Positions 1-64,000 of a stretch of DNA of 64,000 nucleotides are shown here, one piece after another (the first letter of the stretch is position 1; every line of letters starts with the position of its first letter). The stretch covers positions 310,001-374,000 of the forward strand of contig NZ_JACGWV010000001.1 of NCBI RefSeq assembly GCF_014137995.1. The letters are read 5' to 3'. The translations under genes and the position numbers were made by a program. This DNA is from Promicromonospora sukumoe (GTDB lineage: Bacteria > Actinomycetota > Actinomycetes > Actinomycetales > Cellulomonadaceae). Below the pieces are notes generated by a model that was not told where the DNA came from, did no database searches, and worked only from the letters and a program-made list of their open reading frames with translations.

Positions 1-223
1 CGCCGAGCAGGGTCGCCTTCTACGGCTGCTGGAGTCCGGCAGCATCGACGGGGAACTGGCCCCGCTTGCCCCAGCGCCGCTTGAGCCGTGGAGACTGACT
101 CGGCTGAGCGAGGGAGACGAGCAAAGCTGGCTTGCACCTGTGGCGTGGAACGCGGTCGGTGTGGACGAGCATCCCGCACTGGCACGAATCCAGGTCATCG
201 AAGAGCAGCGCGGGCCTGTCTGA
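1..223 (+). CDS. C-terminal fragment of 'family X' island-end protein (partial at window edge)
   Basis: The frame opens at base 2 and runs 73 codons to TGA at 221-223; the 5' part lies outside the window. The peptide aligns almost residue for residue with the C-terminal end of the protein encoded at 6923-7810 (shared stretches GRLLRLLESGSIDGELAPLA and VGVDEHPAL), and the DNA just after both stops is also similar. Function is unknown: I recognise no domain. It is informative as a marker, because the other copy sits right after a putative attachment repeat, so this copy probably marks the left part of an earlier island of the same type. Whether the full gene is intact cannot be seen. Confidence 0.8.
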   Translation, partial: AEQGRLLRLLESGSIDGELAPLAPAPLEPWRLTRLSEGDEQSWLAPVAWNAVGVDEHPALARIQVIEEQRGPV

Positions 224-294
224 GGCACCAGTGCAGGTGACTGGACCGGACGGCTGGGGCGCGCATGCAGGGCCCGCATGTTGCTAGGGCGTAG

Positions 295-462
295 CGTGCC
301 ATCGTTCGCCGTGCGACTTCATCCCACCTCCGCCTGCAGACCAGGCACAGGTTCCTTGGCGCTCTCAAGGAGAAATACCCGCCGCCATCGGACGACGCGG
401 GTCAGGGCAACGACGGTGACGAGAACGTCGACGACGATGGTGGACCTGACGGATACCTATAG
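295..462 (+). pseudogene. Possible gene remnant with acidic C-terminal tail
   Basis: An open frame of 55 codons follows an in-frame stop (292-294) and has no plausible start codon. Its end is a strongly acidic tail (…DDAGQGNDGDENVDDDGG…) of the sort found at real protein termini, and its stop overlaps the 3' end of the converging STAND gene. It may be the tail of a decayed gene. It could also be chance. Confidence 0.2.
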
Positions 463-2649
463 CGGTTCAACGTCGGTGAATGACCGGACGACGTTCGCGG
501 TCAATTGCGTGTCTGGATGGCTCTCCCCGAGCCTCTTAATGCGCGCTTTCAGTGTGTCAAGCAAGAGGGACATCCCGTCATCAAACTCACCCCTTGAAAT
601 GAGAGAAATGGCGTAATAGTGCATGCTCACGAGTGTCTGCGGGTGATCGCATCCGAGAGACTCGACCTTCGCCTGGAAAGTCTCCTCAATCGTGGCCGAC
701 GCCCTAGGGTCCATGACTTCTAGGTAGGCCCGGCCGAGATTGGTCTGCACTGCTAGCGTCATGAGGGCCCGCTCTCCTAGGGTCTTACGCCGAATCGAGA
801 CGGACCTCTCAAGTAGAGGGATTGCTTTCAGCGGATTGTTGTTCACGAGGTACGCAAATCCGAGACTTCCGAAGATTTCAGCCTGAACCGTGCTGGGTAA
901 ATCCTGTGCGATTCTAGTGCCTTTGATAAGTCCTTCGAGGACGCGCACCGCATTGTTAGCCTGTCCGGCCGATCGGTAAGTGTTTGCGAGGCCCAGAATT
1001 GTTTCTATATGGAGAGGTGAGAGATGCCCATGCGTCGCTGATGTCTTCTCGGCAAGGCTCCTGTAGGCGGTAATAGCAGAACTCTTCTCGCCCAATGCGA
1101 GGAGGCAATGTGCCGCGTGAGTCGATGTAGCGATGGCAACTAAGTCCGCGCGCTCTGACTGGATCTTATCGAGAGCAGAGGCGACCGCTGTCCCGATGTT
1201 CAACGAAGTTTGAAAATTGCCATCCGCGAACTCGAATTTCGCGACCGACAGTCGCAGTTCTCCAAGTTCAACTAGCAGATCGTCGCCGATGTCAAGTTCG
1301 CACGCATTGCTCCAAAGTGCGGCTGCAAGCGAGGCTGCGTAGCGCCCATCTTGCGTCGGTGGGCCAGAATGCCAAGCGCCCTCCGGTAGCCAATTTGCGT
1401 TCCGGATCATTCTTATTGCAGCCGAGGTCGCTTCTCTCACCTCGCTGGGTGACAAATTCTCGCGAGAAGCCGTAGTAGTTATATCGTTCAAAGTAATCGA
1501 TTCTGTGCCAGAGTTCCAACTAGCTAGCGACCACGATGGAAACAGCCCCAATACGGCTCCTGCGCCCGGTGAAGCATCGATCTGTGAAGCCATCAGGAGC
1601 GATCTCCGAATTGGGGCTGGTGAGTAGAGTGAGAATGTGGCGAGCAATTCGTGGCCGTTCATCCCGTCCAAAAGCTGGGCTTGGTTTGCTCGGCTAAAGG
1701 CGTTGATCGAGTGAAGCACTCCGGAAATTGCAGGACTCTCGACACCAAGCAGACCAATGTTGTGCAGCGAAGCCAGAATGGGCTGGTTGGCAAATTGGGT
1801 GCAATACTCTCGAATTTTGATCCGATCGTGACGGATTACGGCGGTGGATTGCGCGAGCACGACCGGGAGTTTTCCGACGGTTCTGACCAGGTGGCGCGCG
1901 TCCTCGCGAGATTCTCCCGGTAGGCGGCGGCTCACATATCGATTCGCTTGCCTGTCGGTAAAACCTGATATCTGGATTCCAGACCCTTGATGTGTGATTC
2001 CTTCGAAGGTAGTTGTGACGATCGTTGTGACGTTCCCGAATCCAGGTGCCCATCGTTGGACGGCGGCAGGGTCAGTTGCGCCATCTAGGATGAGTAGGCA
2101 TCGTCGCGAGCTTGACTGGAGATGGTCGCGCAGAAGACGGGCTGAAACTTCAGCTTCTCTGTCAGGGCTGACTAGTTCCAGAGCTTGTGCGACGCGAGTG
2201 TATGTGGCAACTATTGAATACTCTGATGCTGCTGGAACCCAGATGATGACCTTAAATCGTCGACGACTCATTCGTGCGAATGCTGCTGCTTTTTGTGATT
2301 TACCCGATCCGCTTGGACCGTAGAGAACGACGAGTCTTCGCCGCGCTAAATGGGTCATTAGAATCCATGAGGGTAGGGACGCGATCCAGTTGGGCGAACG
2401 AAGTGGCATTTCTCCGAATCGCATGGGGTAGGACCGCTTTTGGTCCGCGGCGCCTGACAGGAGATGCAGGATAACGCTCAGGAGAACGACTCCTGTGAGG
2501 ATGGCCCATATCGTTGGAGCCTTCGTCAATTGTGAAACTTGATGCGGCAGCTGGTCGGATCCTCTGTTGATGAGGATGCCCGCGAGTATCTCAAGTGCGA
2601 TAATGGCGGTCGTGATGACGCCTCGCCTTGGGCTCCTCTCCTCAGGCAC
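457..2649 (-). CDS. Membrane-anchored STAND NTPase with C-terminal TPR repeats
   Basis: 730 aa from a GTG start. Two hydrophobic segments (about residues 12-28 and 46-65) are followed by a nucleotide-binding domain with a P-loop GPSGSGKS near residue 112 and a Walker B strand CLLILDGA. The C-terminal 250 residues are helical TPR-type repeats, for example AVRVLEGLIKGTRIAQDL and PLKAIPLLERSVSIRRKTLG. STAND NTPases with C-terminal repeat sensors include the Avs antiphage proteins and plant/animal NLRs; here the output would presumably be membrane-based, which is inference. It lies in an accessory region with other defence genes, and a short ORF overlaps its start by 8 bp upstream. A similarly built protein is at 49616-52219. 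Specific antiphage activity is not shown by sequence alone. Confidence 0.85.
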   Translation of the reverse strand: MPEERSPRRGVITTAIIALEILAGILINRGSDQLPHQVSQLTKAPTIWAILTGVVLLSVILHLLSGAADQKRSYPMRFGEMPLRSPNWIASLPSWILMTHLARRRLVVLYGPSGSGKSQKAAAFARMSRRRFKVIIWVPAASEYSIVATYTRVAQALELVSPDREAEVSARLLRDHLQSSSRRCLLILDGATDPAAVQRWAPGFGNVTTIVTTTFEGITHQGSGIQISGFTDRQANRYVSRRLPGESREDARHLVRTVGKLPVVLAQSTAVIRHDRIKIREYCTQFANQPILASLHNIGLLGVESPAISGVLHSINAFSRANQAQLLDGMNGHELLATFSLYSPAPIRRSLLMASQIDASPGAGAVLGLFPSWSLASWNSGTESITLNDITTTASRENLSPSEVREATSAAIRMIRNANWLPEGAWHSGPPTQDGRYAASLAAALWSNACELDIGDDLLVELGELRLSVAKFEFADGNFQTSLNIGTAVASALDKIQSERADLVAIATSTHAAHCLLALGEKSSAITAYRSLAEKTSATHGHLSPLHIETILGLANTYRSAGQANNAVRVLEGLIKGTRIAQDLPSTVQAEIFGSLGFAYLVNNNPLKAIPLLERSVSIRRKTLGERALMTLAVQTNLGRAYLEVMDPRASATIEETFQAKVESLGCDHPQTLVSMHYYAISLISRGEFDDGMSLLLDTLKARIKRLGESHPDTQLTANVVRSFTDVEPL

Positions 2650-2953
2650 GATAGGAGCTCAGAGCTGGATCGCCGATAAGGGTGGCAGTGATTCTTTGCA
2701 TGGTGCGTCGGGGTGATTCCATGATTGATTCCCCAGGGCTCCGCGCAGTTCCTGTCGCATCTACATCAAGTACGTCTCGGTGAGGCCACGCTCTCCCCGC
2801 CGGGCCACAGGGCCCACCTCGTATCAGCCCGCAGGATGACGCAGTGCGGTCCGGCGATACATGGACCTTGAGTAGGTGGAGGGTCCTGGCGGCACGCCAA
2901 GCTGGCCTGTATCCCGTCTGGCGAGCGAGCATGAACGTGGCTTCGTTCATCAC
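2642..2953 (-). CDS. Small hypothetical protein overlapping the STAND gene start
   Basis: 103 aa reading from GTG at 2953 (an ATG follows immediately). A good GGAGG ribosome-binding sequence lies 7 nt upstream of the GTG, and its stop overlaps the start of the STAND gene by 8 bp, which suggests translational coupling. The protein is basic and rich in Arg, Gly and Pro in its middle part and matches no family I know. Composition is only moderately gene-like, so this may be an upstream leader ORF rather than a functional protein. Confidence 0.3.
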   Translation of the reverse strand: MMNEATFMLARQTGYRPAWRAARTLHLLKVHVSPDRTASSCGLIRGGPCGPAGRAWPHRDVLDVDATGTARSPGESIMESPRRTMQRITATLIGDPALSSYRA

Positions 2954-3257
2954 GTCCCGCCCTCCGGAGTCCTCTTGTGGGCTTCGACGGTACCGATGAA
3001 AGCGACAAAGCACGCTCCGGGCAGCGGGTGAACGTGCAGGGGCGCGCTCTCCTGCTACTGGTTACGCCGAGGAATTCGAGGCCATCACAGGGGTGCCTGG
3101 GCTTGGACCGGCGCAGCGGCATGCGGCCAGCATGCGGGCGGGAGCGTGTGATCGGGTGGTGGTCCGAGGGGCAGCTGGAGCTGGAACGGCTGTCGGGATG
3201 TCTGTCGGTCACTAAAAGTAGGGTCGGCCTGCACGAGCACTCTTGATGGAGGTCATG

Positions 3258-4514
3258 GTGACGTTCAGCGCACTGCACAAGTACCTGGGGCACAAGCCCG
3301 GTCCGGTAACGGGCGAGCTGGTGGCAACGGCTGTGGCGGAGCATCTCGTCGAGACCAGCGATCTGGACTGGAAGCGTGAGCTGCCCCCGGAGAAGGGCGC
3401 CTCCGGCAGCGACTTTCCGAAGGACGTCGCGGCGATGGCCAACAGTGGCGGTGGCACGATCGTCTTCGGGGTGTCCGAGGTGCAGAAGGCTGCGACCGGT
3501 CGGCGCGACGTTGGCGAGCTCACCGAGCGGCATGAGCGTGCGCTGCGCAGCGCTGCAGTCACGGCAATCATGCCGCCGATCTTCGGGCTGGGGATTTACC
3601 GTGTCGGGGTCGGAGGGGAGCGCGCCGTTGTGGTCGTCGTGCCGCCGTCGGTGGACGGCCCGCACCTTATCTACAAGAACGACCTCTTCGGCGCTCCGGT
3701 CCGCAACGACTCCGACACCGTGTGGATGAAGGAGCGGCAGATCGAAGCGATGTACCGCGCACGGCTCGACGAGCGTCGCCACGCCGGCGAGGCACTCGGC
3801 AGACTCTACGACGACACAGCAGTAGGTCATGATCTTGCCGAGCGTGCGTGGTTCATCGGGGTGGCGCATCCCAGAATCCCTGATGTTGCAACAGAACGGC
3901 CTGCTCGCGAGCAGGCAGGTGTGGTCTTCGACCGAGCGGCGACGCTCACCCTCGGGTGGTCGGACCGCACCGGCATCCATCCGTTGGAGAACGTCACGCT
4001 GAACAACCCCCGGCCAGGCCTACGTCGGTGGACTGCTCCGAACAAGGCGACCAGCGACCGACAGCGATTCCGCCAGGCATGGGCATCGATCCATCACGAC
4101 GGGTCGGTCAGCATCGCAGCCGCGGTCGGCGGCCCGCCGATCAACGGTGAGCACGAGTCGTTGCCGGGCAGCCGGGTGCCGTCCAGATCGATCGAGGCTG
4201 CGGTCTCTGACCTCGTTGCCTTGATCGCGGCCGTGGTCGAAAGCCGTGGCGGGGCCTGGGAGTACGAAGTCAACGTCGGGGTCGAGTATCAGGGGGCAGA
4301 ACCGATGGTCATCCAGACCACCGATCAGCATGGCTTCATCTACGACGAGAACTCGACACCTCTTGCTCGCTTCGCGCCAGTAGCCGCCACGATCGTCGCG
4401 GGCGAAGGCGTCACGGACCTGCACCAGCAGGTGTACGGTCTGGCGGAAGACTGCGTCAACCAGGGCGGCGTCACCTACCTCCGGACGATCAAGGAGCCAC
4501 CGCCGAGCGAGTGA
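3258..4514 (+). CDS. AlbA_2 / Schlafen-like domain protein
   Basis: About 418 aa. The N-terminal 150 residues show the AlbA_2 (Schlafen AlbA_2, PF04326-type) signature: LDWKRELP…FPKDVAAMANSGGGTIVFGV, then a strand/helix region ending in PHLIYKNDLFGAPVRNDSDT. The remaining 270 residues have no recognisable domain. AlbA_2 proteins bind nucleic acid; some eukaryotic Schlafens cleave tRNA, and bacterial members recur in defence regions. The start is ambiguous: TTG 3243, ATG 3246 and ATG 3255 are in frame, but GGAGG at 3248-3252 sits 5 nt before GTG 3258, which I chose. It is divergent from the STAND gene. A defence role is inference. Confidence 0.8.
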   Translation: MTFSALHKYLGHKPGPVTGELVATAVAEHLVETSDLDWKRELPPEKGASGSDFPKDVAAMANSGGGTIVFGVSEVQKAATGRRDVGELTERHERALRSAAVTAIMPPIFGLGIYRVGVGGERAVVVVVPPSVDGPHLIYKNDLFGAPVRNDSDTVWMKERQIEAMYRARLDERRHAGEALGRLYDDTAVGHDLAERAWFIGVAHPRIPDVATERPAREQAGVVFDRAATLTLGWSDRTGIHPLENVTLNNPRPGLRRWTAPNKATSDRQRFRQAWASIHHDGSVSIAAAVGGPPINGEHESLPGSRVPSRSIEAAVSDLVALIAAVVESRGGAWEYEVNVGVEYQGAEPMVIQTTDQHGFIYDENSTPLARFAPVAATIVAGEGVTDLHQQVYGLAEDCVNQGGVTYLRTIKEPPPSE

Positions 4515-4517
4515 CGC

Positions 4518-4890
4518 TGCGTGGCCCGGGCATCTCGGCTCGATACATCGTGCGCCCTGGGAGGAAGGGGCCTGCATCCGGGGTGTGGCGTGTCTGGGGC
4601 CGGCAAACGTTGTGGCGAGTACAAACGGTGAGGATCCGGGTGCTGTAGCCGAGGCTGAGATCGGCCCAGATAGGCGCACGTATCGCATCCTTCGGCGTTG
4701 GTCTGTCGGTTCGCGATCTTTCTGAGTCCCAGGTCTCCTGGCGGCTGAGCGACCACTACCCTCTCTGGCTCGAGTTCCTTACCGAATAGTCGAAGCCTGC
4801 GTCTGGACAGCTCGAATTCGTTTGCCAGGTGGAAGGGACCAGGGACGTTCGCTGGTCCGCGCGCGGCGCTGCGTGTTGCCGCTAGATGCT
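4518..4890. other. Intergenic region, no convincing gene
   Basis: This separates the converging AlbA_2 gene and the SnoaL-like gene. Both strands have open frames but without a start, ribosome-binding site or family resemblance. I see no hairpin terminator or RNA gene. Confidence 0.4.
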
Positions 4891-5358
4891 TCACCCTGGT
4901 TCGAGAAAGGCGCTCATGTCCCGGCCGGAGAGCTGCTCCGCGATGGCCGCACGGTCGATCATCGACCGGACGGCCGCGATGCGGCCGTCCTGGTAGCGGT
5001 AGAAGACGTGCTCGGCGAACCGCAGCCGCGCGCCGTCCGGCCGGAATCCGAGGAACTCGCCCAGCGGCGTGCAGTCGAAGATCAGCCGGCACGCCACCTG
5101 GCCGCCGGCCGCGTCACTCCCCGCGACCACGATGTGCGCGTCGTAGACGAGGTCCGGAGCCGCAGCGAGGTCGGCGGCGATCAGCTCCTGGTACTGCCGG
5201 CGCGTCATCGGCTCACCGTTGTAGGTCAGCTCGTCGTGCACGTGCTCCACGAGGTCGTCGAGCCGGCGCTCGTTGAGCGCGGCGAGGTAGGCGCGGTACC
5301 GGGACTCCAGTTCAGGGGGAACGCCGGGCTGCTTGCCGGGTGCGAGGTCGTCGGTCAC
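4891..5358 (-). CDS. SnoaL-like / ester cyclase family protein
   Basis: 155 aa. The pattern of a helix pair (…LESRYRAYLAALNERRLDDLVEHVHDELTYNGEPMTRRQYQELI), a central sheet and the ending FRPDGARLRFAEHVFYRYQDGRIA is characteristic of the NTF2-fold SnoaL/ester cyclase family. Members range from polyketide cyclases to hydrolases and binding proteins, so the substrate cannot be named. The gene stands alone, transcribed toward the AlbA_2 gene. GC-rich codon use is close to the host backbone, so it may be of local origin. Confidence 0.75.
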   Translation of the reverse strand: MTDDLAPGKQPGVPPELESRYRAYLAALNERRLDDLVEHVHDELTYNGEPMTRRQYQELIAADLAAAPDLVYDAHIVVAGSDAAGGQVACRLIFDCTPLGEFLGFRPDGARLRFAEHVFYRYQDGRIAAVRSMIDRAAIAEQLSGRDMSAFLEPG

Positions 5359-5615
5359 GTCTCCGCCTCCAAGGTTGTCGTCTCCTGGCCACCGTAGGAC
5401 CTACGCGGACTAGAGCAACGCGGTCCCATGTGCGAGCGGGTTGGTCTGCGCTCCTGCGAACCCGGCCATCAGGATGCGTTCGGACCCGCCGCCTCCGCTG
5501 GATGTCAACGAGGCCCTCTTGGGTCGGCCCGGGGGCTTACCGGGGCGTCGACGTCAGCCAGGAAGTCGAGGAGCATTGCCGAAGGGCCGAAGACGACTCC
5601 AGTTCCCCGGTGCCA

Positions 5616-5807
5616 TCAGGCGATGTGCAGGAACCCGAGGACGGTAGTGGCGGCCGCGACCAGGCCCAGGATTGCCGGCTGCTGAAACGGCTCCTTGCGT
5701 CGCACGTGAGTCGCCACGGCTCCGCCCATGAGTACGACAAGGGCGGCGGCGGAGGTCAGTGCTAGCCAGATCAGCGTCGTTCCTTGGCCGTCTTCGTCGG
5801 TGCTCAT
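5616..5807 (-). CDS. Small two-TM membrane protein
   Basis: 63 aa from ATG 5807. Two hydrophobic stretches (TLIWLALTSAAALVVLMGG and ILGLVAAATTVLGFLHI) are separated by a short basic loop with RRKE, giving a hairpin membrane topology. A longer reading of the same frame exists but its N-terminal extension is not protein-like. No strong ribosome-binding site is seen and no family is recognised. Confidence 0.45.
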   Translation of the reverse strand: MSTDEDGQGTTLIWLALTSAAALVVLMGGAVATHVRRKEPFQQPAILGLVAAATTVLGFLHIA

Positions 5808-6156
5808 AAGGGCATCGCAGCGACGTCCGGAGAAGCGCGGTGGTGTGGCTTCGGCGGTGATGCGGAAACTGGCCGATGCTGCCCGCGTGGGAACCGGGGC
5901 ACATGAACCAGCACACGAGTCCCGGATGTCCGTGGGACCCACGAGCACGCCTCCTGGGGGCGTCTGTGCAGGAAGGGCAACTTCCAGGGTCTACACCATG
6001 GATGTCGCGGCCAAACCCCGCTGCTGGGCCAATACCCGCTATGCCATTAATGACGGGCGTGGCGCGGTCGAAGCACGGTCTCCGAGGCGGACGCCTACTA
6101 GTCGACGTCGTCGAAGCGGCCCTCTGTGCCGCAGTCGATGCCCACACGGGATGCGT
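5808..6156. other. Intergenic region, no convincing gene
   Basis: Frames here lack starts with ribosome-binding sites and protein-like composition. It may be eroded DNA next to the small membrane protein genes. I see no RNA gene or terminator. Confidence 0.35.
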
Positions 6157-6654
6157 TCAGCCAAGCGGCTCGTCCACGGGATCGGTCCGCCGGGTAGTCC
6201 ACACGACAAGTTGCGGAGCCCCACTCTTGTCCCACTTGATTACCGGACGGGGCCGACCTTTGAACATCCCCATCTGCGCGATGTCCCAGCCCGCCTGACC
6301 GTACTGGGTCAAGATCTGCTCGAGGTCCTCGCGGGACATCGTTACCCGGGGCACGTCGCTGGGTGCTTCCGCCTCGCCGGGCTTGTCTGCATGCGGCCGC
6401 GCGCTCGCCGTCGCTTCGGCCGTTTCGGATGCGTCCCCAAGACGAGCCAGCACGTGCTGTGCTCCGGGCGTATCTTCCGCGGGCAAAGTGGCTTCAAATG
6501 GGCCGGCCTTGAGCGACTTGATTCGGTCGATCAGTCTCGCGAGCGCTGGCTGCTGCGACCTCATGAACAGCAAGCTGAGCACGATGATGGCTGCTGGCCA
6601 AGCGAGCGTGACCAGCGACGAGATGAGCGATGCGACGAACTCAAGCGGGTTCAC
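6157..6654 (-). CDS. Single-pass membrane protein of unknown function
   Basis: 165 aa from GTG 6654 (an ATG 17 codons upstream is an alternative). The N-terminus PLEFVASLISSLVTLAWPAA… forms one long transmembrane helix, then a basic juxtamembrane segment (LARLIDRIKSLKAGPFEA) and a cytosolic domain with an Ala/Glu-rich linker, ending in a compact part KGRPRPVIKWDKSGAPQLVVW. I do not recognise the family. It is the last gene before repeat A and so belongs to the right end of island I1. That position is taken by an HTH gene in the other two islands; this protein shows no HTH. Confidence 0.6.
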   Translation of the reverse strand: MNPLEFVASLISSLVTLAWPAAIIVLSLLFMRSQQPALARLIDRIKSLKAGPFEATLPAEDTPGAQHVLARLGDASETAEATASARPHADKPGEAEAPSDVPRVTMSREDLEQILTQYGQAGWDIAQMGMFKGRPRPVIKWDKSGAPQLVVWTTRRTDPVDEPLG

Positions 6655-6772
6655 TGGTCCAGGGTGACACCGAGGCAGCAGCTCTGTCCTTAGGAGTTGC
6701 TCCACAGTGACGACGGCGATCTGCCAGATGCCTGCGGGGGGCGGCCACCGCCCTCAATGACGTCGGTGCATG

Positions 6773-6890
6773 GTCTTCTCCTTGAGTCACCGACACGGCG
6801 TAGCTATCCAGGATGATCTGGACTCCAATCGTAGGTCTTTAGTCATCTTTGGGCGCCTTTATCAATCTAAGAGTAGAGGAGGACTAGCCC
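6773..6890 (+). repeat. Island-boundary direct repeat, copy A (diverged)
   Basis: 118 bp in the same orientation as copies B (36147-36265) and C (58454-58572). Shared blocks include GTCTTCTCCT, GACACGG, AGGA(T/C)GATCTGG, TAGGTCTT, CTTTA and TAGAGGAG. It is clearly homologous but more diverged than B and C are from each other. It lies immediately upstream of the family X gene. Best reading: an old attachment-site-like junction between tandem islands. Confidence 0.65.
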
Positions 6891-6922
6891 CGCTAACCGT
6901 CATCACCATCGACGGTCCAGGG

Positions 6923-7810
6923 ATGCTGGCTTTCGCGGCGGCGAAGCGGCCGCGCCTCGAGGACCGGTTCTCGATCGAGCTGCACGACGCGAGCGGTGTC
7001 GTGCTCGGTGAGCATGATGGCGTCGTGACCCATGCGGGCGCCGGGACCGAGGGTGGAACCCTGGAGCTGACCTTCTACGGTGGGCTAATCCTTCGACATC
7101 TGCTACCGCGCCGCGCCGAAGAACCAGGCAACGCTGAAGTCCAGCTCAACGTGGATGGTCTGATGGTGTCCGATACGGTCGAGGCGCTGCGACTGCGACG
7201 GTCGATCTGCCGCGACGCTCAGCAAGTCGTCCTCCGGCGCGATGGTGAGGTCGCCGCGGCGTTCACCCTCGACCAGTTCGAGGACCTCGCCGCCCTTGAA
7301 AGGCTCCTCTCGACTCGTAAGCGCATGCCGACGTCGTTCACGACGTATGACCGGGTTCAGGCGCGGCTGGCCCGCCTGGTCATCGAAGGTGACTGTGTCC
7401 TGGTCCCGCAGTGGCTGCAGATCCCGATGCGGATCAACCACGACGACCGCACGACGGCTGAGCTGGGCCGTCTCATAGCCTGCGAGCACTCCATCCGATT
7501 CCGGCAGCCAGTCGAGATGAATATCGCTGGCTGGCGGGTGGACGTCGGCCCCGTCCATCTCATCTCCCCACGGGTGGGGTTCGCGCAGCCGGGTCGCCTT
7601 CTACGACTGCTGGAGTCCGGCAGCATCGACGGGGAACTGGCCCCGCTTGCCCCAGCGCCGTACGAGCCGTGGAGACTGAGCCCGCTGAGCGAGGCAGACG
7701 AGCACGGCTGGCTCGCACCTGTTCCGTGGAGCGCGGTCGGTGTGGACGAACATCCGGCACTGACACGGGCCAAGGTCATCGAAGAGCAGCGCGAACCTGC
7801 CCGAGACTGA
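6923..7810 (+). CDS. 'Family X' island left-end protein, unknown function
   Basis: 295 aa from ATG 6923. The frame is open further upstream to ATG 6770, but that extension reads through the boundary repeat, so I reject it; no strong ribosome-binding site marks the start. The protein looks like a soluble, strand-rich N-terminal half (RFSIELHDASGVVLGEHDG…) followed by a helical part with repeated Arg (VQARLARLVIEGD, LGRLIACEHSIRFRQ). I see no nuclease, integrase or NTPase motif. The C-terminal 73 residues are nearly duplicated at 1-223. Its fixed place beside the boundary repeat suggests a role in island maintenance or control, but that is inference from position only. Confidence 0.75.
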   Translation: MLAFAAAKRPRLEDRFSIELHDASGVVLGEHDGVVTHAGAGTEGGTLELTFYGGLILRHLLPRRAEEPGNAEVQLNVDGLMVSDTVEALRLRRSICRDAQQVVLRRDGEVAAAFTLDQFEDLAALERLLSTRKRMPTSFTTYDRVQARLARLVIEGDCVLVPQWLQIPMRINHDDRTTAELGRLIACEHSIRFRQPVEMNIAGWRVDVGPVHLISPRVGFAQPGRLLRLLESGSIDGELAPLAPAPYEPWRLSPLSEADEHGWLAPVPWSAVGVDEHPALTRAKVIEEQREPARD

Positions 7811-8041
7811 GGCACCTGAGCAGGTGCCCTGGCCGGGCGCGTCGGCGCGCGCGGGGTCTGTACCCGGCTTGGCGACGACTACGGCGGATCTGACAACTTC
7901 CGATAGCTGGCGCGGCTCACCCCATGCAGCGCACGCCGATGTTGCTCGCTTGCTGCGCGGAAGAGAGGCCGCGGTGTGGACCTCGTGAGCGAGCGGCGTG
8001 CCCATACGCAGGCCCGGCCGGCGTTGGCCTAATCTCCAGCG

Positions 8042-8614
8042 ATGGACGAGGCTGTGCTGCGTGCCGCTGTTTCCGCGTTGGTCGACGGCCGGCGACATCC
8101 CATTGCGCATGCCGTCGAGACAATTCCGGATCTGGCCGGGCTTTATGCCGTCTACGGTGACGTCGAGGCTCGGAACATGCTTGCTGTCGGTTCTCCCGAC
8201 GTTCCCCTCTATGTGGGAAAGGCTGAGCGCAGCCTGGCCAGCCGTGACGTGCACACGCACTTCGCGACAGGCAGGACAGGCTCGTCCACGTTGCGCCGGA
8301 GCATGGCTGCTCTGCTGCGGTCGGAGCTTGACCTGCACGCGGTACCCCGCAACCTGGCGAGGCCTGACGGCAGTGCGAACTACTCACTGGAGCCGGATGG
8401 AGATCGACGTTTGACGGACTGGATGCGAGCGCGTTTGCAGCTCGCGTTCTGGGTGCGGCCCGATGGCGTGGTGCTCGATCAGGTTGAGACGGCAGTCCTG
8501 AATCGGCTCGCGCCTCCGCTGAACCTGGCGAAGATGGGGCCACGAGGGAGGTGGCGGGTCAAGGCCGAGCGAGCGGTTCTGGTCGCCGAGTCACGGGCAT
8601 GGCGCCAAGCGTGA
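8042..8614 (+). CDS. GIY-YIG-type endonuclease domain protein
   Basis: 190 aa. The GIY strand is seen as GLYAVYGD (about residue 38) and the YIG strand as LYVGKAERSLASR (residue 62), followed by the conserved helix region and ending with ETAVLNRLAPPLNL, where a conserved Glu/Asn-type end of the GIY-YIG fold is expected. These are single-domain nucleases used in homing, repair and restriction. A Leu replaces Ile in the first motif, which is common. It is in the left portion of island I2, and a second, different GIY-YIG protein sits near the right end (32545-32934). Its target is unknown. Confidence 0.75.
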   Translation: MDEAVLRAAVSALVDGRRHPIAHAVETIPDLAGLYAVYGDVEARNMLAVGSPDVPLYVGKAERSLASRDVHTHFATGRTGSSTLRRSMAALLRSELDLHAVPRNLARPDGSANYSLEPDGDRRLTDWMRARLQLAFWVRPDGVVLDQVETAVLNRLAPPLNLAKMGPRGRWRVKAERAVLVAESRAWRQA

Positions 8615-8745
8615 CGGAGCGCCGGACACCAGTGATCCGCGCCCCTCCAACCGTGACCGTCACCCGCTCGGCGCCACTACCCGGCAAATCGTGATGGAAG
8701 GCGCGGGGTTCACTCAGCACAGACCTGAGCGTTCTGGCTGGCAGG

Positions 8746-9876
8746 ATGGCGGGCATGGCAGTCCGGTTTGCGACTTCTGGTTCGGCTCGGCGTCAGGTGG
8801 CTACAAAGCGATCGCTGTTTCCCAGTCCACGACGTGGCCGCAAGCGGCGGCGCCGCGGGTGGGTGAGGGAGTTCGGCCGGCGTGACATGGTCGTCGCGGT
8901 GGTGTCCGGCCTGACTGTTGGTCTGGTCCTGATGGTCGGACAGTGGTGGATCGACGATGCTCGGTCTGACCGCGCCGAGAGCCTCGCCAACGTCCAGTAC
9001 ATCCGTGAGACGGTCCGCGACACCCCGGGAGGCCCGAAGAACTTCCGTGGGATGAACCTTCGTGGCGCTGACCTCAGTGGCGTCGACATGGGCTGTGAGG
9101 TGCAGATCAACCGGAGGGTCACCGATCAAATAACCCAGGACCCACACGGCTCACTGGAAGGTGCCGACCCACAGACCTGCGCTGACTTCACGGGCGCAGA
9201 CCTGTCGGGAGCCGTACTCGACCATGCCGATATTTCGGGAGCCGTCCTCCATGACATCGACGGCGACGGGCTAAGTGCGTACAAGCTGCAGGCTGTCGGG
9301 GCTTCGATCGTTGGAGATCTGAATGGGGCTAATTTCGTCGCCTCCAACTTCGCTGGCGCGCTTGTTGAGTCCAAAGGCTGGGGCGTAGGGGGGATGCTAT
9401 TCGAACGGACGGTCCTGGACGGCGCAGTCGTCTGGGTCGGCGGGGCCGACCCGCAGTTCCTCGCAGTCACGCTCACCGGGGCTGCGGTAGTGACTGAGCG
9501 TGGCGATCAGTTCCCCAGCCAGGGAGCACATGCCTACTGCCAGCTTGAGTACCCTGAGGACCCGTGGGAGCCCCGGGAAATGACCGGCGGGTACCAATAT
9601 GGGCACGGCGAATCGTTTCCCCGATTTACCGCATGCGGATACCTGTCCGAAGATTTTGAGTGCTCACCCGCCTCCATGAGCCTCCTTCCACGCGAAACGC
9701 TCCTTGACCTCGGCGCGCCGTACTGGCATCCCCTGGAGTCCTGCGGCACTCCGACTGAACCGCTACGGCACGTATCCATGAAGACGCTGAGCGAGATGTA
9801 CGAGCACGCCGTAAAGCCACGCACCGGTCAGGTCGTTCTCGAAAGCGATCTCGAGCCGCACCCAGGCAGATCCTAG
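8746..9876 (+). CDS. Membrane-anchored pentapeptide-repeat protein
   Basis: 376 aa. A very basic N-terminus (RRGRKRRRRGW) precedes one transmembrane helix (MVVAVVSGLTVGLVLMVG, about residues 48-65). After it come pentapeptide repeats of the A(D/N)LSG/X type: NLRGADLSGVDM, FTGADLSGAVLDHADISGAVL, NGANFVASNFAGALVES. The C-terminal third is Cys- and Pro-containing and without repeats. Pentapeptide repeats form a right-handed quadrilateral beta-helix. Membrane-tethered ones occur in actinobacterial defence and signalling regions, but no role is established. The ATG at 8755 is an alternative start. Confidence 0.8.
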   Translation: MAGMAVRFATSGSARRQVATKRSLFPSPRRGRKRRRRGWVREFGRRDMVVAVVSGLTVGLVLMVGQWWIDDARSDRAESLANVQYIRETVRDTPGGPKNFRGMNLRGADLSGVDMGCEVQINRRVTDQITQDPHGSLEGADPQTCADFTGADLSGAVLDHADISGAVLHDIDGDGLSAYKLQAVGASIVGDLNGANFVASNFAGALVESKGWGVGGMLFERTVLDGAVVWVGGADPQFLAVTLTGAAVVTERGDQFPSQGAHAYCQLEYPEDPWEPREMTGGYQYGHGESFPRFTACGYLSEDFECSPASMSLLPRETLLDLGAPYWHPLESCGTPTEPLRHVSMKTLSEMYEHAVKPRTGQVVLESDLEPHPGRS

Positions 9877-9960
9877 GGGTACCGGCACCATCGGGAGCCT
9901 TGTGTTGCTTGGCAGCTTCGTGGCTTGACTTCGATCGGGTGGCGAGCCCGGCCGGTTCCA

Positions 9961-10995
9961 TCACACGTGGCTACGCTTGCCGTCAACGAACGTCTCGGAG
10001 GTGAAGTCTTCAAGCCAAACACCGTCGAAGTGGAACTGGCCAGCCCCATCGCTCGGTTGCCAGGCGAGTTCGAACGTGAAACGACATGAAAACATGGCCT
10101 CGCCTTGCGCATCTTCTAGGCCGCTGCCGTCGTCACGGTCCCTTACAACCGAGGCCGTCGCGACGCCCTCTAACGTCCCCTCGAATACGAACTCAATCTC
10201 CGCTGGCGGAGCGGACGAGTAGCGCATTGCGTCGATAGAGAGTAGCGGCCAGTCAATAGACACCGAGCCCACCTCAGGCGCGCCGACACCGTCATCGTGG
10301 ACTCGGAAGGTGTTGGCGATGGCGTTCTCCGCCTGTCGGAACAGGGCACTGATAGGGCCGGAGAGGTCCGCGTCGAGGTCGCCGCCGGCAACGGTCTCGA
10401 GCACCTCGAGCGCGGCGCGCCCTCGTTCGTTGAGCATGACTAGGAACGTGTGGTCGTCGGGCTCGGCCTCTACTGTCACCTCGCGATGAACCCAGTAGTC
10501 GGCCTTTCCATCCCCGAGCTCGGCCAAGCGTTGGACGATTGCGGGTGCGCCCTCCTCGAACGTCGCCTGGGTGTCGCTGTCCGTCAGGTCCACCTCGGCC
10601 GCAACCAGGAGCGCCTCACCTAGCTTCGACGCCCGACCGAACGCATGAACGCTCCTTGTGACATCCGGTGCGAGGCGCTGCGCCTGCTTCAAGTGAGAGA
10701 GAACGACGCCTTTCTGCGTTAGGTCCTCATCGGTCTTGAGCTTGTTACAGTCACCACAGATGGGTGCAAGGTTGTAAACCGCGTGAACGTCGAAATCATC
10801 GGGCACACCGAAGGCCTTCTGAAGGCGCTGGCGTTGTGTGTTTGTCGAACTTTTCGGGAGAATGTGGTCGATTTCTAGTTCTAGATATCCCTTAAATTCT
10901 CGGCACCAGTAGCAACGCCTATCCCACGCTATTCGCAACATGTGCCTCAGGACGCGGTTGTCGCCGTTGTTCCGGTACCTCACTGCGTTGGTCAT
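9961..10995 (-). CDS. HNH endonuclease with C-terminal beta-rich domain
   Basis: 344 aa. The N-terminus contains a full HNH nuclease: zinc pair CYWC (residue 28), then LELEIDHILPKSS with the catalytic His, and YNLAPICGDCNKLKTD with the Asn and the second Cys pair. Residues 120-344 form a separate part, with acidic and Ala-rich helices first and then an Ig-like beta region (SVSIDWPLLSIDAMRY, FSCRFTFELAWQ). HNH proteins with a C-terminal sensor are common in defence islands as restriction-like nucleases; the trigger here is unknown. It has a small candidate ORF 16 bp upstream on the same strand. Confidence 0.8.
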   Translation of the reverse strand: MTNAVRYRNNGDNRVLRHMLRIAWDRRCYWCREFKGYLELEIDHILPKSSTNTQRQRLQKAFGVPDDFDVHAVYNLAPICGDCNKLKTDEDLTQKGVVLSHLKQAQRLAPDVTRSVHAFGRASKLGEALLVAAEVDLTDSDTQATFEEGAPAIVQRLAELGDGKADYWVHREVTVEAEPDDHTFLVMLNERGRAALEVLETVAGGDLDADLSGPISALFRQAENAIANTFRVHDDGVGAPEVGSVSIDWPLLSIDAMRYSSAPPAEIEFVFEGTLEGVATASVVRDRDDGSGLEDAQGEAMFSCRFTFELAWQPSDGAGQFHFDGVWLEDFTSETFVDGKRSHV

Positions 10996-11011
10996 TTGAC
11001 TCTAATCCGGA

Positions 11012-11200
11012 TCAATAGGTGTCGTAGCGCGCGCTAAGATAACGGTACGCGGGGCGCCTGATGAGACCCGCATGCCGCAGTGCCCCTGCCACGAGGTCCC
11101 GGCACGGATGTTTCATCGGCCTGGTGAGCGCCGTCAGGCGGCGGCGTTGCTGTCGTTGTGGCTTGCCTCGTGCAGGCGGGTGCTGCAACGAGGTAGGCAT
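11012..11200 (-). CDS. Small basic hypothetical protein
   Basis: 62 aa, ending 16 bp before the HNH gene start, which would allow co-transcription. It is strongly basic, with an ending (GLIRRPAYRYLSARYDTY) that looks more protein-like than its N-terminal half. No family is recognised and there is no clear ribosome-binding site; it may be spurious. The rest of 11201-11474 holds nothing I can support beyond a start-less frame in line with the next gene. Confidence 0.25.
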   Translation of the reverse strand: MPTSLQHPPARGKPQRQQRRRLTALTRPMKHPCRDLVAGALRHAGLIRRPAYRYLSARYDTY

Positions 11201-11474
11201 CGGTGGGCTAGGACTGCCGGGATCGTGCCCTCTCTAGCCCCAGGTAATGGGTTCCCACCGGCCTCTCGGTTAGTGGGGTCGGGTGAGCGCCTTGGGCCTA
11301 GGCAGTGAGCTCGCCGTCAGTGCGACGATGGTGTACCAGGAACATATGGTCCTCGCAGTCAACTCGGCGGTGGGCTGCGGCGTGGGATCGGTGAGGTGGG
11401 GTGCCTATACCGCCCGGGAGTGGTGCTGATGGCGAACACGATGACTCGGATACCCTCCACGGTGCGGGTCCGCT

Positions 11475-11648
11475 TCAGATCCCGCTCTCGTATTCGTGGT
11501 CTTTCTCTTCACCGACAACGAAGTGATCGTCTACCAGTTCGCCGCAGATGGTGCAGGGGACGTCATCGGTGTCGAAGTGACCATGGGGATCCAGTTCGTC
11601 GGCGTCTGCTTCTTCGCCGCAGACGGCGCACATCTCACTCGTCATCAT
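11475..11648 (-). CDS. Small double-CxxC (zinc-ribbon-like) acidic protein
   Basis: 57 aa starting MMTSEMCAVCGEEADADEL; too short for usual gene-length cut-offs. Two CxxC pairs (CAVC at residue 7, CTIC at residue 32), each followed by GE, fit a single zinc-ribbon or rubredoxin-like knuckle. The protein is markedly acidic. An AGGGGA ribosome-binding sequence lies just upstream of the ATG. After its stop the same frame stays open for about 55 codons (ending VDCEDHMFLVHHRR…), hinting that the stop may have arisen in a once longer protein. Possible roles are a nucleic-acid or protein adaptor; this is unproven. Confidence 0.6.
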   Translation of the reverse strand: MMTSEMCAVCGEEADADELDPHGHFDTDDVPCTICGELVDDHFVVGEEKDHEYESGI

Positions 11649-12090
11649 GTCCCCTTGCCGTAGGTGCGGTGTTCCGGACGGTCATGCCGCGAGCAGCGCT
11701 GCTGGCTGGGCGGGGTCAAGGAACAACATGTCGCTATCGTCCTGCATCCAGCAGGCGGCTTGCCAGCAGAACGCCGGGTGAACCAATATGGACCGAGCCC
11801 GCAGGCGGCTGGCGGGAACGACGGTCGTCGCAGCGTTTCGGTCGTGCTCTACCGGGCCGCATCCCTCTTGCCGCGCGCGGGCTGGGCAGATCAGGGCGGG
11901 TTCGCACGGGGATCGCATGACGTCTCGCCGTCGTCCGGTCGGGCTTGGGTGGATGCTGTGTGGCCGAGCAGTGCGCCGTGGCGCCCAGGGGGCCACACGG
12001 AACGCGCGAGCCGGATGGAACCCGAAAGACACACGGCTCCCTAGGCATGCGCATTGAGGCGATCAATGGTCCCGGTCGTAGGCTCGACCT
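11649..12090. other. Intergenic region, no convincing gene
   Basis: 442 bp between divergent genes. Several overlapping frames exist on both strands but with conflicting composition and no start signals. It presumably holds the promoters of the CxxC protein gene and of the gene starting at 12091, but I cannot place them. Confidence 0.35.
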
Positions 12091-13191
12091 ATGCCTTACG
12101 CGGACCGCGGGACCGGACTGACCAACGCGGTGGAACAGATCTTGGGCAGCCGCCGGGACGCACTCCTTGAGGTCAAGGAGGCTGTGTGGAGGTTCGACGA
12201 CTTGACCAGGGGCGTCAGTACCGTCGAATTCCTTCCGATGCCGATGAAGCTCAACCGGGTCGCGAAATGGCGCGAATCGGCTCTCCAGAGAGGCGAGGAT
12301 TGGGCGTTCGTCGAGATGGACGGTGGCACACGTGTCCTCGCGATCGACGAGCCATCACCCCGCGGACTCGCTGAGCCGATCGCGGCAGTCATGTTCCCGG
12401 CAGTCCATTCGCGACTGGTCTCGTGGTGGCTCTTCCATGCCTGGCGATCAGTCGACCTGCTCACGGACACGCTCTTGAGCGTGGAGGGCTGGCGCTTGTA
12501 CTCGGCCGCTGTCTCGTCTCGATCTCTCATCGAGCACACCGGATGCCTGCTGTACGAGGCTAAGAAGTTCGCAGCCGCCTGGGCCGCGGCCAAGACCGTA
12601 GACAGTGACGCCAAAGCCCGGGCTCAGACCGTCTACCGTGAGCTGGCACCGGTGTTGAACCAGGCCGGGTTCGGGTCGAGGATGAAGTCCGCGAACGAGG
12701 CTTTCAAGGCCACGAATGTGCAGACGTACGTCGACAAGCTGGCAAAGGACACGGGCAATCACCGCTTCCTGGACTGGTACGACTGGCTGAGCGATGCCGC
12801 GCACCCGGCCCTGGGTGCCCGCCTCGCGTTCGCGAGCGACGCGCTGGTCCACGAACATGGCGCGGTCCTCCAGCGATATCACGCGCGGTCACCCATGCAC
12901 CTTCGTGGAAACGGAGTGGTTCAGGACTTTGAGCATCCGATCTTCCAGAAGCCGGTCGACGCACTGATCGCATGCGGAACGATCATCGAGAACCTGCTGG
13001 AAAGCAGCCTGGAGATCGTGGACGACTTCGGACTGACCACCCAGGCGGCTACGTACACGCGACGCTCCTACTGGAGGAACTTCGTGTCAGTTGAGACGAG
13101 TGCCGCGTGTCCCTGCGGCCGGGAACCCGGGGAACGCTGCGAACATCGGTGGGGCAAACCTGCGCCGGAGATCAGGGTGCTTGCCGGGTAG
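12091..13191 (+). CDS. Unknown protein with C-terminal SEC-C-like zinc motif
   Basis: 366 aa, largely alpha-helical (for example WWLFHAWRSVDLLTDTLLS and SRSLIEHTGCLLYEAKKF). The C-terminus reads CPCGREPGERCEHRWGKPAP, close to a SEC-C type zinc-binding tail (CxC…C/H). A helical core with a SEC-C tail is common among actinobacterial proteins of unknown function. The His in EHTGCLL and SDAAHPALGARLAF may be conserved functional positions, but I cannot assign chemistry. It lies 125 bp upstream of a nuclease-like gene on the same strand, so the two may form one defence unit; this is inference. Confidence 0.65.
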   Translation: MPYADRGTGLTNAVEQILGSRRDALLEVKEAVWRFDDLTRGVSTVEFLPMPMKLNRVAKWRESALQRGEDWAFVEMDGGTRVLAIDEPSPRGLAEPIAAVMFPAVHSRLVSWWLFHAWRSVDLLTDTLLSVEGWRLYSAAVSSRSLIEHTGCLLYEAKKFAAAWAAAKTVDSDAKARAQTVYRELAPVLNQAGFGSRMKSANEAFKATNVQTYVDKLAKDTGNHRFLDWYDWLSDAAHPALGARLAFASDALVHEHGAVLQRYHARSPMHLRGNGVVQDFEHPIFQKPVDALIACGTIIENLLESSLEIVDDFGLTTQAATYTRRSYWRNFVSVETSAACPCGREPGERCEHRWGKPAPEIRVLAG

Positions 13192-13316
13192 CCGCCATGT
13201 GATTGGCGCCACGGGACGGCCGCTGGGGACGCACACGGCGTGGAGGCCGACGGGACGTGCGGCTCTGCGGGCGCGACCTGCGTGGAGTGTCGGTGTCCAG
13301 TGGCAGCATCCTGGTC

Positions 13317-14210
13317 ATGACTGCACCCGATGGATATAGGTACGCAACCCTTACCAGGGCGGTGAAGGACAAGAGCAGCCCGCTGCGCCGTCACCTCGAC
13401 GCTCGTTATCCGAACACCAGGCCGGTGCAGACCGACTATCGAGCCGGCGCAGGGGACATCCTCGTCGATGGCGGTACCGCGGCTTCGGGCACAGTCGGGG
13501 CCGCGTTCGACTTTGCGATCCGGTTCGCCCTGAACCCGGGCTACGACCCCAAGCCCGCGACCCGCATGTTCGCGGGTGACGCGGTTGCTTATGCTGCCGT
13601 CCTGGGCGTGGTCGAGCTGGCGGCCACGGCGCCCCCGTCGTCCGACGACTTCCTGCGCGCAGCCTGGGCCGTCGCGTTATGCACGGAGGTCTTCCGGACC
13701 GGGCGGCTCATGCCTGGGTCCCCACTGGTCGGGCTCGTCGAACAGGAGCGGTTCACCACCGAGGGCCTTGTCGGTCTGGCGACGGAGGACGCCCTGGCTG
13801 AGCTCCGCACGCTGCGTGAGGTTGCATACGTGCACCTGCACCCCAGGATCGAGGACGCCAAGACCATGGCGATCGGACCGAGTTTCAAGGCGTCCGCGCT
13901 CTGCTCGGCCGACGCAGACCTCATCTACGACGGGACGCTCCTGGAACTCAAGAGCCATCTCGGTACGAAGAACGCCCGGACCGGGACCCGAGCCGACACC
14001 CTTGATCTCGCAGACCTGTACCAGCTGATCGCCTACGCCATGTTCGACAGGGACGACGCGTACGGCATCCACACCGTTGGCGTGTACTCGGCGCGGTACG
14101 GCCACTTCGTCTCGTGGCCCCTTCGGGACACCCTCGACACGATGGCCGGAACCACTATCGACCTGCAGGCCGAGAGAGGGACCGTCTGGCGGCTACTCGG
14201 AGGATCGTGA
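13317..14210 (+). CDS. Putative PD-(D/E)XK-like protein
   Basis: 297 aa from ATG 13317; an open extension upstream to 13203 is not protein-like. The C-terminal third carries the pattern SADADLIYDGTLLELKSH (Asp, then ELK) followed by a helix with LADLYQLIAYAMF and a strand GIHTVGVYSARYG, the standard order of a PD-(D/E)XK nuclease core (D…ExK, Q in the next helix). The N-terminal two thirds are helical and unrecognised. A restriction or repair-type nuclease acting with the upstream SEC-C protein is plausible. Structure prediction would be needed to be sure of the fold. Confidence 0.6.
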   Translation: MTAPDGYRYATLTRAVKDKSSPLRRHLDARYPNTRPVQTDYRAGAGDILVDGGTAASGTVGAAFDFAIRFALNPGYDPKPATRMFAGDAVAYAAVLGVVELAATAPPSSDDFLRAAWAVALCTEVFRTGRLMPGSPLVGLVEQERFTTEGLVGLATEDALAELRTLREVAYVHLHPRIEDAKTMAIGPSFKASALCSADADLIYDGTLLELKSHLGTKNARTGTRADTLDLADLYQLIAYAMFDRDDAYGIHTVGVYSARYGHFVSWPLRDTLDTMAGTTIDLQAERGTVWRLLGGS

Positions 14211-14438
14211 GGATTCTGGCGCGACCCGCTCCGAGCCTGCGCGCTCCACCGTGGGTTACGGGCCCAGCGCTGTGCGTCGCAACCAGCGACGATCCACCGT
14301 GGGTCGGGTATTCGAGCAGCTCGACCGCTCAACGCCAGCTACCGACCTGAGGACCGCGCGATGTCACGTTGGTGATGTCTGGCCATGTAAAGTTTCTGAT
14401 ACATCGAACGTCGGGCAACGAGGTAGGGGCAAGCGAGC

Positions 14439-16388
14439 ATGGCGGAACCGGCAGTGGCATCCAAGAGCGCGACGACCGCACGCATCGTCTGGGACACGGC
14501 AGACAAGTTCCTGCGCAACGTCGTCGATGAGGAGGACTACGGCGACTTCATCTTGCCGTTCACTGTGCTGCGTCGCCTGGAGTGCATGCTTGTGGACTCG
14601 AAGCATGAGGTGACGAAGTTCGTCTCCGCGCTCGGCGACCTGCCGCCTCACCTTATCGACATCGCGGTCAAGGACAAGTTCAAGCTCAGCTTCTACAACG
14701 TCTCGCCCCTCGACCTTGCCACGATCGCGTCCGTCGACGACAACGTCGAGAGTTCATTGAAGAGTTACATCGACGGCTTCTCAAACAACATTGCCGACAT
14801 CTGGGTTTCCTTCGACTTTGCCAGACGAGCGAGGATCCTCTCCGAGGCCAACCGTCTGTATGCCGTCGTGAAGCATTTCTCGACGCTGGACCTCGGCCCG
14901 CGCAGCCTCGAGAACACCACCATGGGTGACGTGTTCGAAGACATTATGTACCGGGCCTTCAATAAAAAGGGTAAAGCGGCGGGCAATTTCTACACCCCGC
15001 GTGATGCGATCAAGCTCATGGTCGACATCCTGATCAATGACGACGACGACACCCTCGCCGGCGAGAGTGCGGCACGCTCGATCTACGATCCGACCGCGGG
15101 GTCCGGCGGCATGCTGCTCATCGCTCAGGGCGCTCTGAAGCGGATGAACCAGACGATCGATGTAACGCTGTATGGCCAGGAACTCATGCCCTCCGCTTTC
15201 GCGCTCGGGAAGGCCGATCTTCTCATTCAGGGTGGTCGCCCAGACGCCATTAAGCAGGGCAACACGCTCGTGGAGGACATCTACGACGACCAGACGTTCG
15301 ATTATGTGCTCTCAAACCCGCCCTTCGGGGGCGATTGGTCGGCCGACGAGAAGTGTGTCCGCGAGCAGGCCAAGGTGCACGGATCACGTTTCAGTCATGG
15401 CCTACCGAGCATTAACGACGGACAGATGCTCTTCCTCGCACATTGTGCCTCGAAGTTGAGTCCCGCGCACAAGAATGGTCAAGGCGGGCGGGCCGCAGTC
15501 GTGTCCAACGCCTCGCCGCTGTTCAGCGGCGACAAGGGGCCGACCGCGATCCGCCAGTGGCTGCTCGAAGAGGACTTAATCGACGCGATCATCGCTCTGC
15601 CGACTGACATGTTCTATGGCACAGGCATCTCGACATTTGTCTGGATTCTTGATACGAACAAGCGCCCCGAACGTCGCGGCAAGATTCAACTGATCGACGG
15701 CACCGGGCAGTGGGAAGTGCTGCGCAAGCCGATGGGTGAAAAACGTCGCAAGATGGGCAGAGAGAATCGGAACACCGTGGTTGAGGCATACAACGCGTTC
15801 GAACACGCCGACCCTGCAATCTCACGTGTCATGGCGCCCGAGGATTTTATGTTCCGGGACGTACCTGTCTACAAGCAGGCGCGTTTTGCGACCCGCTTCA
15901 GTGAGGAGGCTGTCGAGGAGCTGCGTGGGCGCCGGGACTTTACGGACCGGCATGTTGCCGTCCTCGCGTCACTCGACGGCACGCCGTGGAACGAACTGCC
16001 AAAGTCCTTCCTCCAGGCCGCGGTGGCCGCCGGTCTGAAGGCCCCACTTGGTCTCATCGATGCGGTCATGAAAGTAATGGCGAGAGCAGACGACTCCGCG
16101 CCGCTGGCTGTGGATCGTAAGGGCAAGCCCGTTGTCGCCGACGGATGGAAGCTCACAGAACGGGTTCCGCTGACTGAGGACGTGGACGGCCACATGGAGC
16201 GCCAAGTGCTCCCGTACCTGGCGGATGCTCAATGGGACTCGAGCAAGGCAAGGCTTGGGAACGAGATCCCGTTCACTCGGATTTTCTTCGTGCCCAGGAA
16301 GCCGCGCCCACTGGCCGACATTGACGCCGATGTACAGATGATCATGGGCGAGCTAGGCGAGATGTTCAAGGAGGTAAGCGACGAATGA
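14439..16388 (+). CDS. hsdM: Type I restriction-modification methyltransferase subunit HsdM
   Basis: 649 aa. This is the N6-adenine methyltransferase of a type I R-M complex. SAM-binding motif I reads DPTAGSGGML (about residue 211) and catalytic motif IV reads NPPFGG (about residue 293). The N-terminal helical HsdM domain (FLRNVVDEEDYGDFILPFTVLRRLE) is typical. The C-terminal 150 residues are longer than in short HsdM proteins and would hold the S-subunit contact. It is first in a tight hsdM-hsdS-hsdR-xre operon with 4-bp overlaps. A TAAAGT box at 14388-14393 could be a -10 element. Confidence 0.97.
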   Translation: MAEPAVASKSATTARIVWDTADKFLRNVVDEEDYGDFILPFTVLRRLECMLVDSKHEVTKFVSALGDLPPHLIDIAVKDKFKLSFYNVSPLDLATIASVDDNVESSLKSYIDGFSNNIADIWVSFDFARRARILSEANRLYAVVKHFSTLDLGPRSLENTTMGDVFEDIMYRAFNKKGKAAGNFYTPRDAIKLMVDILINDDDDTLAGESAARSIYDPTAGSGGMLLIAQGALKRMNQTIDVTLYGQELMPSAFALGKADLLIQGGRPDAIKQGNTLVEDIYDDQTFDYVLSNPPFGGDWSADEKCVREQAKVHGSRFSHGLPSINDGQMLFLAHCASKLSPAHKNGQGGRAAVVSNASPLFSGDKGPTAIRQWLLEEDLIDAIIALPTDMFYGTGISTFVWILDTNKRPERRGKIQLIDGTGQWEVLRKPMGEKRRKMGRENRNTVVEAYNAFEHADPAISRVMAPEDFMFRDVPVYKQARFATRFSEEAVEELRGRRDFTDRHVAVLASLDGTPWNELPKSFLQAAVAAGLKAPLGLIDAVMKVMARADDSAPLAVDRKGKPVVADGWKLTERVPLTEDVDGHMERQVLPYLADAQWDSSKARLGNEIPFTRIFFVPRKPRPLADIDADVQMIMGELGEMFKEVSDE

Positions 16389-17566
16389 GCCTCGTGGTGC
16401 ACGAGTCATCACTGGAGAGTCCGATATTCCAGATGATGCCTCTTGGGTTTGTCGTTACTGAACGGAACGAAAAAGTCGGCGAAAGCGATTTCCCTGCCTT
16501 GTCGGTTGGGAGGGGTGGCGTGACCCCGCAACTTGAAGGAGTTGCCAAGACCCGATCTGAGGTGGACCGCAAACTCGTTCGGGCAGGCGATCTGGTCATT
16601 AACTCTCGCTCCGACCGGCGCGGTGCGTCGGGACTGGCGCGCCAAGACGGGAGCGTTTCGACCGTCTACTCCGTTATGACACCTAAGGCTGAAGTTATGG
16701 TTGCGGAGTATGGGCATCATCTCCTGCGGAGCATTGCGTTCCAGGAGGAGTTCTTTCGATGGGGCACCGGGATCGTCGATGATCTCTGGTCGACGAACTT
16801 CACGCGGATGTCTCGCATACGAATCCCGCTGCCACCTAAACCCGTTCAGCAAGCCATCGCGACTCACCTCGACGAGGCGGAGTCAATGATCGGCAAGCTT
16901 GATGAACTGGCGGAGATGCTGCGAGCACGGCGCAGTGCTACATGGTCGACGGTTCATGCCATGGAGTTTGAGCGCGTGAGGCTCCAGTGGTTCATGCGCG
17001 AGGTTGACGAGCGGGCAGGGAACCAGTATCAGGATCTTCCACTGTTGTCGGTCTCGATTCACCGAGGTGTCCAGAGGCGCGAGGAATCATCCTCTGGGCA
17101 GCAGGCGGGTGCTGACTTGTCCAAGTACAAAATTGCCCGAGCTGGGGACGTAGTACTCAACCGGATGCGCGCATTTCAGGGTGGTCTCGGACGGGCGCCC
17201 GTGGACGGTCTTGTGAGTCCGGACTATGCTGTATTGCGTCCGGAGGAAGGTCTTACTGCCGCATGGGCTGAGTACGTCATGAGATCCCCGGAATTCGTGG
17301 AGACAATGGCCCAATGGGTTAGAGGGATCGGCGCGGCGCAACAAGGTAACGTGCGGACCCCGCGTCTTAACGTGAGGGACCTGTTCGGGCTTTCAATTCC
17401 GCTCCCGTCACCCGGCGAGATGAGTCAGGCTACAGACGACCTCGACGAGGCCACAGGAAGAATCGACGCGATGCTGGCGAGGGTCGCCGATTTGAAGGCA
17501 CTGCTTGTCGAACGGTCTTCGGCATACATCGTCGATGTCGTGGCCGGACGAAAGGCTGCGGTATGA
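16385..17566 (+). CDS. hsdS: Type I restriction specificity subunit HsdS
   Basis: 393 aa, overlapping hsdM by 4 bp (ATGA). The protein has the usual two target-recognition domains, each followed by a conserved helix: first ending RIPLPPKPVQQAIATHLDEA, second ending LSIPLPSPGEMSQATDDLDE. It determines the bipartite DNA recognition sequence, which cannot be read from the sequence. The second domain has KYKIARAGDVVLNRMRAF, typical of S subunits. No internal repeats or inverted second S gene are seen, so phase variation by inversion is not suggested. Confidence 0.95.
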   Translation: MSLVVHESSLESPIFQMMPLGFVVTERNEKVGESDFPALSVGRGGVTPQLEGVAKTRSEVDRKLVRAGDLVINSRSDRRGASGLARQDGSVSTVYSVMTPKAEVMVAEYGHHLLRSIAFQEEFFRWGTGIVDDLWSTNFTRMSRIRIPLPPKPVQQAIATHLDEAESMIGKLDELAEMLRARRSATWSTVHAMEFERVRLQWFMREVDERAGNQYQDLPLLSVSIHRGVQRREESSSGQQAGADLSKYKIARAGDVVLNRMRAFQGGLGRAPVDGLVSPDYAVLRPEEGLTAAWAEYVMRSPEFVETMAQWVRGIGAAQQGNVRTPRLNVRDLFGLSIPLPSPGEMSQATDDLDEATGRIDAMLARVADLKALLVERSSAYIVDVVAGRKAAV

Positions 17567-20500
17567 GCTATTCGCAGTTGCTGGAGTCGGAGTTCGAGAG
17601 CAACTTGTGCGCTGAGCTCGCCGAGCGTGGCTGGTTGTACGAGAACGGCGGTAGATCTACCGGCTGGGATGTTGGCCTCGCGATGGTTCCGGACGATGCG
17701 CTGCACTGGCTCAGCACCCAGTACCCGGACGAGTATGAGAAGGCGGTACCGGGTGACCTCGGCGACGCGGAGAAAGCAGATGCCGAGCGTGAGTTGCTCC
17801 AACATGTCACCCGGGAGCTGGCCAAGGCGACGCGGATGGACCCGACCACCGGCCATCCGGTCGGTGGTCTGCTCGGTGTGCTGCGTAAAGGCTTCACGTA
17901 TGCGCAGGTAGGCCGTCCGGCCGCGAAGTTCGGGCCGATGATGGAGTTCCTGCCGTCGAACCCCCACCTGACCGAGGTGGTGGAGGCCGCGACTGCAGTA
18001 CGCCTGCGCGTCCTGCGGCAGGTGCGCTTCGACACCACGTCTAACGAGACTCTCGACGTCGTGCTCACCGTCAACGGGCTTCCGGTCGTCACGCTGGAGC
18101 TGAAGACCGACAACACGCAGACGGTCAACCATGCGATCCGGCAGTATAAGGACGACCGAAAGCCGGGCCGGAACCGTCCGCTGCTCGCGCCGGGGCGAGC
18201 GTTGGTGCACTTCGCGGTCTCGAACGACCTGGTCTACATGACCACGAAGCTCCAGGGCGGGGACACCATATTCCTGCCGTTCAACCAGGGCAACGACGGT
18301 CATGGCGGCAACCCGCCGTCGGGCACCGGCTCATCGACCAACTACCTGTGGCGCGAGGTCCTCGCCCGCCCAAAGTTCATGCGAATCCTCAAGGATTTCG
18401 CGCTCTACGAGCCGGGCAAGTCAGGAAAGAAGAGCGAAGGTCGCCTTGTCTTCCCGCGGTTCCACCAGTTGCGTGCCGTCGAGCGCGTGGTGGCCGACAT
18501 CGAGGCCAACGGCCCCGGCAAGCGGTACCTGATCTGGCACTCGGCGGGCTCAGGCAAGACGAAGACGATCGCCTGGCTCAGCCACCGGCTGATCCGCCAC
18601 ATGAGCGCCGGCTCGACGTCGACGTTCGACTCCGTCATCGTGGTCACCGACCGGACAGTCCTCGATGAGAACATCCGTGACGACATGAACCTCGTGCAGT
18701 CGAGCAAGGGCCTCGTCGTCACCGTCGGTGAGAAGTCCGGTGCGAAGTCACCCCAGCTGAAGAAGGCCCTGCTGGAAGGTGATCACATCATCACCTGCAC
18801 CCTGCAGACCTTTCCCGAGGTCATGAAGATCATCGAGGACTCCCAGGAGCTGCGCGGCCGACGCTGGGCCGTGGTCGCGGACGAGGCGCACTCGTCCCAG
18901 TCGGGCTCCGGCGCGCATCGGCTCCGAGAGCTGCTCGTGGACGTAGACCTGGACGGCGACGAGGACGACATCAGTGCCGACGACCTGCTGCAGGCCAAGG
19001 ACTCGGCGATCGCCGCTGCCGCGAACATCACCTTCGTCGCGTTGACGGCGACACCGAAGGCAAAGACGCTGCGGTTGTTCGGTACCCAGCGCGATGGTCG
19101 CTGGGAAGCATTCGACACCTACACCATGGCGCAGGCAATCGAGGAAGGATTCATCCTCGACGTCCTGGCCAACTACTCCACCTACGACATGTTCCTGCGG
19201 GTGAAGAACACGCTCGAGGGACAGGAGCCCGAGAGCGAGATCCAGGTCAACACCGGTGAAGCGGTCTCCAACATCGTCCGGTACGCGCGCCTGCACCCGA
19301 CAGCGATCGCGCAGAAGGTTCGCGTCGTGATCGAGCACTTCCGCCGCAACGTCATGCCGCTGCTCGGCGGGCAAGCGAAGGCCATGATCGTGACCAGCTC
19401 GCGGATGGAGGCACTGCGCTGGGCACGGAAGATGGACGCCTACGTCACCTCCCAGGGGTACACCGACATGCGCATTCTGGCCGCGTTCTCCGGTTCGCTG
19501 ACCGAAGACGGTGAGAGCGTCACCGAGGTCGCGGTCAACGGACGCAGCGACGTGGCTAGGGCGTTCCGGGAGGAGAGCATCTACCGGGTCATGGTCGTGG
19601 CGAACAAGTTCCAGACCGGATTCGACGAGCCGCGCCTGATGGCGATGTACGTCGACAAAAAGCTCTCCGGGGTTGCGACGGTCCAGACCCTCTCGCGCCT
19701 GAACCGCATCTACCCGGGCAAGACCACACCGATGGTCGTCGACTTCCGCAACTCCCCGGCCAGCGTCCAGAAGGACTTCGAGCTCTACTACTCCGATGCA
19801 CACGTGGACGGTGACGTCGATCCCAACGCGTTGTACACGATCGGTGAGCGGCTCGACACCGCAGGGCTCTACACCCATGACGAGATGAACGCTGTCGCGG
19901 ACGCATTCCTGGGCGAGGACGGTGGGGAAGAGATCGCCAAGGCCCTGTCACCGATCAAGGACCGCTGGAGTGGTCAGCGGCGGCAGGCGGTGCTTACGAA
20001 GGACAAAGCTCGGAAGGAGGCGCTGGACGCCTTCCGTGCGGACACGATCAGCTACCGCAACGCGTGGCAGTTCCTCAGCCAGATCGTCGACTACCAGGAC
20101 CCGGTCCTGCACCGTCGCGCGATCCTCGCCACCCTGCTGGGGCGCAACCTGCATACCGACTGGAACGAGTACGACGACAACTACCTCGAAGGCGTTCAGC
20201 TCTCGGGCGTCAAGCTCGTGCCGTCCGCCATCAACGAGGACCACTCGCTGAGCCAAGGCCGCGGTGACGGCATCAAGCTGCCGGACTTCGAGGGCGAGCA
20301 CAAGTCCGCCAGCGCACCGCAGCGTGGACCGCTGGACGAGGCGATCGACAAGGTGAACGAGATGTTCAAGGCCAAGGGCATCGACGTGAACCCGGAGAGC
20401 GTGTCCGGCTTCATCACGGCGTTCTGGGGCTTCCTCGACGAGAACGAGGAAGCCGTGGCGATGGCGAAGAACAACACGATCGCGCAGCTCAAAGCGTCAG

Positions 20501-20685
20501 AGGGGTTCAGCAACGCCGTCGGGCTCGCGATGTTGAAGACGGTTGATCAGTCGCGCGAGATCCAGTCCTACATGACCGACCCTGCGTTCCTGAACCAGAT
20601 CGCAGAGATCGCCGCGGACGCGCTCCACGCCCAGCATCGACCGCCCTCGACGACGAGGTCCGACACGGGGGCGCTGGGATCATGA
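17563..20685 (+). CDS. hsdR: Type I restriction endonuclease/translocase subunit HsdR
   Basis: 1040 aa, overlapping hsdS by 4 bp. The N-terminal nuclease domain has VLTVNGLPVVTLELKTDN (PD-(D/E)XK type, ELK). The SF2 helicase motor follows with Walker A HSAGSGKTKT (near residue 330), motif II ADEAHSSQSG, motif III VALTATP and the later ANKFQTGFDEP motif. The C-terminal helical region would dock on the M2S core. It is full length with all motor motifs intact, so the system should be active in cutting unmodified DNA. Confidence 0.97.
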   Translation: MSYSQLLESEFESNLCAELAERGWLYENGGRSTGWDVGLAMVPDDALHWLSTQYPDEYEKAVPGDLGDAEKADAERELLQHVTRELAKATRMDPTTGHPVGGLLGVLRKGFTYAQVGRPAAKFGPMMEFLPSNPHLTEVVEAATAVRLRVLRQVRFDTTSNETLDVVLTVNGLPVVTLELKTDNTQTVNHAIRQYKDDRKPGRNRPLLAPGRALVHFAVSNDLVYMTTKLQGGDTIFLPFNQGNDGHGGNPPSGTGSSTNYLWREVLARPKFMRILKDFALYEPGKSGKKSEGRLVFPRFHQLRAVERVVADIEANGPGKRYLIWHSAGSGKTKTIAWLSHRLIRHMSAGSTSTFDSVIVVTDRTVLDENIRDDMNLVQSSKGLVVTVGEKSGAKSPQLKKALLEGDHIITCTLQTFPEVMKIIEDSQELRGRRWAVVADEAHSSQSGSGAHRLRELLVDVDLDGDEDDISADDLLQAKDSAIAAAANITFVALTATPKAKTLRLFGTQRDGRWEAFDTYTMAQAIEEGFILDVLANYSTYDMFLRVKNTLEGQEPESEIQVNTGEAVSNIVRYARLHPTAIAQKVRVVIEHFRRNVMPLLGGQAKAMIVTSSRMEALRWARKMDAYVTSQGYTDMRILAAFSGSLTEDGESVTEVAVNGRSDVARAFREESIYRVMVVANKFQTGFDEPRLMAMYVDKKLSGVATVQTLSRLNRIYPGKTTPMVVDFRNSPASVQKDFELYYSDAHVDGDVDPNALYTIGERLDTAGLYTHDEMNAVADAFLGEDGGEEIAKALSPIKDRWSGQRRQAVLTKDKARKEALDAFRADTISYRNAWQFLSQIVDYQDPVLHRRAILATLLGRNLHTDWNEYDDNYLEGVQLSGVKLVPSAINEDHSLSQGRGDGIKLPDFEGEHKSASAPQRGPLDEAIDKVNEMFKAKGIDVNPESVSGFITAFWGFLDENEEAVAMAKNNTIAQLKASEGFSNAVGLAMLKTVDQSREIQSYMTDPAFLNQIAEIAADALHAQHRPPSTTRSDTGALGS

Positions 20686-20891
20686 GCGGCCTCGAGCCGG
20701 CGGGTTTCGGCGACACCATTCGTGAGGCCCGCAAGAGGCAAGGGTGGTCACAGGTGGAGTTGGGCGAGAAGTCTGGGGTGTCTCGCCCGACCATCGCCCG
20801 GGTCGAGGCCAACAAAGATGTCACGACTGCCACGATCATCAAGATCGCCCAAGCGCTCGGGCTCACGCTGGAACTCAAGGACGCTGACTGA
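20682..20891 (+). CDS. XRE-family HTH protein in the hsd operon
   Basis: 69 aa, overlapping hsdR by 4 bp. A single Cro/CI-type helix-turn-helix: FGDTIREARKRQGWSQVELG then VSRPTIARVEANKDVTTATI. It resembles the controller proteins of R-M systems, though these more often precede or accompany type II systems. Being last in the operon, it may regulate the operon or an antirestriction response. It has little outside the HTH, so it would act as a dimeric DNA binder. Confidence 0.85.
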   Translation: MSGLEPAGFGDTIREARKRQGWSQVELGEKSGVSRPTIARVEANKDVTTATIIKIAQALGLTLELKDAD

Positions 20892-21015
20892 TCTCGTAGT
20901 TCGACGCAGTCTCCGTCAGTCTTACTGGACGAGCGTGGGGCGTGCGCTTGGTGGAGGCAGCGTGGTGATGCGTTGCGGACCCGTGGCTGGGTCGGCGTAT
21001 GACCGTCTGCGCGGC

Positions 21016-21021
21016 TAGGTT
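21016..21021 (+). promoter_or_regulatory. Putative -10 element for a leaderless NUDIX transcript
   Basis: TAGGTT lies 7 nt before GTG 21029 with no Shine-Dalgarno sequence between them. This spacing is the classical actinobacterial leaderless arrangement and supports choosing GTG 21029 over ATG 20999 as the start. Confidence 0.4.
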
Positions 21022-21028
21022 CGGTTGC

Positions 21029-21556
21029 GTGACGATTACTCTGGAAGAGACCCCGGGCAAGGACATCGGTTCTGCGGAGTACACGCGCTCGATTCCGCGC
21101 AAGCGGTCGGCGGCGACGGTGTTGTTCAGCGACGGCGATGGGCGGGTTCTGCTGTGTGAGCCGTCGTACAAGGCGGTCTGGGAGGCTCCGGGTGGAGCCA
21201 TTGAGGCGGACGAGTCGCCCCGTGATGGTGCGGCACGTGAGGTGCGTGAGGAACTGAGCCTGGTCGTGGAACCCGGTCGTCTGGTGGCGGTCGACTACGT
21301 TCCGCCGGTCGAGGGGCGTACGGAGGGTCTGATCTTCGTGTACGACGGCGGCAGTCTCACCCCGGAGCAGACCGACACGATCCGCCTGGCCGAGGGCGAG
21401 CTCAAGTCGTGGGCGTGGTGCACCGTCGAGCAAGTGCACCAGCGGATGCGCCCGATGGTCGCGCGCCGGATCGAGGCGGCACTCGGCGCGATCACTGATG
21501 GTGGCCTGGTTGAGCTGGAGAACGGCTACCCGGTCGGCGTGAAGCCGGCTGGGTAG
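21029..21556 (+). CDS. NUDIX hydrolase
   Basis: 175 aa from GTG 21029. The Nudix box is seen as GGAIEADESPRDGAAREVREEL (Gx5Ex7REVxEE), with Ser replacing the usual Gly after EEL. This helix binds Mg2+ and hydrolyses nucleoside diphosphate-X compounds. The preceding strand KAVWEAPGG is the typical selective position. An ATG at 20999 is in frame, but a -10 like TAGGTT lies between the two starts. The substrate is unknown. It stands between the R-M operon and a convergent acyl-CoA dehydrogenase-like gene. Confidence 0.9.
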   Translation: MTITLEETPGKDIGSAEYTRSIPRKRSAATVLFSDGDGRVLLCEPSYKAVWEAPGGAIEADESPRDGAAREVREELSLVVEPGRLVAVDYVPPVEGRTEGLIFVYDGGSLTPEQTDTIRLAEGELKSWAWCTVEQVHQRMRPMVARRIEAALGAITDGGLVELENGYPVGVKPAG

Positions 21557-21580
21557 CCGTTCTCATGAGTGGGCTGCCGC

Positions 21581-22717
21581 TCAGGCAGCCTGCAGCCTTG
21601 CTCGTCTGGTCGTCGTGCGCAGGAGCTCGGCTCCACCGGAGCGGTACAGGGAGTCGTGGATCCCGTCGGCGTACTGCAGGGCGGACAGGTCCGCTCTGGC
21701 CTTGGCGATCGGGTGGTCGTGCTGGAACCCAACTGCGCCGACAAGCGGTGCCAAGGCTGTGACGACGTGGCACGCAGCGTCAACGCCATGCGCCTTGCCG
21801 AGCCGAGCGGCCAGGTCATGACTGTCCGGGCTCGTGGCGTGGAGCGCGAGCAGGAGCGCGGCATTGATCTGTGCCCAGGAGGCCCCGAGCGTGATCAGAG
21901 CGTTGTCCCGGATCCGCGGCACGACACTCCGCGCGGTACGGTCCGCGAGAAGGCCGCGGACCTGATCGTGCACACCCGCGGCGGTTCCCAGAGCGCACAG
22001 CGTGACCAGCGGGCGGAACCTGGCGAAGTGGTTCCGGAAGATCCGCAGCCCCTCACCGACGCCACCCAAGAGGTCGACGGACGGGTCGAGATCGACGCCG
22101 TCGAACGTGAGCATGCCCCACGACCAGCCACCCAGCCCGGATGGTGCCCGAGGCTCCCGGACGAGGCCAGGCGCGTCGGCATCGACAAGGACAGCGGAGA
22201 TCGTGCCAGCTGGGTCGCGCAGGAAGACCACGAACGCGTCGGACTCGGTCAGGCGCGAGACCCAGCACTTGCTGCCGTGAACTTGCCACCGCCCGCTGGG
22301 CATCGCGCGCGCGGTGGTGGTGATCTCCTGGATGCGTGAGCCGCCGTGCGCCTCGCTCGCGGCGATTCCGACCAGCGCCCCGCCTGCCAGACGTTCCCGC
22401 CAGCGCAGGGTGCGCGGTGCGGGGGAGTGGTCGAGGATCATCTGTCCGTGTCCGGTCCCGGTTGCCTCGCGTAGGTCCAGATCCCGGTACCCGGCCAGGA
22501 ACTGTGCACCGGCCTGCCACAGGCCCGTCCCGCAGTGCACAGCAAGGCGGGAGCGGACGTGGCGCAGCCAGCGCGAGCGGGCTGTCGGGTCAGCAGGGCC
22601 AGGGTCACCTGCCACGATGTCGTCCAGTGCCGCATCCAAGCGCTGCCAGCTCGCCCACGTCGACAGATCGACGCTCATGCTCGGGCGCAGGGTCTCCAGC
22701 CAGTCCATCGCGCTCAT
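21581..22717 (-). CDS. Acyl-CoA dehydrogenase-like flavoprotein
   Basis: 378 aa, about the family's normal length. The middle part reads GGALVGIAASEAHGGS (the family's 'ALTEPxAGSD'-like segment), then WQVHGSKCWVSRLTESDAFVVF (beta-domain) and SWGMLTFDGVDL. The C-terminal helical domain has RFRPLVTLCALGTAAGVHDQV. An expected catalytic Glu cannot be placed with certainty, so the reaction could be a dehydrogenation or a flavin-dependent hydroxylation/oxidation. It overlaps by 4 bp with the hexapeptide acyltransferase gene upstream, so the two act together, probably on a shared acyl substrate. Confidence 0.8.
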   Translation of the reverse strand: MSAMDWLETLRPSMSVDLSTWASWQRLDAALDDIVAGDPGPADPTARSRWLRHVRSRLAVHCGTGLWQAGAQFLAGYRDLDLREATGTGHGQMILDHSPAPRTLRWRERLAGGALVGIAASEAHGGSRIQEITTTARAMPSGRWQVHGSKCWVSRLTESDAFVVFLRDPAGTISAVLVDADAPGLVREPRAPSGLGGWSWGMLTFDGVDLDPSVDLLGGVGEGLRIFRNHFARFRPLVTLCALGTAAGVHDQVRGLLADRTARSVVPRIRDNALITLGASWAQINAALLLALHATSPDSHDLAARLGKAHGVDAACHVVTALAPLVGAVGFQHDHPIAKARADLSALQYADGIHDSLYRSGGAELLRTTTRRARLQAA

Positions 22718-23475
22718 GACCGTCCTCCGTTCGTACGTGCGGGACTCCCGAACACCGTGGACCCCGGAGCGACGTCGCGGGTGACCAGCGAGCCGGCACC
22801 CACCAGGGCACCGGCACCGATCACGACGCCGGGCAGCAGCACAACGCCGGTTCCGACCTTCGCGCCAGCCTCGACCCGAGGCGGACGCAGTGGCTCCTGG
22901 CGGTCCGGGTCGCGCCAGATCAGGTGCTTGTCGTTGATCGTGCCCACACGGGCGCCGATGAAGGCGTCGTCGCCGATGTGCATCTGCGCAGTCAGGTGGG
23001 TCAGCGGGGAGCAGCGCACCCGGTCCCCAATCACAGTGTCGCGCTCGACGGTCATCAGGTGCCCCAGCTGAGAGTCGTCGCCGATGCGGACGCCGGTGCG
23101 CAGCAGCGTGTGGTGCCCGATGGCAGTCCGGGCCCCGACCCGAGCACCTGCGTAGACGACGGCGCCGGCACGCAACACCACCCCATCGCCGAGGACCGTG
23201 TCTGCGCCGTGTCCATCGTGGTGGGCACGCAACGCGTACCCGGTCTCCGGTTCGCCGACAACTCCTCCATGCCCGACTTCCACGTCCTCGCCAAGGATGG
23301 TGCCGCCATGCACGACGGTGAAGGCCCCGACACGGGCATGGGCGCCTATCGAGACGGGCCGCTCCTGACCGGTGCGGTCAGCCAGGATCAGTACGGCGGT
23401 CGGGTGGACGACGGCGTCCTGGGCGATCTGGACCAGGCCGCGCTCGATCGCGTCGGCCCATTGCGGTGTTGCCAT
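22714..23475 (-). CDS. Left-handed beta-helix (hexapeptide repeat) acyltransferase-like protein
   Basis: 253 aa from ATG 23475, chosen because AGGAG lies 9 nt upstream. Most of the protein is hexapeptide repeats of the [LIV]-G-x4 type (VSIGAHARVGAFTVVHGGTI, LGDGVVLRAGAVVYAGARVG, VGTGVVLLPGVVIGAGALVG), forming a left-handed beta-helix as in acetyl/succinyltransferases. Such enzymes form trimers with an active-site His; THLTAQMHIGDDAF is a candidate region. It is divergent from the XRE/deformylase pair. The acceptor is unknown. Confidence 0.85.
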   Translation of the reverse strand: MATPQWADAIERGLVQIAQDAVVHPTAVLILADRTGQERPVSIGAHARVGAFTVVHGGTILGEDVEVGHGGVVGEPETGYALRAHHDGHGADTVLGDGVVLRAGAVVYAGARVGARTAIGHHTLLRTGVRIGDDSQLGHLMTVERDTVIGDRVRCSPLTHLTAQMHIGDDAFIGARVGTINDKHLIWRDPDRQEPLRPPRVEAGAKVGTGVVLLPGVVIGAGALVGAGSLVTRDVAPGSTVFGSPARTNGGRS

Positions 23476-23611
23476 CACGAGAATCTCCTCTCGATCGGAA
23501 CGTCCTGCAGGAACAGGAAACGCGCAGGTGAGAGGGTGAGGGCATGGTGAGTCGGGCTCATTCACGCTTCACTCACCTTCACGTCCGCCATGGCGAAGGG
23601 GCTCGCGCACG

Positions 23612-24553
23612 GTGACCGATGAACTGCTCTCTGAAGAGGCCGACGCGTTCGCCGCGGAGGTCGCGTACTGGCGTGAGGTCCGTGGCTTGTCCAAGCGGGC
23701 CCTGGCGCAGCAGATGGGTTTCGACCCGTCTTACGTCTCGCACGTCGAGTCCGGGCGGCACCGGCCCACCGAGGAGTTCGCGCGCCTGGCCGACGACGTC
23801 CTCAACGCCGGCGGCGCGGTCCGCCGACGTTGGAGTGCCTTCGCTGCTTCCCGCAGCACCAGCCGGGTACTGACACCTGGCGCCCGCGCACCGGGTCCAC
23901 AGCCGTACGCGGGCGGCACGGCCCTGGTCGTCGAGCACGACGCCGCACGGCTGGTGTTCGACGGGATGGCCTACCGGCTCACGATGCGTCGCCGACTACG
24001 CAATACCGGTGACCAACCCGTGACCCGCTACCTGATCCGGATCAGCGTCGACCGGTACCCCGGCGAGCCCGAACGCTCCAACGCCCACTACCGTGAACAT
24101 CCCCTGACCTGGGAGGAGCTCGACCTGACCGCGTCCAGCGGCGGTGAGGAGATGCGGTGGGAGGCCAAGCATGACCGCGACGCGTTCAAAGAGGTCTGGC
24201 TCCTGTTCGAGAACCCGCAGACCCGCTTCCCGCTCTACCCTGGCCAGACCGTGTGGATCGAGTACGCCTACACCGTTAGCGCCGAGAAGTGGGGCCGCTG
24301 GTTCCAGCGCGCGGTGCGGCTACCCACTGAGCACCTCGAGGTGCAACTCGCCTTTCCTGCCTGGCTCGATCCCGTCGTGTGGGGAACCGAGACCTCCATG
24401 ACCGCCGAGGCCACACCCCTAGCGACCGCTCCCGCGCACGCCGCCGACGACGGCGTCGACGTTTTCACCTGGAGCACCGACAACCCACAGCTGCACGCCC
24501 GCTACCGCCTCGAATGGCGATTCCGGGCCAGGACCGAGCAGGAGCACCCGTGA
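23612..24553 (+). CDS. XRE-family regulator with large C-terminal sensor domain
   Basis: 313 aa. N-terminal Cro/CI HTH: YWREVRGLSKRALAQQMGF then PSYVSHVESGRHRP. After a Ser/Pro linker comes a 200-residue beta-rich domain (AARLVFDGMAYRLTMRRRLRNTG, TRYLIRISVDRYPGEPER, FPLYPGQTVWIEYAYTV) that I do not recognise by name but that looks like a ligand-binding or protein-interaction sandwich. The 136-bp space to the divergent acyltransferase gene presumably holds its operator. It is coupled by a 4-bp overlap to the deformylase gene. Confidence 0.85.
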   Translation: MTDELLSEEADAFAAEVAYWREVRGLSKRALAQQMGFDPSYVSHVESGRHRPTEEFARLADDVLNAGGAVRRRWSAFAASRSTSRVLTPGARAPGPQPYAGGTALVVEHDAARLVFDGMAYRLTMRRRLRNTGDQPVTRYLIRISVDRYPGEPERSNAHYREHPLTWEELDLTASSGGEEMRWEAKHDRDAFKEVWLLFENPQTRFPLYPGQTVWIEYAYTVSAEKWGRWFQRAVRLPTEHLEVQLAFPAWLDPVVWGTETSMTAEATPLATAPAHAADDGVDVFTWSTDNPQLHARYRLEWRFRARTEQEHP

Positions 24554-25131
24554 CCCCGACCAAGCCCAGCGACCAGATGAACCAGCTCGGCATCGTCCAA
24601 GCCGGAGCACCGATTCTGACCACCCCCGCGCGCCGGTTCGACCTGCCCACTGAGCGAGCCGCTGTCGAAGAGACGACCGCACGGCTCCTGGAGGTGCTGC
24701 ACCGACTGGCCGAGGTGCACGAGTTCGCCAAGGGGCGCGGGCTGGCCGCACCGCAGATTGGCATCGACCGTGCGGCCGCCGCCGTCCAGCCCCCCGACCC
24801 CGCTGAAGACGTCCTTGTCCTGCTCAATCCGCGTGTCATCGACGCCAGCGACGAGCAGGACGAGCAGTACGAGGGCTGCCTGAGCTTCTTCGATGTCCGC
24901 GGCTTGGTGCCCCGCCCGCTGCGCGTCACCGTCCAAGCGACCGCGCTTGACGGCACGGTCACCACCACGACGTACGAGAATGGCCTCGCCCGCCTGGTCC
25001 ACCACGAGATCGACCACCTCGACGGCCTGCTCTACACCGCCCGTATGCACCCGGGCGCCGCGCCTATCCCCGTCGAGCAGTACCGCCAGACCGGCAAGCG
25101 ATGGTCGTACACCGGCGACGAGACCACCTGA
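24550..25131 (+). CDS. def: Peptide deformylase (extra copy)
   Basis: 193 aa from GTG 24550, overlapping the XRE gene by 4 bp. All three deformylase motifs are present: GRGLAAPQIGI, EGCLSF (metal-binding Cys) and HEIDHLDG (two His ligands and catalytic Glu), so it should remove formyl groups from N-formyl-Met peptides. The long N-terminal extension (residues 1-45) and its pairing with an XRE regulator are unlike the housekeeping def gene. It could be a resistance copy for a deformylase inhibitor or a biosynthetic deformylase; the sequence does not decide. Confidence 0.92.
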   Translation: MTPTKPSDQMNQLGIVQAGAPILTTPARRFDLPTERAAVEETTARLLEVLHRLAEVHEFAKGRGLAAPQIGIDRAAAAVQPPDPAEDVLVLLNPRVIDASDEQDEQYEGCLSFFDVRGLVPRPLRVTVQATALDGTVTTTTYENGLARLVHHEIDHLDGLLYTARMHPGAAPIPVEQYRQTGKRWSYTGDETT

Positions 25132-25182
25132 TTCACCCGATCAGGCGGCGGGCCAACACCGTCGAGCATTCGGCCTGGTGGA

Positions 25183-26493
25183 ATGATGCTCGGCATGGCT
25201 GTCGTTGCAGGTCGGGTCTATATCGTGGTGATGTCGACCGAGGAGCTCGAAGAACATGGCGTGGTCGACTCGGCTCCGATCAGCTTCGCAGTCGACCGGG
25301 GAGAGGATGCCCCCGGCAGCGGGCGAGTGGCCGTCGTTGTCACCAACGACGACGGCGGGACTCTTGTCGTATCGCACCTGGGAATCGTCAAGTCGGGTCC
25401 ACCGCGAACGAAGTTGGACTCGACGTGGGTCTTGAGCGCCGTGCGCCAGATCGAGGTTGCGATACCTGTCTCGTACCTGGGTGAACGTCTGGGCAAGGAA
25501 GGCAAGACTGTCCAGGACGTTGTCGCTCGTCGACGGGGCGGCGCATTGACACCGGATGCATCCAAGCGGCTGCGTGAGGCGATCGAGTCGTACATTGGCC
25601 CCGGCCAGTGGCCGTCTCTCGACGGTGTGCCGGAGTGGATGATCCCTCGCCTGACGACCGACATCAGGATGGACCACACCAACGCGGTGGGAACCGCCTT
25701 GATGTTCAGCGACATGGACCTAGAGGCGATGCGTACCGCCCCGATGCCCGGAGAGAGCCCGCTGGCCGAGCTGCAGCCCGAGCCAACAGAGCCCAGCCTC
25801 ATCGATCACGATCTGCGGAACTTCCCCGGGATGACTGGGGCTCCGAAGCGGGAAGACATCTTTCGCTTCAAGGACGGGCGGCACACGCTCGAGGTGATGA
25901 ACGTGAACGCCACAAAGGTCGAGACCGCTACCGGTGTGGACCTCGTCTACTACAACCACGACTTCCAGTGCTTCGTCCTGGTCCAGTACAAGCGCATGAA
26001 AAAACCCGCCATTCCAGGTGAAGGGCGAATCGCGCAGGTGGACACACGATTGCCCGACCAGCTGGAACGGATGGTGCGGTTCGACAGCCTCGGCCAGGCG
26101 TCGACGGGCCAGGGCGATCCGGCCTTGTTCCGGCTCGGACCAGCAGCCACCTTCACGAAGTTTGCCTACCCGGTCGAGACACCCACGAAAGAGAGCGAAC
26201 TGACGCGAGGGATGTACGTTCCCTCCGAGATGCTCAAGCGGCTGCACGACGCCGGCCGGCTTAAAGGTCCGAACGGCGGAGCTGCAGTCACCCACGACAA
26301 CCTGGGCCGGTGGTTGAGCAACGAGCAGTTCGCTGACCTCGTCAGGAGAGGCTGGATTGGCAGCAGTGGCATCGCAGTCAAGGACGTCAAGGCGTTCATC
26401 GACCACAGCGTCCGCGAAGGCCGGATGCCTGTGGTCGCTGCGCACCGGACCGAGCGAGCGCAGCAGGTCAACGGTCTTCGCCGCCGACGCTGA
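25183..26493 (+). CDS. Putative PD-(D/E)XK-like nuclease, two-domain defence-type protein
   Basis: 436 aa. The start follows TGGTGGA; an ATG four codons downstream is an alternative. In the middle, TGVDLVYYNHDFQCFVLVQYKRM gives Asp…QYK, a recurrent variant of the PD-(D/E)XK motif, followed by helices with IAQVDTRLPDQLERMVRF. The N-terminal 190 residues are a separate mixed domain, and the C-terminal region ends with an Arg-rich tail. The gene stands alone between the deformylase and the toxin/immunity pair. A nucleic-acid-cleaving defence protein is the likely role; the trigger and partner are unknown. Confidence 0.6.
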   Translation: MMLGMAVVAGRVYIVVMSTEELEEHGVVDSAPISFAVDRGEDAPGSGRVAVVVTNDDGGTLVVSHLGIVKSGPPRTKLDSTWVLSAVRQIEVAIPVSYLGERLGKEGKTVQDVVARRRGGALTPDASKRLREAIESYIGPGQWPSLDGVPEWMIPRLTTDIRMDHTNAVGTALMFSDMDLEAMRTAPMPGESPLAELQPEPTEPSLIDHDLRNFPGMTGAPKREDIFRFKDGRHTLEVMNVNATKVETATGVDLVYYNHDFQCFVLVQYKRMKKPAIPGEGRIAQVDTRLPDQLERMVRFDSLGQASTGQGDPALFRLGPAATFTKFAYPVETPTKESELTRGMYVPSEMLKRLHDAGRLKGPNGGAAVTHDNLGRWLSNEQFADLVRRGWIGSSGIAVKDVKAFIDHSVREGRMPVVAAHRTERAQQVNGLRRRR

Positions 26494-26612
26494 TCGCGAC
26501 GGCTGCAAGAACGACGGCTTCGTCGCCCTCGACCAGATCGTCCTCGCGCAGACGTCCAGCGCTCCGATCACCCCAACCGGGATGTGAGCCAACGAGCATG
26601 GCGCGGCCGGTT

Positions 26613-26990
26613 CTAGCCTCGTAGCGCGTGGACGTCTTCGGGCGTCATGTTCGGTCGGAGGGCGACGATGTCGTCGGCCCAGTTCATGACGACGATGGCG
26701 TCCTCGGGGACCGGCACGGTGCGTGTGAGCAGCGAGATGAACTCGGCGGCGAGGTCGTCGTCGCCCTCGGCGTCGATCGCCTTGGCGCTCGTGTGGAACT
26801 CGACAGTGGCAGCTCGTTGCCCATCGTTGATCGTGACCTGCGTGCTCATCAGCTGGGCGAGGTCCGACAGCTCGGGCCCGTCGACGGAGACGACGTCGGC
26901 CGAAGGCCACCGCCGCACGATCGCTGCCGCGACCTGGTCCGCGTCGAACTGCGCGTTCCCTTCGGCCACTGCTATTAGGAGGTCTGCCAT
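26613..26990 (-). CDS. Candidate immunity protein for the adjacent PrsW-type toxin
   Basis: 125 aa, starting 11 bp after the toxin stop on the same strand, the usual place for the immunity gene of a polymorphic toxin. It is acidic and small, with alternating helices and strands (ADLLIAVAEGNAQFDADQVAAAI, AATVEFHTSAKAIDAEGDDD). It is not a family I can name. The acidic surface would suit binding a basic nuclease domain. The role rests on position, size and charge only. Confidence 0.65.
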   Translation of the reverse strand: MADLLIAVAEGNAQFDADQVAAAIVRRWPSADVVSVDGPELSDLAQLMSTQVTINDGQRAATVEFHTSAKAIDAEGDDDLAAEFISLLTRTVPVPEDAIVVMNWADDIVALRPNMTPEDVHALRG

Positions 26991-27000
26991 GGTTCTCCGA

Positions 27001-29754
27001 TCACTCCGGAACGATCCTTACATACCCGCGGATGCCGAGAGCCTTCATGCGGGTCTCGATGAATTCCGCGGCCTTCGTGCTGTTGGTCGTCAGCTCGACC
27101 ACGCCGTCGCCGTCCATCACCTTGTTCGCCGCTTGCTGCAGCTTGGTGAGGGTCTTGTCCATCTTGGTGATGGCCGCTTCGCGCAGCCCCTCCTTCGGGA
27201 GGGAATCGGGGATGTAGAAGCTGCTTGACTCGTTGCTGATGTGCTTCGAGTCGCCAACAGCCCCGTACTGTGCGGTGAAGCCGTCCGGCTCCGAGCGGAT
27301 GGTCTTGCCCTCGGCGTTCGTGCCGATCGGGATGACTCGCTCGTTCTCGCCGTAGACCTTGACCTGGTAGTCCTTGGCGGGGCCTGAGCCTTTCACAGAC
27401 GTCGAGGCGTACGAGTCGTATCGAGCAGCGGCCGCGGCTTCGTCTGCGGGTGAGAGCGCTGCTTTCGTGGTGCCGTCGGCGAGGGGAACGGGGTCGCGTC
27501 GCAGAAATGCGGCCATGTTGATGGCGCCGGTCTCGTCGGCGAGGCCGTCGTGGGTGAACATCTCGCGTCGTGTGGTCCACCAGACTGCGGGGTCCGCGAC
27601 CAGGTCGTCGGCTGTGGTGCGCAGGATGCGCCCGGTTGCGGCGCCGGCGAAGTTGCCGGGCGCGAAGGTGAGTGCGACACCGAGGGTGTCTGCGGCAAGC
27701 TGGGTCGGTGTGGCCGTGGCGAAGTAGTCGCGTGTGGCCTGCCGCGGGTCGCGGACGAAGGTCGCGATGCCAGCGGACTTGTCCAGGCCCCAGGTCAGGA
27801 CACCGGAAATCCCCAGGGCGAGGCCGAGCGATCCGCCGGACAACACGATCAGGGCCGCGATACCGGCGCCGATCGCGAGCTGGGCCAGCAAGGGCTGGTC
27901 GTGCCACCAGTCGGCGAGCGCGTCGAGCACCCCGGCCAGCCAGTCACCGGTGCCATCGTCAGCGTCCGACCCTGTGGCAGGGTCGAGGCTAGGAAACTCG
28001 AAGTCCGGGTCGAGGGACGGGAAGTCGTCCGGTTCGAACGTCGGCAGGTCGCTCGGCACCACGGTCGGTAGATCGCTGGGGGCGACGGTCGGGAGATCCG
28101 TGGGAGGCAGGGTCGGCAGGTCAGTAGGTACCTGGGTGGGTGGGTCGAACGCTGGGGCCGTCGGGATCCCGGGCGGAGACCCGGTGGGTAGATCGTCGGG
28201 TAGCGCTGGAAGCTCGAACTGATCGTTGGTCGAGGTACCGATCTCGCGGGCTGTCGCGGGCGCTGCGGCGAACACCAGCCAACCGACCCCGGCCAGGACC
28301 GCGACGGCCGCCAGGCGTCGCGCCCACGGGTGCGTGCGAGCAGCAGCGTGCTCGTAGGCAAGTTCCCGCAGTGCGCGTTGCCCCGAGACCAGCGCCGCAC
28401 CGCGGTCGGCCGCGGCCCGCCGCGGCTCGGTCGGTTCGACGTGCTGCAGCCGAGGGGATGGTGATGGTGAAGGTGCGGGGTTAGTGGTCTCGAGTCGCCG
28501 CCGTGCGTGCCCGGCGATGGCTTGTGCAAGGTCCCGCGTGACGATCCAGATCAGGCTGGTGACCGCATCGACGACGGTGTTCACCATGGTGGGGGCGTGG
28601 GGCAGGGGGCGGACGGCCCAGGTGGGCGCAGGACGCCCGGTGAGGTTGGCTGCAGGGCGGGCGGCCAGGCGGGTCGCGTCGACCAGGAGGCTCATCACGA
28701 CCAGGAGCAGGAACACGGGGATGCGCCCGTGCCCGTGGCCCAGGAGCGACCACGGGATGCGTAGCCACCACGGGATGGTCGTCGACGCCGGGTCGAGCCA
28801 GGCCGGGGTGCCATCGTCGCCGGGCAATGCGCTGAACAGGTCCGTACCGGCGTTGTACATCGCGTGGTCGGCGACCGTGGACCACAGCACCACCACCGAC
28901 ATCGCGGCCAAGGCGAGCCCGATCAGCCGATGGCGTGCTTGCCAGGCTGCGACCGCGAGGCCGACCACACCGGTGACCAGCGCGGTCATGATGGCGTGCC
29001 CGCCGAACTCAGCGACCGTGGTCGGAGCAAGCAGCGCCCCGCCCGTGCTCATCGGGGTCGGGATCGGGACCAGCGCGAACCGGACATAGTCGGGCGGCAG
29101 CACACCGTCGGGCGTCAGGCCAAGCAGTGATCCGAAACCCGCGTTGCCAGTCGCCAACGCGGTCCGCCGCACCGACTCCTCCACGGCGAGAAACGCCGTG
29201 CCCGAGGCAAGGCCGAGCAGGACCCAGTCGACGACCGCGAACCGAGCCGCCCGCCGCGGTGCGAGAAGGGCCAGGACCACGACGGGAACGAGCTTGCCAG
29301 CCTCTTCGGCGATGCCGGCGATGGCGACCTGGGCTCCGGTCTCAGTGACGGCGAACATGTCGAGCTGTGCCACCTGGCCCGCCAGCGTTGTGGTGATCAG
29401 CCCGATTCCCACCGACCACGGTACGCACAAGGTGAAGAAACCCAAGAATCCGGACCAGGTCAGCGTCTTGGTACGCGCCAGCGCGAACCACGCGATCACA
29501 ACCCAGAGGCATCCGAGGTAGGCGCGCATCCCAAGGCGGAGCTCTGGTGCAAACAGCCACAGCCCGGCCAGCCATGCCAAGGATCCGGCCAGCACGACCG
29601 TCCGCGCTACCGCGAGTACTCGGACGAGGCGTGGGTGCCGACTCAACCACCCTGAACGATGTTCGGCGAGATGCTGCCACCACTCCCTGGGCGCATCTGA
29701 GCGCTGCTTCTGGTTAGGTCTTGTTACACGGTCTTCTTCCTGCACTGCCACCAC
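27001..29754 (-). CDS. Polymorphic toxin: PrsW-like membrane protease domain, Pro/Thr linker, C-terminal nuclease-type toxin
   Basis: 917 aa from GTG 29754 (preceded by GGAGGGG); the frame is open further upstream. About ten hydrophobic segments fill the first 450 residues, with PrsW intramembrane-metalloprotease motifs: IAEEAGKL, then AVDWVLLGLASGTAFLAVEES, FGGHAIMTALVTG and VADHAMYN. Then come a Pro/Ser/Asp/Thr-rich linker with DLPT repeats, two more membrane segments and a C-terminal ~130-residue domain with EPDGFTAQYGAVGDSKH, a D…DxK layout like restriction-endonuclease-fold toxins. PrsW-linked export of toxins was proposed for actinobacterial polymorphic toxins. The enzyme type of the tip is my inference. 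Confidence 0.8.
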   Translation of the reverse strand: MVAVQEEDRVTRPNQKQRSDAPREWWQHLAEHRSGWLSRHPRLVRVLAVARTVVLAGSLAWLAGLWLFAPELRLGMRAYLGCLWVVIAWFALARTKTLTWSGFLGFFTLCVPWSVGIGLITTTLAGQVAQLDMFAVTETGAQVAIAGIAEEAGKLVPVVVLALLAPRRAARFAVVDWVLLGLASGTAFLAVEESVRRTALATGNAGFGSLLGLTPDGVLPPDYVRFALVPIPTPMSTGGALLAPTTVAEFGGHAIMTALVTGVVGLAVAAWQARHRLIGLALAAMSVVVLWSTVADHAMYNAGTDLFSALPGDDGTPAWLDPASTTIPWWLRIPWSLLGHGHGRIPVFLLLVVMSLLVDATRLAARPAANLTGRPAPTWAVRPLPHAPTMVNTVVDAVTSLIWIVTRDLAQAIAGHARRRLETTNPAPSPSPSPRLQHVEPTEPRRAAADRGAALVSGQRALRELAYEHAAARTHPWARRLAAVAVLAGVGWLVFAAAPATAREIGTSTNDQFELPALPDDLPTGSPPGIPTAPAFDPPTQVPTDLPTLPPTDLPTVAPSDLPTVVPSDLPTFEPDDFPSLDPDFEFPSLDPATGSDADDGTGDWLAGVLDALADWWHDQPLLAQLAIGAGIAALIVLSGGSLGLALGISGVLTWGLDKSAGIATFVRDPRQATRDYFATATPTQLAADTLGVALTFAPGNFAGAATGRILRTTADDLVADPAVWWTTRREMFTHDGLADETGAINMAAFLRRDPVPLADGTTKAALSPADEAAAAARYDSYASTSVKGSGPAKDYQVKVYGENERVIPIGTNAEGKTIRSEPDGFTAQYGAVGDSKHISNESSSFYIPDSLPKEGLREAAITKMDKTLTKLQQAANKVMDGDGVVELTTNSTKAAEFIETRMKALGIRGYVRIVPE

Positions 29755-29951
29755 TCGCGCCCCCTCCACCGCCCCTGCAGCCGGGCAAACCGTATGGGGT
29801 CCGCGTACACGGGGCAAGGGGGCTGAGCAGACAATGCGGCGCGCGAGACCGATGAGATAGCAGTCCCTCACGGTTCGCTTGGACCCTTGTGAGGAGCATC
29901 GAGCAGCCGGAGTCCGGCTTTCAGGCCAGCGACATGCTGCTGGCAGATGGT

Positions 29952-30980
29952 CTAGCCCAGTAGGCGTGTCTTGGCGGCCGTGAATTCTTCGTCGGTGAGC
30001 GCACCTGAACGGTGCAGCTGCGCGAGGCTGGCCAGTTGCTCGGTGAGCCCTGCCGGAGTTGGTGGAGCGAGTTGGACCCGCACTTGCTTGGCGCTGCCGA
30101 TTCGGCGTCGTAGTTCATCGATATCGGTGAGGTAGCTGTTGAACTCGAACTTGCTCAAGGGCAGCGTGTTGCTCAGCGTCCAGGGGTCGTTGCTGTCGGA
30201 GTTGCGTGACCGGTTGCTTCCTCTCCAGTAGTCTTTGTTCGCGGTTCCCTGGTAGCTCGGGGTGAGGACTTCCAGGACACCGGTAACGAAGCCGGAGTTG
30301 TACTCGATGCCGGTGATGTCGACGTAGTGGAAGGTCGCGGACCGTTCACCGCCCAGCGTGCCTGCCATGAATCCGGTCATCCCGCCGGTCTTGATGATGG
30401 CCAGGCGGTCTTCGAACGCCACGAGGGTTCCAGCGTTTCCCGAGGTCAGGATGAGCCAGGGGTGCTCGTCCTGGTGGCATTGGCGAAGGATGGCCTCGCT
30501 TGCCTTGCGTGAGGGCTGGCCCCGCATGATCGTGTGCGGCCAGTCGATGTTCCGCGCGGCCTCCATGCGCTTGGTCGCGGCGACCAGTGTCGCGTCTGCA
30601 GCGTTCAGTGCGGCCACCAACTCGGGCGGGGCGGGGGTGTTCTGGCCGTGCCGGGCGTAGTGCTCGATGGCCCCCACGTCGTGTGCGGGGATCTGCTTGA
30701 AGGTCATCGAGTGCCCGTTGTTCCCGACGATGTCGAGGGTGCCCTTGTTCTCGTTGAAGGTCATCGACCGGATGCCCCAGTAGCGGGCCTCGTACCTGAT
30801 CTCGCGCTCGAGGAGTCCAACGACCCGGAGCGGGGTGACGGCGATCTCGTTCATCAGGGGCGTCCGGTTGTTGCAGCCCCCGAGGTACCAGACGTCCTCG
30901 CCGGGAAGCAGCGCTGCCGTGGCGACGCTAAGTCTCCGTGCGGCCTTGTCGGGCTTCCACCTGACGGAGAAGTACGTCAT
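29952..30980 (-). CDS. Bacterial PH-domain protein with C-terminal SHOCT helix
   Basis: 342 aa. The N-terminal half (KAARRLSVATAALLPGEDVWYLGGC…) and the segment TLVAFEDRLAIIKTG…GIEYNSGFVTGVLEVL resemble bacterial pleckstrin-homology folds. The last 35 residues (LTEQLASLAQLHRSGALTDEEFTAAKTRLL) are a textbook SHOCT motif, an oligomerisation helix hairpin. No transmembrane segment is evident. Such proteins recur near membrane stress and defence genes. It is followed downstream by a small hairpin (29905-29919). Confidence 0.8.
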   Translation of the reverse strand: MTYFSVRWKPDKAARRLSVATAALLPGEDVWYLGGCNNRTPLMNEIAVTPLRVVGLLEREIRYEARYWGIRSMTFNENKGTLDIVGNNGHSMTFKQIPAHDVGAIEHYARHGQNTPAPPELVAALNAADATLVAATKRMEAARNIDWPHTIMRGQPSRKASEAILRQCHQDEHPWLILTSGNAGTLVAFEDRLAIIKTGGMTGFMAGTLGGERSATFHYVDITGIEYNSGFVTGVLEVLTPSYQGTANKDYWRGSNRSRNSDSNDPWTLSNTLPLSKFEFNSYLTDIDELRRRIGSAKQVRVQLAPPTPAGLTEQLASLAQLHRSGALTDEEFTAAKTRLLG

Positions 30981-31146
30981 CGAGATCCTCCGTGGCGGGA
31001 ACGTCGTGTCTGCGATCGGGCTGTCAACGGTACGACGTGCGTCGCCCGAAGTACCGGGGTGCGAACGGGTGAAGTGAGTGCTCCGCTCTGTATCGCAGCC
31101 GGGTCGACCCTGGCCACCTCGATAGCTGTAGTGGGTGGTGATGCTG

Positions 31147-32250
31147 TCATGTGGTGGTCTCGTTCGGTGGTTGTTCGTTCGCGTCGAGGACGTCCTCGAC
31201 GATCTCGACGATGCTGATCTCCTGCGCGGTGTCTGCCTGGTCCGGTGGCTCCGGTGCGGAGTAGAGGATCATCTCGCCGGCGCCCAGCTGTGGGTACTTC
31301 TCCACGAGGAAGCGGCGGCGGTAGGCACGGTTGGCTTCGTCCACGATCGTCTCGATGGTTGCCCAGTTCATCGTGGCGCTGATGCCGACGCCGACGAACG
31401 GGACCACCTTGCCCAGCGTGGACTTGGTGAACTTCATGCCGAACTGCTTGGCGAACTCGGTCAACGCGCGCGAGATGATGGACGTGTCCAGCTGCGCCCA
31501 CGGTGCGCCCCGATAGAGCAGCTGGGTCAGCTTCGACAGGTCCTTGAGCGCTGCGCCTCGGGTAGTGGCCGTGGTGGCCGTGCCGACGTTGATCACGGAC
31601 CGGACGATCAGTTTCTCCGCAGGGTCGTCAGGGTCGTACCCGTAGGACAGGGCGACGTGCCCCACCGCGCGCGAGGCGATCCCGAGGACTGCCGCACCGT
31701 CCGCAGCCATCGCGCTGACTACGGTCAGCGTCCCTGGCGCGGCCCCGGCGCCGCTGCTTGCCACGATGGTGCCACCGGTCAGGACGAGGGCTGTCCCGGT
31801 ACCCGTCGCCGTCGCGGCACCGGCGTAGCCAAGGTCTAGGTTCCGCCCACGGATCGTGTCCACGACCTCAAGGTCGAGGGCGCGTACGTCGTCGAGCGTG
31901 CTGATGTCGTGCCCTGCCTCGACGTACTTCCTTGTCGTGCGCTCAGGTGACAGGCCGAAGTGCGACACGCGGGCGAGGAAGACCTGCGCACTGTCGACCG
32001 CGTCCGTGGTCCATCGTTCGAACGCCTCCGGCATTGCCTCACCCACCTGCTTCACGGTGGCCGCTGCGGAGTCTCGGACCTTCTGCAGGCGCGGGCTGTT
32101 CTCGACGGCCTGCCCGACCTTGTCGCCGACCCATCCGACCGCGCGGGATGTCGCGTTTCCGACGGCCCGTGACGCTCGTGTCAGCGGGCGCGCGTGAGCG
32201 GTTTCGAGCGCGTCCCAGGCACGACGCTCGTACTTGGACGGTTCAGGCAC
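31147..32250 (-). CDS. EcsC family protein
   Basis: 367 aa. The central region shows the EcsC family pattern: an Ala/Gly/Thr-rich hydrophobic stretch (LDLGYAGAATATGTGTALVLTGG) followed by AADGAAVLGIASRAVGHVALSYGYDPDDPAEKLIV, with the conserved YGYDP block, and VVPFVGVGISATMNWATI near the C-terminus. EcsC proteins are of unknown biochemical function and often membrane-associated. Its neighbour is a bPH-SHOCT protein in the same direction, 166 bp downstream, so the two may act together at the membrane. Confidence 0.85.
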   Translation of the reverse strand: MPEPSKYERRAWDALETAHARPLTRASRAVGNATSRAVGWVGDKVGQAVENSPRLQKVRDSAAATVKQVGEAMPEAFERWTTDAVDSAQVFLARVSHFGLSPERTTRKYVEAGHDISTLDDVRALDLEVVDTIRGRNLDLGYAGAATATGTGTALVLTGGTIVASSGAGAAPGTLTVVSAMAADGAAVLGIASRAVGHVALSYGYDPDDPAEKLIVRSVINVGTATTATTRGAALKDLSKLTQLLYRGAPWAQLDTSIISRALTEFAKQFGMKFTKSTLGKVVPFVGVGISATMNWATIETIVDEANRAYRRRFLVEKYPQLGAGEMILYSAPEPPDQADTAQEISIVEIVEDVLDANEQPPNETTT

Positions 32251-32501
32251 AAATCAGACAGTACGACCGCGGCCTGCGTCGTGACCTAGTACGCCGCAGA
32301 GATCACCCGCTTGTGTGCGCAAGCTCCTCAGCACGGCCGAGGGCCCGTGGACGATCGACGACGTGGTGAACGAGGAAGGCACGGCATCTGTGTCGGGCTC
32401 CGGGGGAGGTACCAGCCGACCGACATGGTGAGAACCACTCCGGCACCGCCGAGCGCGGCGGCGGTGGACGACACTCCCCCGGACGCTGTGGTGGGTCTGA
32501 T

Positions 32502-32531
32502 GCAGGGTCTCGTCCGGCGGCGAGACCCTGC
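32502..32531 (-). terminator. Hairpin terminator after the GIY-YIG gene
   Basis: A perfect 11-bp stem GCAGGGTCTCG / CGAGACCCTGC with an 8-nt loop lies 13 bp beyond the stop of the GIY-YIG gene. There is no long U-tract, as is usual in actinobacteria. It probably ends the ParB-like/GIY-YIG transcript. Confidence 0.65.
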
Positions 32532-32544
32532 ATTTCTCGGTGGA

Positions 32545-32934
32545 TCAGCGAATGGCGGGCATCTTGTGGGAGCGGCGGTGGCTCGCCGGCACCATCCACA
32601 CGTAGGCCGAGCGTTCCAGGGCATCCAGCTCGGGCGACGTGGAGTCGGTTGCGGCCACGCTGACGACGTATGCCCAGTCGCGGGCGTTTCCTGTGCGTAC
32701 ATGCTCAGCGACACGCTTGGCGAGCATCCGACGAGTCTGTCCTACATAGCAGGGCACTCCGAGCGTGCTGATGGCGCAGTAGATTCGAGGGTCGCGAAGA
32801 CCAGGGCCCTGACCCGCTGCGAGGTCAGCGACGGGGTAGGCGGTCATGGCGGCCGGGTCGGACAGCCCGCGTGAGGTGACCCAGGCCTGCCAGTCCCTGG
32901 CTGCGGCGGCGAGCGACGGTGACACGGCGCTCAT
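32545..32934 (-). CDS. Small GIY-YIG nuclease-like protein
   Basis: 129 aa from ATG 32934, overlapping the upstream gene's stop by 4 bp. The motif order is RIYCAISTLGVPCYVGQTRR (GIY replaced by IYC, YVG as YIG) then KRVAEHVRTGNARDWAYVVS and ELDALERSAYV with the catalytic Glu, i.e. a compact GIY-YIG domain. The preceding residues are helical. It is coupled to the ParB-like gene, which may supply DNA targeting. The two-gene operon sits next to the right-end HTH module of island I2. Confidence 0.75.
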   Translation of the reverse strand: MSAVSPSLAAAARDWQAWVTSRGLSDPAAMTAYPVADLAAGQGPGLRDPRIYCAISTLGVPCYVGQTRRMLAKRVAEHVRTGNARDWAYVVSVAATDSTSPELDALERSAYVWMVPASHRRSHKMPAIR

Positions 32935-34964
32935 GCAGATGTCCCGGTCGGGCGGAAGGTGAACATGCCGGCCTGGGCCTGCATGAGGTGGTCGAGGGTC
33001 TCCTGCCACGGTGCCATGCCCGTGATGTCCTGACCGACCATCTGTGCCCGCCCGCGCAGCTCGCTGATGGACGCGACGAGCGTGTTGAGCGCTTCGGCGT
33101 CGTCAGCGAGGTCCTTGAGCCGTGTCTCCATCTCGTCGCGGGCTCGCGCGACGGGGTCGCCGTCGTTGTCCTGCTCGTCGTCGGGAGAGATCTGGAGCCC
33201 CTCGAGCGCCAGATCCACCAGGTCCGCCGTCTGGACTCCACCGACAGAGGCACCGCGGACGTGCCCGTTGGCGTCCAGGGACGCGAAGCTCTTGGCGCCC
33301 ATGTCGACGGCCGGCAGGGGATCGCTGGACGGCTCGTAGCCCGCGTGGAACCAGTCCGCCGCCAGCGCCAGCTGGATCAAGCCCTTCCGCGTGGCGAGCA
33401 GGCCCTTGAACAGCTCGAGGAAGGTGATGCGGCGGACGCTCTTCTTCGCGCCGCCAGAACCGCCTAGGAGCGTGGTGCTGACGCGTCCGTTGGCTACCAG
33501 CGCGATCGCACCCACCAGACGCAACTCCGCCTTGGCGTCAGGGTCGCCTTCGAGCGCGAGGGGGACGAGCTCCAGGTAGGAGTCCGGGGAGCGCAGGACG
33601 AGTGCATTGTGCGGCAGGTTCGGGTCGAGCACACCCTTGTACGTCCACGCCGAGCCGAGGGGCTTGATCCCGGCCCACGGCCGTGAAAGCGCAGCGGCCA
33701 GGATCTCGACAGCGTGGTGCAGGTGGACGGCGCCGTAGGCGCCCTGTCGCCGGATCTGAGCCTTGAACAGGGCGTACTTGTCGTGGAGCAGGAGCTTGCA
33801 GATCCGGGCGGCGCGATCCAGCGCGTGCAGGTCGTCGTCGACGTCGATGACCAGTGCGAGCTCATCGTCGGTCAGGACGCCCTGGCGATGCATCGCGTGG
33901 AGTATGTCGAGCGTCTGCTTGAAGAACTGGTCGTCGTCGTCCCACTTCTCCTGCCCGGTGTGGATGTCGGCGACCATGCGGTCGATCGCGCCGATCATCT
34001 CGCCGTTGACCTCGGTGGGCAGGTACAGGCGGGTCGGCACGACGAGGATCTGGTTCAGGTGGATTGCCCGCTGCCCCAGGCTGGGCGGTTCCTGGCCCCG
34101 GGCGGGGAGCTGGTCCGCCTCGTACTCGCGCAGCCACGCGGTGCGGACCGCGTGCTGCGCGGTCTGGAACGCGTCATCGCGGGTCGTTGGCGAGACCCGC
34201 ACCGTCGGCAGCAGATGGTCGATGATCCGCTCGGAGACCTGCTTCGCAGTCAGCCGCTCGCCGTCGGCGATGCCGAGGCCAAGCATCATGCACGCGGTCC
34301 ACCGGGTGATGCCGTCCCGGATCAGGACGACGAACTGGTCGGGTGTACCGTCGTCGAAGGTCAGGATCGCGAGGTGCGTGGCCAGTTCCTGTCGAACACC
34401 GGTCGCGAGGATCTCTGCGGGCCGCTTGCGCGCACGCAGATCGTGCACGGTGCGGGCGATGTCACCCGACGTGGTGGCCCGGTAGGTGGCCACGTCGGTG
34501 AAGCGGTAGCAGGGGATCCCCTCACGGATGGTCGGTGAAGGCCAGAGCGGGTCGCCGGCCCGGGTGACCGACATGCCGCGCGGCTGCGGACCGGGCAGAA
34601 GCATCGGCGTGGAGGCCTCGTAGTGCGCCGCGAGAAGCTCACCCTCCGGGGTCGCGACCCGGAAAGCTCCGGCGATCTGTGCATCCGCGGTAGCCGGGTC
34701 GTCCGTGGTTCGTGAGATGACTCGCCCAGCCTCACGCGGTGCCGTGAACGCGACGCCGGCGGTGGCCTTGTCGAGCGACCGGCTGAGGAGCTGCCCGGGC
34801 CGAGCGCGGACCTTGTGGATCGTCGGGCGCGGCCGGAGTCGTGCCGTGATCTGCATGTCGCCGAGCTCGGCGATGAGCTCGCCCGTAGCAAGGGCCGGAC
34901 GTTCAGTCTCGCTGATGTCCTCGGTGTCGGCGCCAGGGATCGTGAAGGTGGGGTTGGGTGTCAT
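32931..34964 (-). CDS. ParB-like N-terminal domain protein of unknown function
   Basis: 677 aa from ATG 34964. Residues 60-260 include VLIRDGITRWTACMMLGLGI, resembling the dGxxRxxA motif of ParB/sulfiredoxin-fold proteins, and ERLTAKQVSERIIDHLLPTV. The rest is largely helical (HLHHAVEILAAALSRPW, ITFLELFKGLLATRKGLI) with a C-terminal coiled region (ARDEMETRLKDLADDAEAL). It is co-transcribed with the small GIY-YIG protein. ParB-fold proteins can be CTP-dependent clamps, nucleases or DNA-modification regulators; no further assignment is safe. A strong hairpin lies in its 5' region. Confidence 0.55.
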   Translation of the reverse strand: MTPNPTFTIPGADTEDISETERPALATGELIAELGDMQITARLRPRPTIHKVRARPGQLLSRSLDKATAGVAFTAPREAGRVISRTTDDPATADAQIAGAFRVATPEGELLAAHYEASTPMLLPGPQPRGMSVTRAGDPLWPSPTIREGIPCYRFTDVATYRATTSGDIARTVHDLRARKRPAEILATGVRQELATHLAILTFDDGTPDQFVVLIRDGITRWTACMMLGLGIADGERLTAKQVSERIIDHLLPTVRVSPTTRDDAFQTAQHAVRTAWLREYEADQLPARGQEPPSLGQRAIHLNQILVVPTRLYLPTEVNGEMIGAIDRMVADIHTGQEKWDDDDQFFKQTLDILHAMHRQGVLTDDELALVIDVDDDLHALDRAARICKLLLHDKYALFKAQIRRQGAYGAVHLHHAVEILAAALSRPWAGIKPLGSAWTYKGVLDPNLPHNALVLRSPDSYLELVPLALEGDPDAKAELRLVGAIALVANGRVSTTLLGGSGGAKKSVRRITFLELFKGLLATRKGLIQLALAADWFHAGYEPSSDPLPAVDMGAKSFASLDANGHVRGASVGGVQTADLVDLALEGLQISPDDEQDNDGDPVARARDEMETRLKDLADDAEALNTLVASISELRGRAQMVGQDITGMAPWQETLDHLMQAQAGMFTFRPTGTSA

Positions 34965-34991
34965 GGCAGGTAATCGCCCTTCAGGGGTCGT

Positions 34992-35019
34992 GGAGGGCTC
35001 TGCATGACAGAGGCCCTCC
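34992..35019 (-). promoter_or_regulatory. Strong hairpin upstream of the ParB-like gene
   Basis: On the minus strand GGAGGGCCTCTG, a five-base loop (TCATG) and CAGAGCCCTCC form an 11-bp stem with one bulge, about 28 bp before the ATG. It could end transcripts coming from the HTH gene or act in the leader of the ParB-like gene. Confidence 0.45.
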
Positions 35020-35397
35020 CGATGGGAAGGGCCGTAGTGGACCCGTCTGATGACGGGAAGCTCCTGTGTCGCACCATCTGGGTGAGACGCGTCTACGGCT
35101 TCGAGCGCGCTCTTCGACGTTCCCCACCCCTCGCCCAGGATCTGCCACCCGCAGGTGAAAGATCGAGAGCACCAGAGCCTGTTCAGCTCGCGCGGCGCCA
35201 GGCCGCGACCGGAGGTCCGTACGATCGGCGGCAAGAGAATATCAGGTAGGAGTCCGCTTGGCCCGACCGGCGCAGCCTCGGTGTTGTGCCGTGCGTGCGG
35301 CGACCTTCCATCGGAACAGTTCTCATCCCCTATGGCGCGAGGAGCAGGGCCAGATCTGGTTGTCTGATCTGGCTTGGTGCTCGGCAAGCTCGCGGGG
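35020..35397. other. Intergenic region, no convincing gene
   Basis: About 380 bp between the HTH gene and the ParB-like gene leader. Short frames occur on the plus strand but none has a ribosome-binding site or protein-like composition. Confidence 0.35.
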
Positions 35398-35904
35398 CTA
35401 CTCCACGGCTGTGTACTCGTCGTCTGTCGGTTCGCGATCGGGTTCGGCGGGCGGCGCGTCGGGGTCGGCTTCCCAGCGCTTGTAGAAGTCCTGGGCGCCC
35501 TGCTTCGTGATCCGCAGGGCCCGGCCGATCTGCTCCCAGGTGGCACCGTCCTTACGCGCGGCCCGCATCGCTTGCCAGCGACCGTCGATCAGGTCCTGGA
35601 CGACGGCGGCGTTGGCCCCGAGCGCGTAGAGCGCAGGCACCATGGGCATCTCGTCGAGCCGCCGACGTAGGGCAGCGTCGGCGTCCGGATCCGGAAACCT
35701 CGGTTGTTCGAGGGCTCGGGTGTGCATGGCCCGCACTTCGTAGGTCTCCCATACCTCGAGGTACTGGCTGGTGAAGGGCCCGGCGGCACGTAGGTACTCC
35801 GGCTCTCCGGGAATCTCTCGTGGGTCGACCTCGCGTGTGAGTTCTTCGAGCCGGAGTACGTCGAACTGGAGGTGGTCAGGTGCCATCGCGTCATCGTCCG
35901 CCAT
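35398..35904 (-). CDS. HTH protein of island end module, copy 1
   Basis: 168 aa. The N-terminal 100 residues are acidic and helical with no named domain (HLQFDVLRLEELTREVDPRE). An HTH of sigma-region-4 or HTH-23 type follows: WQAMRAARKDGATWEQIGRALRITKQGAQDFYKRW (residues 108-142), then a disordered Asp/Pro/Glu tail. Two palindromes overlap or flank its start codon, so autoregulation is likely. The copy at 57657-58211 is nearly identical up to the C-terminal tail. It could be a repressor of the island or a recombination directionality factor-like protein; this is inference. Confidence 0.8.
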   Translation of the reverse strand: MADDDAMAPDHLQFDVLRLEELTREVDPREIPGEPEYLRAAGPFTSQYLEVWETYEVRAMHTRALEQPRFPDPDADAALRRRLDEMPMVPALYALGANAAVVQDLIDGRWQAMRAARKDGATWEQIGRALRITKQGAQDFYKRWEADPDAPPAEPDREPTDDEYTAVE

Positions 35905-35951
35905 GCGTCAAGTTCACTTGACGCATGGCGCTCCGTCAAGCCAACTTGGCG
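35899..35951. promoter_or_regulatory. Tandem palindromic operators over the HTH gene start (copy 1)
   Basis: Site 1 (35899-35930): cGCCATGCGTCAAG, spacer TTCA, then its exact reverse complement; 14-bp arms that include the HTH gene's ATG. Site 2 (35934-35951): CGTCAAG-CCAA-CTTGGCG. The same CGTCAAG-N4-CTTG(A/G)CG pattern at both suggests two dimers of one protein, most simply the HTH product. The pair is preserved in copy 2. Confidence 0.7.
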
Positions 35952-36146
35952 AACCGCAGGCAAGTAATGGGGGCAGGGTTTGTCCGCTGCATGATCGCTT
36001 CGACGCTCGCCTCCCGGAAACCGGCAGTGTTCGGGCCAGGGTTGGGAACGTCGTCCTTGGGAGGGCGGGCTCAATGGCTGAGCTGCAATGCTTTGCACGC
36101 CTAGTGCATGAAGCGATGGCGGGCTGTGCGGATCCGCGTGGAGCGG
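35952..36146. other. Conserved noncoding segment of the end module (copy 1)
   Basis: 195 bp between the operators and repeat B, nearly identical to 58259-58453. It has no credible ORF; it contains small inverted repeats such as TGCAC-GCCTA-GTGCA. Conservation equal to that of the adjacent gene argues that it was duplicated as one unit, and it may hold recombinase accessory sites. Confidence 0.5.
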
Positions 36147-36265
36147 GTCTTCTCCTCGAGTCGCTGACACGGTGTGGCCATTCAGGACGATCTGGCCACC
36201 AATAATAGGTCTTCAATGATCTTTACATCGCTTTACTAATAGCAGAATAGAGGAGAAGAAATCCC
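36147..36265 (+). repeat. Island-boundary direct repeat, copy B
   Basis: 119 bp almost identical to copy C (58454-58572). The first bases after the shared AAATCCC read CGCGACCCATCG; in the cpaF frame this gives R-D-P-S, close to the H-D-P-T encoded after copy C. So a scrap of a cpaF-like target may persist here, as expected for tandem integration at the same site. Confidence 0.7.
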
Positions 36266-36328
36266 GCGACCCATCGCGAGCTGCAAACCTCTTCTCGCAA
36301 CGGGGTGTCCTGACTCGCGTCACTCTGC

Positions 36329-36515
36329 TCAGCGGCGTTCAGGCGGCGTGTTCAGTGCTCGATTGATCGCCATGACGAGGCTTGTCGAGAAGTGGGGGCG
36401 GTCGTCGACGAACTTCTTGATGCGTGCTTCCACAGCTCGTCGGGCTCGCTTCGCCGGCTTGCGTGAGCGGTAGGCGGAACGTCGGGCTTGCTGGTTGCGG
36501 GTAGGGCCTTGCGCA
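36329..36515 (-). pseudogene. Remnant of an unrecognised gene
   Basis: A start-less frame of about 60 codons with a protein-like, Arg/Lys-rich sequence (ARRAVEARIKKFVDDRPHF…MAINRALNTP) ends at 36329. The preceding stretch in another frame (to about 36790) contains GRDIMRKALP, which would join it after a frameshift. This looks like a decayed gene at the left end of island I3, where island I2 has family X, but it is not recognisably X. Confidence 0.35.
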
Positions 36516-36948
36516 TGATGTCACGTCCTGTCTCGTCGACCGTGGCTTGCTGCCCGGCTCGAGGTTCTGGCCGGGCTTGGGTCCCACCGTCCATGACGGC
36601 GAGTACCGCAGGACCCCGTGGAGTGCCTGGTTCGCGTGCGGGCCGCCCGTTGTGGGGGCAACCGTGCAATCCGAGGTCGTTACCGGTGATCCGGAGGGAC
36701 ACCGAGAAGACACGACTTTGACGCGGGAGCGCGCAACTCGCATGCGATGTCCGGCAGGAGTCTCTTGCGCGACTGCTGGGTGTCCCGTTCACGCTCCAGC
36801 CGTGTCACACCGGTGGCCGCAGAGCGACATGCCCCGCGAGTCGGCCAGGACTTGGGTCCACGGCGCGTACTGGTCCGTCGATGTCAGACACCCTCGCTAG
36901 CGTGCGCGAGCAGGCGATGGTCGTCGAGCGTCGAGGTGGGGGAGTCGA
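36516..36948. other. Region with decayed coding traces, no intact gene
   Basis: Overlapping minus-strand frames suggest an eroded gene continuous with the remnant ending at 36329. The last ~60 bp before 36949 should hold the promoter of the membrane protein gene, but I cannot place it. Confidence 0.3.
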
Positions 36949-37692
36949 GTGGGTATGCGTACAGCACGAGTGGGCCGGGGGCGGCGTCGGCGGGACGTGA
37001 GGCAGCTGCTGCAGCTCGGGTTCACCGAGGACGACCTCGCGCGCCTCTTTGTCCTCGAGCAGCGGCGGCTGGCGAAGTGGACCGTGTCGACCTATGAGTT
37101 CGGCTTCATGCTCTTCGGGCTCGGCTACGGTGTGGTGCTCGGAGCCGTCGTGTTCCTTGGTCGGTGGTCCTCGTCCGCCGGGCTTCTCGAAGCAGTCCTG
37201 GTGGCTCTCGTCTGCGTGGGCCTAGGGGTGTGGGTGGGTGGGCTCGGCGGTGCACGGACGGCGTACTGGGTGATGTGCTTGCTCGACCGCTATCAGTCTT
37301 TCGGGGACGCGGCTGCTCGGATCCTGCGATGGATCCGTCCCCCTGTCACTCAGCGGCTGGCGGTCAAGGAGAGGTGCCTGCGGTTGACGCGACGGTGGGC
37401 GGCGCAAGGGCGCCGCAACGGTCTGGAGCTGTCCGGGCAGGAGCAGCGGATCCTGGACATCCTCGCCGGCGAGCTCACGCCGACCGCGATCGAGGAGATC
37501 CACGACATCGTTCGGGGCTCGTTGCTCGATGCAGCCACCAGCAGCGGTTTCAACCCGAACACCTACGAGGTCGGCAAACTTCGAACGCTGCGGCAAACCC
37601 TGCGGCTCGTGGGCGAGGTCGCCGGTGTCATCACCGTCGCATCGGCCGTGGTCGCGTCGGTCCTTGCGGGCTTGGAGTACATCCTGCGCTGA
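36949..37692 (+). CDS. Three-TM membrane protein of unknown function
   Basis: 247 aa. After a basic N-terminus with a short helical region (LLQLGFTEDDLARLFVLEQRRLAKW) come two adjacent transmembrane helices (FGFMLFGLGYGVVLGAVVFLG and LLEAVLVALVCVGLGVWVGGLGG), then a soluble helical segment (LTRRWAAQGRRNGLELSGQEQRILDILAG) and a C-terminal membrane helix (VAGVITVASAVVASVLAGLEYIL). No family is recognised. It is the first intact gene of island I3 and precedes the PRTase gene by about 100 bp. Confidence 0.65.
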   Translation: MGMRTARVGRGRRRRDVRQLLQLGFTEDDLARLFVLEQRRLAKWTVSTYEFGFMLFGLGYGVVLGAVVFLGRWSSSAGLLEAVLVALVCVGLGVWVGGLGGARTAYWVMCLLDRYQSFGDAAARILRWIRPPVTQRLAVKERCLRLTRRWAAQGRRNGLELSGQEQRILDILAGELTPTAIEEIHDIVRGSLLDAATSSGFNPNTYEVGKLRTLRQTLRLVGEVAGVITVASAVVASVLAGLEYILR

Positions 37693-37793
37693 GGCAGCTG
37701 ATCTGCGCCACGAGTCAGGTGTCGCCCATCCGCGCAACAGTCCCGATGGTCACTGGATACGAACGTGACCCGTCGGCAGAGATGATGGTCATC

Positions 37794-38354
37794 ATGACCA
37801 CGACCGACCCCGCCGCCGAACCCGACCCCGTCCTCGCCCGCGACATCGACGTCGCGTGCCGCTTGACGGGCGCATTCAATCTGCGGTCGGGGCAGGTTTC
37901 CGACACCTACTTCGACAAGTACCTGTTCGAGACCGATCCCGTGCTGCTGGCTCGAGTCGCTCGGCAGATGGTTCCTCTCGTCCCGGACGGGACGGACCTG
38001 CTGGGCGGGTTGGAGCTCGGCGGCATTCCCCTGGTGACCGTGTTGTCCTCGCTCACCGGCGTGGGCGCGCTGTTCGTCCGCAAGGACGCCAAGAGCTACG
38101 GAACGGCCAAACTCGCCGAAGGCCCGCCCGTCGCTGGACGACGCGTGACACTCGTGGAGGACATCATCACCACCGGTGGAGCAGTCCGCGCCGCGGCACG
38201 CGCGCTGCGAGAGCTTGGTGCTGTGGTGGATACCGTCGTGTGCGCGATCGACCGAAGCCCGAGCGACACCAGTCCCCTCGCCGATGTCCATGTGATCGTC
38301 CGGTCGGTGCTGACACGCGCCGACCTTGACGATGTGTTCGTGCCCCGCAGGTGA
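37794..38354 (+). CDS. pyrE: Orotate phosphoribosyltransferase-like protein
   Basis: 186 aa from ATG 37794 (ATGs at 37782 and 37785 are in frame). The PRTase core is intact: GGLELGGIPLVTVLSS, the flexible loop FVRKDAKSYGTAKLAEG, and the PRPP-binding motif LVEDIITTGGAV. The loop KDAKSYGT and the N-terminal FNLRSGQVSDTYFDKYLFE match the OPRT type that makes OMP in pyrimidine synthesis. A pyrE copy in a genomic island is unusual. It converges on folP with 87 bp between the stops, so it may be functionally linked to the nucleotide/folate genes or be an independent nucleotide-metabolism defence gene. Confidence 0.82.
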   Translation: MTTTDPAAEPDPVLARDIDVACRLTGAFNLRSGQVSDTYFDKYLFETDPVLLARVARQMVPLVPDGTDLLGGLELGGIPLVTVLSSLTGVGALFVRKDAKSYGTAKLAEGPPVAGRRVTLVEDIITTGGAVRAAARALRELGAVVDTVVCAIDRSPSDTSPLADVHVIVRSVLTRADLDDVFVPRR

Positions 38355-38441
38355 GGACCATGATGTTCCCCGGACATCTGCACCCAGGTAGCCTGGAAAA
38401 AGGTGGACATCGAAATTCCCGCGCAACAATGTCGGCTGCTG

Positions 38442-39218
38442 TCATTGATGATCAAGCGCGGATACGAGATCTAGGGCCTGTCGTGTCTCTTTGACATCGT
38501 GCACCCGGACTATGCCGACGCCACGCCGCGCGCACTCGAGTGCAACCGCTACCGAACCACCGAGGCGCTCCTTCGGCCTGGGTTCACCCGTCAGTTCGCC
38601 GATGAACCGCTTCCTGCTGGCGCCGACGAGTACCGGGAATCCGGTGCTCACGAAGCGATCGAGGCCTTGTAGGAGCTCGATATTGTGCGCGACAGATTTT
38701 CCGAAGCCGATCCCGGGATCGATCAACACCTCTGGGGCGCCGCAGTCCATTGCCTGGTTTGCGGCCCGCAGGAGGTAGGTGAGGACCTCCGAGACGACGT
38801 CTTCGTAGTGTGGGCTCACCTGCATCGAGCCGGGCGTTCCCTGCATGTGCATCGCAACCCATGAGACACCGAGCCGACCAGCCAATTCCCCCAACGACGC
38901 AGAGACGTCATTTATCATCTTCGCACCATGCTCGACGGCGCTCTTGGCAACAATGGGATGTCTTGTATCAATAGAAACGGTGCCGTACTCCGAGAGGGCT
39001 TCCACCACCGGAACCACACGTCGGAGCTCGACCTGCTCTGGCACGGGCAGTGCTCCAGGCCGTGTGGACTCGCCGCCAACGTCGACGATCGCTGCTCCCT
39101 GCTCGAACATTTCGCGCCCACGGGCAATGGCCTCACCGTGATCTCGCCAATCGCCCCCATCCGAGAAGGAGTCCGGAGTGACGTTCAAGATCCCCATCAC
39201 GCTACAGTCCACAGTCAC
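38442..39218 (-). CDS. folP: Dihydropteroate synthase
   Basis: 258 aa from GTG 39218. All DHPS motifs are present: MGILNVTPDSFSDGG, AAIVDVGGESTRPG, INDVSA, DPGIGFGKS, GASRKRFIG and RVHDVKE, so it should join pABA and the pterin pyrophosphate to dihydropteroate. The length is normal. It is the last gene of thyX-MFS-pabB-folP, overlapping pabB by 17 bp, without the folB/folK/folE neighbours of the housekeeping locus. An extra DHPS can give sulfonamide-type resistance or feed a biosynthetic pathway. Confidence 0.95.
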   Translation of the reverse strand: MTVDCSVMGILNVTPDSFSDGGDWRDHGEAIARGREMFEQGAAIVDVGGESTRPGALPVPEQVELRRVVPVVEALSEYGTVSIDTRHPIVAKSAVEHGAKMINDVSASLGELAGRLGVSWVAMHMQGTPGSMQVSPHYEDVVSEVLTYLLRAANQAMDCGAPEVLIDPGIGFGKSVAHNIELLQGLDRFVSTGFPVLVGASRKRFIGELTGEPRPKERLGGSVAVALECARRGVGIVRVHDVKETRQALDLVSALDHQ

Positions 39219-40377
39219 GATGATCTCCTACCCGGTCATGGGCCTGCGCTGCGTACCCTGCTGAGCCGCGACAGGGTGTCTCAGATGACGCGAGGGCGAC
39301 GAGCCGTGATGCCTTGAGCTCGGTCTCGCTCCACTCCACAGACGGCACCGACCCCCATGTGATCCCTGCTCCTGTGCCGAACCGGAGCAGGCCGTCAGAC
39401 CACCAGAACGTGCGAATTCCTACCGCGATTGAAGCTCTGCCGTCCGCAACCCACCCCACTGCGCCGCAGTACGGTCCACGTTCCACTGGCTCAAGTTCCG
39501 AGATGATCCGGAGCGCGGACGACTTGGGCGCCCCTGACACTGAGCCGGGCGGAAAAGTTCCCTCGAGCAACACACGCCACATCTCGCTCGACGTCGCGAC
39601 CTTGCGGCGAACCACACCCTGGACTCGCGACACAAGATGAACGAGACCCGGATGGTGCTCGATACCAAGCAGGGACGTCACTTCGACGGTGCCGGGTTCG
39701 CAGACGGTGTGCAGATCATTCCGCACGAGGTCGACGATCATGACGTTCTCTGCCCGATCTTTATCAGCGAGCTCTGCAACCGTCGGTGCGGTTCCTTTGA
39801 TAGGGCTCGAAGATACGACGGTCCCGGACGGAGTCGGATCGATCGACAAGTAGAGTTCTGGCGAGGCGCTGACTACCCATACCGGATCGACCCCTGTAGA
39901 TGCCGGAACATGTATGGCGGCTGAGTGTGGTGCGGGGTTTCCCTGGGCGAGCAGCTTCGCTAACGCCCACGCATCTGGCTCGGGGTCACCGTGAAGCGGC
40001 GCGGAGAGCACGCGGCATATGTTCGCCTGGTACACCTCGCCGGCACGGACGTAGTCGCGGACCCTCGCCACGGCCGCTATGTACTCGGCCCGGTCCATGG
40101 ACGAGTTCCATGACTCCGGACTGGGACCAGCCCACTCGTGCCGACCAGTGGGTTCTTTAGTCCACGGTGGTTCGCCCGCCGATCTCGACATGCTCTCGAA
40201 CCGCCACGCCTTGATCGTCCCTTCGAACGTCCCCACCACGAACCAGTTTCCCTCACCGAGCTTTTCCGGGGCAGCGAGCACATCGATGCACTCAAGGACG
40301 CCAAAAGCAATGTTGTCGCCGAACGTCGCCCATCCAGAATCAAGCTCTGTGCTCAGGAGGCTCCGTTGCTCCCTCAT
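39202..40377 (-). CDS. pabB: Aminodeoxychorismate synthase component I (PabB-type)
   Basis: 391 aa, shorter than PabB proteins with a full N-terminal domain but with a complete chorismate-binding core: SSPIKGTAP (Lys of PIKGT marks PabB rather than anthranilate synthase), RAENVMIVDLVRNDL, GTFPPGSVSGAPK and GPYCGAVGW. It should add ammonia to chorismate, giving 4-amino-4-deoxychorismate. No glutaminase (PabA) or lyase (PabC) gene is nearby, so it would use host partners or free ammonia. The C-terminal 25 residues beyond the fold overlap folP. It overlaps the MFS gene by 4 bp. Confidence 0.93.
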   Translation of the reverse strand: MREQRSLLSTELDSGWATFGDNIAFGVLECIDVLAAPEKLGEGNWFVVGTFEGTIKAWRFESMSRSAGEPPWTKEPTGRHEWAGPSPESWNSSMDRAEYIAAVARVRDYVRAGEVYQANICRVLSAPLHGDPEPDAWALAKLLAQGNPAPHSAAIHVPASTGVDPVWVVSASPELYLSIDPTPSGTVVSSSPIKGTAPTVAELADKDRAENVMIVDLVRNDLHTVCEPGTVEVTSLLGIEHHPGLVHLVSRVQGVVRRKVATSSEMWRVLLEGTFPPGSVSGAPKSSALRIISELEPVERGPYCGAVGWVADGRASIAVGIRTFWWSDGLLRFGTGAGITWGSVPSVEWSETELKASRLVALASSETPCRGSAGYAAQAHDRVGDHRDCGL

Positions 40378-41639
40378 GGTTTGTCACGGCTCCCGTCCAC
40401 TGCGGTATCAGCCGTGGCCAGCGTGGCGCGAAGCGAGCGTAGACCCGCAATGAGCAGGTGAGCAGTGATCGCGAGCAGGAGCAGCCGAAGTGCCCCTGCT
40501 ATGGGATAGGTGGCGCGTATACCTATTAGCGCTGCGGTAAGGCCGCCTGCGGCCGCGCCCAGTGGGATCGTGCCCCAACTTATCAGGCGATACACGCTGT
40601 TCACCCGGCCGAACAGCTCGGACGGAACGGACTCCTGGCGAATCGTGACGGTGAGGACGTTCCACTGGACCGACGAGAAACCCACTACGATCAGCAATGC
40701 GGCGAGCGATGCGAAGTCGTCCACGAAGCCGATCGCCAGGAAACTGAGACCTGTAGCCGTCAAAGATCCGATGAGTGTGGCACCCTCGCCAACTGATTGA
40801 ACGATCCGGTTGTTCGCGATGCCCCCGAGAATGCTCCCGGCAGCGATCGCTGTGAGTGCGATGCCGAACATGTGAGCAGGTAGACCAAGCGAGGTGGTCA
40901 CAACTAGCACAAGAGTGACGGCAGCGAACTGATTACAGAAGTTGTTTGCGCCGAGCAGTACCGCGAGAGTGCGAAGGAGGCGATCGCGTACCAGGTACTT
41001 GATCCCCGCGCCGATTTCTTGCCGGAACGTTCCTCGCGACGCTCTTTCGGACGTCGGCACCTGAAGCCGTCCGAGACTGAGAATTGACACGGCATAGGTG
41101 ACTGCGTTACCGACGACAGGAACGATCGCGGCGACTGAGAATAGAGCGCTGCCGAGAGGTGGGCCCACGAACGACCTGGCGACCGTCTGCGCAGTGTACT
41201 GAGCACTGTTTGCCTGCTGAAGCTGTTCCTTCGAAACCATCTGCGGCAGCACCGCCTGGAAAGCGTTCCCCGCCAGAACGTCTGCCGTGCCGATGATGAA
41301 GGCCAGGACCACTAGGAGGCCGATCTCCAGTGCGCCTGTCGCCAACAGTACCGCGATGATGGCCACAGCTAGCATCTGAACCGATTGGGTCCATCTGATG
41401 ATCTGCATACGGTTCCAACGGTCCACCAGCACACCGGCGTGCAAGGAGAAGAGGAGCCACGGCAGGTAGGCTGACGCCGTTACGAGGCCGATTTCGAACG
41501 GGTCGCGGGTAAGAGCTAAAGCGAGCAGTGGCGTCGTGGCCGCCATCATGCCGTCGCCGAGCTCATTGGACGTCGTGGCGATCCACAGACGCCAGTATTT
41601 TCTTGGGAGGTCCTTGAGTTTTCTGCGTGGTCCCGCCAT
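40374..41639 (-). CDS. MFS transporter, EntS-like (MFS_3) exporter family
   Basis: 421 aa from ATG 41639, chosen because AGGAG lies 6 nt upstream. About 11-12 hydrophobic helices. The first-loop motif AGVLVDRWNRMQII resembles the MFS signature GxLaDRxxRR, and the N-terminal SNELGDGMMAATTPLLALAL is typical of the enterobactin-exporter-like family, often drug or siderophore exporters. Within a thyX-MFS-pabB-folP operon it is the obvious candidate exporter for the cluster product, or an antifolate efflux pump. Substrate unknown. Confidence 0.9.
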   Translation of the reverse strand: MAGPRRKLKDLPRKYWRLWIATTSNELGDGMMAATTPLLALALTRDPFEIGLVTASAYLPWLLFSLHAGVLVDRWNRMQIIRWTQSVQMLAVAIIAVLLATGALEIGLLVVLAFIIGTADVLAGNAFQAVLPQMVSKEQLQQANSAQYTAQTVARSFVGPPLGSALFSVAAIVPVVGNAVTYAVSILSLGRLQVPTSERASRGTFRQEIGAGIKYLVRDRLLRTLAVLLGANNFCNQFAAVTLVLVVTTSLGLPAHMFGIALTAIAAGSILGGIANNRIVQSVGEGATLIGSLTATGLSFLAIGFVDDFASLAALLIVVGFSSVQWNVLTVTIRQESVPSELFGRVNSVYRLISWGTIPLGAAAGGLTAALIGIRATYPIAGALRLLLLAITAHLLIAGLRSLRATLATADTAVDGSRDKP

Positions 41640-41687
41640 TGGCACTCCTCTGTAACTGATGAGTGAAGGGATAGTGCCTAGGTAGGG

Positions 41688-42425
41688 TTAGGGTGCTACG
41701 CGTCCGTTGCTGTTGAAGGCCGCGTGGGTCAAGGGCATGAGCTCAGCCCACTGCGCCTCCATCGCCTCCGCCACCATTTCGATCTCGCGTTGCGGGAAGG
41801 TGGGGACAGTGGATTCCGCGTGGGTTGTCCGAAGGGACAGAAAGTGCATCAGGGCCCGCGCGTTGCAAGTCGCATACATCGACGAATAGAGGCCCACAGG
41901 GAGCGCCGATCGGGCAACTTCTCTCGCGACACCGGCGTCGAGCATTTCGCGGTACGCCTCGTACGCGGTCACATACGAGCGTTCGAGCGCCGTGCGGGTT
42001 ACTGTGTGCTGATCATCGGTACCGGGCGAAAAGTGGTATCGCCCGGGACGGCCCTCCTGCACGAGGTTGCGTTCCTCGTTCGGCATGTAGAACACCGGCT
42101 CGAGCTCACGGTACCGCCCACTCTCCTCGTTGTAGGAGAATCCGACACGGTGACGGTGAAACTCGCGGAAAACGAAAATCGGTGCACTGATGAAGAAGGT
42201 CATCGAGTTATGCTCAAACGGAGTCCCGTGACGGTCCCTCATCAGGAAATTGATCAGTCCCTTCGAGCGTTCGGCGTCCGAGTTGACGTCGTCGAGAGAT
42301 CGATCTCCCAGCGTAGAGACACGTGCCGCGAATGCTACGTCAGAGTCTTGGGCGGAATGGCGGACCAGCTGTGCCGTAATATCGCTGCGGACGCTGATGC
42401 TTGCGGACTTTTCGCTTGTGTTCAC
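41688..42425 (-). CDS. thyX: FAD-dependent thymidylate synthase ThyX
   Basis: 245 aa from GTG 42425 (AGGAG 4 nt upstream); the frame extends further but that part is not protein-like. The ThyX signature is present as RHRVGFSYNEESGRY, preceded by HGTPFEHNSMTFFISAPIFVFREF. ThyX methylates dUMP using methylene-tetrahydrofolate and FADH2 and releases tetrahydrofolate, so thymidylate synthesis continues without DHFR turnover. First gene of the minus-strand operon. Having it beside DHFR, DHPS and PabB copies suggests bypass of folate-pathway inhibition. Confidence 0.95.
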   Translation of the reverse strand: MNTSEKSASISVRSDITAQLVRHSAQDSDVAFAARVSTLGDRSLDDVNSDAERSKGLINFLMRDRHGTPFEHNSMTFFISAPIFVFREFHRHRVGFSYNEESGRYRELEPVFYMPNEERNLVQEGRPGRYHFSPGTDDQHTVTRTALERSYVTAYEAYREMLDAGVAREVARSALPVGLYSSMYATCNARALMHFLSLRTTHAESTVPTFPQREIEMVAEAMEAQWAELMPLTHAAFNSNGRVAP

Positions 42426-42644
42426 GGGACTCCTGTTGGTTCCGGTTGAAGTGCTTGGGAAAACGGCGTTCGAGCAGACGTGGGAGCCCTGGACATCTTC
42501 TAGGCGAGCCGGCGCCCATGGTAGCGGCAAGGGCGCGGAGCGGGCATGACTAGTCGTGGGATCGTTCCGGCTGCTGCCTAGGTCCGTGCGTGTTGGCGCT
42601 GCTTTCGATGCCCCTGTCGGCGGGTGCCGCTACGCCGGCTGTCG

Positions 42645-42764
42645 TCAGGGCAGCGCGAGCGCGTGGGACTGCGCTGTGGCCTCGTGCAGCGCGGACCACA
42701 CGTTCCGAGCGGCGACGCGTCCGACGAACACCTCCGTCTGGCGCCAGTCGGGAATCATGCTCAC
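42645..42764 (-). CDS. Possible short peptide gene between divergent operons
   Basis: 39 codons from GTG 42764, peptide VSMIPDWRQTEVFVGRVA… ending ALALP. Nearly every third codon position is G or C, as in real genes here, although the region around it looks noncoding. There is only a weak GAGAG before the start. It may be a genuine peptide, perhaps related to the cluster product, or the surviving end of a lost gene. Confidence 0.25.
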   Translation of the reverse strand: MSMIPDWRQTEVFVGRVAARNVWSALHEATAQSHALALP

Positions 42765-43157
42765 GGGGAAGCTCTCGGGATGACCGAGGCCAGGCCCTGG
42801 CGACGGTCCTGCTCGCACGGCGCGTGCGGAACGAGCGTTCAATCGAGCATCTCCCACGATCGGGGAGGGAACCTGTCCAGGCGCCTGGTGTGGCTCTTGC
42901 GCGTTGCTCGAGATCTGCCCGGAGCGCACCCCAGGGACTCGGGCGTGTTCGACCATCGTCGCTCGCGTATGCCATCCGCGGCCAGGACGCGCTGTTGGCC
43001 AGCCACCGGCCAGCCAAGGCAGGTCAAGTACAAGTCTTGGCTGTCTCCGGATAGTGCCGAATCTACCCCTAGGGCTGGTCTGTGACGGATGCTACAGTCC
43101 TGCCTTGGCACCAGCGCGTTTGTCCGCACCTGAGTCGTCGGCGAGAGACAGGTAGAG
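42765..43157. other. Divergent intergenic region of the folate cluster
   Basis: This lies between the thyX operon and the radical SAM operon and must contain promoters for at least the latter. TACAGT at 43092-43097 is a candidate -10 box about 60 bp upstream of the radical SAM ATG. No THF or other riboswitch fold is recognised. Confidence 0.35.
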
Positions 43158-44681
43158 ATGTACGAGCATCCCATGTATCACTGGCCCCCGAAGTCGCGAT
43201 GGACGCAGGAGCTGCCGGACTCGATGGTGTGGCCAGATTTCAGTGCCTATGTGCACTTCCCGTACTGTCGAAGCATCTGCGACTTCTGCAACTACGAGAC
43301 GCGACTCATTAACAAGCGTGGCGTCAGTTCGTTCGGCGCAGCAGCTACCGCTGAGATCAGGCAGTTCGGTGAGTGGGCGGACTTCTCTAAGTCTCGCCTG
43401 CGTAGTGTGTTCTTCGGAGGCGGTACCGCCTCGCTCATGCCTGGCGACACGATGGCCGCGATCCTGGACGAGTTTCGCGGGATCGGATCCGTCGAGGAGA
43501 TCCCCGAAGTCACGCTGGAGTGCGAGCCGGGCACGATTCGCTCGGATGCGCTTGCCGCCGCCCGGGTGGCGGGCGTGAACCGCATCAGTGTCTGTGCACA
43601 GAGCTTCAATGATGATGAGCTTGCTCGAATAACGAGGAAGCACTCCGTCGCTGACTCGTTGCGTCTCATTGATGACGCGGTCTCGGCAGGCATATCTAAT
43701 CTGCACCTCGACCTAATGTATGGGCTGCAGGGGCAAAGCGTAGGGGACTGGGAGAAGACGCTTAGGCGCGCGGTCGAGCTGCCGTTCGTTCACGTGTCGG
43801 CATACAAGCTCTACGTCTTCAAGTACGGTGCGGTCGACCGGTCAGGACAGGTACCTCGTCCCGATGAGGAGACGCCGGAACAGACGGCGCGCTTCCGCGA
43901 GATGCACGATCTGGCGCAGGCGATACTTCACGAGGCGGGGTATGAGCAGTACACGCTCACTGAATGGGCCCGTCCCGGGTACAAGGCGACCTACCTCACT
44001 GACACGTTCAGCGGGGGAGCCGTTCTACCGATTGGGCCGTCCTCGTTCGGCCGAGCCAACGACACCGTTTGGCACAACAGTTCCTACGTGCACCAGTACT
44101 CACAGCAGGAATCTTGGGCAGCGCGTCGTCGTGGTATTGATCTCAGCCCGGCCGAGGCGTTCAAGCGGAACGTCATACTCGGGCTCTGGCTTCTGGAGGT
44201 TGACCTCGAATCACCGGCCGTGCTTCGAGGATCCGGAGGTTCGGCGCAGCTGATGGAGCTCTTGAGACACCAGGCCGACCAGGGCCGCGTCGATTTCGAC
44301 GGACGACGGGTGAAGCTGCGTCCAGGCCAGCGATTCGACGCCGGGCAGGTCATGCGTGAGCTGTCCGAGCTCGACGCCGAGGCCTGGCTGCGGGACGAGG
44401 GAGAGCCTGAGGATCCGAGTAGCAACACCCTCAACCCCAGGATGTCATCACTTGTACGAATCCTTCGAAATGATCCGGCGCTGTACAACGAAGTCGTCGA
44501 AACGCCTGACACGACGGTCCGTCGGGTGGCCACAGGAATCGGCGATGATGAAGTGGGTGAACTGATCGCCGCGGTTCGTGGTGACCATCAGGCAGCTTCG
44601 CCTGCCATGCGCGAACTCTGGGAGCAGGTCCAGTCCGAGCATGTCTCGCGCAGGCGCGCTCGTGCGAGGCTGTCGGATTGA
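43158..44681 (+). CDS. HemN/HemW-like radical SAM enzyme
   Basis: 507 aa. The 4Fe-4S motif is CRSICDFCNY (CxxxCxxC) after FSAYVHFPY, followed by SVFFGGGTASL (the GGE-like SAM motif), TLECEPGTI, GVNRISVCAQSFND and LDLMYGLQGQ: all hallmarks of the HemN/HemW group. That group includes coproporphyrinogen dehydrogenase, HemW haem chaperones and class C radical SAM methyltransferases of natural-product pathways. It leads the plus-strand operon with a TGATG overlap to the next gene. The C-terminal 150 residues are longer than in HemW. In this context a biosynthetic class C role is more likely than haem metabolism; inferred. Confidence 0.9.
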   Translation: MYEHPMYHWPPKSRWTQELPDSMVWPDFSAYVHFPYCRSICDFCNYETRLINKRGVSSFGAAATAEIRQFGEWADFSKSRLRSVFFGGGTASLMPGDTMAAILDEFRGIGSVEEIPEVTLECEPGTIRSDALAAARVAGVNRISVCAQSFNDDELARITRKHSVADSLRLIDDAVSAGISNLHLDLMYGLQGQSVGDWEKTLRRAVELPFVHVSAYKLYVFKYGAVDRSGQVPRPDEETPEQTARFREMHDLAQAILHEAGYEQYTLTEWARPGYKATYLTDTFSGGAVLPIGPSSFGRANDTVWHNSSYVHQYSQQESWAARRRGIDLSPAEAFKRNVILGLWLLEVDLESPAVLRGSGGSAQLMELLRHQADQGRVDFDGRRVKLRPGQRFDAGQVMRELSELDAEAWLRDEGEPEDPSSNTLNPRMSSLVRILRNDPALYNEVVETPDTTVRRVATGIGDDEVGELIAAVRGDHQAASPAMRELWEQVQSEHVSRRRARARLSD

Positions 44682-45454
44682 TGCAGAGAACTACGACCAC
44701 CAGTGGCAGTGACACGCTGCCACTGGTGGTCGACATCCCCCATGCGGGCCGCATCTACCCGTCAGACTTTGAACCACTGGTGGAGCCGAACGCGGTGGCG
44801 CTCACCGAGGACCGGCTGGTCGATGTCTTGTTCGCCCCACTCATGGACCACGCGAGATACACGACCGTCTCCCGGGTCGGCCGCTCATACCTCGACGTGA
44901 ACCGCCCACGCGATGCCGGGTCGGGGGTCTTTCGCCGGAGGACTCTCGATGGACGGAAACTGCAGGCGGACGTCGGCGTTGATGCTGCGCGAAAGCGACT
45001 CACACTGTGGGATGCCTACCACAAGAACGTTGATACGGCACGGAGGCGGACGATCGCCCAGCACGGATGGGGCGTCCACCTGAACCTCCACTCGTTCCCA
45101 TCGACCGACTGGCACACGGCAGGCTGCCCGCCCATGCCATTCGAGATCGAGGTCGGAGACCTGAATGGCAGGACCGGCGGACGCCTGACACGGCATCTGG
45201 TGCGGGCTCTCCACGGCGAAGGATTCCGCGTGGGCGTGAACGAGACCTTCAAAGGAGGCGAGATCGTCCGTCGTGGCCGAACGGAGCAAGCCATCGACAC
45301 GATTCAGCTGGAGGTGCGTCGCGACCTCTACCTACGAGACGACCTCTACCTCGATTGGAGCAAGATGATCTCCTCCCGCAGGAGGCTGATGCGAGCAATC
45401 TTCGGTGCGGTGTCTGAAGCGTACGCCCAGCCTTCTCCTCAGAAGGCCGCCTAG
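44681..45454 (+). CDS. N-formylglutamate amidohydrolase family protein
   Basis: 257 aa, start overlapping the radical SAM stop. Family motifs: PLVVDIPHAGRIYPSDF, then SRVGRSYLDVNRPRDAG, GVHLNLHSFPSTDW, and FKGGEIVRRGRTEQAIDTIQLEVRRDLY at the C-terminus. These enzymes hydrolyse N-formylglutamate or related N-acyl amino acids with a metal; some act as amidohydrolases in natural-product pathways. Histidine-utilisation genes are absent here, so formylglutamate from His breakdown is not its likely substrate; a formyl or acyl derivative made by the cluster is more plausible. Confidence 0.88.
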   Translation: MQRTTTTSGSDTLPLVVDIPHAGRIYPSDFEPLVEPNAVALTEDRLVDVLFAPLMDHARYTTVSRVGRSYLDVNRPRDAGSGVFRRRTLDGRKLQADVGVDAARKRLTLWDAYHKNVDTARRRTIAQHGWGVHLNLHSFPSTDWHTAGCPPMPFEIEVGDLNGRTGGRLTRHLVRALHGEGFRVGVNETFKGGEIVRRGRTEQAIDTIQLEVRRDLYLRDDLYLDWSKMISSRRRLMRAIFGAVSEAYAQPSPQKAA

Positions 45455-45951
45455 TGCGTTCGATCATCGTCATAGGAGCAGTCGCGAACGGACGCGTCGC
45501 CGGCCTCAGCGGGAGGATGCCATGGCATGCCCCCGCCGACCTGCGCAGATTCCGGCAACTTACTCTGGGCAAGGCGGTGGTCATGGGCTACCGAACCTGG
45601 AAGTCCCTGGACGGGCCGCTTGGCGGCCGGCGGAACATCGTCCTCGCCAGGGAGAGGACTGCTTCGGCGGCCGGGGCTGTCCTCGCGGGTTCGCTAGATG
45701 AAGCGCTGGCTGCGGTCGACGACGAGACCGATGTCTGCCTCATCGGGGGAACGGAAGTGTGGTCCGCGGGCCTCGACATAGCTGACTCGCTGCGTCTGAC
45801 TCACATCGACGCAGACTATCCAGGTGACACGTTCTTCCCGGCGATTGATTTGCGCGTCTGGCACGAGACGGACCGCATCGAGACGCTCTCTGCAGTCGAT
45901 GGGGTCGATCGGAAGATCTCGTTCATCGACTACGTTCGAGGTGACAGATGA
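45454..45951 (+). CDS. folA: Dihydrofolate reductase
   Basis: 165 aa from GTG 45454, which overlaps the preceding TAG. It shows the DHFR pattern: VIGAVANGRVAG, MPWHAPADLRRF (the Asp of PADL is the folate-binding acid), VVMGYRTWKSL, NIVLAR and VCLIGGTEVW. Length is normal. It reduces dihydrofolate to tetrahydrofolate. Together with FolP, FolC, PabB and ThyX it nearly completes a parallel folate/thymidylate branch. Whether it is trimethoprim-insensitive cannot be read directly. Confidence 0.94.
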   Translation: MRSIIVIGAVANGRVAGLSGRMPWHAPADLRRFRQLTLGKAVVMGYRTWKSLDGPLGGRRNIVLARERTASAAGAVLAGSLDEALAAVDDETDVCLIGGTEVWSAGLDIADSLRLTHIDADYPGDTFFPAIDLRVWHETDRIETLSAVDGVDRKISFIDYVRGDR

Positions 45952-46751
45952 GCGGGCCTGTCGAAAACAATGACATGGCGCTGTCGCTATTTCACCGGTA
46001 TTCGGATACAAGAGCCAAGACCATCAGTTCTCTCACAGCGCTGTGGGCCGGCCGGCTGGCGGGGACCGAGAATCCGCACATCGTAGATTTCGGTGCAGGT
46101 GATGGGCAGCTGCTCGCTCACTGCTTGCGACAGATCGGAACTCGCGCACGGGTAACGGTTGTTGAGCCCGAGGATGAGCTCGCCGCTCGGGCACTGGTGG
46201 ACCTTCGTGAAAGGGGGCACCAGGCTTCGCGGAGGTCTGACATCAAGGCTGCCGTGAGCGACCGGCCCGCGAACGCGATACTTGCTGCTCACGTCCTCTT
46301 CTACGTGACAGATTTGTCCGGATGGATGCACAGCGCGCTGGAAGGACTCGCCCCAGCGGGCTCGGTCAGTATCGTCATGCGAAACCCAGGATGCGACGCT
46401 TTCCGACTCCGTGCCCTGGTACGTGCTCGCGAGGGGACACCTCCGCGATTCACCTCGAGCAGCATCGAGAGATTCGCTCGGCAGGCCGCGGTCACCTGTT
46501 CAAGCACCGAAATCAAGTCCACACTAGAAATCCCGTGCCAGTCGCCCCCGAAGATTGAGAACGTTCCCGCCGCATCACAGAACGAAGACCTCGCGGCGCT
46601 GGTGTGTTGGATGACCGCGCTGCCATTCCACCTGCCGATGGCACCGGGACTGCATCTCGAGCTCAGTGACTACCTGAGCACACGGTGGTCGGACGGAGTG
46701 ATCAAGCTTGATCTGATCGACGATCTGCTGGAGCTAGCTCGTGACGCATAG
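45948..46751 (+). CDS. Class I SAM-dependent methyltransferase
   Basis: 267 aa, overlapping the DHFR gene by 4 bp. The Rossmann motif I is VDFGAGDGQLLAHCL, acidic residue of motif II in VTVVEPEDE, and motif IV around ANAILAAHVLFYVTDLSGWM, followed by the usual GSVSIVMRNPG strand. The C-terminal part is specific to this protein. It resembles small-molecule O/N/C-methyltransferases. Its place in a folate/radical SAM/ATP-grasp cluster suggests it tailors the product. Confidence 0.85.
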   Translation: MSGPVENNDMALSLFHRYSDTRAKTISSLTALWAGRLAGTENPHIVDFGAGDGQLLAHCLRQIGTRARVTVVEPEDELAARALVDLRERGHQASRRSDIKAAVSDRPANAILAAHVLFYVTDLSGWMHSALEGLAPAGSVSIVMRNPGCDAFRLRALVRAREGTPPRFTSSSIERFARQAAVTCSSTEIKSTLEIPCQSPPKIENVPAASQNEDLAALVCWMTALPFHLPMAPGLHLELSDYLSTRWSDGVIKLDLIDDLLELARDA

Positions 46752-47988
46752 GTCAACGGCCGAGGATGTGCTTTCGGAGCGATTTCCCGCCGTAATCTCA
46801 GGCGAATACGATCTGGACGCGATCAGGTCGCTGCTCGCTCGCCTAGGCAACCCGCAAGATCGATACCTGAGCGTGCACGTCGCAGGTACCTCGGGGAAAT
46901 CTACGACCTGCACGTTTACGGAATCGATACTACGCCACTCCGGGATCAGGACGGGGCTGATGGTTTCGCCTCACGTGCTGACTATCCGAGAGCGGTTCCA
47001 GATCAATGGCGAGCTGCTGGAGGTCGCGAGCTTCGAGACGCACCTCGAGAACTTCCTATCGCGACTGGACTCGATCGGCGATATGCGGGTCAGCTATTTC
47101 GAGGTGACGACAGCCCTAGCGTTCTGGATATTTGAGCGCGAGCAGGTCGAGTGTGCTGTTGTCGAAGTCGGCCTGGGAGGGCTAATCGACCCGACCAACA
47201 CCATAACGAGGCCCGACAAGATCGGCCTCATCTCTGCGATCAGCTTGGATCACACCGAAATCCTCGGGGACACGGTCGAGGAGATTGCATCCGAAAAGGC
47301 CGGAATAGCGCAGCCGGCCAACTGTGTCTACGTCATTGAACAGTCCTCCTCGGTGCTGAGCACGATCGAAAGCGTGGCCGTCGCTCGAGGTGCGGAGGTA
47401 AGGATCGTGCCCGTGCAGGGAGAGGCGCGGCTACCTGGCAACTACGATCGGCGGAACCATCTTCTTGCGGCGGCCGGGGCTGCGCACGCACTGGAGCAAC
47501 TTGGGCGCGCGAGCGACGCTACGCCTGGACCAGTGCTGCCGGCCCCTGTTGGTAGATTCGATTTCGCAGAAGTTGCGCCAGGCTCTGGCCTTCTCGTCGA
47601 TGGTGCGCACAACCAGGATGAGTTGCGAGCCCTGGGCGCTCGAATAGCGTCAAGCCAGCTGGAAGACTTCCGGATCGCACTAGCGTTTACCGACACGACA
47701 GACGAAAAGCTAGCCGGGATGCTGGACGCGATCTCCTCCATGGGGGCACCAATGGCGGTCACTGCCTACCGGTCACGGCTGGGTGGAATGAAGCGCGCGG
47801 CCGATCCACTGCGTGTAGGCGCCATTGCGGCCGATCGTGGAATCAGGCTTCACATCGAGCCGTCCGCTCCACTTGCGTTCCAATGGGCGCTCGAAGGCCC
47901 CTCGCCTAAGGGCCTCGTGGCGGGCTCACTCTATCTGGCGGCCGAAGCGATTGTCTGGGCGGATGAACGAACGCGAAGGAATGCTTGA
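46741..47988 (+). CDS. folC: FolC-like (dihydrofolate/folylpolyglutamate synthase family) ligase
   Basis: 415 aa, overlapping the methyltransferase gene by 11 bp. Family order is clear: P-loop VAGTSGKSTT (usual FolC: GTNGKGS), LMVSPHVLTIRERFQINGEL, VVEVGLGGLIDPTNTI (usual GLGGRLDATN), SLDHTEILGDTVEEIASEKAGI, and VDGAHNQDEL. These Mur-ligase-like enzymes couple glutamate to dihydropteroate or folate. The altered P-loop and LID(P)TN in place of LDATN make a changed substrate possible. Either a resistance copy or a ligase for a folate-like or peptide product; I am sure of the family, not the substrate. Confidence 0.88.
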   Translation: MTHRSTAEDVLSERFPAVISGEYDLDAIRSLLARLGNPQDRYLSVHVAGTSGKSTTCTFTESILRHSGIRTGLMVSPHVLTIRERFQINGELLEVASFETHLENFLSRLDSIGDMRVSYFEVTTALAFWIFEREQVECAVVEVGLGGLIDPTNTITRPDKIGLISAISLDHTEILGDTVEEIASEKAGIAQPANCVYVIEQSSSVLSTIESVAVARGAEVRIVPVQGEARLPGNYDRRNHLLAAAGAAHALEQLGRASDATPGPVLPAPVGRFDFAEVAPGSGLLVDGAHNQDELRALGARIASSQLEDFRIALAFTDTTDEKLAGMLDAISSMGAPMAVTAYRSRLGGMKRAADPLRVGAIAADRGIRLHIEPSAPLAFQWALEGPSPKGLVAGSLYLAAEAIVWADERTRRNA

Positions 47989-48011
47989 GCCGGATCGTTC
48001 GAAACGAGGTC

Positions 48012-49001
48012 CTACGTCGTCGTCGCGAGAACGATGGGGTTGGGCCACCTGGTGGTGGAGTCGGTGACCTCAGAATGGGCCGCTCCTGGGCGGGTCCGGC
48101 TTGCGGCATCAATGGCTGAGGCTGCTCGGAGCGCGAGGGCCTGGCACGATTCGACGAGGCTCACCGGCAAGAACTTGCTGGCCGTACGAACTGGACCGGT
48201 AGTAGTGAGCCATGCTCCCTTCGAGTCTGGACTTCTCTCGGCAGGGACCGAGGCGATCCTTATGAGCGGCGGAAGAGCGACGCCCGCTGCGACGTAGACC
48301 CGAAGATCGTAGTGATAGTGGCGTCCGCTGATCTCGATCTGCGAGGGCTCAAGCCAGGGCTGGACCATCATTGCTGGGTCGGCCACGAAGTTCGACGCTT
48401 TCACCCGCAATACGCCTTCGCTGCTCGAGCCTGCCACCGGCTTGGTGATGAGGTACTCATGCCCACCCGGGACGAAACCGTCGATCGACTCTACGTGCGG
48501 CACTCCTGCCTCTGCCAGAACCAGCTCCGTCTTCAACTTGTCTACGCAGATCTCGCGGACCGCGCGCGCGTTGACGTTCTGCAATCCTCGCTGAAGGTCG
48601 GGAACACGGCCCGACCGATCCCAGACAAGCGCTCGCTCGGGGACCGTCTCAAGCCGGTTGGCGATATGACGAATGTCTGTGACGGTCACTTCGCATATTC
48701 CTTGAAGTGACTCGCTGATGAGCCCTATATCCTCCAGGAGGAGCCGGACCCGAGAATCGGACAAGCTCGCGACGTTGGAGGCGACGAGAGGATCGGACGT
48801 CGTTCCCTGTTCTATCTCGTAGCCGAGCGGAAGAAATATCTCGACAGACTGGAACCCCGCTGCGAGTCCTCGAATTGCTTCGATTGTCTCGGAGCGGGGC
48901 TCCAGTCTCGCAATGCCGACCGGGCGATCATTGATCTCGATCACTCTTGGTGAGCCATCAGCGGTCAACAGTATGTCAACGCCGAGATACTTGGCCGACA
49001 T
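48012..49001 (-). CDS. ATP-grasp ligase, apparently circularly permuted
   Basis: 329 aa from ATG 49001. The ATP-binding segment is EYLITKPVAGSSSEGV, followed by the metal-site region SGRHYHYDLRVYVAAG. The segment that normally ends the fold, GVDILLT…PRVIEINDRP (Glu-x-Asn), is at residues 6-27, and the C-terminus (…RAASAIDAASR…WPNPIVLATTT) lacks it, ending in a strand like a pre-ATP-grasp start. This is what a circular permutation would give. ATP-grasp enzymes form amide or ester bonds via acyl phosphates. It follows a small peptide gene by 16 bp, so that peptide is its likely substrate or carrier. Confidence 0.78.
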   Translation of the reverse strand: MSAKYLGVDILLTADGSPRVIEINDRPVGIARLEPRSETIEAIRGLAAGFQSVEIFLPLGYEIEQGTTSDPLVASNVASLSDSRVRLLLEDIGLISESLQGICEVTVTDIRHIANRLETVPERALVWDRSGRVPDLQRGLQNVNARAVREICVDKLKTELVLAEAGVPHVESIDGFVPGGHEYLITKPVAGSSSEGVLRVKASNFVADPAMMVQPWLEPSQIEISGRHYHYDLRVYVAAGVALPPLIRIASVPAERSPDSKGAWLTTTGPVRTASKFLPVSLVESCQALALRAASAIDAASRTRPGAAHSEVTDSTTRWPNPIVLATTT

Positions 49002-49017
49002 CGGTTGGTTCTGTGTC

Positions 49018-49242
49018 TCAGAGGACAGCGAGAAGCTTGGCCTGGTCCGCGGCCACGTCTGCGTCTTCCGAGAACGTGTTCGTCGCCAGGAACTCCTCGA
49101 TGCTCGAGATCGCGGCGTCCGAGAGAAGGATTCCCTCGGCATCCAGCGTCGCAACCGGCGACGCCTTGAACGACCCGGCGAGCTCAGGGTGCTCGGTGAG
49201 GTGCGATGCGACGGTGGAGAAGGTTGACTTCGAGACTGCCAT
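49018..49242 (-). CDS. Small acidic peptide, candidate precursor or carrier for the ATP-grasp ligase
   Basis: 74 aa starting MAVSKSTFSTVASHLTEHPE, with an excellent AAGGAG ribosome-binding site 6 nt before the ATG; the frame is open upstream but that part is not protein-like. Predicted helices (ISSIEEFLATNTF) and an acidic region (SEDADVAADQAKLLAVL) at the C-terminus; no Cys. The size and position next to an ATP-grasp gene suit a RiPP precursor or an amino-acid carrier/scaffold peptide of the LysW or pearlin sort, though it has neither LysW zinc pairs nor a phosphopantetheine Ser motif. A 25-bp dyad overlaps its promoter region. Confidence 0.72.
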   Translation of the reverse strand: MAVSKSTFSTVASHLTEHPELAGSFKASPVATLDAEGILLSDAAISSIEEFLATNTFSEDADVAADQAKLLAVL

Positions 49243-49268
49243 GTGTTGCTCCTTCGGATTGAAAGAGT

Positions 49269-49293
49269 AGCCCTTCTTACGGTAAGCAAGGCT
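49269..49293 (-). promoter_or_regulatory. Dyad-symmetric operator upstream of the peptide gene
   Basis: AGCCCTTCTTAC-G-GTAAGCAAGGCT: two 12-bp arms matching at 10 of 12 positions around one central base, 27 bp before the peptide's ATG. It coincides with where the -35/-10 region would be. No regulator gene is evident in the cluster, so the binding protein may be elsewhere. Confidence 0.6.
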
Positions 49294-49615
49294 AGGGCAT
49301 CGTGTAGGTGGCAGCAAGGGTGTCAGAGTGGCGCGCACGAGCACCCAGACGAGCAAGGACGCCGACCGCGTCGTCTGTCAGTGCTGGACCGACCGGTGAA
49401 GGATCGGACCGACCTCGTGAGGTTGTTTCGTCAGGATCTGCTGGATTCGGTGCGGTCTTGGTGGCATCACGACCACGCCCCACCAGGGATCCGTCGCCCG
49501 GCAGGGGCCGGTTGATGCAGCATGCGGCGCATGTGCTCCCGGGGCGGCCATGCGAGAGAGCGCAGCTCCGCCGACCCTGATAGTTCCGTTTCGGGGAACT
49601 TCGTAGGGTCATGGT
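49294..49615. other. Intergenic region between the ATP-grasp operon and the STAND gene
   Basis: A plus-strand frame with VKDRTDLVRLFRQDLLDSVRS… looks mildly protein-like but lacks a start signal; it could be a remnant. No terminator-type hairpin of note. Confidence 0.3.
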
Positions 49616-52219
49616 TCAGCCCTGCAACAGCGCTGCGGCCTCGCCCCTGCGTGCTTGGGCTTCGGTTCGGTAACCGTTGGCGTCCAGGACATCGGCGATG
49701 GTGTGCAGCACGGTGGCGAGCGATCGTGCTGCGGGCAGGAGGTTCTCGGGCCGGGTGTCGCTGGTGCGCCAGTCGAAGAGACGTGCCGCTTCCTGTGCCG
49801 GGGCGAGCGCGTCGGCGGGCTGCCCGGACGCTAGCTGCATGCGGGCCAGGCCTGCCAGGGATTCGGCCAGTGCGGTGAAGGTGTTGTGGTCGGGGTGCTG
49901 GCTGACCAGGTCGCGTTCGATGGTGATGGCCTCGCGGTAGGCGTGGTCGGGCTGGGTGGTGTGGCCGGCGTCGCGGTGTGCGGTGGCGGCCTGGCGGAGG
50001 GACTTGGCGAGGTCGGGGGTGTGACGTTCGGGGTTGGTCTCGGCGAGCCGGCGACGGACCTCGACCGATTCCTGTGCGGGTGCGATGCCGTCCTGGGGTT
50101 GGCCGTTGTTGACCAGGCAGGAGGACAGCTCGGTCAGGGCTCGGGCGAGGAAGACGAGCTCGGCGTCGGGGTTCTCGCGGGCCAGGGCACGGCGGATCTG
50201 CACGGTGTGCTGGATCGCGGGTAGTGCCTGGGCGGGCTGGCCGAGCATGTTCTGCGCGATGGCGAGGTTCATCAGTGACCGGGCCAGGTGTGGTGTGGCG
50301 CGTTCGGGTTCGCTGCGGGCCAGGTCCTGGTTCAGGTTCACCGACTCTTGCAGCGGGGCAATGGCTTGCTGGGGGAGACCGGCCTCGTGGTACCTGGTGC
50401 CGAGGTCGCACAGGGTCCGGGCGAGGTGGGGCAGGTGGGTGGTCCGGTCGCTGCGGGCCAGGCGTTCCTCGATCTCGACGGCCTCGAGCGTCGGGGGCAG
50501 CGCGTCATGTGCTCTACCGAGCTCGGACAGGACCACGCCGGCGTAGCGCAGGGAGGCTGCGAGCTGGGCCTCGTGCCGGGCGGGATCTGCGTCTGCTAGT
50601 GCACGGCGTGCGTCGACGGCTTCGGAGAGGGGTCCGATGGCCTGGGCCAGGCGCCCGAGCCGGTACAGGCGCATCCCGATGTCGTGCAGGACCCAGGACC
50701 TGGCGGCAGTGTCGGCAGGGTCGATCAGGTGCAGGATCCGGTACAGGACGGTCAGGTCGGACTGGGTCAGGACCTCGGAGGGGTAGGGGATGACCGCGGA
50801 GACCGACCGCAACAGTTCCAGGTCGTCTGGGAGTGCACCGATCGCGTGGTCCAAGAGGTGCAGGGCGCGGGCACGGACGGCCTGATCGGAGAAGTGATCG
50901 GCCACCGACCGGGCCAGGACAGCGACGGCGTGGCGTGCGTTGCGTCCGTCGAGGTCCTCCAGCAGGCTCGCCGTCAGGGTGGGCGACGCGCTGAGCTCGG
51001 TGACCAGGTGGAGCTCGGCCATGCGGTCCGGCTGCAGGGTCCCGACCCAGTGCTCGGTGTCGCGGGCCGGGTACAGGTCACGCAACCAGCGCAGCACCTT
51101 GACGGTGGCCGCCCCGGGATCGACCCGGGCCAGGAGCCGGCGTGCTTCGGCCTCGTCGGACGGCGGGGCGAGGTAGACGGCGGCCACGACATGGCGCAGC
51201 ACCTCGACGGTCAGGCCTTCTGGCCCTTCCAGGAGCCCGACCTGGTCGGCGGTGCCGACCCAGTGCCGCTGCTCGTGCCGGAGCAGGTCGGTCAGCACAT
51301 CGGCAACGTCGACCGCCAACGGTCCCTCGCCGGTGGTGCTGTCCTGTGAGCGTTGCGTGCGCAGAACCGCGACCAGACCTGCCGCGTGCAGGTCCAGGAC
51401 GCGACCTTGCCCGTGTTCCCCACCGCCGAGCTGGACCTGCGGTGCAGGGATGCCGAGCTGGCCGGCGAACGCGGTCGCAGCCTCGCGGACGATCTGCCGG
51501 TCGGTGACGGCCGAGTCGATCTGCACGGGCAGGTCGATCCCGTCGTACGCGTCCTGGAGCATCTCCCGGACATGCGGTTCACCGACCGCCAGGCGTTGCC
51601 ACCACTCGCCCGCGCTGCGTGCGATGAGCAGCACCCGCACACCGGACGGGTCCGCGGCGACCTGCCGCACCAGGTCATCGAGCTCGTGACGGGTGTCGGC
51701 GTAGTCGACGATCAGCAGCACCGGTGCGGTGGTCGAGTCGCGCACCCGTGCCAGGATCGTGGCCTCCTGCTCCTCGCCGACCGCGACACAGTCCCAGCCC
51801 TGCCGGGTCATCAGCTCCTTGAGCTCGGCCGCCAGCCGGCTCTTGCCGACACCGCCCGGCCCGGTGACAAGACGCAGGGGAGAACCGTCCTCGAGGCACC
51901 AGCGCACCAGCGCCTCCAGCTCACCGGTCCTGCCCTGGAACGGGACGACCTGACGGTCCGGGGTCAGCAGGCTCGCCGGGCCGCCCTCACGCCGCAGCAG
52001 CGCGGACGACTCGATCACGGCCCGCCGCGCGGCCTGCCGTGCCTGGCGGGCATGCCACCACCGCGTCACGAACGGAGCGGCCGCCGAGACGCTCCCGGTG
52101 AGCACACCCAGGACCAGCAACGGCACGCTGCCCTCCGCGATCGCGAAGACCCCCGCCGCCAGAGCCGCGAACCCGGCCGCCACCAACCACCACCCGGGGC
52201 GCAGACGCAACCCATCCAT
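49616..52219 (-). CDS. Membrane-anchored STAND NTPase with C-terminal TPR array
   Basis: 867 aa. Two N-terminal transmembrane helices (GWWLVAAGFAALAAGVFAIA and VPLLVLGVLTGSVSAAAPFV) are followed by a linker and a NACHT/NB-ARC type domain: P-loop VTGPGGVGKSR near residue 120, Walker B VLLIVDYAD, and LLIARSAGEWW as sensor. About 350 C-terminal residues form TPR repeats with a P-A-R/E-H pattern (AIAPLQESVNLNQDLARSEPE, GIAPAQESVEVRRRLAETNPE). Same architecture as 457-2649 but not a close copy. The ATG has TAGATA 9 nt upstream, suggesting a short leader. A defence-type sensor is inferred. Confidence 0.88.
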   Translation of the reverse strand: MDGLRLRPGWWLVAAGFAALAAGVFAIAEGSVPLLVLGVLTGSVSAAAPFVTRWWHARQARQAARRAVIESSALLRREGGPASLLTPDRQVVPFQGRTGELEALVRWCLEDGSPLRLVTGPGGVGKSRLAAELKELMTRQGWDCVAVGEEQEATILARVRDSTTAPVLLIVDYADTRHELDDLVRQVAADPSGVRVLLIARSAGEWWQRLAVGEPHVREMLQDAYDGIDLPVQIDSAVTDRQIVREAATAFAGQLGIPAPQVQLGGGEHGQGRVLDLHAAGLVAVLRTQRSQDSTTGEGPLAVDVADVLTDLLRHEQRHWVGTADQVGLLEGPEGLTVEVLRHVVAAVYLAPPSDEAEARRLLARVDPGAATVKVLRWLRDLYPARDTEHWVGTLQPDRMAELHLVTELSASPTLTASLLEDLDGRNARHAVAVLARSVADHFSDQAVRARALHLLDHAIGALPDDLELLRSVSAVIPYPSEVLTQSDLTVLYRILHLIDPADTAARSWVLHDIGMRLYRLGRLAQAIGPLSEAVDARRALADADPARHEAQLAASLRYAGVVLSELGRAHDALPPTLEAVEIEERLARSDRTTHLPHLARTLCDLGTRYHEAGLPQQAIAPLQESVNLNQDLARSEPERATPHLARSLMNLAIAQNMLGQPAQALPAIQHTVQIRRALARENPDAELVFLARALTELSSCLVNNGQPQDGIAPAQESVEVRRRLAETNPERHTPDLAKSLRQAATAHRDAGHTTQPDHAYREAITIERDLVSQHPDHNTFTALAESLAGLARMQLASGQPADALAPAQEAARLFDWRTSDTRPENLLPAARSLATVLHTIADVLDANGYRTEAQARRGEAAALLQG

Positions 52220-52242
52220 ACGACATATCTACGCCAAGCGGA

Positions 52243-52285
52243 CATCAATGGCAATGAAAATGACCACAGATGCATCAATGACAAT
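52243..52285 (-). repeat. Spaced direct repeats upstream of the STAND gene
   Basis: Two 13-bp copies of CATCAATG(G/A)CAAT start 30 bp apart (52243 and 52273), i.e. three helical turns, in an AT-rich island 24-66 bp before the STAND gene. The spacing suits two proteins bound on one DNA face. Confidence 0.5.
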
Positions 52286-52713
52286 TAAATGCTTGTGCAT
52301 GTAGCCTGCTTGGTCAGCGTGTCGGGCGGTCGGTCGTTCTCGCGTAGGGCCATGACCACCTGCTGGTCCATCGCAGTCCTGCTCGCCTGGTGGATCACGG
52401 CGAACCTCATGTGCGACCTGACTCATCGGTGTACCAGTCCCCAGCAGTCGACCCTGGCCGTGGTGCGGCACGTCCTGGCCTGGTCGTCAGGCGCCGAGTC
52501 GACGAACAAGGGGCCGCCGCCGACGGCTTGCATGGAGATCGCGAATCATGAACGTCGCACGGCGCCCGCCTCGCGTGACGCCGGGGAGGCTCTCATCCGT
52601 AGCGATGTCCGCTCTCGGTGTTCCTTGGTGGTCGGCTAGGGCGCGCATCTCTCGACTTGGAACCCAGTGCGAGCCGCCGTAGATCTGGTGACTGTCGCGA
52701 GCTGGGGGCTAAT
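52286..52713. other. Intergenic region, no convincing gene
   Basis: Plus-strand frames run through this stretch but lack starts and family resemblance. It separates the STAND gene from the 3' end of the CBASS operon, both on the minus strand. Confidence 0.35.
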
Positions 52714-52746
52714 CGAAAGGCCGCCTCCTGAGGAGACGGCCTTTCG
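52714..52746 (-). terminator. Strong hairpin, likely CBASS operon terminator
   Basis: CGAAAGGCCG … CGGCCTTTCG with an inner CTCC/GGAG extension: a 14-bp stem with one mismatch and a 3-nt loop. It lies about 155 bp beyond the stop of the TIR-SAVED gene. The long distance and lack of U-tract leave some doubt about its target transcript. Confidence 0.55.
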
Positions 52747-52902
52747 GAGGCAGCAACCCGGAATGCTATTCGGCACGGTCGTGCCTACTGCCTGGAACCA
52801 ACCTTATGTGGTCGATCGAGATCTGACCCGTATGGTGGGAGGCGTAGTGAAGCGCGGGACCCAGGTCCGCGGCCGAGGCGGAGCCATCACGTCGAGGTGC
52901 TG

Positions 52903-54174
52903 TCAGAGGAGCACCTCTCGAACGGCGCCTCCTGTCGTCGACGAGAGCAGTCGGAGGGTAGGGACGTAAGAGGGGCGTTGGGTGTCGTCCCATTCGTAGG
53001 CGGTGACACGTACGGTGTTGAGGAGAGATCCGACGAGGATCGCCATGGCAAACGGGCCGCGGACCAGCAGGTCGACCGCGGCGTTGGCGTTGGCGCTGGA
53101 GAACTCACGGATGCGGTAGGCCGCTTCGGCAGCCAGCTCGCCGGCCCTGGCCGGGTCGAGAGGGCCGTCGGTGATGTGTCGCAGGTGTGTCCATGTGGCC
53201 AGGGCGGACTGGTTCTCGTCGACGTATCTCTGGAAGGCGGTGTCGCTGCGTGGGGACATCAGGTCGAGGTAGACCGCGACGCGGGGGCGGCCGGCGAGGC
53301 TGTTGAGCTCGTGACTGGCACCGGTTGCTGCGACGGCAAGGGTCGGTGTGTCGGGCATCCGTGCGATGCCGTCACCAGTCCACGCCTGCCCGCGTTGGTC
53401 GATCACCTCAAGCTGGCCGATACGCGAAGTTGGCAGCGCCATGCCGAGGGCGAGAGCCACCGTGAGGTGGGCGCCGCCGGTGATTCTGACGCGCTTGGCA
53501 CCCGCTCGAGTGACGGCGGTCGGGAGGAGCTGGATGACATCGGCGAGATCTGTCAGGCCGTCGCTGCTCGGCAGCCGCTCGTGCGTTGAGGGGCGGACGC
53601 GGATGTCGAGTTCACTGCCCGTGCGGTCGTAGACCTGCGGAGTGTTGCGGGTCTGGACCGTGAGGTTGAACGTTGCATCGTTCGACTGGACTGCGGAGCG
53701 CCGATGCGCGATGCGGTGGAACACCATGCCCCGTACCAGTGCGATGAGGCCTTCGCGCGTGCTGTCCTTCTGGTCGACGCCTGTGAGGGAAACGGCGCTC
53801 TGACCAAGTACGCGGTCGGGTGCGCCGTAGTCGACAGATCCGGAGCCCTTCTGGACGGCGTTGACGATACCGAGGGCGAAGTCGTCGTAGGCCCGGTGCA
53901 GGTTGATGAGGCGCGGTGCTTCGACCTCGCGGATGACGCGACTGTGTTCGGCGTCAGGGGTGACGACAAGGACGGCGCCGGAGAGCCCGGAGTCGATGGC
54001 CTGCTTGAGACGCTCGTTGGTGTCGCCGGGAGGGAGGTCATCGATGTCACGCCACACGGGGATGCCTGCCGCGCGCAGGAGCCAAGCGAGCTCGGCAGTG
54101 GGTTGGGTGCCGTCGCTGTGGCGGTAGGAGATGAAGACCGGATCAGTGTGATCGAACTCGGTTGTTCCGGTCAT
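52903..54174 (-). CDS. cap12: CBASS effector: TIR-SAVED NADase
   Basis: 423 aa. The N-terminal TIR domain begins DPVFISYRHSDG and contains AAGIPVWRDIDDLPPGD and AVLVVTPDAEHSRVIREVE with the catalytic-type Glu. A linker of about 60 residues joins a SAVED domain (VRITGGAHLTVALALGMAL, VAVYLDLMSP, NAAVDLLVRGPFAMAILVGS). In known TIR-SAVED effectors a cyclic tri-nucleotide binds SAVED, the proteins form filaments and TIR cleaves NAD+, killing the infected cell. It overlaps cap3 by 4 bp and ends the operon. Confidence 0.93.
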   Translation of the reverse strand: MTGTTEFDHTDPVFISYRHSDGTQPTAELAWLLRAAGIPVWRDIDDLPPGDTNERLKQAIDSGLSGAVLVVTPDAEHSRVIREVEAPRLINLHRAYDDFALGIVNAVQKGSGSVDYGAPDRVLGQSAVSLTGVDQKDSTREGLIALVRGMVFHRIAHRRSAVQSNDATFNLTVQTRNTPQVYDRTGSELDIRVRPSTHERLPSSDGLTDLADVIQLLPTAVTRAGAKRVRITGGAHLTVALALGMALPTSRIGQLEVIDQRGQAWTGDGIARMPDTPTLAVAATGASHELNSLAGRPRVAVYLDLMSPRSDTAFQRYVDENQSALATWTHLRHITDGPLDPARAGELAAEAAYRIREFSSANANAAVDLLVRGPFAMAILVGSLLNTVRVTAYEWDDTQRPSYVPTLRLLSSTTGGAVREVLL

Positions 54175-54635
54175 TGAGGGTCTCCAAGGCCGATAGGCAC
54201 GGGGGTCACGACGTCACGAGTGATGATCCAGGCGGCAACAAGTGCTTGGCGCTGATCGTCCAGTCCGATGATGACGCTCAGGAAGCGGTCGAAACTCAGG
54301 TCCGGGTCTTGCAGGTGGCGAGCGTAGGAGGCCAGGTCGATCGAGCTGGGGGCGGGTGGCGTAGCCGGATGCGTGTGCCACTCGCCTAGCCATTGCGCAC
54401 GGTCTGCTTCCCACGCACGGGCAGCGAGCTGCGCGGCGTGGTCACTGTCGCGGAGGAACCGGTCGCGGCTGCGTTGCGAGTTTCGTCCTGGGTCACCTGC
54501 GACGGTGACTTGGAGGAGGTCGCCGAAATCGTGGCCGAGGAGGATCCCACCGGTTTCGAGGTGACTCGGTCCTGCGGCAACTTCCCTTCGGATGGTGTCC
54601 CACGCTGCAGTGGTCACGTGGATCGCGGGACTCAT
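54171..54635 (-). CDS. cap3: CBASS Cap3-type JAB/JAMM isopeptidase
   Basis: 154 aa from ATG 54635, which overlaps the E1 stop by 4 bp. The JAMM metalloprotease site is ETGGILLGHDF and GEWHTHPATPPAPSSID, i.e. E…HxHPx(n)SxxD, giving zinc ligands and catalytic Glu. Cap3 removes the ubiquitin-like conjugation of CD-NTase to a target made by the E1/E2 (Cap2) activity and restrains the system. Size and motif agree with Cap3 of type II CBASS. Confidence 0.92.
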   Translation of the reverse strand: MSPAIHVTTAAWDTIRREVAAGPSHLETGGILLGHDFGDLLQVTVAGDPGRNSQRSRDRFLRDSDHAAQLAARAWEADRAQWLGEWHTHPATPPAPSSIDLASYARHLQDPDLSFDRFLSVIIGLDDQRQALVAAWIITRDVVTPVPIGLGDPQ

Positions 54636-55924
54636 GGGTGACACGTCGTGCAATCGGGGCGCGGGGGAGGAACGCCGGCCCAGTTCACTTGCAGGGCGCG
54701 ATCGAGGTCGAAGGGGGCCGCCATGTCTCCGGGCGGCCGCAGACCGATGGTGGCGTAGTCATCGGGGAGCCTTTGGGTGTGGTCACCGTGTTGCGCTTCG
54801 AGAAGCGTCGCGACCGCCGCCTTTGCCGCGAACTGTCCGACGAGATGCAGATCGGTACCGACAGCGGTCATGGGACGGTGCACGAAGCCGGTGCCGTAGT
54901 CGAGCTCCTGAGCTGCCTCCGCGTCAAGGGCTCCTTGGTCGCGAAGACTCTTGCGCAGGCAGAGCAGGCAGCCATGTCGCGGACCGGGGCGGAGCCGGAT
55001 GACCTCCGCGACGGCCCCGTCGTCCAGTACGCAGGCGAGGATGGCGGGCTTGCCGGCCCGCCGGGCGAGATGACTGACGACACGGCGAGGTGCGATGCCA
55101 TCGGCGGCGCAGAGAACGAGGTCGACCTCCGCGAAGAGCGAGCGCATGAGGTGCGCATCCTCGACCACGTCCAGGCGATGAGCGTCAACGGACGTTTCCG
55201 GCCATCGCTTCTCGAGCACGGCCTTCATCGCGTCGACCTTGTAGCGCCCGACGGCGTCGGGGCCGAGAACGTGGCGAACCATGTTGTGCCAAAGGAACCG
55301 ATCAGGGTCGACGAGCTCCACGTCGCCGACGCCGTACTGGGCGAGTGCCTGCACCGCGGCCCCACCGATGCTGCCGACACCGATGACGGCGATGTTCGCG
55401 CGCTGGAGGTCGGCCACCGGCCACCTGCCATCGAGCTGGCCGAGCCCGAACGCCACAGGTTCGACAGCTAGCGGCACAGGCTTGACGCTGTCGCGGCTGA
55501 CGAGCCACGCGGCAAAGCGTTGTGCTCCCAGTGCGAGCCATTCCGCGGGGACGTCCGGGTCGTAGGTGACGAGGAGGCCGGTCCTCGTGCCAGGGTCTGA
55601 CAACGACGGCAGCAACTTCTTGAATTCTGGGTAGGGCGCGTACACGTCGGCGCCTCGTCGCAGCGTGTCGAGGTGGGACTCGTTGATGCCGGAGGCAGGC
55701 GTCTTCATCCACTGCCCGGCGAAGACCTTCCCATCCCAGTTAAGGGTCTGGTAGCTCGGCAGAGCGATCTTGAGGCCCACGTTGTTCTTGGCGACTCGTC
55801 TGACGACGTACATGTCTTCCGAGGGCAGGTAGTGGAGGTCGAGCTCGCCGACGTTGGTGTCGGCATCTTCGATGCGTCGGGCCGCCTCACGCGGCAGCAC
55901 GACGAAAGGGTGCTCGGCGTTCAT
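54632..55924 (-). CDS. cap2: CBASS E1-like (ThiF/Cap2-type) activating enzyme with novel N-terminal domain
   Basis: 430 aa. The adenylation domain reads NIAVIGVGSIGGAAVQALAQYGVGDVELVDPD (residues ~190-220), then HNMVRHVLGPDAVGRYK, DLVLCAADG and AILACVLDDGA. Zinc CxxC pairs occur at CLLC and at the very C-terminus CTTC. The first ~165 residues (FVVLPREAARRIEDADTN…) form an additional domain that is not the E2. In classic type II CBASS, E2 and E1 are fused in one Cap2; here E2 is a separate gene just upstream. Confidence 0.92.
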   Translation of the reverse strand: MNAEHPFVVLPREAARRIEDADTNVGELDLHYLPSEDMYVVRRVAKNNVGLKIALPSYQTLNWDGKVFAGQWMKTPASGINESHLDTLRRGADVYAPYPEFKKLLPSLSDPGTRTGLLVTYDPDVPAEWLALGAQRFAAWLVSRDSVKPVPLAVEPVAFGLGQLDGRWPVADLQRANIAVIGVGSIGGAAVQALAQYGVGDVELVDPDRFLWHNMVRHVLGPDAVGRYKVDAMKAVLEKRWPETSVDAHRLDVVEDAHLMRSLFAEVDLVLCAADGIAPRRVVSHLARRAGKPAILACVLDDGAVAEVIRLRPGPRHGCLLCLRKSLRDQGALDAEAAQELDYGTGFVHRPMTAVGTDLHLVGQFAAKAAVATLLEAQHGDHTQRLPDDYATIGLRPPGDMAAPFDLDRALQVNWAGVPPPRPDCTTCHP

Positions 55925-56457
55925 CGTGCGGCCGCCTCTGCGATCAGGTGGTCACGGGCGGGGTCGCTGACGATGCCGTTCGTCGTCATGGACTCGACGA
56001 CCCCAGCCTTCATGAGCGCGTACTCGATACGCCACCCCGCTGCCTTGAGAAGGAGCTCGACCGGGCTTGTCTCGGGTGTCCAATCGCCCTCGGTCTGCAG
56101 CAGGCACAGCGAACCACCGGGCGCGACGTGCCACCTGTGTTGCGTCCGCTCCTCGAGTTCCGGTTCCGGATCGAGCACCCTGACTCGCGGGGGAAGCACC
56201 GGGTGGGCGGCCGAGTACGACATCACGACCGATACCCCTTCGGGTGCAAGGCTCCCGAGCCCCTCCGGTATGACACGGTCGAAGGGCCAGATCGGCAGCC
56301 GTCCTACCCAACGCCCGTGATGGACCACCTGCCCGCCCGCCAGTTCCGGCGGCTCGTACACGAGGTCTGGGGCGAAGGCCGTGATGTCAGCGAGGTCGCG
56401 TTCCAGGATCTGAGGTTCCGCATCCGGCCAGAAGACGGGAGCACGTGACTCGCTCAT
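55921..56457 (-). CDS. CBASS E2-like conjugating protein (separate gene)
   Basis: 178 aa from ATG 56457, overlapping both neighbours by 4 bp; an in-frame N-terminal extension is not protein-like. The E2-like core appears as GGQVVHHGRWVGRLPIWPF, then AHPVLPPRVRVLDPEPELEER and WHVAPGGSLCLLQTEGDW, in which the Cys of SLCLLQ is the likely catalytic residue. In type II CBASS the E2 passes the CD-NTase C-terminus to a target. Its sole oddity is being unfused from E1. Confidence 0.88.
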   Translation of the reverse strand: MSESRAPVFWPDAEPQILERDLADITAFAPDLVYEPPELAGGQVVHHGRWVGRLPIWPFDRVIPEGLGSLAPEGVSVVMSYSAAHPVLPPRVRVLDPEPELEERTQHRWHVAPGGSLCLLQTEGDWTPETSPVELLLKAAGWRIEYALMKAGVVESMTTNGIVSDPARDHLIAEAAAR

Positions 56458-57431
56458 CCCTGAGGTGTGTCCTTCACCGGGCGCGGCGCGTCCGGCACGA
56501 CGGGCGGGACGATGCCCGGCTTCCCGGGCACCTGAGGCGCGGACGGAAAACCGTCCCCGAAGACCTCGCCCCACAGGCGGATCGCCCCGGCGTGGTCACC
56601 GAGCGCCTGCTTGGACCACGCCTTGCCTGCCGTGGTAGCGGCGTCCCGGAGGCACTGTGCCAGCGTGTCGTAGTCGAGGCTGTTCTGGATGGGACCGCAG
56701 ATCCCCGCTGGGTCGGTGACCTCGTATCCCTCCTCGATGTAGTTGGCAGCTCGCACGAAGAACTCCTTGGCGGCGGTCGGCTGCATGGTGCCGTCGTAGC
56801 GCAGGAACTGGACGGCGAGGACCTCCATGACCAGGGACTTGATCTCGATGCCGCGCTGGTCCTTACCCCACGTCTTGAGCATCCGAACCGTCCCAGGGTA
56901 TTTGCTCCAGTCCTCGGTGCGCGCAGCAACCTGATCTATCAGGTACTCGGGATTGGCGGGCACCCAGTCCGTGGAGGTCTTCTCCGGGATGAGCAGACCG
57001 GTATCGGTCCGGAACGCGGGCATGGCGTCCACCGTGAACTCGTCTGGATCCTCCGGGGCGTCGATGAAGCACTTGACCGCGTGGTTGCCAGGACGAGCGA
57101 GGCGGACCAGGCACTCGTGGGTGCCGTTCGTGGCGCCGAGGAGTTCGTTGACCTTGGTACCGGTGTAACTGAGTGCTTCTTCCGCGGAGGCCCCCGGCTT
57201 CCCCCATTCCGGGTGGGCCTCGCGGTTGTAGACGATGACGACGTCGACGTCGTTGATGGGCTTCCTGTGCGTCTTGCGTGCGAGGGACCCGGAGATGAAG
57301 ACCTCATCGACCCCATCCAGCCCTTCGAAAGCACTCTTGAAGACGCTACCTCGCCGGCGTGCTTCCTTCACCGATGCCGGGTCGGCATCCACATAGGACT
57401 GATAGCGGCCGAACGCATCGTTGGTGTTCAC
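56454..57431 (-). CDS. cdn: CBASS CD-NTase (cGAS/DncV-like nucleotidyltransferase)
   Basis: 325 aa, first gene of the operon. The nucleotidyltransferase signature is FISGSLARKTH…INDVDVVIVYN (GS, then DxD), with the third Asp in FTVDAMPAF. The middle helix VRMLKTWGKDQRGIEIKSLVMEVLA is typical of the family. The C-terminus ends …PRPVKDTPQG, a flexible tail finishing in Gly as required for conjugation by E1/E2. It makes cyclic oligonucleotides on phage sensing. With a SAVED effector a cyclic trinucleotide product is likely, but the clade cannot be fixed by eye. Confidence 0.94.
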   Translation of the reverse strand: MNTNDAFGRYQSYVDADPASVKEARRRGSVFKSAFEGLDGVDEVFISGSLARKTHRKPINDVDVVIVYNREAHPEWGKPGASAEEALSYTGTKVNELLGATNGTHECLVRLARPGNHAVKCFIDAPEDPDEFTVDAMPAFRTDTGLLIPEKTSTDWVPANPEYLIDQVAARTEDWSKYPGTVRMLKTWGKDQRGIEIKSLVMEVLAVQFLRYDGTMQPTAAKEFFVRAANYIEEGYEVTDPAGICGPIQNSLDYDTLAQCLRDAATTAGKAWSKQALGDHAGAIRLWGEVFGDGFPSAPQVPGKPGIVPPVVPDAPRPVKDTPQG

Positions 57432-57656
57432 TGACCCTCGCTCTGCTGATGCCGTAAGTTACCCGGGGCCGCCCCTCCCGAGAACACGTTCGGCATGGCT
57501 CCGACATCCGCGACCTTACGTGGGACCACTGACACCGGCTCCTTACCACTGAGCGCGCTGCGCATCCCGGCAAATGTCCGCCACGCAGCGGTTCGTCTGG
57601 CAGTTAACGAAGCGGACCACGTAGAGATCACGCCGCGAAGAGGCCGCGCCCGGTCC

Positions 57657-58211
57657 CTAGGTCGCCCGCTTGCCGTCATGATCGGCCGCGTCGAGCTCGC
57701 GGGGCTGCTCCACGGCGCTGTAGCCGTCGTCTGTAGGTTCGAGATAAGGCTCCGCAGGAGGCGCGTCGGGGTCAGCTTCCCCGCGCTTGTAGAAGTCCTG
57801 GGCGCCCTGCTTCGTGATCCGCAGGGCCCGGCCGATCTGCTCCCAGGTGGCACCGTCCTTACGCGCGGCCTGCATCGCTTGCCAGCGGCCGTCGATCAGG
57901 TCCTGGACGACGGCGGCGTTGGCTCCGAGCGCGTAGAGCGCAGGCACCATGGGCATCTCGTCGAGCCGGCGACGTAGGGCAGCGTCGGCGTCCGGATCCG
58001 GAAACCTCGGTTGTTCGAGCGCTCGGGTGTGCATGGCCCGCACTTCGTAGGTCTCCCATACCTCGAGGTACTGGCTGGTGAAGGGCCCGGCGGCACGTAG
58101 GTACTCCGGCTCTCCGGGAATCTCTCGCGGGTCGACCTCGCGTGTGAGTTCTTCGAGCCGGAGTACGTCGAACTGGAGGTGGTCAGGTGCCATCGCGTCA
58201 TCGTCCGCCAT
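57657..58211 (-). CDS. HTH protein of island end module, copy 2
   Basis: 184 aa. Identical to copy 1 (35398-35904) except for a few changes (R to Q, W to G) and a different, longer C-terminal tail (…EQPRELDAADHDGKRAT). The HTH ATWEQIGRALRITKQGAQDFYKR is preserved. Similarity to copy 1 starts about 50 bp before this gene's stop and runs unbroken through the start, operators and repeat, so the whole stretch was duplicated as a unit. The CBASS operon ends far from it and reads in the same direction. Confidence 0.8.
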   Translation of the reverse strand: MADDDAMAPDHLQFDVLRLEELTREVDPREIPGEPEYLRAAGPFTSQYLEVWETYEVRAMHTRALEQPRFPDPDADAALRRRLDEMPMVPALYALGANAAVVQDLIDGRWQAMQAARKDGATWEQIGRALRITKQGAQDFYKRGEADPDAPPAEPYLEPTDDGYSAVEQPRELDAADHDGKRAT

Positions 58212-58258
58212 GCGTCAAGTTCACTTGACGCATGGCGCTCCGTCAAGCCAGCTTGGCG
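58206..58258. promoter_or_regulatory. Tandem palindromic operators over the HTH gene start (copy 2)
   Basis: Site 1 (58206-58237) is the same perfect 14-bp-arm palindrome as at 35899-35930. Site 2 (58241-58258) is CGTCAAG-CCAG-CTTGGCG. Arms are conserved while one spacer base changed, which supports protein binding to the arms. Confidence 0.7.
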
Positions 58259-58453
58259 AACTGCAGACAAGTAGTGGGGGCAGGGTTTGTCCGCTGCGTG
58301 GTCGCTTCGACGCTCGCCTCCCGGAAACCGGCAGTGTTCGGGCCAGGGTTGGGAATGTCGTCCTTGGGAGGGCGGGCTCAATGGCTGAGCTGCAATGCTT
58401 TGCACGCCTAGTGCATGAAGCGGTGGCGGGCTGTGCGGATCCGCGTCGAGCGG
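58259..58453. other. Conserved noncoding segment of the end module (copy 2)
   Basis: Nearly identical to 35952-36146, with only a handful of substitutions and no credible ORF. It links the operators to repeat C. Confidence 0.5.
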
Positions 58454-58572
58454 GTCTTCTCCTCGAGGCACTGACACGGTGTGGCCATTCAGGACGATCT
58501 GGCCACCAATAACAGGTCTTCAATGATCTTTACATCGCTTTACTAATAGCAGAATAGAGGAGAAGAAATCCC
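58454..58572 (+). repeat. Island-boundary direct repeat, copy C, at the cpaF junction
   Basis: 119 bp nearly identical to copy B. Its last bases (AAATCCC) run straight into CAC GAT CCC ACC, which are cpaF codons (H-D-P-T-H-V-Y-V-A-R-R-G) in frame with the downstream ATPase. It therefore marks the right-hand junction between accessory DNA and the chromosomal tad locus. Confidence 0.8.
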
Positions 58573-58607
58573 ACGATCCCACCCACGTCTACGTCGCGCG
58601 GCGTGGG

Positions 58608-59744
58608 GTGTCCGAGCTGACCAGCACGGTGCTGACCGACGAGCAGGTGCGCGACCTCGTCGAGCGGATGCTCAAGACCTCCGGCCGCCGGCTCGACCTG
58701 TCGAGCCCGTTCGTCGACGCGCGCCTGCCGGGCGGGGAGCGCCTGCACGTGGTGATCCCCGACATCACGCGGGCGGCGTGGGCCGTGAACATCCGCAAGC
58801 ACGTGGTGCGGGCCCGGTCGCTGGCCGACATGGTGCGGCTCGGCTCCCTGACGGCGCAGGCCGCGACCTTCCTCGACGCCGCCGTCCGGGCCGGGCTCAA
58901 CGTGCTCGTGTCGGGCCAGACGCAGGCGGGCAAGACGACGATGCTCAACGCGCTGGCGGGGTCGATCCCGGGGAACGAGCGCGTCATCTCGGCCGAGGAG
59001 GTCTGGGAGCTGCGCCTCCCGGTGCGCGACCACGTGGCGCTGCAGACCCGCCCGGCCAACCTGGAGGGCACCGGCGAGGTGCCGCTGCGCCGTCTGGTCA
59101 AGGAGGCCCTCCGGATGCGCCCGGACCGGCTGGTCATCGGCGAGGTCCGTGAGGCCGAGGCGTTCGACCTGCTCATCGCGCTGAACAGCGGCGTGCCCGG
59201 GATGTGCACGCTCCACGCGAACACCGCCCGCGAGGCGGTCGCGAAGATGACCACGCTGCCGCTGCTCGCCGGCGAGAACGTGTCCGACCGGTTCGTGGTG
59301 CCCACCGTCGCCTCCGCCGTGGACCTCGTGGTGCACCTCGGCCTGACCCGGGCGGCGGACGGCGTGGTGCGGCGCCAGGTCCGCGAGATCGTCGCCGTCA
59401 CCGGCCGGGTCGAGGAGGGGCGCATCGAGACCGCCGGGATCTTCGACCGGGACGCCGACGGCGACCTGCGCCGCGGCGACGGGATGCCGCCCGGCGAGGA
59501 CCGGTTCGAGCGCGCCGGGTTCGACGTGCACGCGCTGCTCGCCGACCCGCGAGCGCTGTCGCCGGACGGGGCACCCTGGGGCGGGCCGCCGACGAGCGGC
59601 CGCGCGGTGGGCGCGCCGGCGGGCGGCGCACTGGCGGCGGGCGCGCCGCTGACGGCAGATGGCCGGAGCGCGCGCTCCGCCGCCACCGGCCCGTGGGCCG
59701 GCGTGAGCACCCGCGCCGGAACGAGCCCCTGGGCGACCCGCTGA
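58608..59744 (+). CDS. cpaF: Tad pilus ATPase CpaF (TadA), 5'-truncated by island insertion
   Basis: 378 aa from GTG 58608, but homologous codons continue upstream to 58573, where the gene is cut; roughly the first 100+ residues are missing. What remains is the secretion ATPase: Walker A VSGQTQAGKTTM, Asp-box VISAEEVWEL, Walker B MRPDRLVIGEVREAEAFDLL and His-box GMCTLHANTAREA. It would power Flp pilus assembly at the inner membrane. The C-terminal Ala/Gly-rich tail is unremarkable. Without its N-terminal domain and own promoter it is probably non-functional. Confidence 0.93.
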   Translation: MSELTSTVLTDEQVRDLVERMLKTSGRRLDLSSPFVDARLPGGERLHVVIPDITRAAWAVNIRKHVVRARSLADMVRLGSLTAQAATFLDAAVRAGLNVLVSGQTQAGKTTMLNALAGSIPGNERVISAEEVWELRLPVRDHVALQTRPANLEGTGEVPLRRLVKEALRMRPDRLVIGEVREAEAFDLLIALNSGVPGMCTLHANTAREAVAKMTTLPLLAGENVSDRFVVPTVASAVDLVVHLGLTRAADGVVRRQVREIVAVTGRVEEGRIETAGIFDRDADGDLRRGDGMPPGEDRFERAGFDVHALLADPRALSPDGAPWGGPPTSGRAVGAPAGGALAAGAPLTADGRSARSAATGPWAGVSTRAGTSPWATR

Positions 59745-60601
59745 TGGGTGTCGTGGTGGGCCTGCTCCTGGGCGCCGGCCTGTTCTGCGTGTGGTGGTCG
59801 TTCTGGACGCCGACGCCGCGCGCCTCGGGCCGGGTGACCTGGCAGATGCGCACCCGCGACCTGCTGACCCAGGCCGGAGCGCCCTCCGTGACGCCCGCGA
59901 TGCTCGTGGGCTCCTGCGTGGGGCTCGGCGTCGTGACGCTGCTCGTGGCGCTCGCCCTGACCCGCTCGCCCGCCATCGCGGCCTGCTTCGCCGTGCTCGC
60001 CACCCCCGGCCCCGTGGTGCTGGTCCGGGCACGCGCGCGGCACCGGCGTCGGGCGCTGCGGGAGGTGTGGCCCGAGGTCGTGGACCACCTCGCGTCCGGC
60101 GTCCGGGCCGGTCTGTCGCTGCCCGAGGCCGTCGCCCAGCTCGCGCACCGCGGCCCCGTCGAGCTGCGGGAGCCGTTCGGCCGCTTCGCCCAGGACTACC
60201 GGGCCGGCGGACGCTTCGGCGACGCCCTCGACGCGCTCAAGGAGCGCCTGGCCGACCCGGTGGCCGACCGCATCGTCGAGGCCCTCCGCCTGACCCGCGA
60301 GGTCGGCGGCCAGGACCTGGGCCGGCTGCTCCGCACCCTCAGCGGCTTCCTCCGCGAGGACGCCGCGACCCGGGGCGAGCTCGAGGCGCGGCAGAGCTGG
60401 ACCGTCAACGGCGCCCGCGTGGCGGTCGCCGGACCGTGGGTCGTCCTCGCCCTGCTGTCCACCCGGCCCGAGACGGCCCGCGCCTACGACTCGCCCGCGG
60501 GGATCACGGTGCTCGTCACCGGCGGGCTCTGCGCCCTCGTCGCCTACCGGGCGATGCTCCGGATCGGTCGCCTGCCCGCGGAGCGCAGGGTGCTCCGGTG
60601 A
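59744..60601 (+). CDS. tadB: Tad pilus inner-membrane protein TadB
   Basis: 285 aa from the ATG overlapping the cpaF stop (TGATG). Hydrophobic N-terminal segments (VVVGLLLGAGLFCVWW; MLVGSCVGLGVVTLLVAL), then the T2SSF domain with WPEVVDHLASGVRAGLSLPEAV and IVEALRLTREVGGQDLGRLL, and C-terminal membrane helices. It forms the platform for the CpaF ATPase. Very GC-rich, matching the host backbone. Downstream expression depends on the disrupted operon. Confidence 0.92.
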   Translation: MGVVVGLLLGAGLFCVWWSFWTPTPRASGRVTWQMRTRDLLTQAGAPSVTPAMLVGSCVGLGVVTLLVALALTRSPAIAACFAVLATPGPVVLVRARARHRRRALREVWPEVVDHLASGVRAGLSLPEAVAQLAHRGPVELREPFGRFAQDYRAGGRFGDALDALKERLADPVADRIVEALRLTREVGGQDLGRLLRTLSGFLREDAATRGELEARQSWTVNGARVAVAGPWVVLALLSTRPETARAYDSPAGITVLVTGGLCALVAYRAMLRIGRLPAERRVLR

Positions 60602-61515
60602 CCGGCTGGGCCGCCGGGGCGCTCGCAGGCCTCGGCGTGGCGCTGGGCGTGCTCGTCGTGCTGTCCCGCCTCCGGGCGCGGGCGGTCAGCCTCGACGAGC
60701 GGCTGGCCCCCTACCTGCGCCCACGCGACGCGACCTCGACCCTGTTGCGCGAGGTCAGCCGCACGTCGGCGGTGGTGCGGCTGCTCGGCCTGCACGACAT
60801 CGGCGCCCGCCTCGAACGGTTCGGCGCTCCCCGGGAGCAGGTCCGACGACGGCTCGACCGGGCCGGTTCCGCCGAGTCCGTCGACCACTTCCGCGCCCGC
60901 CAGGTCGTGTGGACGGTCGCCGGGCTTGCGGCCGGGCTCGGCCTCGCGCTGCTGCTCGCTGCGACCCGCGGCGCGGCGGTCGTCCCGCTGGTCGCGCTCG
61001 TGATCGTCGCCGGTGGGTGCGGGTACGTGGCGTGCGACCAGGCACTCACGCTGCGGGTCCGGCGGCGCGAGGAACGGCTCCTCGCCGAGCTGCCGACCAT
61101 CGCGGAGCTGCTCGCCCTGGCCGTCGCGGCGGGGGAGAGCCCGCAGGCCGCCCTCGAACGGGTCGCGTCCACGGCCCGCGGCGAGCTCGCGGGGGAGATC
61201 CGGCGCATGATCGCCGAGGTGCGCGCCGGCGCCCCCGTGACCGCGGCCCTCACGGCGCTCGCCGACCGGTCCGGGCTGCCGCCGCTGTCCCGGTTCGCCG
61301 AGGGCATCGTCGTCGCCCTGGAACGCGGCACGCCGCTGGCGGACGTGCTCCGCGCGCAGGCCCGCGACGTGCGCGAGGCCGGCCGCCGCTCCCTCCTGGA
61401 GGCGGGCGGCCGCAAGGAGATCCTGATGATGGTCCCGGTCGTGTTCCTCGTGCTGCCGGTCACCGTCGTCTTCGCTGTTTTCCCCAGCCTGGCCACCCTC
61501 CGGATCGGGCTCTGA
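60598..61515 (+). CDS. tadC: Tad pilus inner-membrane protein TadC
   Basis: 305 aa from GTG 60598, overlapping tadB by 4 bp. N-terminal membrane helix, a cytosolic region with RLLGLHDIGARLERFGAP, two helices, then the T2SSF domain (LAELPTIAELLALAVAAGESPQAALER; FAEGIVVALERGTPLADVLRAQARDVREAG) and a final membrane segment VVFLVLPVTVVFAVFP. Partners TadB in the platform complex. Confidence 0.92.
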   Translation: MTGWAAGALAGLGVALGVLVVLSRLRARAVSLDERLAPYLRPRDATSTLLREVSRTSAVVRLLGLHDIGARLERFGAPREQVRRRLDRAGSAESVDHFRARQVVWTVAGLAAGLGLALLLAATRGAAVVPLVALVIVAGGCGYVACDQALTLRVRRREERLLAELPTIAELLALAVAAGESPQAALERVASTARGELAGEIRRMIAEVRAGAPVTAALTALADRSGLPPLSRFAEGIVVALERGTPLADVLRAQARDVREAGRRSLLEAGGRKEILMMVPVVFLVLPVTVVFAVFPSLATLRIGL

Positions 61516-61554
61516 CCGGGCCCCGCGAGGGGTTCGCCGACGAAAGGAAGCGCT

Positions 61555-61785
61555 GTGCGCGACGACCGAGGGACCACGACCATGAACCGGACCGACCTGA
61601 CCGCCGAGACCGGGGCCGCCGGCCTGACCAACGCCGCGACGGACGCCGAACGGGGCGACGTACCCGGTTGGGTGCTCGTCACTCTGATGACTGCCGGATT
61701 GGTGGTGGCGCTCTGGGCCGTGGCCGGCCCGCTGCTCGAAGGTGCGTTCCGCCAGGCGATCAGCAGCGTCACGGGCCAGGGGTGA
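61555..61785 (+). CDS. Flp-pilin-like small membrane protein
   Basis: 76 aa from GTG 61555, preceded by AAAGGAAG. An Asp/Glu/Thr-rich N-terminus ends before one long hydrophobic helix VPGWVLVTLMTAGLVVALWAVAG, with a short tail. The size and place between tadC and tadE suit the major Flp pilin or a related DUF4244-like protein of actinobacterial tad loci. The prepilin cleavage site is not obvious. Confidence 0.75.
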   Translation: MRDDRGTTTMNRTDLTAETGAAGLTNAATDAERGDVPGWVLVTLMTAGLVVALWAVAGPLLEGAFRQAISSVTGQG

Positions 61786-62165
61786 GCACCGGCCGGCAGG
61801 AGCACGGCTCCGCGGCGGTCGAGTTCCTGCTGGTGTCGGTGCTGGTCCTGGCGCTGCTGCTCGGGGTGGTCCAGGTGGCGCTGGCTGTCCACGTCCGCTC
61901 GCTCGCGATCGACGCGGCCGCCGAGGGCGCCCGCGTGGCGGCCCGCGCGGACCGGACCCCGGCCGACGGCGTCGCCCGCACCCGGGCGCTCCTGGCCGGT
62001 GCCCTGACCGGCGACTACGCCCGCGACGTCACGGCGGGACGCGTGACACGCGACGGCGTGGCGGTGACCGAGGTGACGGTCCGCACGCCGCTGCCGGTCG
62101 TGGGCCTGCTGGGCCCGGGCGGCACGCTCACGGTGCGCGGCCACGCCCTGGAGGAGGAAGGGTGA
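61782..62165 (+). CDS. tadE: TadE-like pseudopilin
   Basis: 127 aa from GTG 61782, overlapping the previous stop. The N-terminal GSAAVEFLLVSVLVLALLLGVVQVALAVHVR is the TadE domain: a short basic leader, G-S-A-x-V-E-F and one membrane helix. The rest is extracytoplasmic. Minor pilin of the tad system, cleaved by a prepilin peptidase. Confidence 0.88.
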   Translation: MSTGRQEHGSAAVEFLLVSVLVLALLLGVVQVALAVHVRSLAIDAAAEGARVAARADRTPADGVARTRALLAGALTGDYARDVTAGRVTRDGVAVTEVTVRTPLPVVGLLGPGGTLTVRGHALEEEG

Positions 62166-62737
62166 GCCGACTGCGCCAGAGAGCCCGGGGAAGTGTTCAC
62201 GCAGCCGAGGGGGTAACGCTGAGCGCGCACTGCTACGTCTCCGTTACCCCTCCCGCTGCGGTGGTTGTTCCCCGGGCCTCACCCGGGCGACCGCGCCGCG
62301 CGGGTCGCAGCGGCGAGGAGGGCTCCGCCATGGTCGAGTTCCTCGGCGTCGCGCTGATCCTGCTGATCCCGCTGGTCTACCTCGTGGTCACGCTCGGCCG
62401 CGTGCAGGCCGGCGCGTTCGCCGCCGAGGGCGCGGCGACGAGTGCCGTCCGAGCGCTGGTCACGGCCGAGTCGGCCGCGGCCGGGACCGCCCGGGCCGAC
62501 GCCGCGGTGCGGATTGCCCTGACGGACCAGGGCTTCGCCGGCGACGAGGGCGCGCTCACCCTGGAGTGCTCGCAGTCCCCGTGCCTGACGCCGGGCGGTG
62601 CCGTGGCCGCCGTCGTCCGCGTCGAGGTGCCCCTGCCCCTGCTGCCCGACGCCGTGCGCGGCTGGGTGCCGTTGTCCGTGCCGGTGGAGGCCTCGCGCAC
62701 GGGAACTGTCGACGAGTACGCCGCCGTGCGGCCGTAG
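62162..62737 (+). CDS. Second TadE/TadF-like pseudopilin
   Basis: 191 aa from GTG 62162, overlapping the previous stop. A long N-terminal cytosolic extension precedes EEGSAMVEFLGVALILLIPLVYLVVTLG, again the G-S-A-M-V-E-F plus helix TadE/F pattern. The periplasmic part has a Cys pair (CSQSPC) likely to form a disulfide. Last gene of the tad operon. Confidence 0.85.
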   Translation: MSRLRQRARGSVHAAEGVTLSAHCYVSVTPPAAVVVPRASPGRPRRAGRSGEEGSAMVEFLGVALILLIPLVYLVVTLGRVQAGAFAAEGAATSAVRALVTAESAAAGTARADAAVRIALTDQGFAGDEGALTLECSQSPCLTPGGAVAAVVRVEVPLPLLPDAVRGWVPLSVPVEASRTGTVDEYAAVRP

Positions 62738-62750
62738 GCCCCAGGTCCGA

Positions 62751-62782
62751 CGGCGGCCCGCACCCGAAGGTGCGAGCCGCCG
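62751..62782. terminator. Bidirectional terminator between tad operon and xylanase
   Basis: CGGCGGC-C-CGCACC, loop CGAA, GGTGCG-A-GCCGCCG: a 14-bp GC-rich stem with one mismatch and a GNRA-like tetraloop. It lies 14 bp after the last tad stop and 23 bp after the xylanase stop on the other strand. Confidence 0.8.
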
Positions 62783-62804
62783 CCGTGCCGCGGGTGTCAG
62801 ACCG

Positions 62805-64000
<1,196 letters not shown>

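Follow-up and report, generated by a model that had tools for sequence, protein, structure and literature searches.

Why would a bacterium that already has its own folate genes carry a second set beside a radical SAM enzyme, an ATP-grasp enzyme and a gene for a small peptide? The question is raised by positions 38442-49242 of the window, by which we mean the whole 64,000-nt stretch of Promicromonospora sukumoe DNA analysed here. Eleven genes lie in this region, encoding FolP, a PabB-like enzyme, an MFS protein, ThyX, the radical SAM enzyme, a formylglutamate amidohydrolase (FGase)-like protein, DHFR, a methyltransferase, FolC, the ATP-grasp enzyme and the peptide (Table 1). All genes named in the original prediction are present, and profile matches and reading frames bear out every member, including the exporter. 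The successive reading frames of the five plus-strand genes overlap by a few bases, and the peptide/ATP-grasp pair on the minus strand converges on folC. The explanation that we favor, tentatively and with somewhat less than even confidence, is that these genes arrived by horizontal transfer as a biosynthetic cassette, one that produces or employs a reduced folate or pterin in chemically modified form.

Table 1 Features of the cluster, with positions numbered within the window.
Feature	Position	Strand	Evidence
folP, dihydropteroate synthase (DHPS), second copy	38442..39218	-	Pterin_bind 246 bits; TIGR01496 (DHPS) 296 bits, cut-off 163
pabB-like chorismate-binding enzyme, aminodeoxychorismate synthase I type	39202..40377	-	Chorismate_bind 207 bits
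MFS exporter (predicted)	40374..41645	-	MFS_3 115 bits, MFS_1 78 bits
thyX, FAD-dependent thymidylate synthase	41688..42425	-	Thy1 159 bits; TIGR02170 (equivalog) 196.7 bits, cut-off 87.9
HemN-like radical SAM enzyme, class C methylase type	43158..44681	+	Profile matches, relatives, alignment, AlphaFold2 model
FGase/HutG-like hydrolase	44681..45454	+	FGase (Pfam) 124 bits
Perfect 16-nt inverted repeat with 7-nt loop, start of FGase frame	44694..44732	+	Repeat search
Dihydrofolate reductase, radical-SAM-linked	45454..45951	+	DHFR_1 (Pfam) 144 bits
Class I SAM-dependent methyltransferase	45948..46751	+	Methyltransf_23 41 bits
folC-like dihydrofolate/folylpolyglutamate synthase, second copy	46741..47988	+	TIGR01499 236 bits, cut-off 163
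Circularly permuted ATP-grasp ligase (predicted)	48012..49001	-	Profile, model alignment
74-aa NHLP-like peptide, directly upstream of ATP-grasp gene	49018..49242	-	ORF, RBS, neighbours

The base composition of the cluster is uniform and foreign. Its eleven genes have a GC content of 0.60-0.64 and a GC3 of 0.67-0.83, against a GC3 of 0.95-0.98 for host housekeeping genes (ThyA 0.97, GTP cyclohydrolase 0.98, PabB 0.95, PabC 0.98) drawn from a gene list pre-filtered at GC3 > 0.8. The genes flanking the cluster within the window are intermediate between the two (GC3 0.67-0.87, total GC 0.665-0.714), and the wider area is therefore also not core-like. The proposal that the genes sit in a mobile island has partial support, from foreign composition and defence-gene neighbours; no tRNA was found.

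The cluster genes are not the only folate genes of the host. Its genome has separate housekeeping copies of DHPS, DHFR, FolC, a PabB-like enzyme and ThyA as well as GTP cyclohydrolase (FolE), and the PabB-like gene adjoins an aminotransferase class IV gene that we read as PabC. Four potential targets are duplicated and the host has ThyA in addition to ThyX, for which the cluster gene is the sole match in the host genome. The thyX frame begins at a GTG codon after AGGAG and is open as far as 42530. The ThyX signature is RHRX7S; the window protein has eight residues between RHR and S, a Roseobacter ThyX (L031) has seven, and a pattern script returned no motif in L032, L034 or L035. None of the listed PabB models scores the cluster PabB-like protein above its cut-off. 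The FGase-like protein stays under the equivalog cut-off for the N-formylglutamate deformylase HutG (TIGR02017, 49.3 bits against 278.8). A 121-nt RNA around the inverted repeat in its frame gave a folding z of -4.8 against 200 shuffles.

PabB, DHPS, FolC, DHFR and ThyX are all targets or bypasses of antifolates. The cluster might make an antifolate of unrelated scaffold, with these five enzymes serving as drug-insensitive spares that protect the producer. Their presence in a genome with its own set and ThyA argues for this, as does the presence of an MFS pump. So does the distance of three enzymes from their host counterparts: the cluster DHFR is 39% identical to the host DHFR, FolC is 36% identical over 199 aa, and FolP is 45% identical to the host copy adjoining GTP cyclohydrolase and 36% to another. 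The PabB-like protein does not fit, since it is 66% identical to the host enzyme. A further objection comes from the radical SAM gene and the company that it keeps in other genomes.

The radical SAM enzyme is, by its residues and fold, of the class C (HemN-like) two-SAM type, with predicted transfer of a SAM-derived one-carbon unit to an sp2 carbon. Its AlphaFold2 model (pLDDT 91.5) matched 1olt, of HemN-like fold, with a Foldseek E of 1.6e-23. Only two solved relatives were found at E < 1e-10, the class C methylase NocN (1.7e-47) and HemN (7e-41). The enzyme stays under the equivalog cut-offs for HemW and hemN (HemW 166.9 bits against a cut-off of 205.4; hemN 87.8 against 325). The cluster-binding motif CxxxCxxC occurs in all 39 subfamily rows that reach the region, the other four of 43 rows being gapped there. 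The second-SAM contacts of NocN given in section 6 of PMC12871812 include Tyr34, Tyr96, Arg153, Asp196 and Ser225, and these positions were mapped onto the subfamily by HMMER alignment. R153, D196 and S225 are retained in 43/43 rows and the Tyr34 equivalent in 39/39 rows reaching that far. The position of Tyr96 holds Phe in 42 of the 43 rows and Tyr in one, so that this contact is not shared; since that section describes it for NocN alone, we did not take it as class-defining. As the second-SAM residues are mostly conserved, SAM is the likely one-carbon donor. H162, H183, H212, Y216, Q264, Y265, R337 and W344 are also invariant in 43/43 and are not named as SAM contacts in the same section, a pattern expected if the subfamily has a common substrate. 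The enzyme ends in a helical NHLP-like domain at about residues 425-506. It belongs to a rare, patchily distributed subfamily.

The four other in-clade loci found, from Gemmatimonadota, Solirubrobacter, Roseobacter and a Methylobacter plasmid (L005, L006, L007 and L016), all have a DHFR gene less than 1 kb from the radical SAM gene. With the window included, the two genes adjoin or are one gene apart in 5/5 loci, the intervening gene being FGase in the window and the methyltransferase in L007. In the eight more distant loci L008-L015, tblastn with the window DHFR gave no match. The window DHFR and the Solirubrobacter radical-SAM-linked DHFR form a clade apart from the host DHFR (support 95/93); the five linked DHFRs fall on one side of a branch with a support of merely 35/8, L007 being a long branch. 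The methyltransferase recurs as well: a homologue of the window protein adjoins the Solirubrobacter radical SAM gene (30%, E 6e-30 to 8e-30).

The linked DHFR is the sole DHFR above the family cut-off in all three genomes searched besides the host (G616, a MAG, G617 and G618; Methylobacter is represented by its plasmid), and each of these genomes has ThyX. One further match in G617 reached 23.7 bits against a cut-off of 25. When 60 genomes from the host's class were sampled, no more than 15, counting that of the host, gave any DHFR match. A sole DHFR in a ThyX genome is hard to read as a drug-proof spare copy, since no second DHFR came up that would have to be protected. This, and the fact that DHFR accompanies the radical SAM gene at every in-clade locus, leads us to consider self-protection somewhat unlikely, though still a serious contender.

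The same pattern could mean that folate is a co-substrate. Methylene-tetrahydrofolate would donate one carbon and a hydride to the radical SAM/methyltransferase chemistry, the linked DHFR would recycle dihydrofolate and the product would be folate-free; ThyA likewise leaves dihydrofolate from methylene-tetrahydrofolate. DHFR is linked where the genome has no other above the cut-off (G616, G617 and G618, all with ThyX), and it is missing near the radical SAM cousins at two Bacteroidetes loci (L008 and L009) whose genomes have DHFR elsewhere and no ThyX match, as expected if a DHFR activity rather than a DHFR target is needed. Nevertheless, we regard this alternative as decidedly unlikely: SAM is the probable one-carbon donor, the window host already has a DHFR, and folP, pabB and folC are left unexplained.

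The idea of a full spare pathway as a conserved unit did not hold, because such a set was seen in this window only. At six other loci (L005-L009 and L016), tblastn at E up to 0.1 over stretches of 19-25 kb, merely 3.6 kb for L005, detected no homologue of folP, pabB, folC, thyX, FGase or MFS. Conservation with the peptide/ATP-grasp pair, on which the original prediction depended, holds for other genes: the pair occurs in Roseobacter L007 with the radical SAM enzyme, DHFR and methyltransferase, but without folP, pabB, folC and thyX. The peptide gene lies directly before the ATP-grasp gene on the same strand in the window, L007, L008 and L009, and in the two Bacteroidetes the pair adjoins the gene for a radical SAM cousin. 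Searches of the L005 and L006 genomes and of the L016 plasmid record with the ATP-grasp profile gave no match, and the peptide/ligase step is therefore not universal. In L009, a ferredoxin-like gene comes before the radical SAM cousin, and 26 bp upstream of it lies a gene for the pterin enzyme PTPS; none of three scanned L008 neighbours encodes a pterin enzyme. The conserved elements are thus radical SAM with DHFR, and peptide with ATP-grasp. As a counterpoint to the explanation that we favor, the Bacteroidetes cousins do without a nearby DHFR and the six other loci, over the stretches searched, without the four folate genes, FGase and MFS.

Since those four genes, FGase and MFS were not detected near the radical SAM gene at the six other loci, two or three unrelated foreign operons might have come together by chance, for example folP-pabB-MFS-thyX and radical SAM-FGase-DHFR-methyltransferase-FolC. 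The apparently different history of PabB would fit. However, GC and GC3 are uniform across the eleven genes, folC is part of the radical SAM operon, where reading frames overlap, and the peptide/ATP-grasp pair points toward folC from the opposite strand; we find chance assembly highly improbable.

The ATP-grasp protein is a putative ATP-dependent amide ligase, the ATP-grasp residues being retained in 8/8 sequences. Its Mg-binding ExN strand is N-terminal, ahead of the ATP-binding part, which places it in the permuted class, and its model aligns in sequence order with permuted ligases from residue 1. Sequence lends weak support to the permutation: profile positions 210-302 match tubulin ligases at 145-241 (E ~0.1) and positions 3-28 match one tubulin ligase at 312-337 (E 0.52). 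In a word-limited protein search the ATP-grasp enzyme matched only itself, and a four-sequence profile matched six proteins, the window's own and that of L008 included.

The peptide start codon is preceded by GAAGGAG. Against an HMM of the L007, L008 and L009 peptides, the window peptide ranked first among 5000 shuffles by a narrow margin. Two of the free proteins, the 87-aa ones of Bacteroidetes, are homologous to the C-terminal domain of the radical SAM enzyme (hhalign 5.8e-13; hmmsearch with database size set to 1, E 2.5e-18 and 2e-17), a domain that is missing from the radical SAM cousins in Bacteroidetes. Peptide and enzyme are therefore linked by a fusion or split. The 74-aa peptide is probably related to the domain as well, though divergent from it.

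Such a peptide could be a true RiPP precursor that the radical SAM enzyme modifies and the ATP-grasp enzyme ligates, with the folate enzymes as passengers or one-carbon supply. The 87-aa L008 and L009 peptides do show weak local similarity to the NHLP leader/Os17 models of NHLP-clan precursors (NF038399, E 6.5e-5 and 8.1e-5; TIGR03793, E 0.002-0.003), and peptide and ligase are paired at four loci. Yet these scores are far under the NCBIfam cut-offs (TIGR03793, 18.0 and 17.3 bits against 50.9; NF038399, 22.6 and 22.9 against 40), and the window peptide matched neither model. Moreover, the four peptides have dissimilar C termini and no discernible core region, and the ATP-grasp enzyme was not matched for L005, L006 or L016. 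A RiPP origin is therefore very unlikely. A further difference from NHLP-clan precursors is that the peptide domain is also fused to a radical SAM enzyme.

In the reading that we prefer, a reduced folate or pterin is the substrate or the working partner of the radical SAM enzyme, and PabB, FolP, FolC and ThyX were added here for supply and/or protection. We infer the folate or pterin substrate, as well as the step order, the product and its activity. The conserved heart would be the class C two-SAM methylase with DHFR, often with the methyltransferase, to which part of the family would add the NHLP-like peptide and permuted ligase. PabB with the host's PabC would supply pABA, which FolP would couple to the host's dihydropterin; FolC would add glutamate and DHFR would carry out the reduction. 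The radical SAM enzyme, with the methyltransferase as its partner as C10Q is for C10P, may then transfer a one-carbon unit from SAM to an sp2 carbon. The FGase-like hydrolase could trim an amide, the ATP-grasp enzyme could form an amide bond on, or aided by, the peptide, and the MFS pump would export the product. ThyX would sustain dTMP synthesis if that product blocks ThyA or DHFR. In a bolder version, which we think quite unlikely and which would amount to a new natural-product logic, the radical SAM methylase remodels a folate or pterin ring, and the permuted ATP-grasp enzyme ties the modified folate to, or builds it on, the small ribosomal NHLP-like protein to give an exported folate antimetabolite. 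The cluster's own folate arm and its ThyX bypass would then provide supply and immunity together, and the core would move between phyla.

Known systems share parts of this arrangement. With class C methylases (NosN/NocN, TbtI, C10P) the radical SAM enzyme shares CxxxCxxC, a HemN-like fold and most of the second-SAM residues, but its subfamily is separate, with its own invariant residues, the C-terminal NHLP-like domain and DHFR as a recurring genomic partner. C10P is paired with the methyltransferase C10Q (PMC6050322), and the enzyme described here likewise has such a partner. The permuted ligases (eukaryotic-type glutathione synthetase, GshA, glutathionylspermidine synthetase, YgiC/YjfC; also Cp1B) are 10-18% identical to the window enzyme among the listed matches starting at residue 1, but the latter is paired with an NHLP-like peptide. 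In LysW/LysX carrier-protein biosynthesis, LysX matches the window ATP-grasp from residue 52 only, which we read as not permuted, and the C termini of the window-family peptides, in contrast to that system, are not conserved. Abyssomicins are polyketides, whereas none of the eleven genes here is a polyketide gene. A possible similarity to abyssomicin-type antifolate clusters is a natural product from actinobacteria that is directed against the chorismate/folate pathway (PMC6100094).

The recurrence of the radical SAM enzyme beside DHFR in distant bacteria points to an undescribed pathway making or using a modified folate. Folate enzymes are long-proven drug targets, and we know of hardly any folate-based natural product. 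Should a folate or pterin be what the radical SAM enzyme acts on, its folate chemistry would be of a new kind, and a natural antifolate accompanied by its own immunity genes could result. Even otherwise, the cross-phylum pairing of radical SAM enzyme and DHFR poses the puzzle of which dihydrofolate or dihydropterin that DHFR reduces.

The window (C1:310001–374000 of the 6.5-Mb genome) holds eleven genes in three blocks whose composition differs from that of the host. All eleven share a GC content of 0.60–0.64 and a GC3 of 0.67–0.83, compared with a GC3 of 0.95–0.98 for four host housekeeping genes taken from a list filtered at GC3 > 0.8, and the cluster-flanking genes in the window are intermediate. 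By these values the eleven genes are of foreign origin and resemble a single unit, in an area which is itself not core-like. Since the cluster PabB is 66% identical to its host copy while FolP, DHFR and FolC are 45%, 39% and 36% identical to theirs, the cluster may have acquired its parts on separate occasions. Family assignment was clear for the cluster genes with three exceptions: PabB reaches the cut-off of no PabB model among the matches listed, the FGase-like protein falls short of the HutG cut-off, and the radical SAM protein falls short of those of HemN and HemW. Neither an Rfam family (riboswitch or other) nor a tRNA was found in the window. The inverted repeat near the FGase start is not an ordinary terminator because no T-run follows it; a role in adjusting how FGase and the downstream genes are translated is possible.

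Features of the window and of related radical SAM loci
Feature	Position	Strand	Remark
Cluster	38442–49242		eleven genes, three blocks
folP-pabB-MFS-thyX block		minus	
radical SAM-FGase-DHFR-methyltransferase-FolC block		plus	frames overlap
peptide-ATP-grasp block		minus	
thyX	41688–42425		
Inverted repeat	44694–44732		perfect, 16 nt, 7-nt loop, shortly past FGase start codon
RNA fold	44650–44770		z = −4.8 against shuffles
TIR-SAVED, E1-E2 and E2 proteins	52903–56574		near cluster
Type I restriction-modification genes	14439–20685		methyltransferase, specificity and restriction subunits
Large polymorphic-toxin-like protein	27001–29871		C-terminal Tox-REase-2 domain (Pfam, 38 bits)
Two TPR-repeat proteins	457–2649; 49616–52219		STAND-like NTPase matches, several under Pfam cut-offs
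Small conserved protein, Gemmatimonadetes and Methylobacter	L005:3–248; L016:11574–11963		directly upstream of radical SAM gene
Two-cluster ferredoxin-like protein	L008:9261–9962; L009:9258–9962		ahead of radical SAM cousin
PTPS gene	L009		immediately upstream of ferredoxin-like gene

Elsewhere in the window, the TIR-SAVED, E1-E2 and E2 genes form a candidate CBASS-like anti-phage module, and with the restriction-modification genes they give the area the look of a defence island. The toxin-like and TPR-repeat proteins are listed with them in the table.

The radical SAM subfamily is very patchy in its distribution. With the radical SAM protein as query, a word-limited search across 5.8 billion proteins returned 57 at 245 bits or more (P0013–P0069, with P0013 the window's own). 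The next scores, from 174 bits down, belong to ordinary HemW-like proteins. Among the members with a name, the sources are Actinoplanes, Gordonia, Solirubrobacter, Gemmatimonadetes, Methylobacter and Roseobacter. The same query was negative outside the query genome in samples of the family (221 genomes), the phylum (396), the family of the Roseobacter (295) and the order of the Solirubrobacter (151). A pattern scan of 84,980 species, one genome each, gave 35 matches, from which 11 loci were confirmed: three within the clade (L005, Gemmatimonadetes; L006, Solirubrobacter; L007, Roseobacter), two Bacteroidetes cousins at 31–32% identity (L008 and L009) and six background loci (L010–L015, HemN-like, 25–29% identity). 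The background loci were excluded from the count of five in-clade loci, which is completed by the window and by L016, a Methylobacter plasmid locus found in plasmid records. L016 alone among the best 20 of 404 plasmid records lies near the clade, the next being at 29% identity. On plasmids, the methyltransferase and P0135, a relative of the ATP-grasp protein, were unmatched as queries, and FGase and FolC had no relative closer than about 33% identity among the matches listed. The radical SAM protein had no relative among viral contigs.

At all five in-clade loci, DHFR adjoins the radical SAM gene or lies one gene away, with less than 1 kb between. The DHFR query found nothing at the eight loci L008–L015, and of 60 genomes sampled from the host's class, 45 gave no DHFR match. 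A tree of 23 DHFR proteins groups those of the window and Solirubrobacter (support 95/93), adds the Gemmatimonadetes protein to them at 80/56 and places the host's own DHFR elsewhere; the five linked DHFRs fall on the same side of one branch with a support of just 35/8. The linked gene is the sole DHFR over the family cut-off in the L005, L006 and L007 genomes, whose assemblies may be incomplete (L005 comes from a MAG, on a contig of 3.6 kb), and all three carry ThyX. Neither Bacteroidetes cousin has a linked DHFR; in both genomes a DHFR is encoded elsewhere, and ThyX gave no match. Read most simply, these patterns mean that the pathway requires DHFR activity.

The type of radical SAM enzyme was examined through its solved relatives, of which two were found by sequence at E < 1e-10: the class C methylase NocN (1.7e-47) and HemN (7e-41). 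HemN is also nearest to the predicted model (pLDDT 91.5) in a structure library that runs to April 2026. The protein scores under the HemN and HemW cut-offs, and a heme enzyme was rejected on this ground. According to a preprint on NocN, Tyr34, Tyr96, Arg153, Asp196 and Ser225 hold the second SAM in that enzyme (PMC12871812). All 43 relatives keep Arg153, Asp196 and Ser225, and 39 of 39 keep Tyr34; Phe replaces Tyr96 in 42 of 43. Since these residues are mostly kept, a two-SAM enzyme that transfers one carbon is likely. A partner methyltransferase occurs in the window, in L006 (30% identical to the window's) and, of another sort, in L007; none was seen beside the radical SAM gene in L005 or L016. 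The combination is reminiscent of the C10P/C10Q cyclopropanase (PMC6050322). The small upstream proteins of L005 and L016 are 46% identical over 80 aa (E 1.6e-17) and represent a possible further partner. The ferredoxin-like protein of the cousins is a probable electron donor.

A broken or rearranged pseudogene was rejected as an account of the permuted ATP-grasp protein: the identical order recurs in L007, L008, L009 and four more database proteins, and glutathione-synthetase-type ligases match the model in sequence order. No unpermuted ligase ranked above the best permuted ones among the matches listed by VIA-align, and the ATP-grasp profile was positive in the query genome alone among 299 genomes. 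Cp1B, an ATP-grasp enzyme that also matches the window model in sequence order, is reported to couple a small acid to amino acids (PMC12568646). The resemblance of the 74-aa peptide to the C-terminal domain of the radical SAM protein was spotted by eye before it was tested against shuffles. Against that domain alone, 5 of 1000 shuffles scored above the peptide. With the L007–L009 peptides added, it ranked first against 5000 shuffles by a narrow margin (8.3 versus 7.2 bits for the best shuffle with both sets, 10.4 versus 9.9 with the three peptides), where 4842 and 4920 of the 5000 were reported with a score.

The host has folate genes of its own: further DHPS genes, a DHFR that shares a stretch with ThyA, a FolC outside the cluster, a PabB-like enzyme accompanied by an aminotransferase class IV gene that we read as PabC, and a GTP cyclohydrolase adjoining a folP. 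The original prediction would have been refuted if the cluster held the host's only folate genes; with DHPS, DHFR, FolC, a PabB-like enzyme and ThyA encoded elsewhere in the genome, this is not the case. Its thyX is the sole ThyX match in the host genome. The canonical ThyX signature has seven residues between RHR and S, as in the Roseobacter protein; the window ThyX has eight. Second copies of this kind would fit self-protection against an unrelated antifolate, a reading that we rank second and regard as unlikely. Of the cluster's gene set, the radical SAM/DHFR pairing recurs, as does the peptide/ATP-grasp pair in part of the family, while folP, pabB, folC and thyX, like FGase and MFS, were seen at the window locus alone.

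Word searches of an open-licence PMC library listed no paper which, judged by its title and opening abstract lines, concerns such a cluster. The conserved unit is the radical SAM gene with DHFR, to which a methyltransferase lies close in three of the five loci, and the peptide/ATP-grasp pair belongs to it in part of the family. We tentatively propose, as the most likely reading, a radical SAM pathway that acts on a folate or pterin, in which the FGase, methyltransferase and MFS steps are placed by analogy alone.
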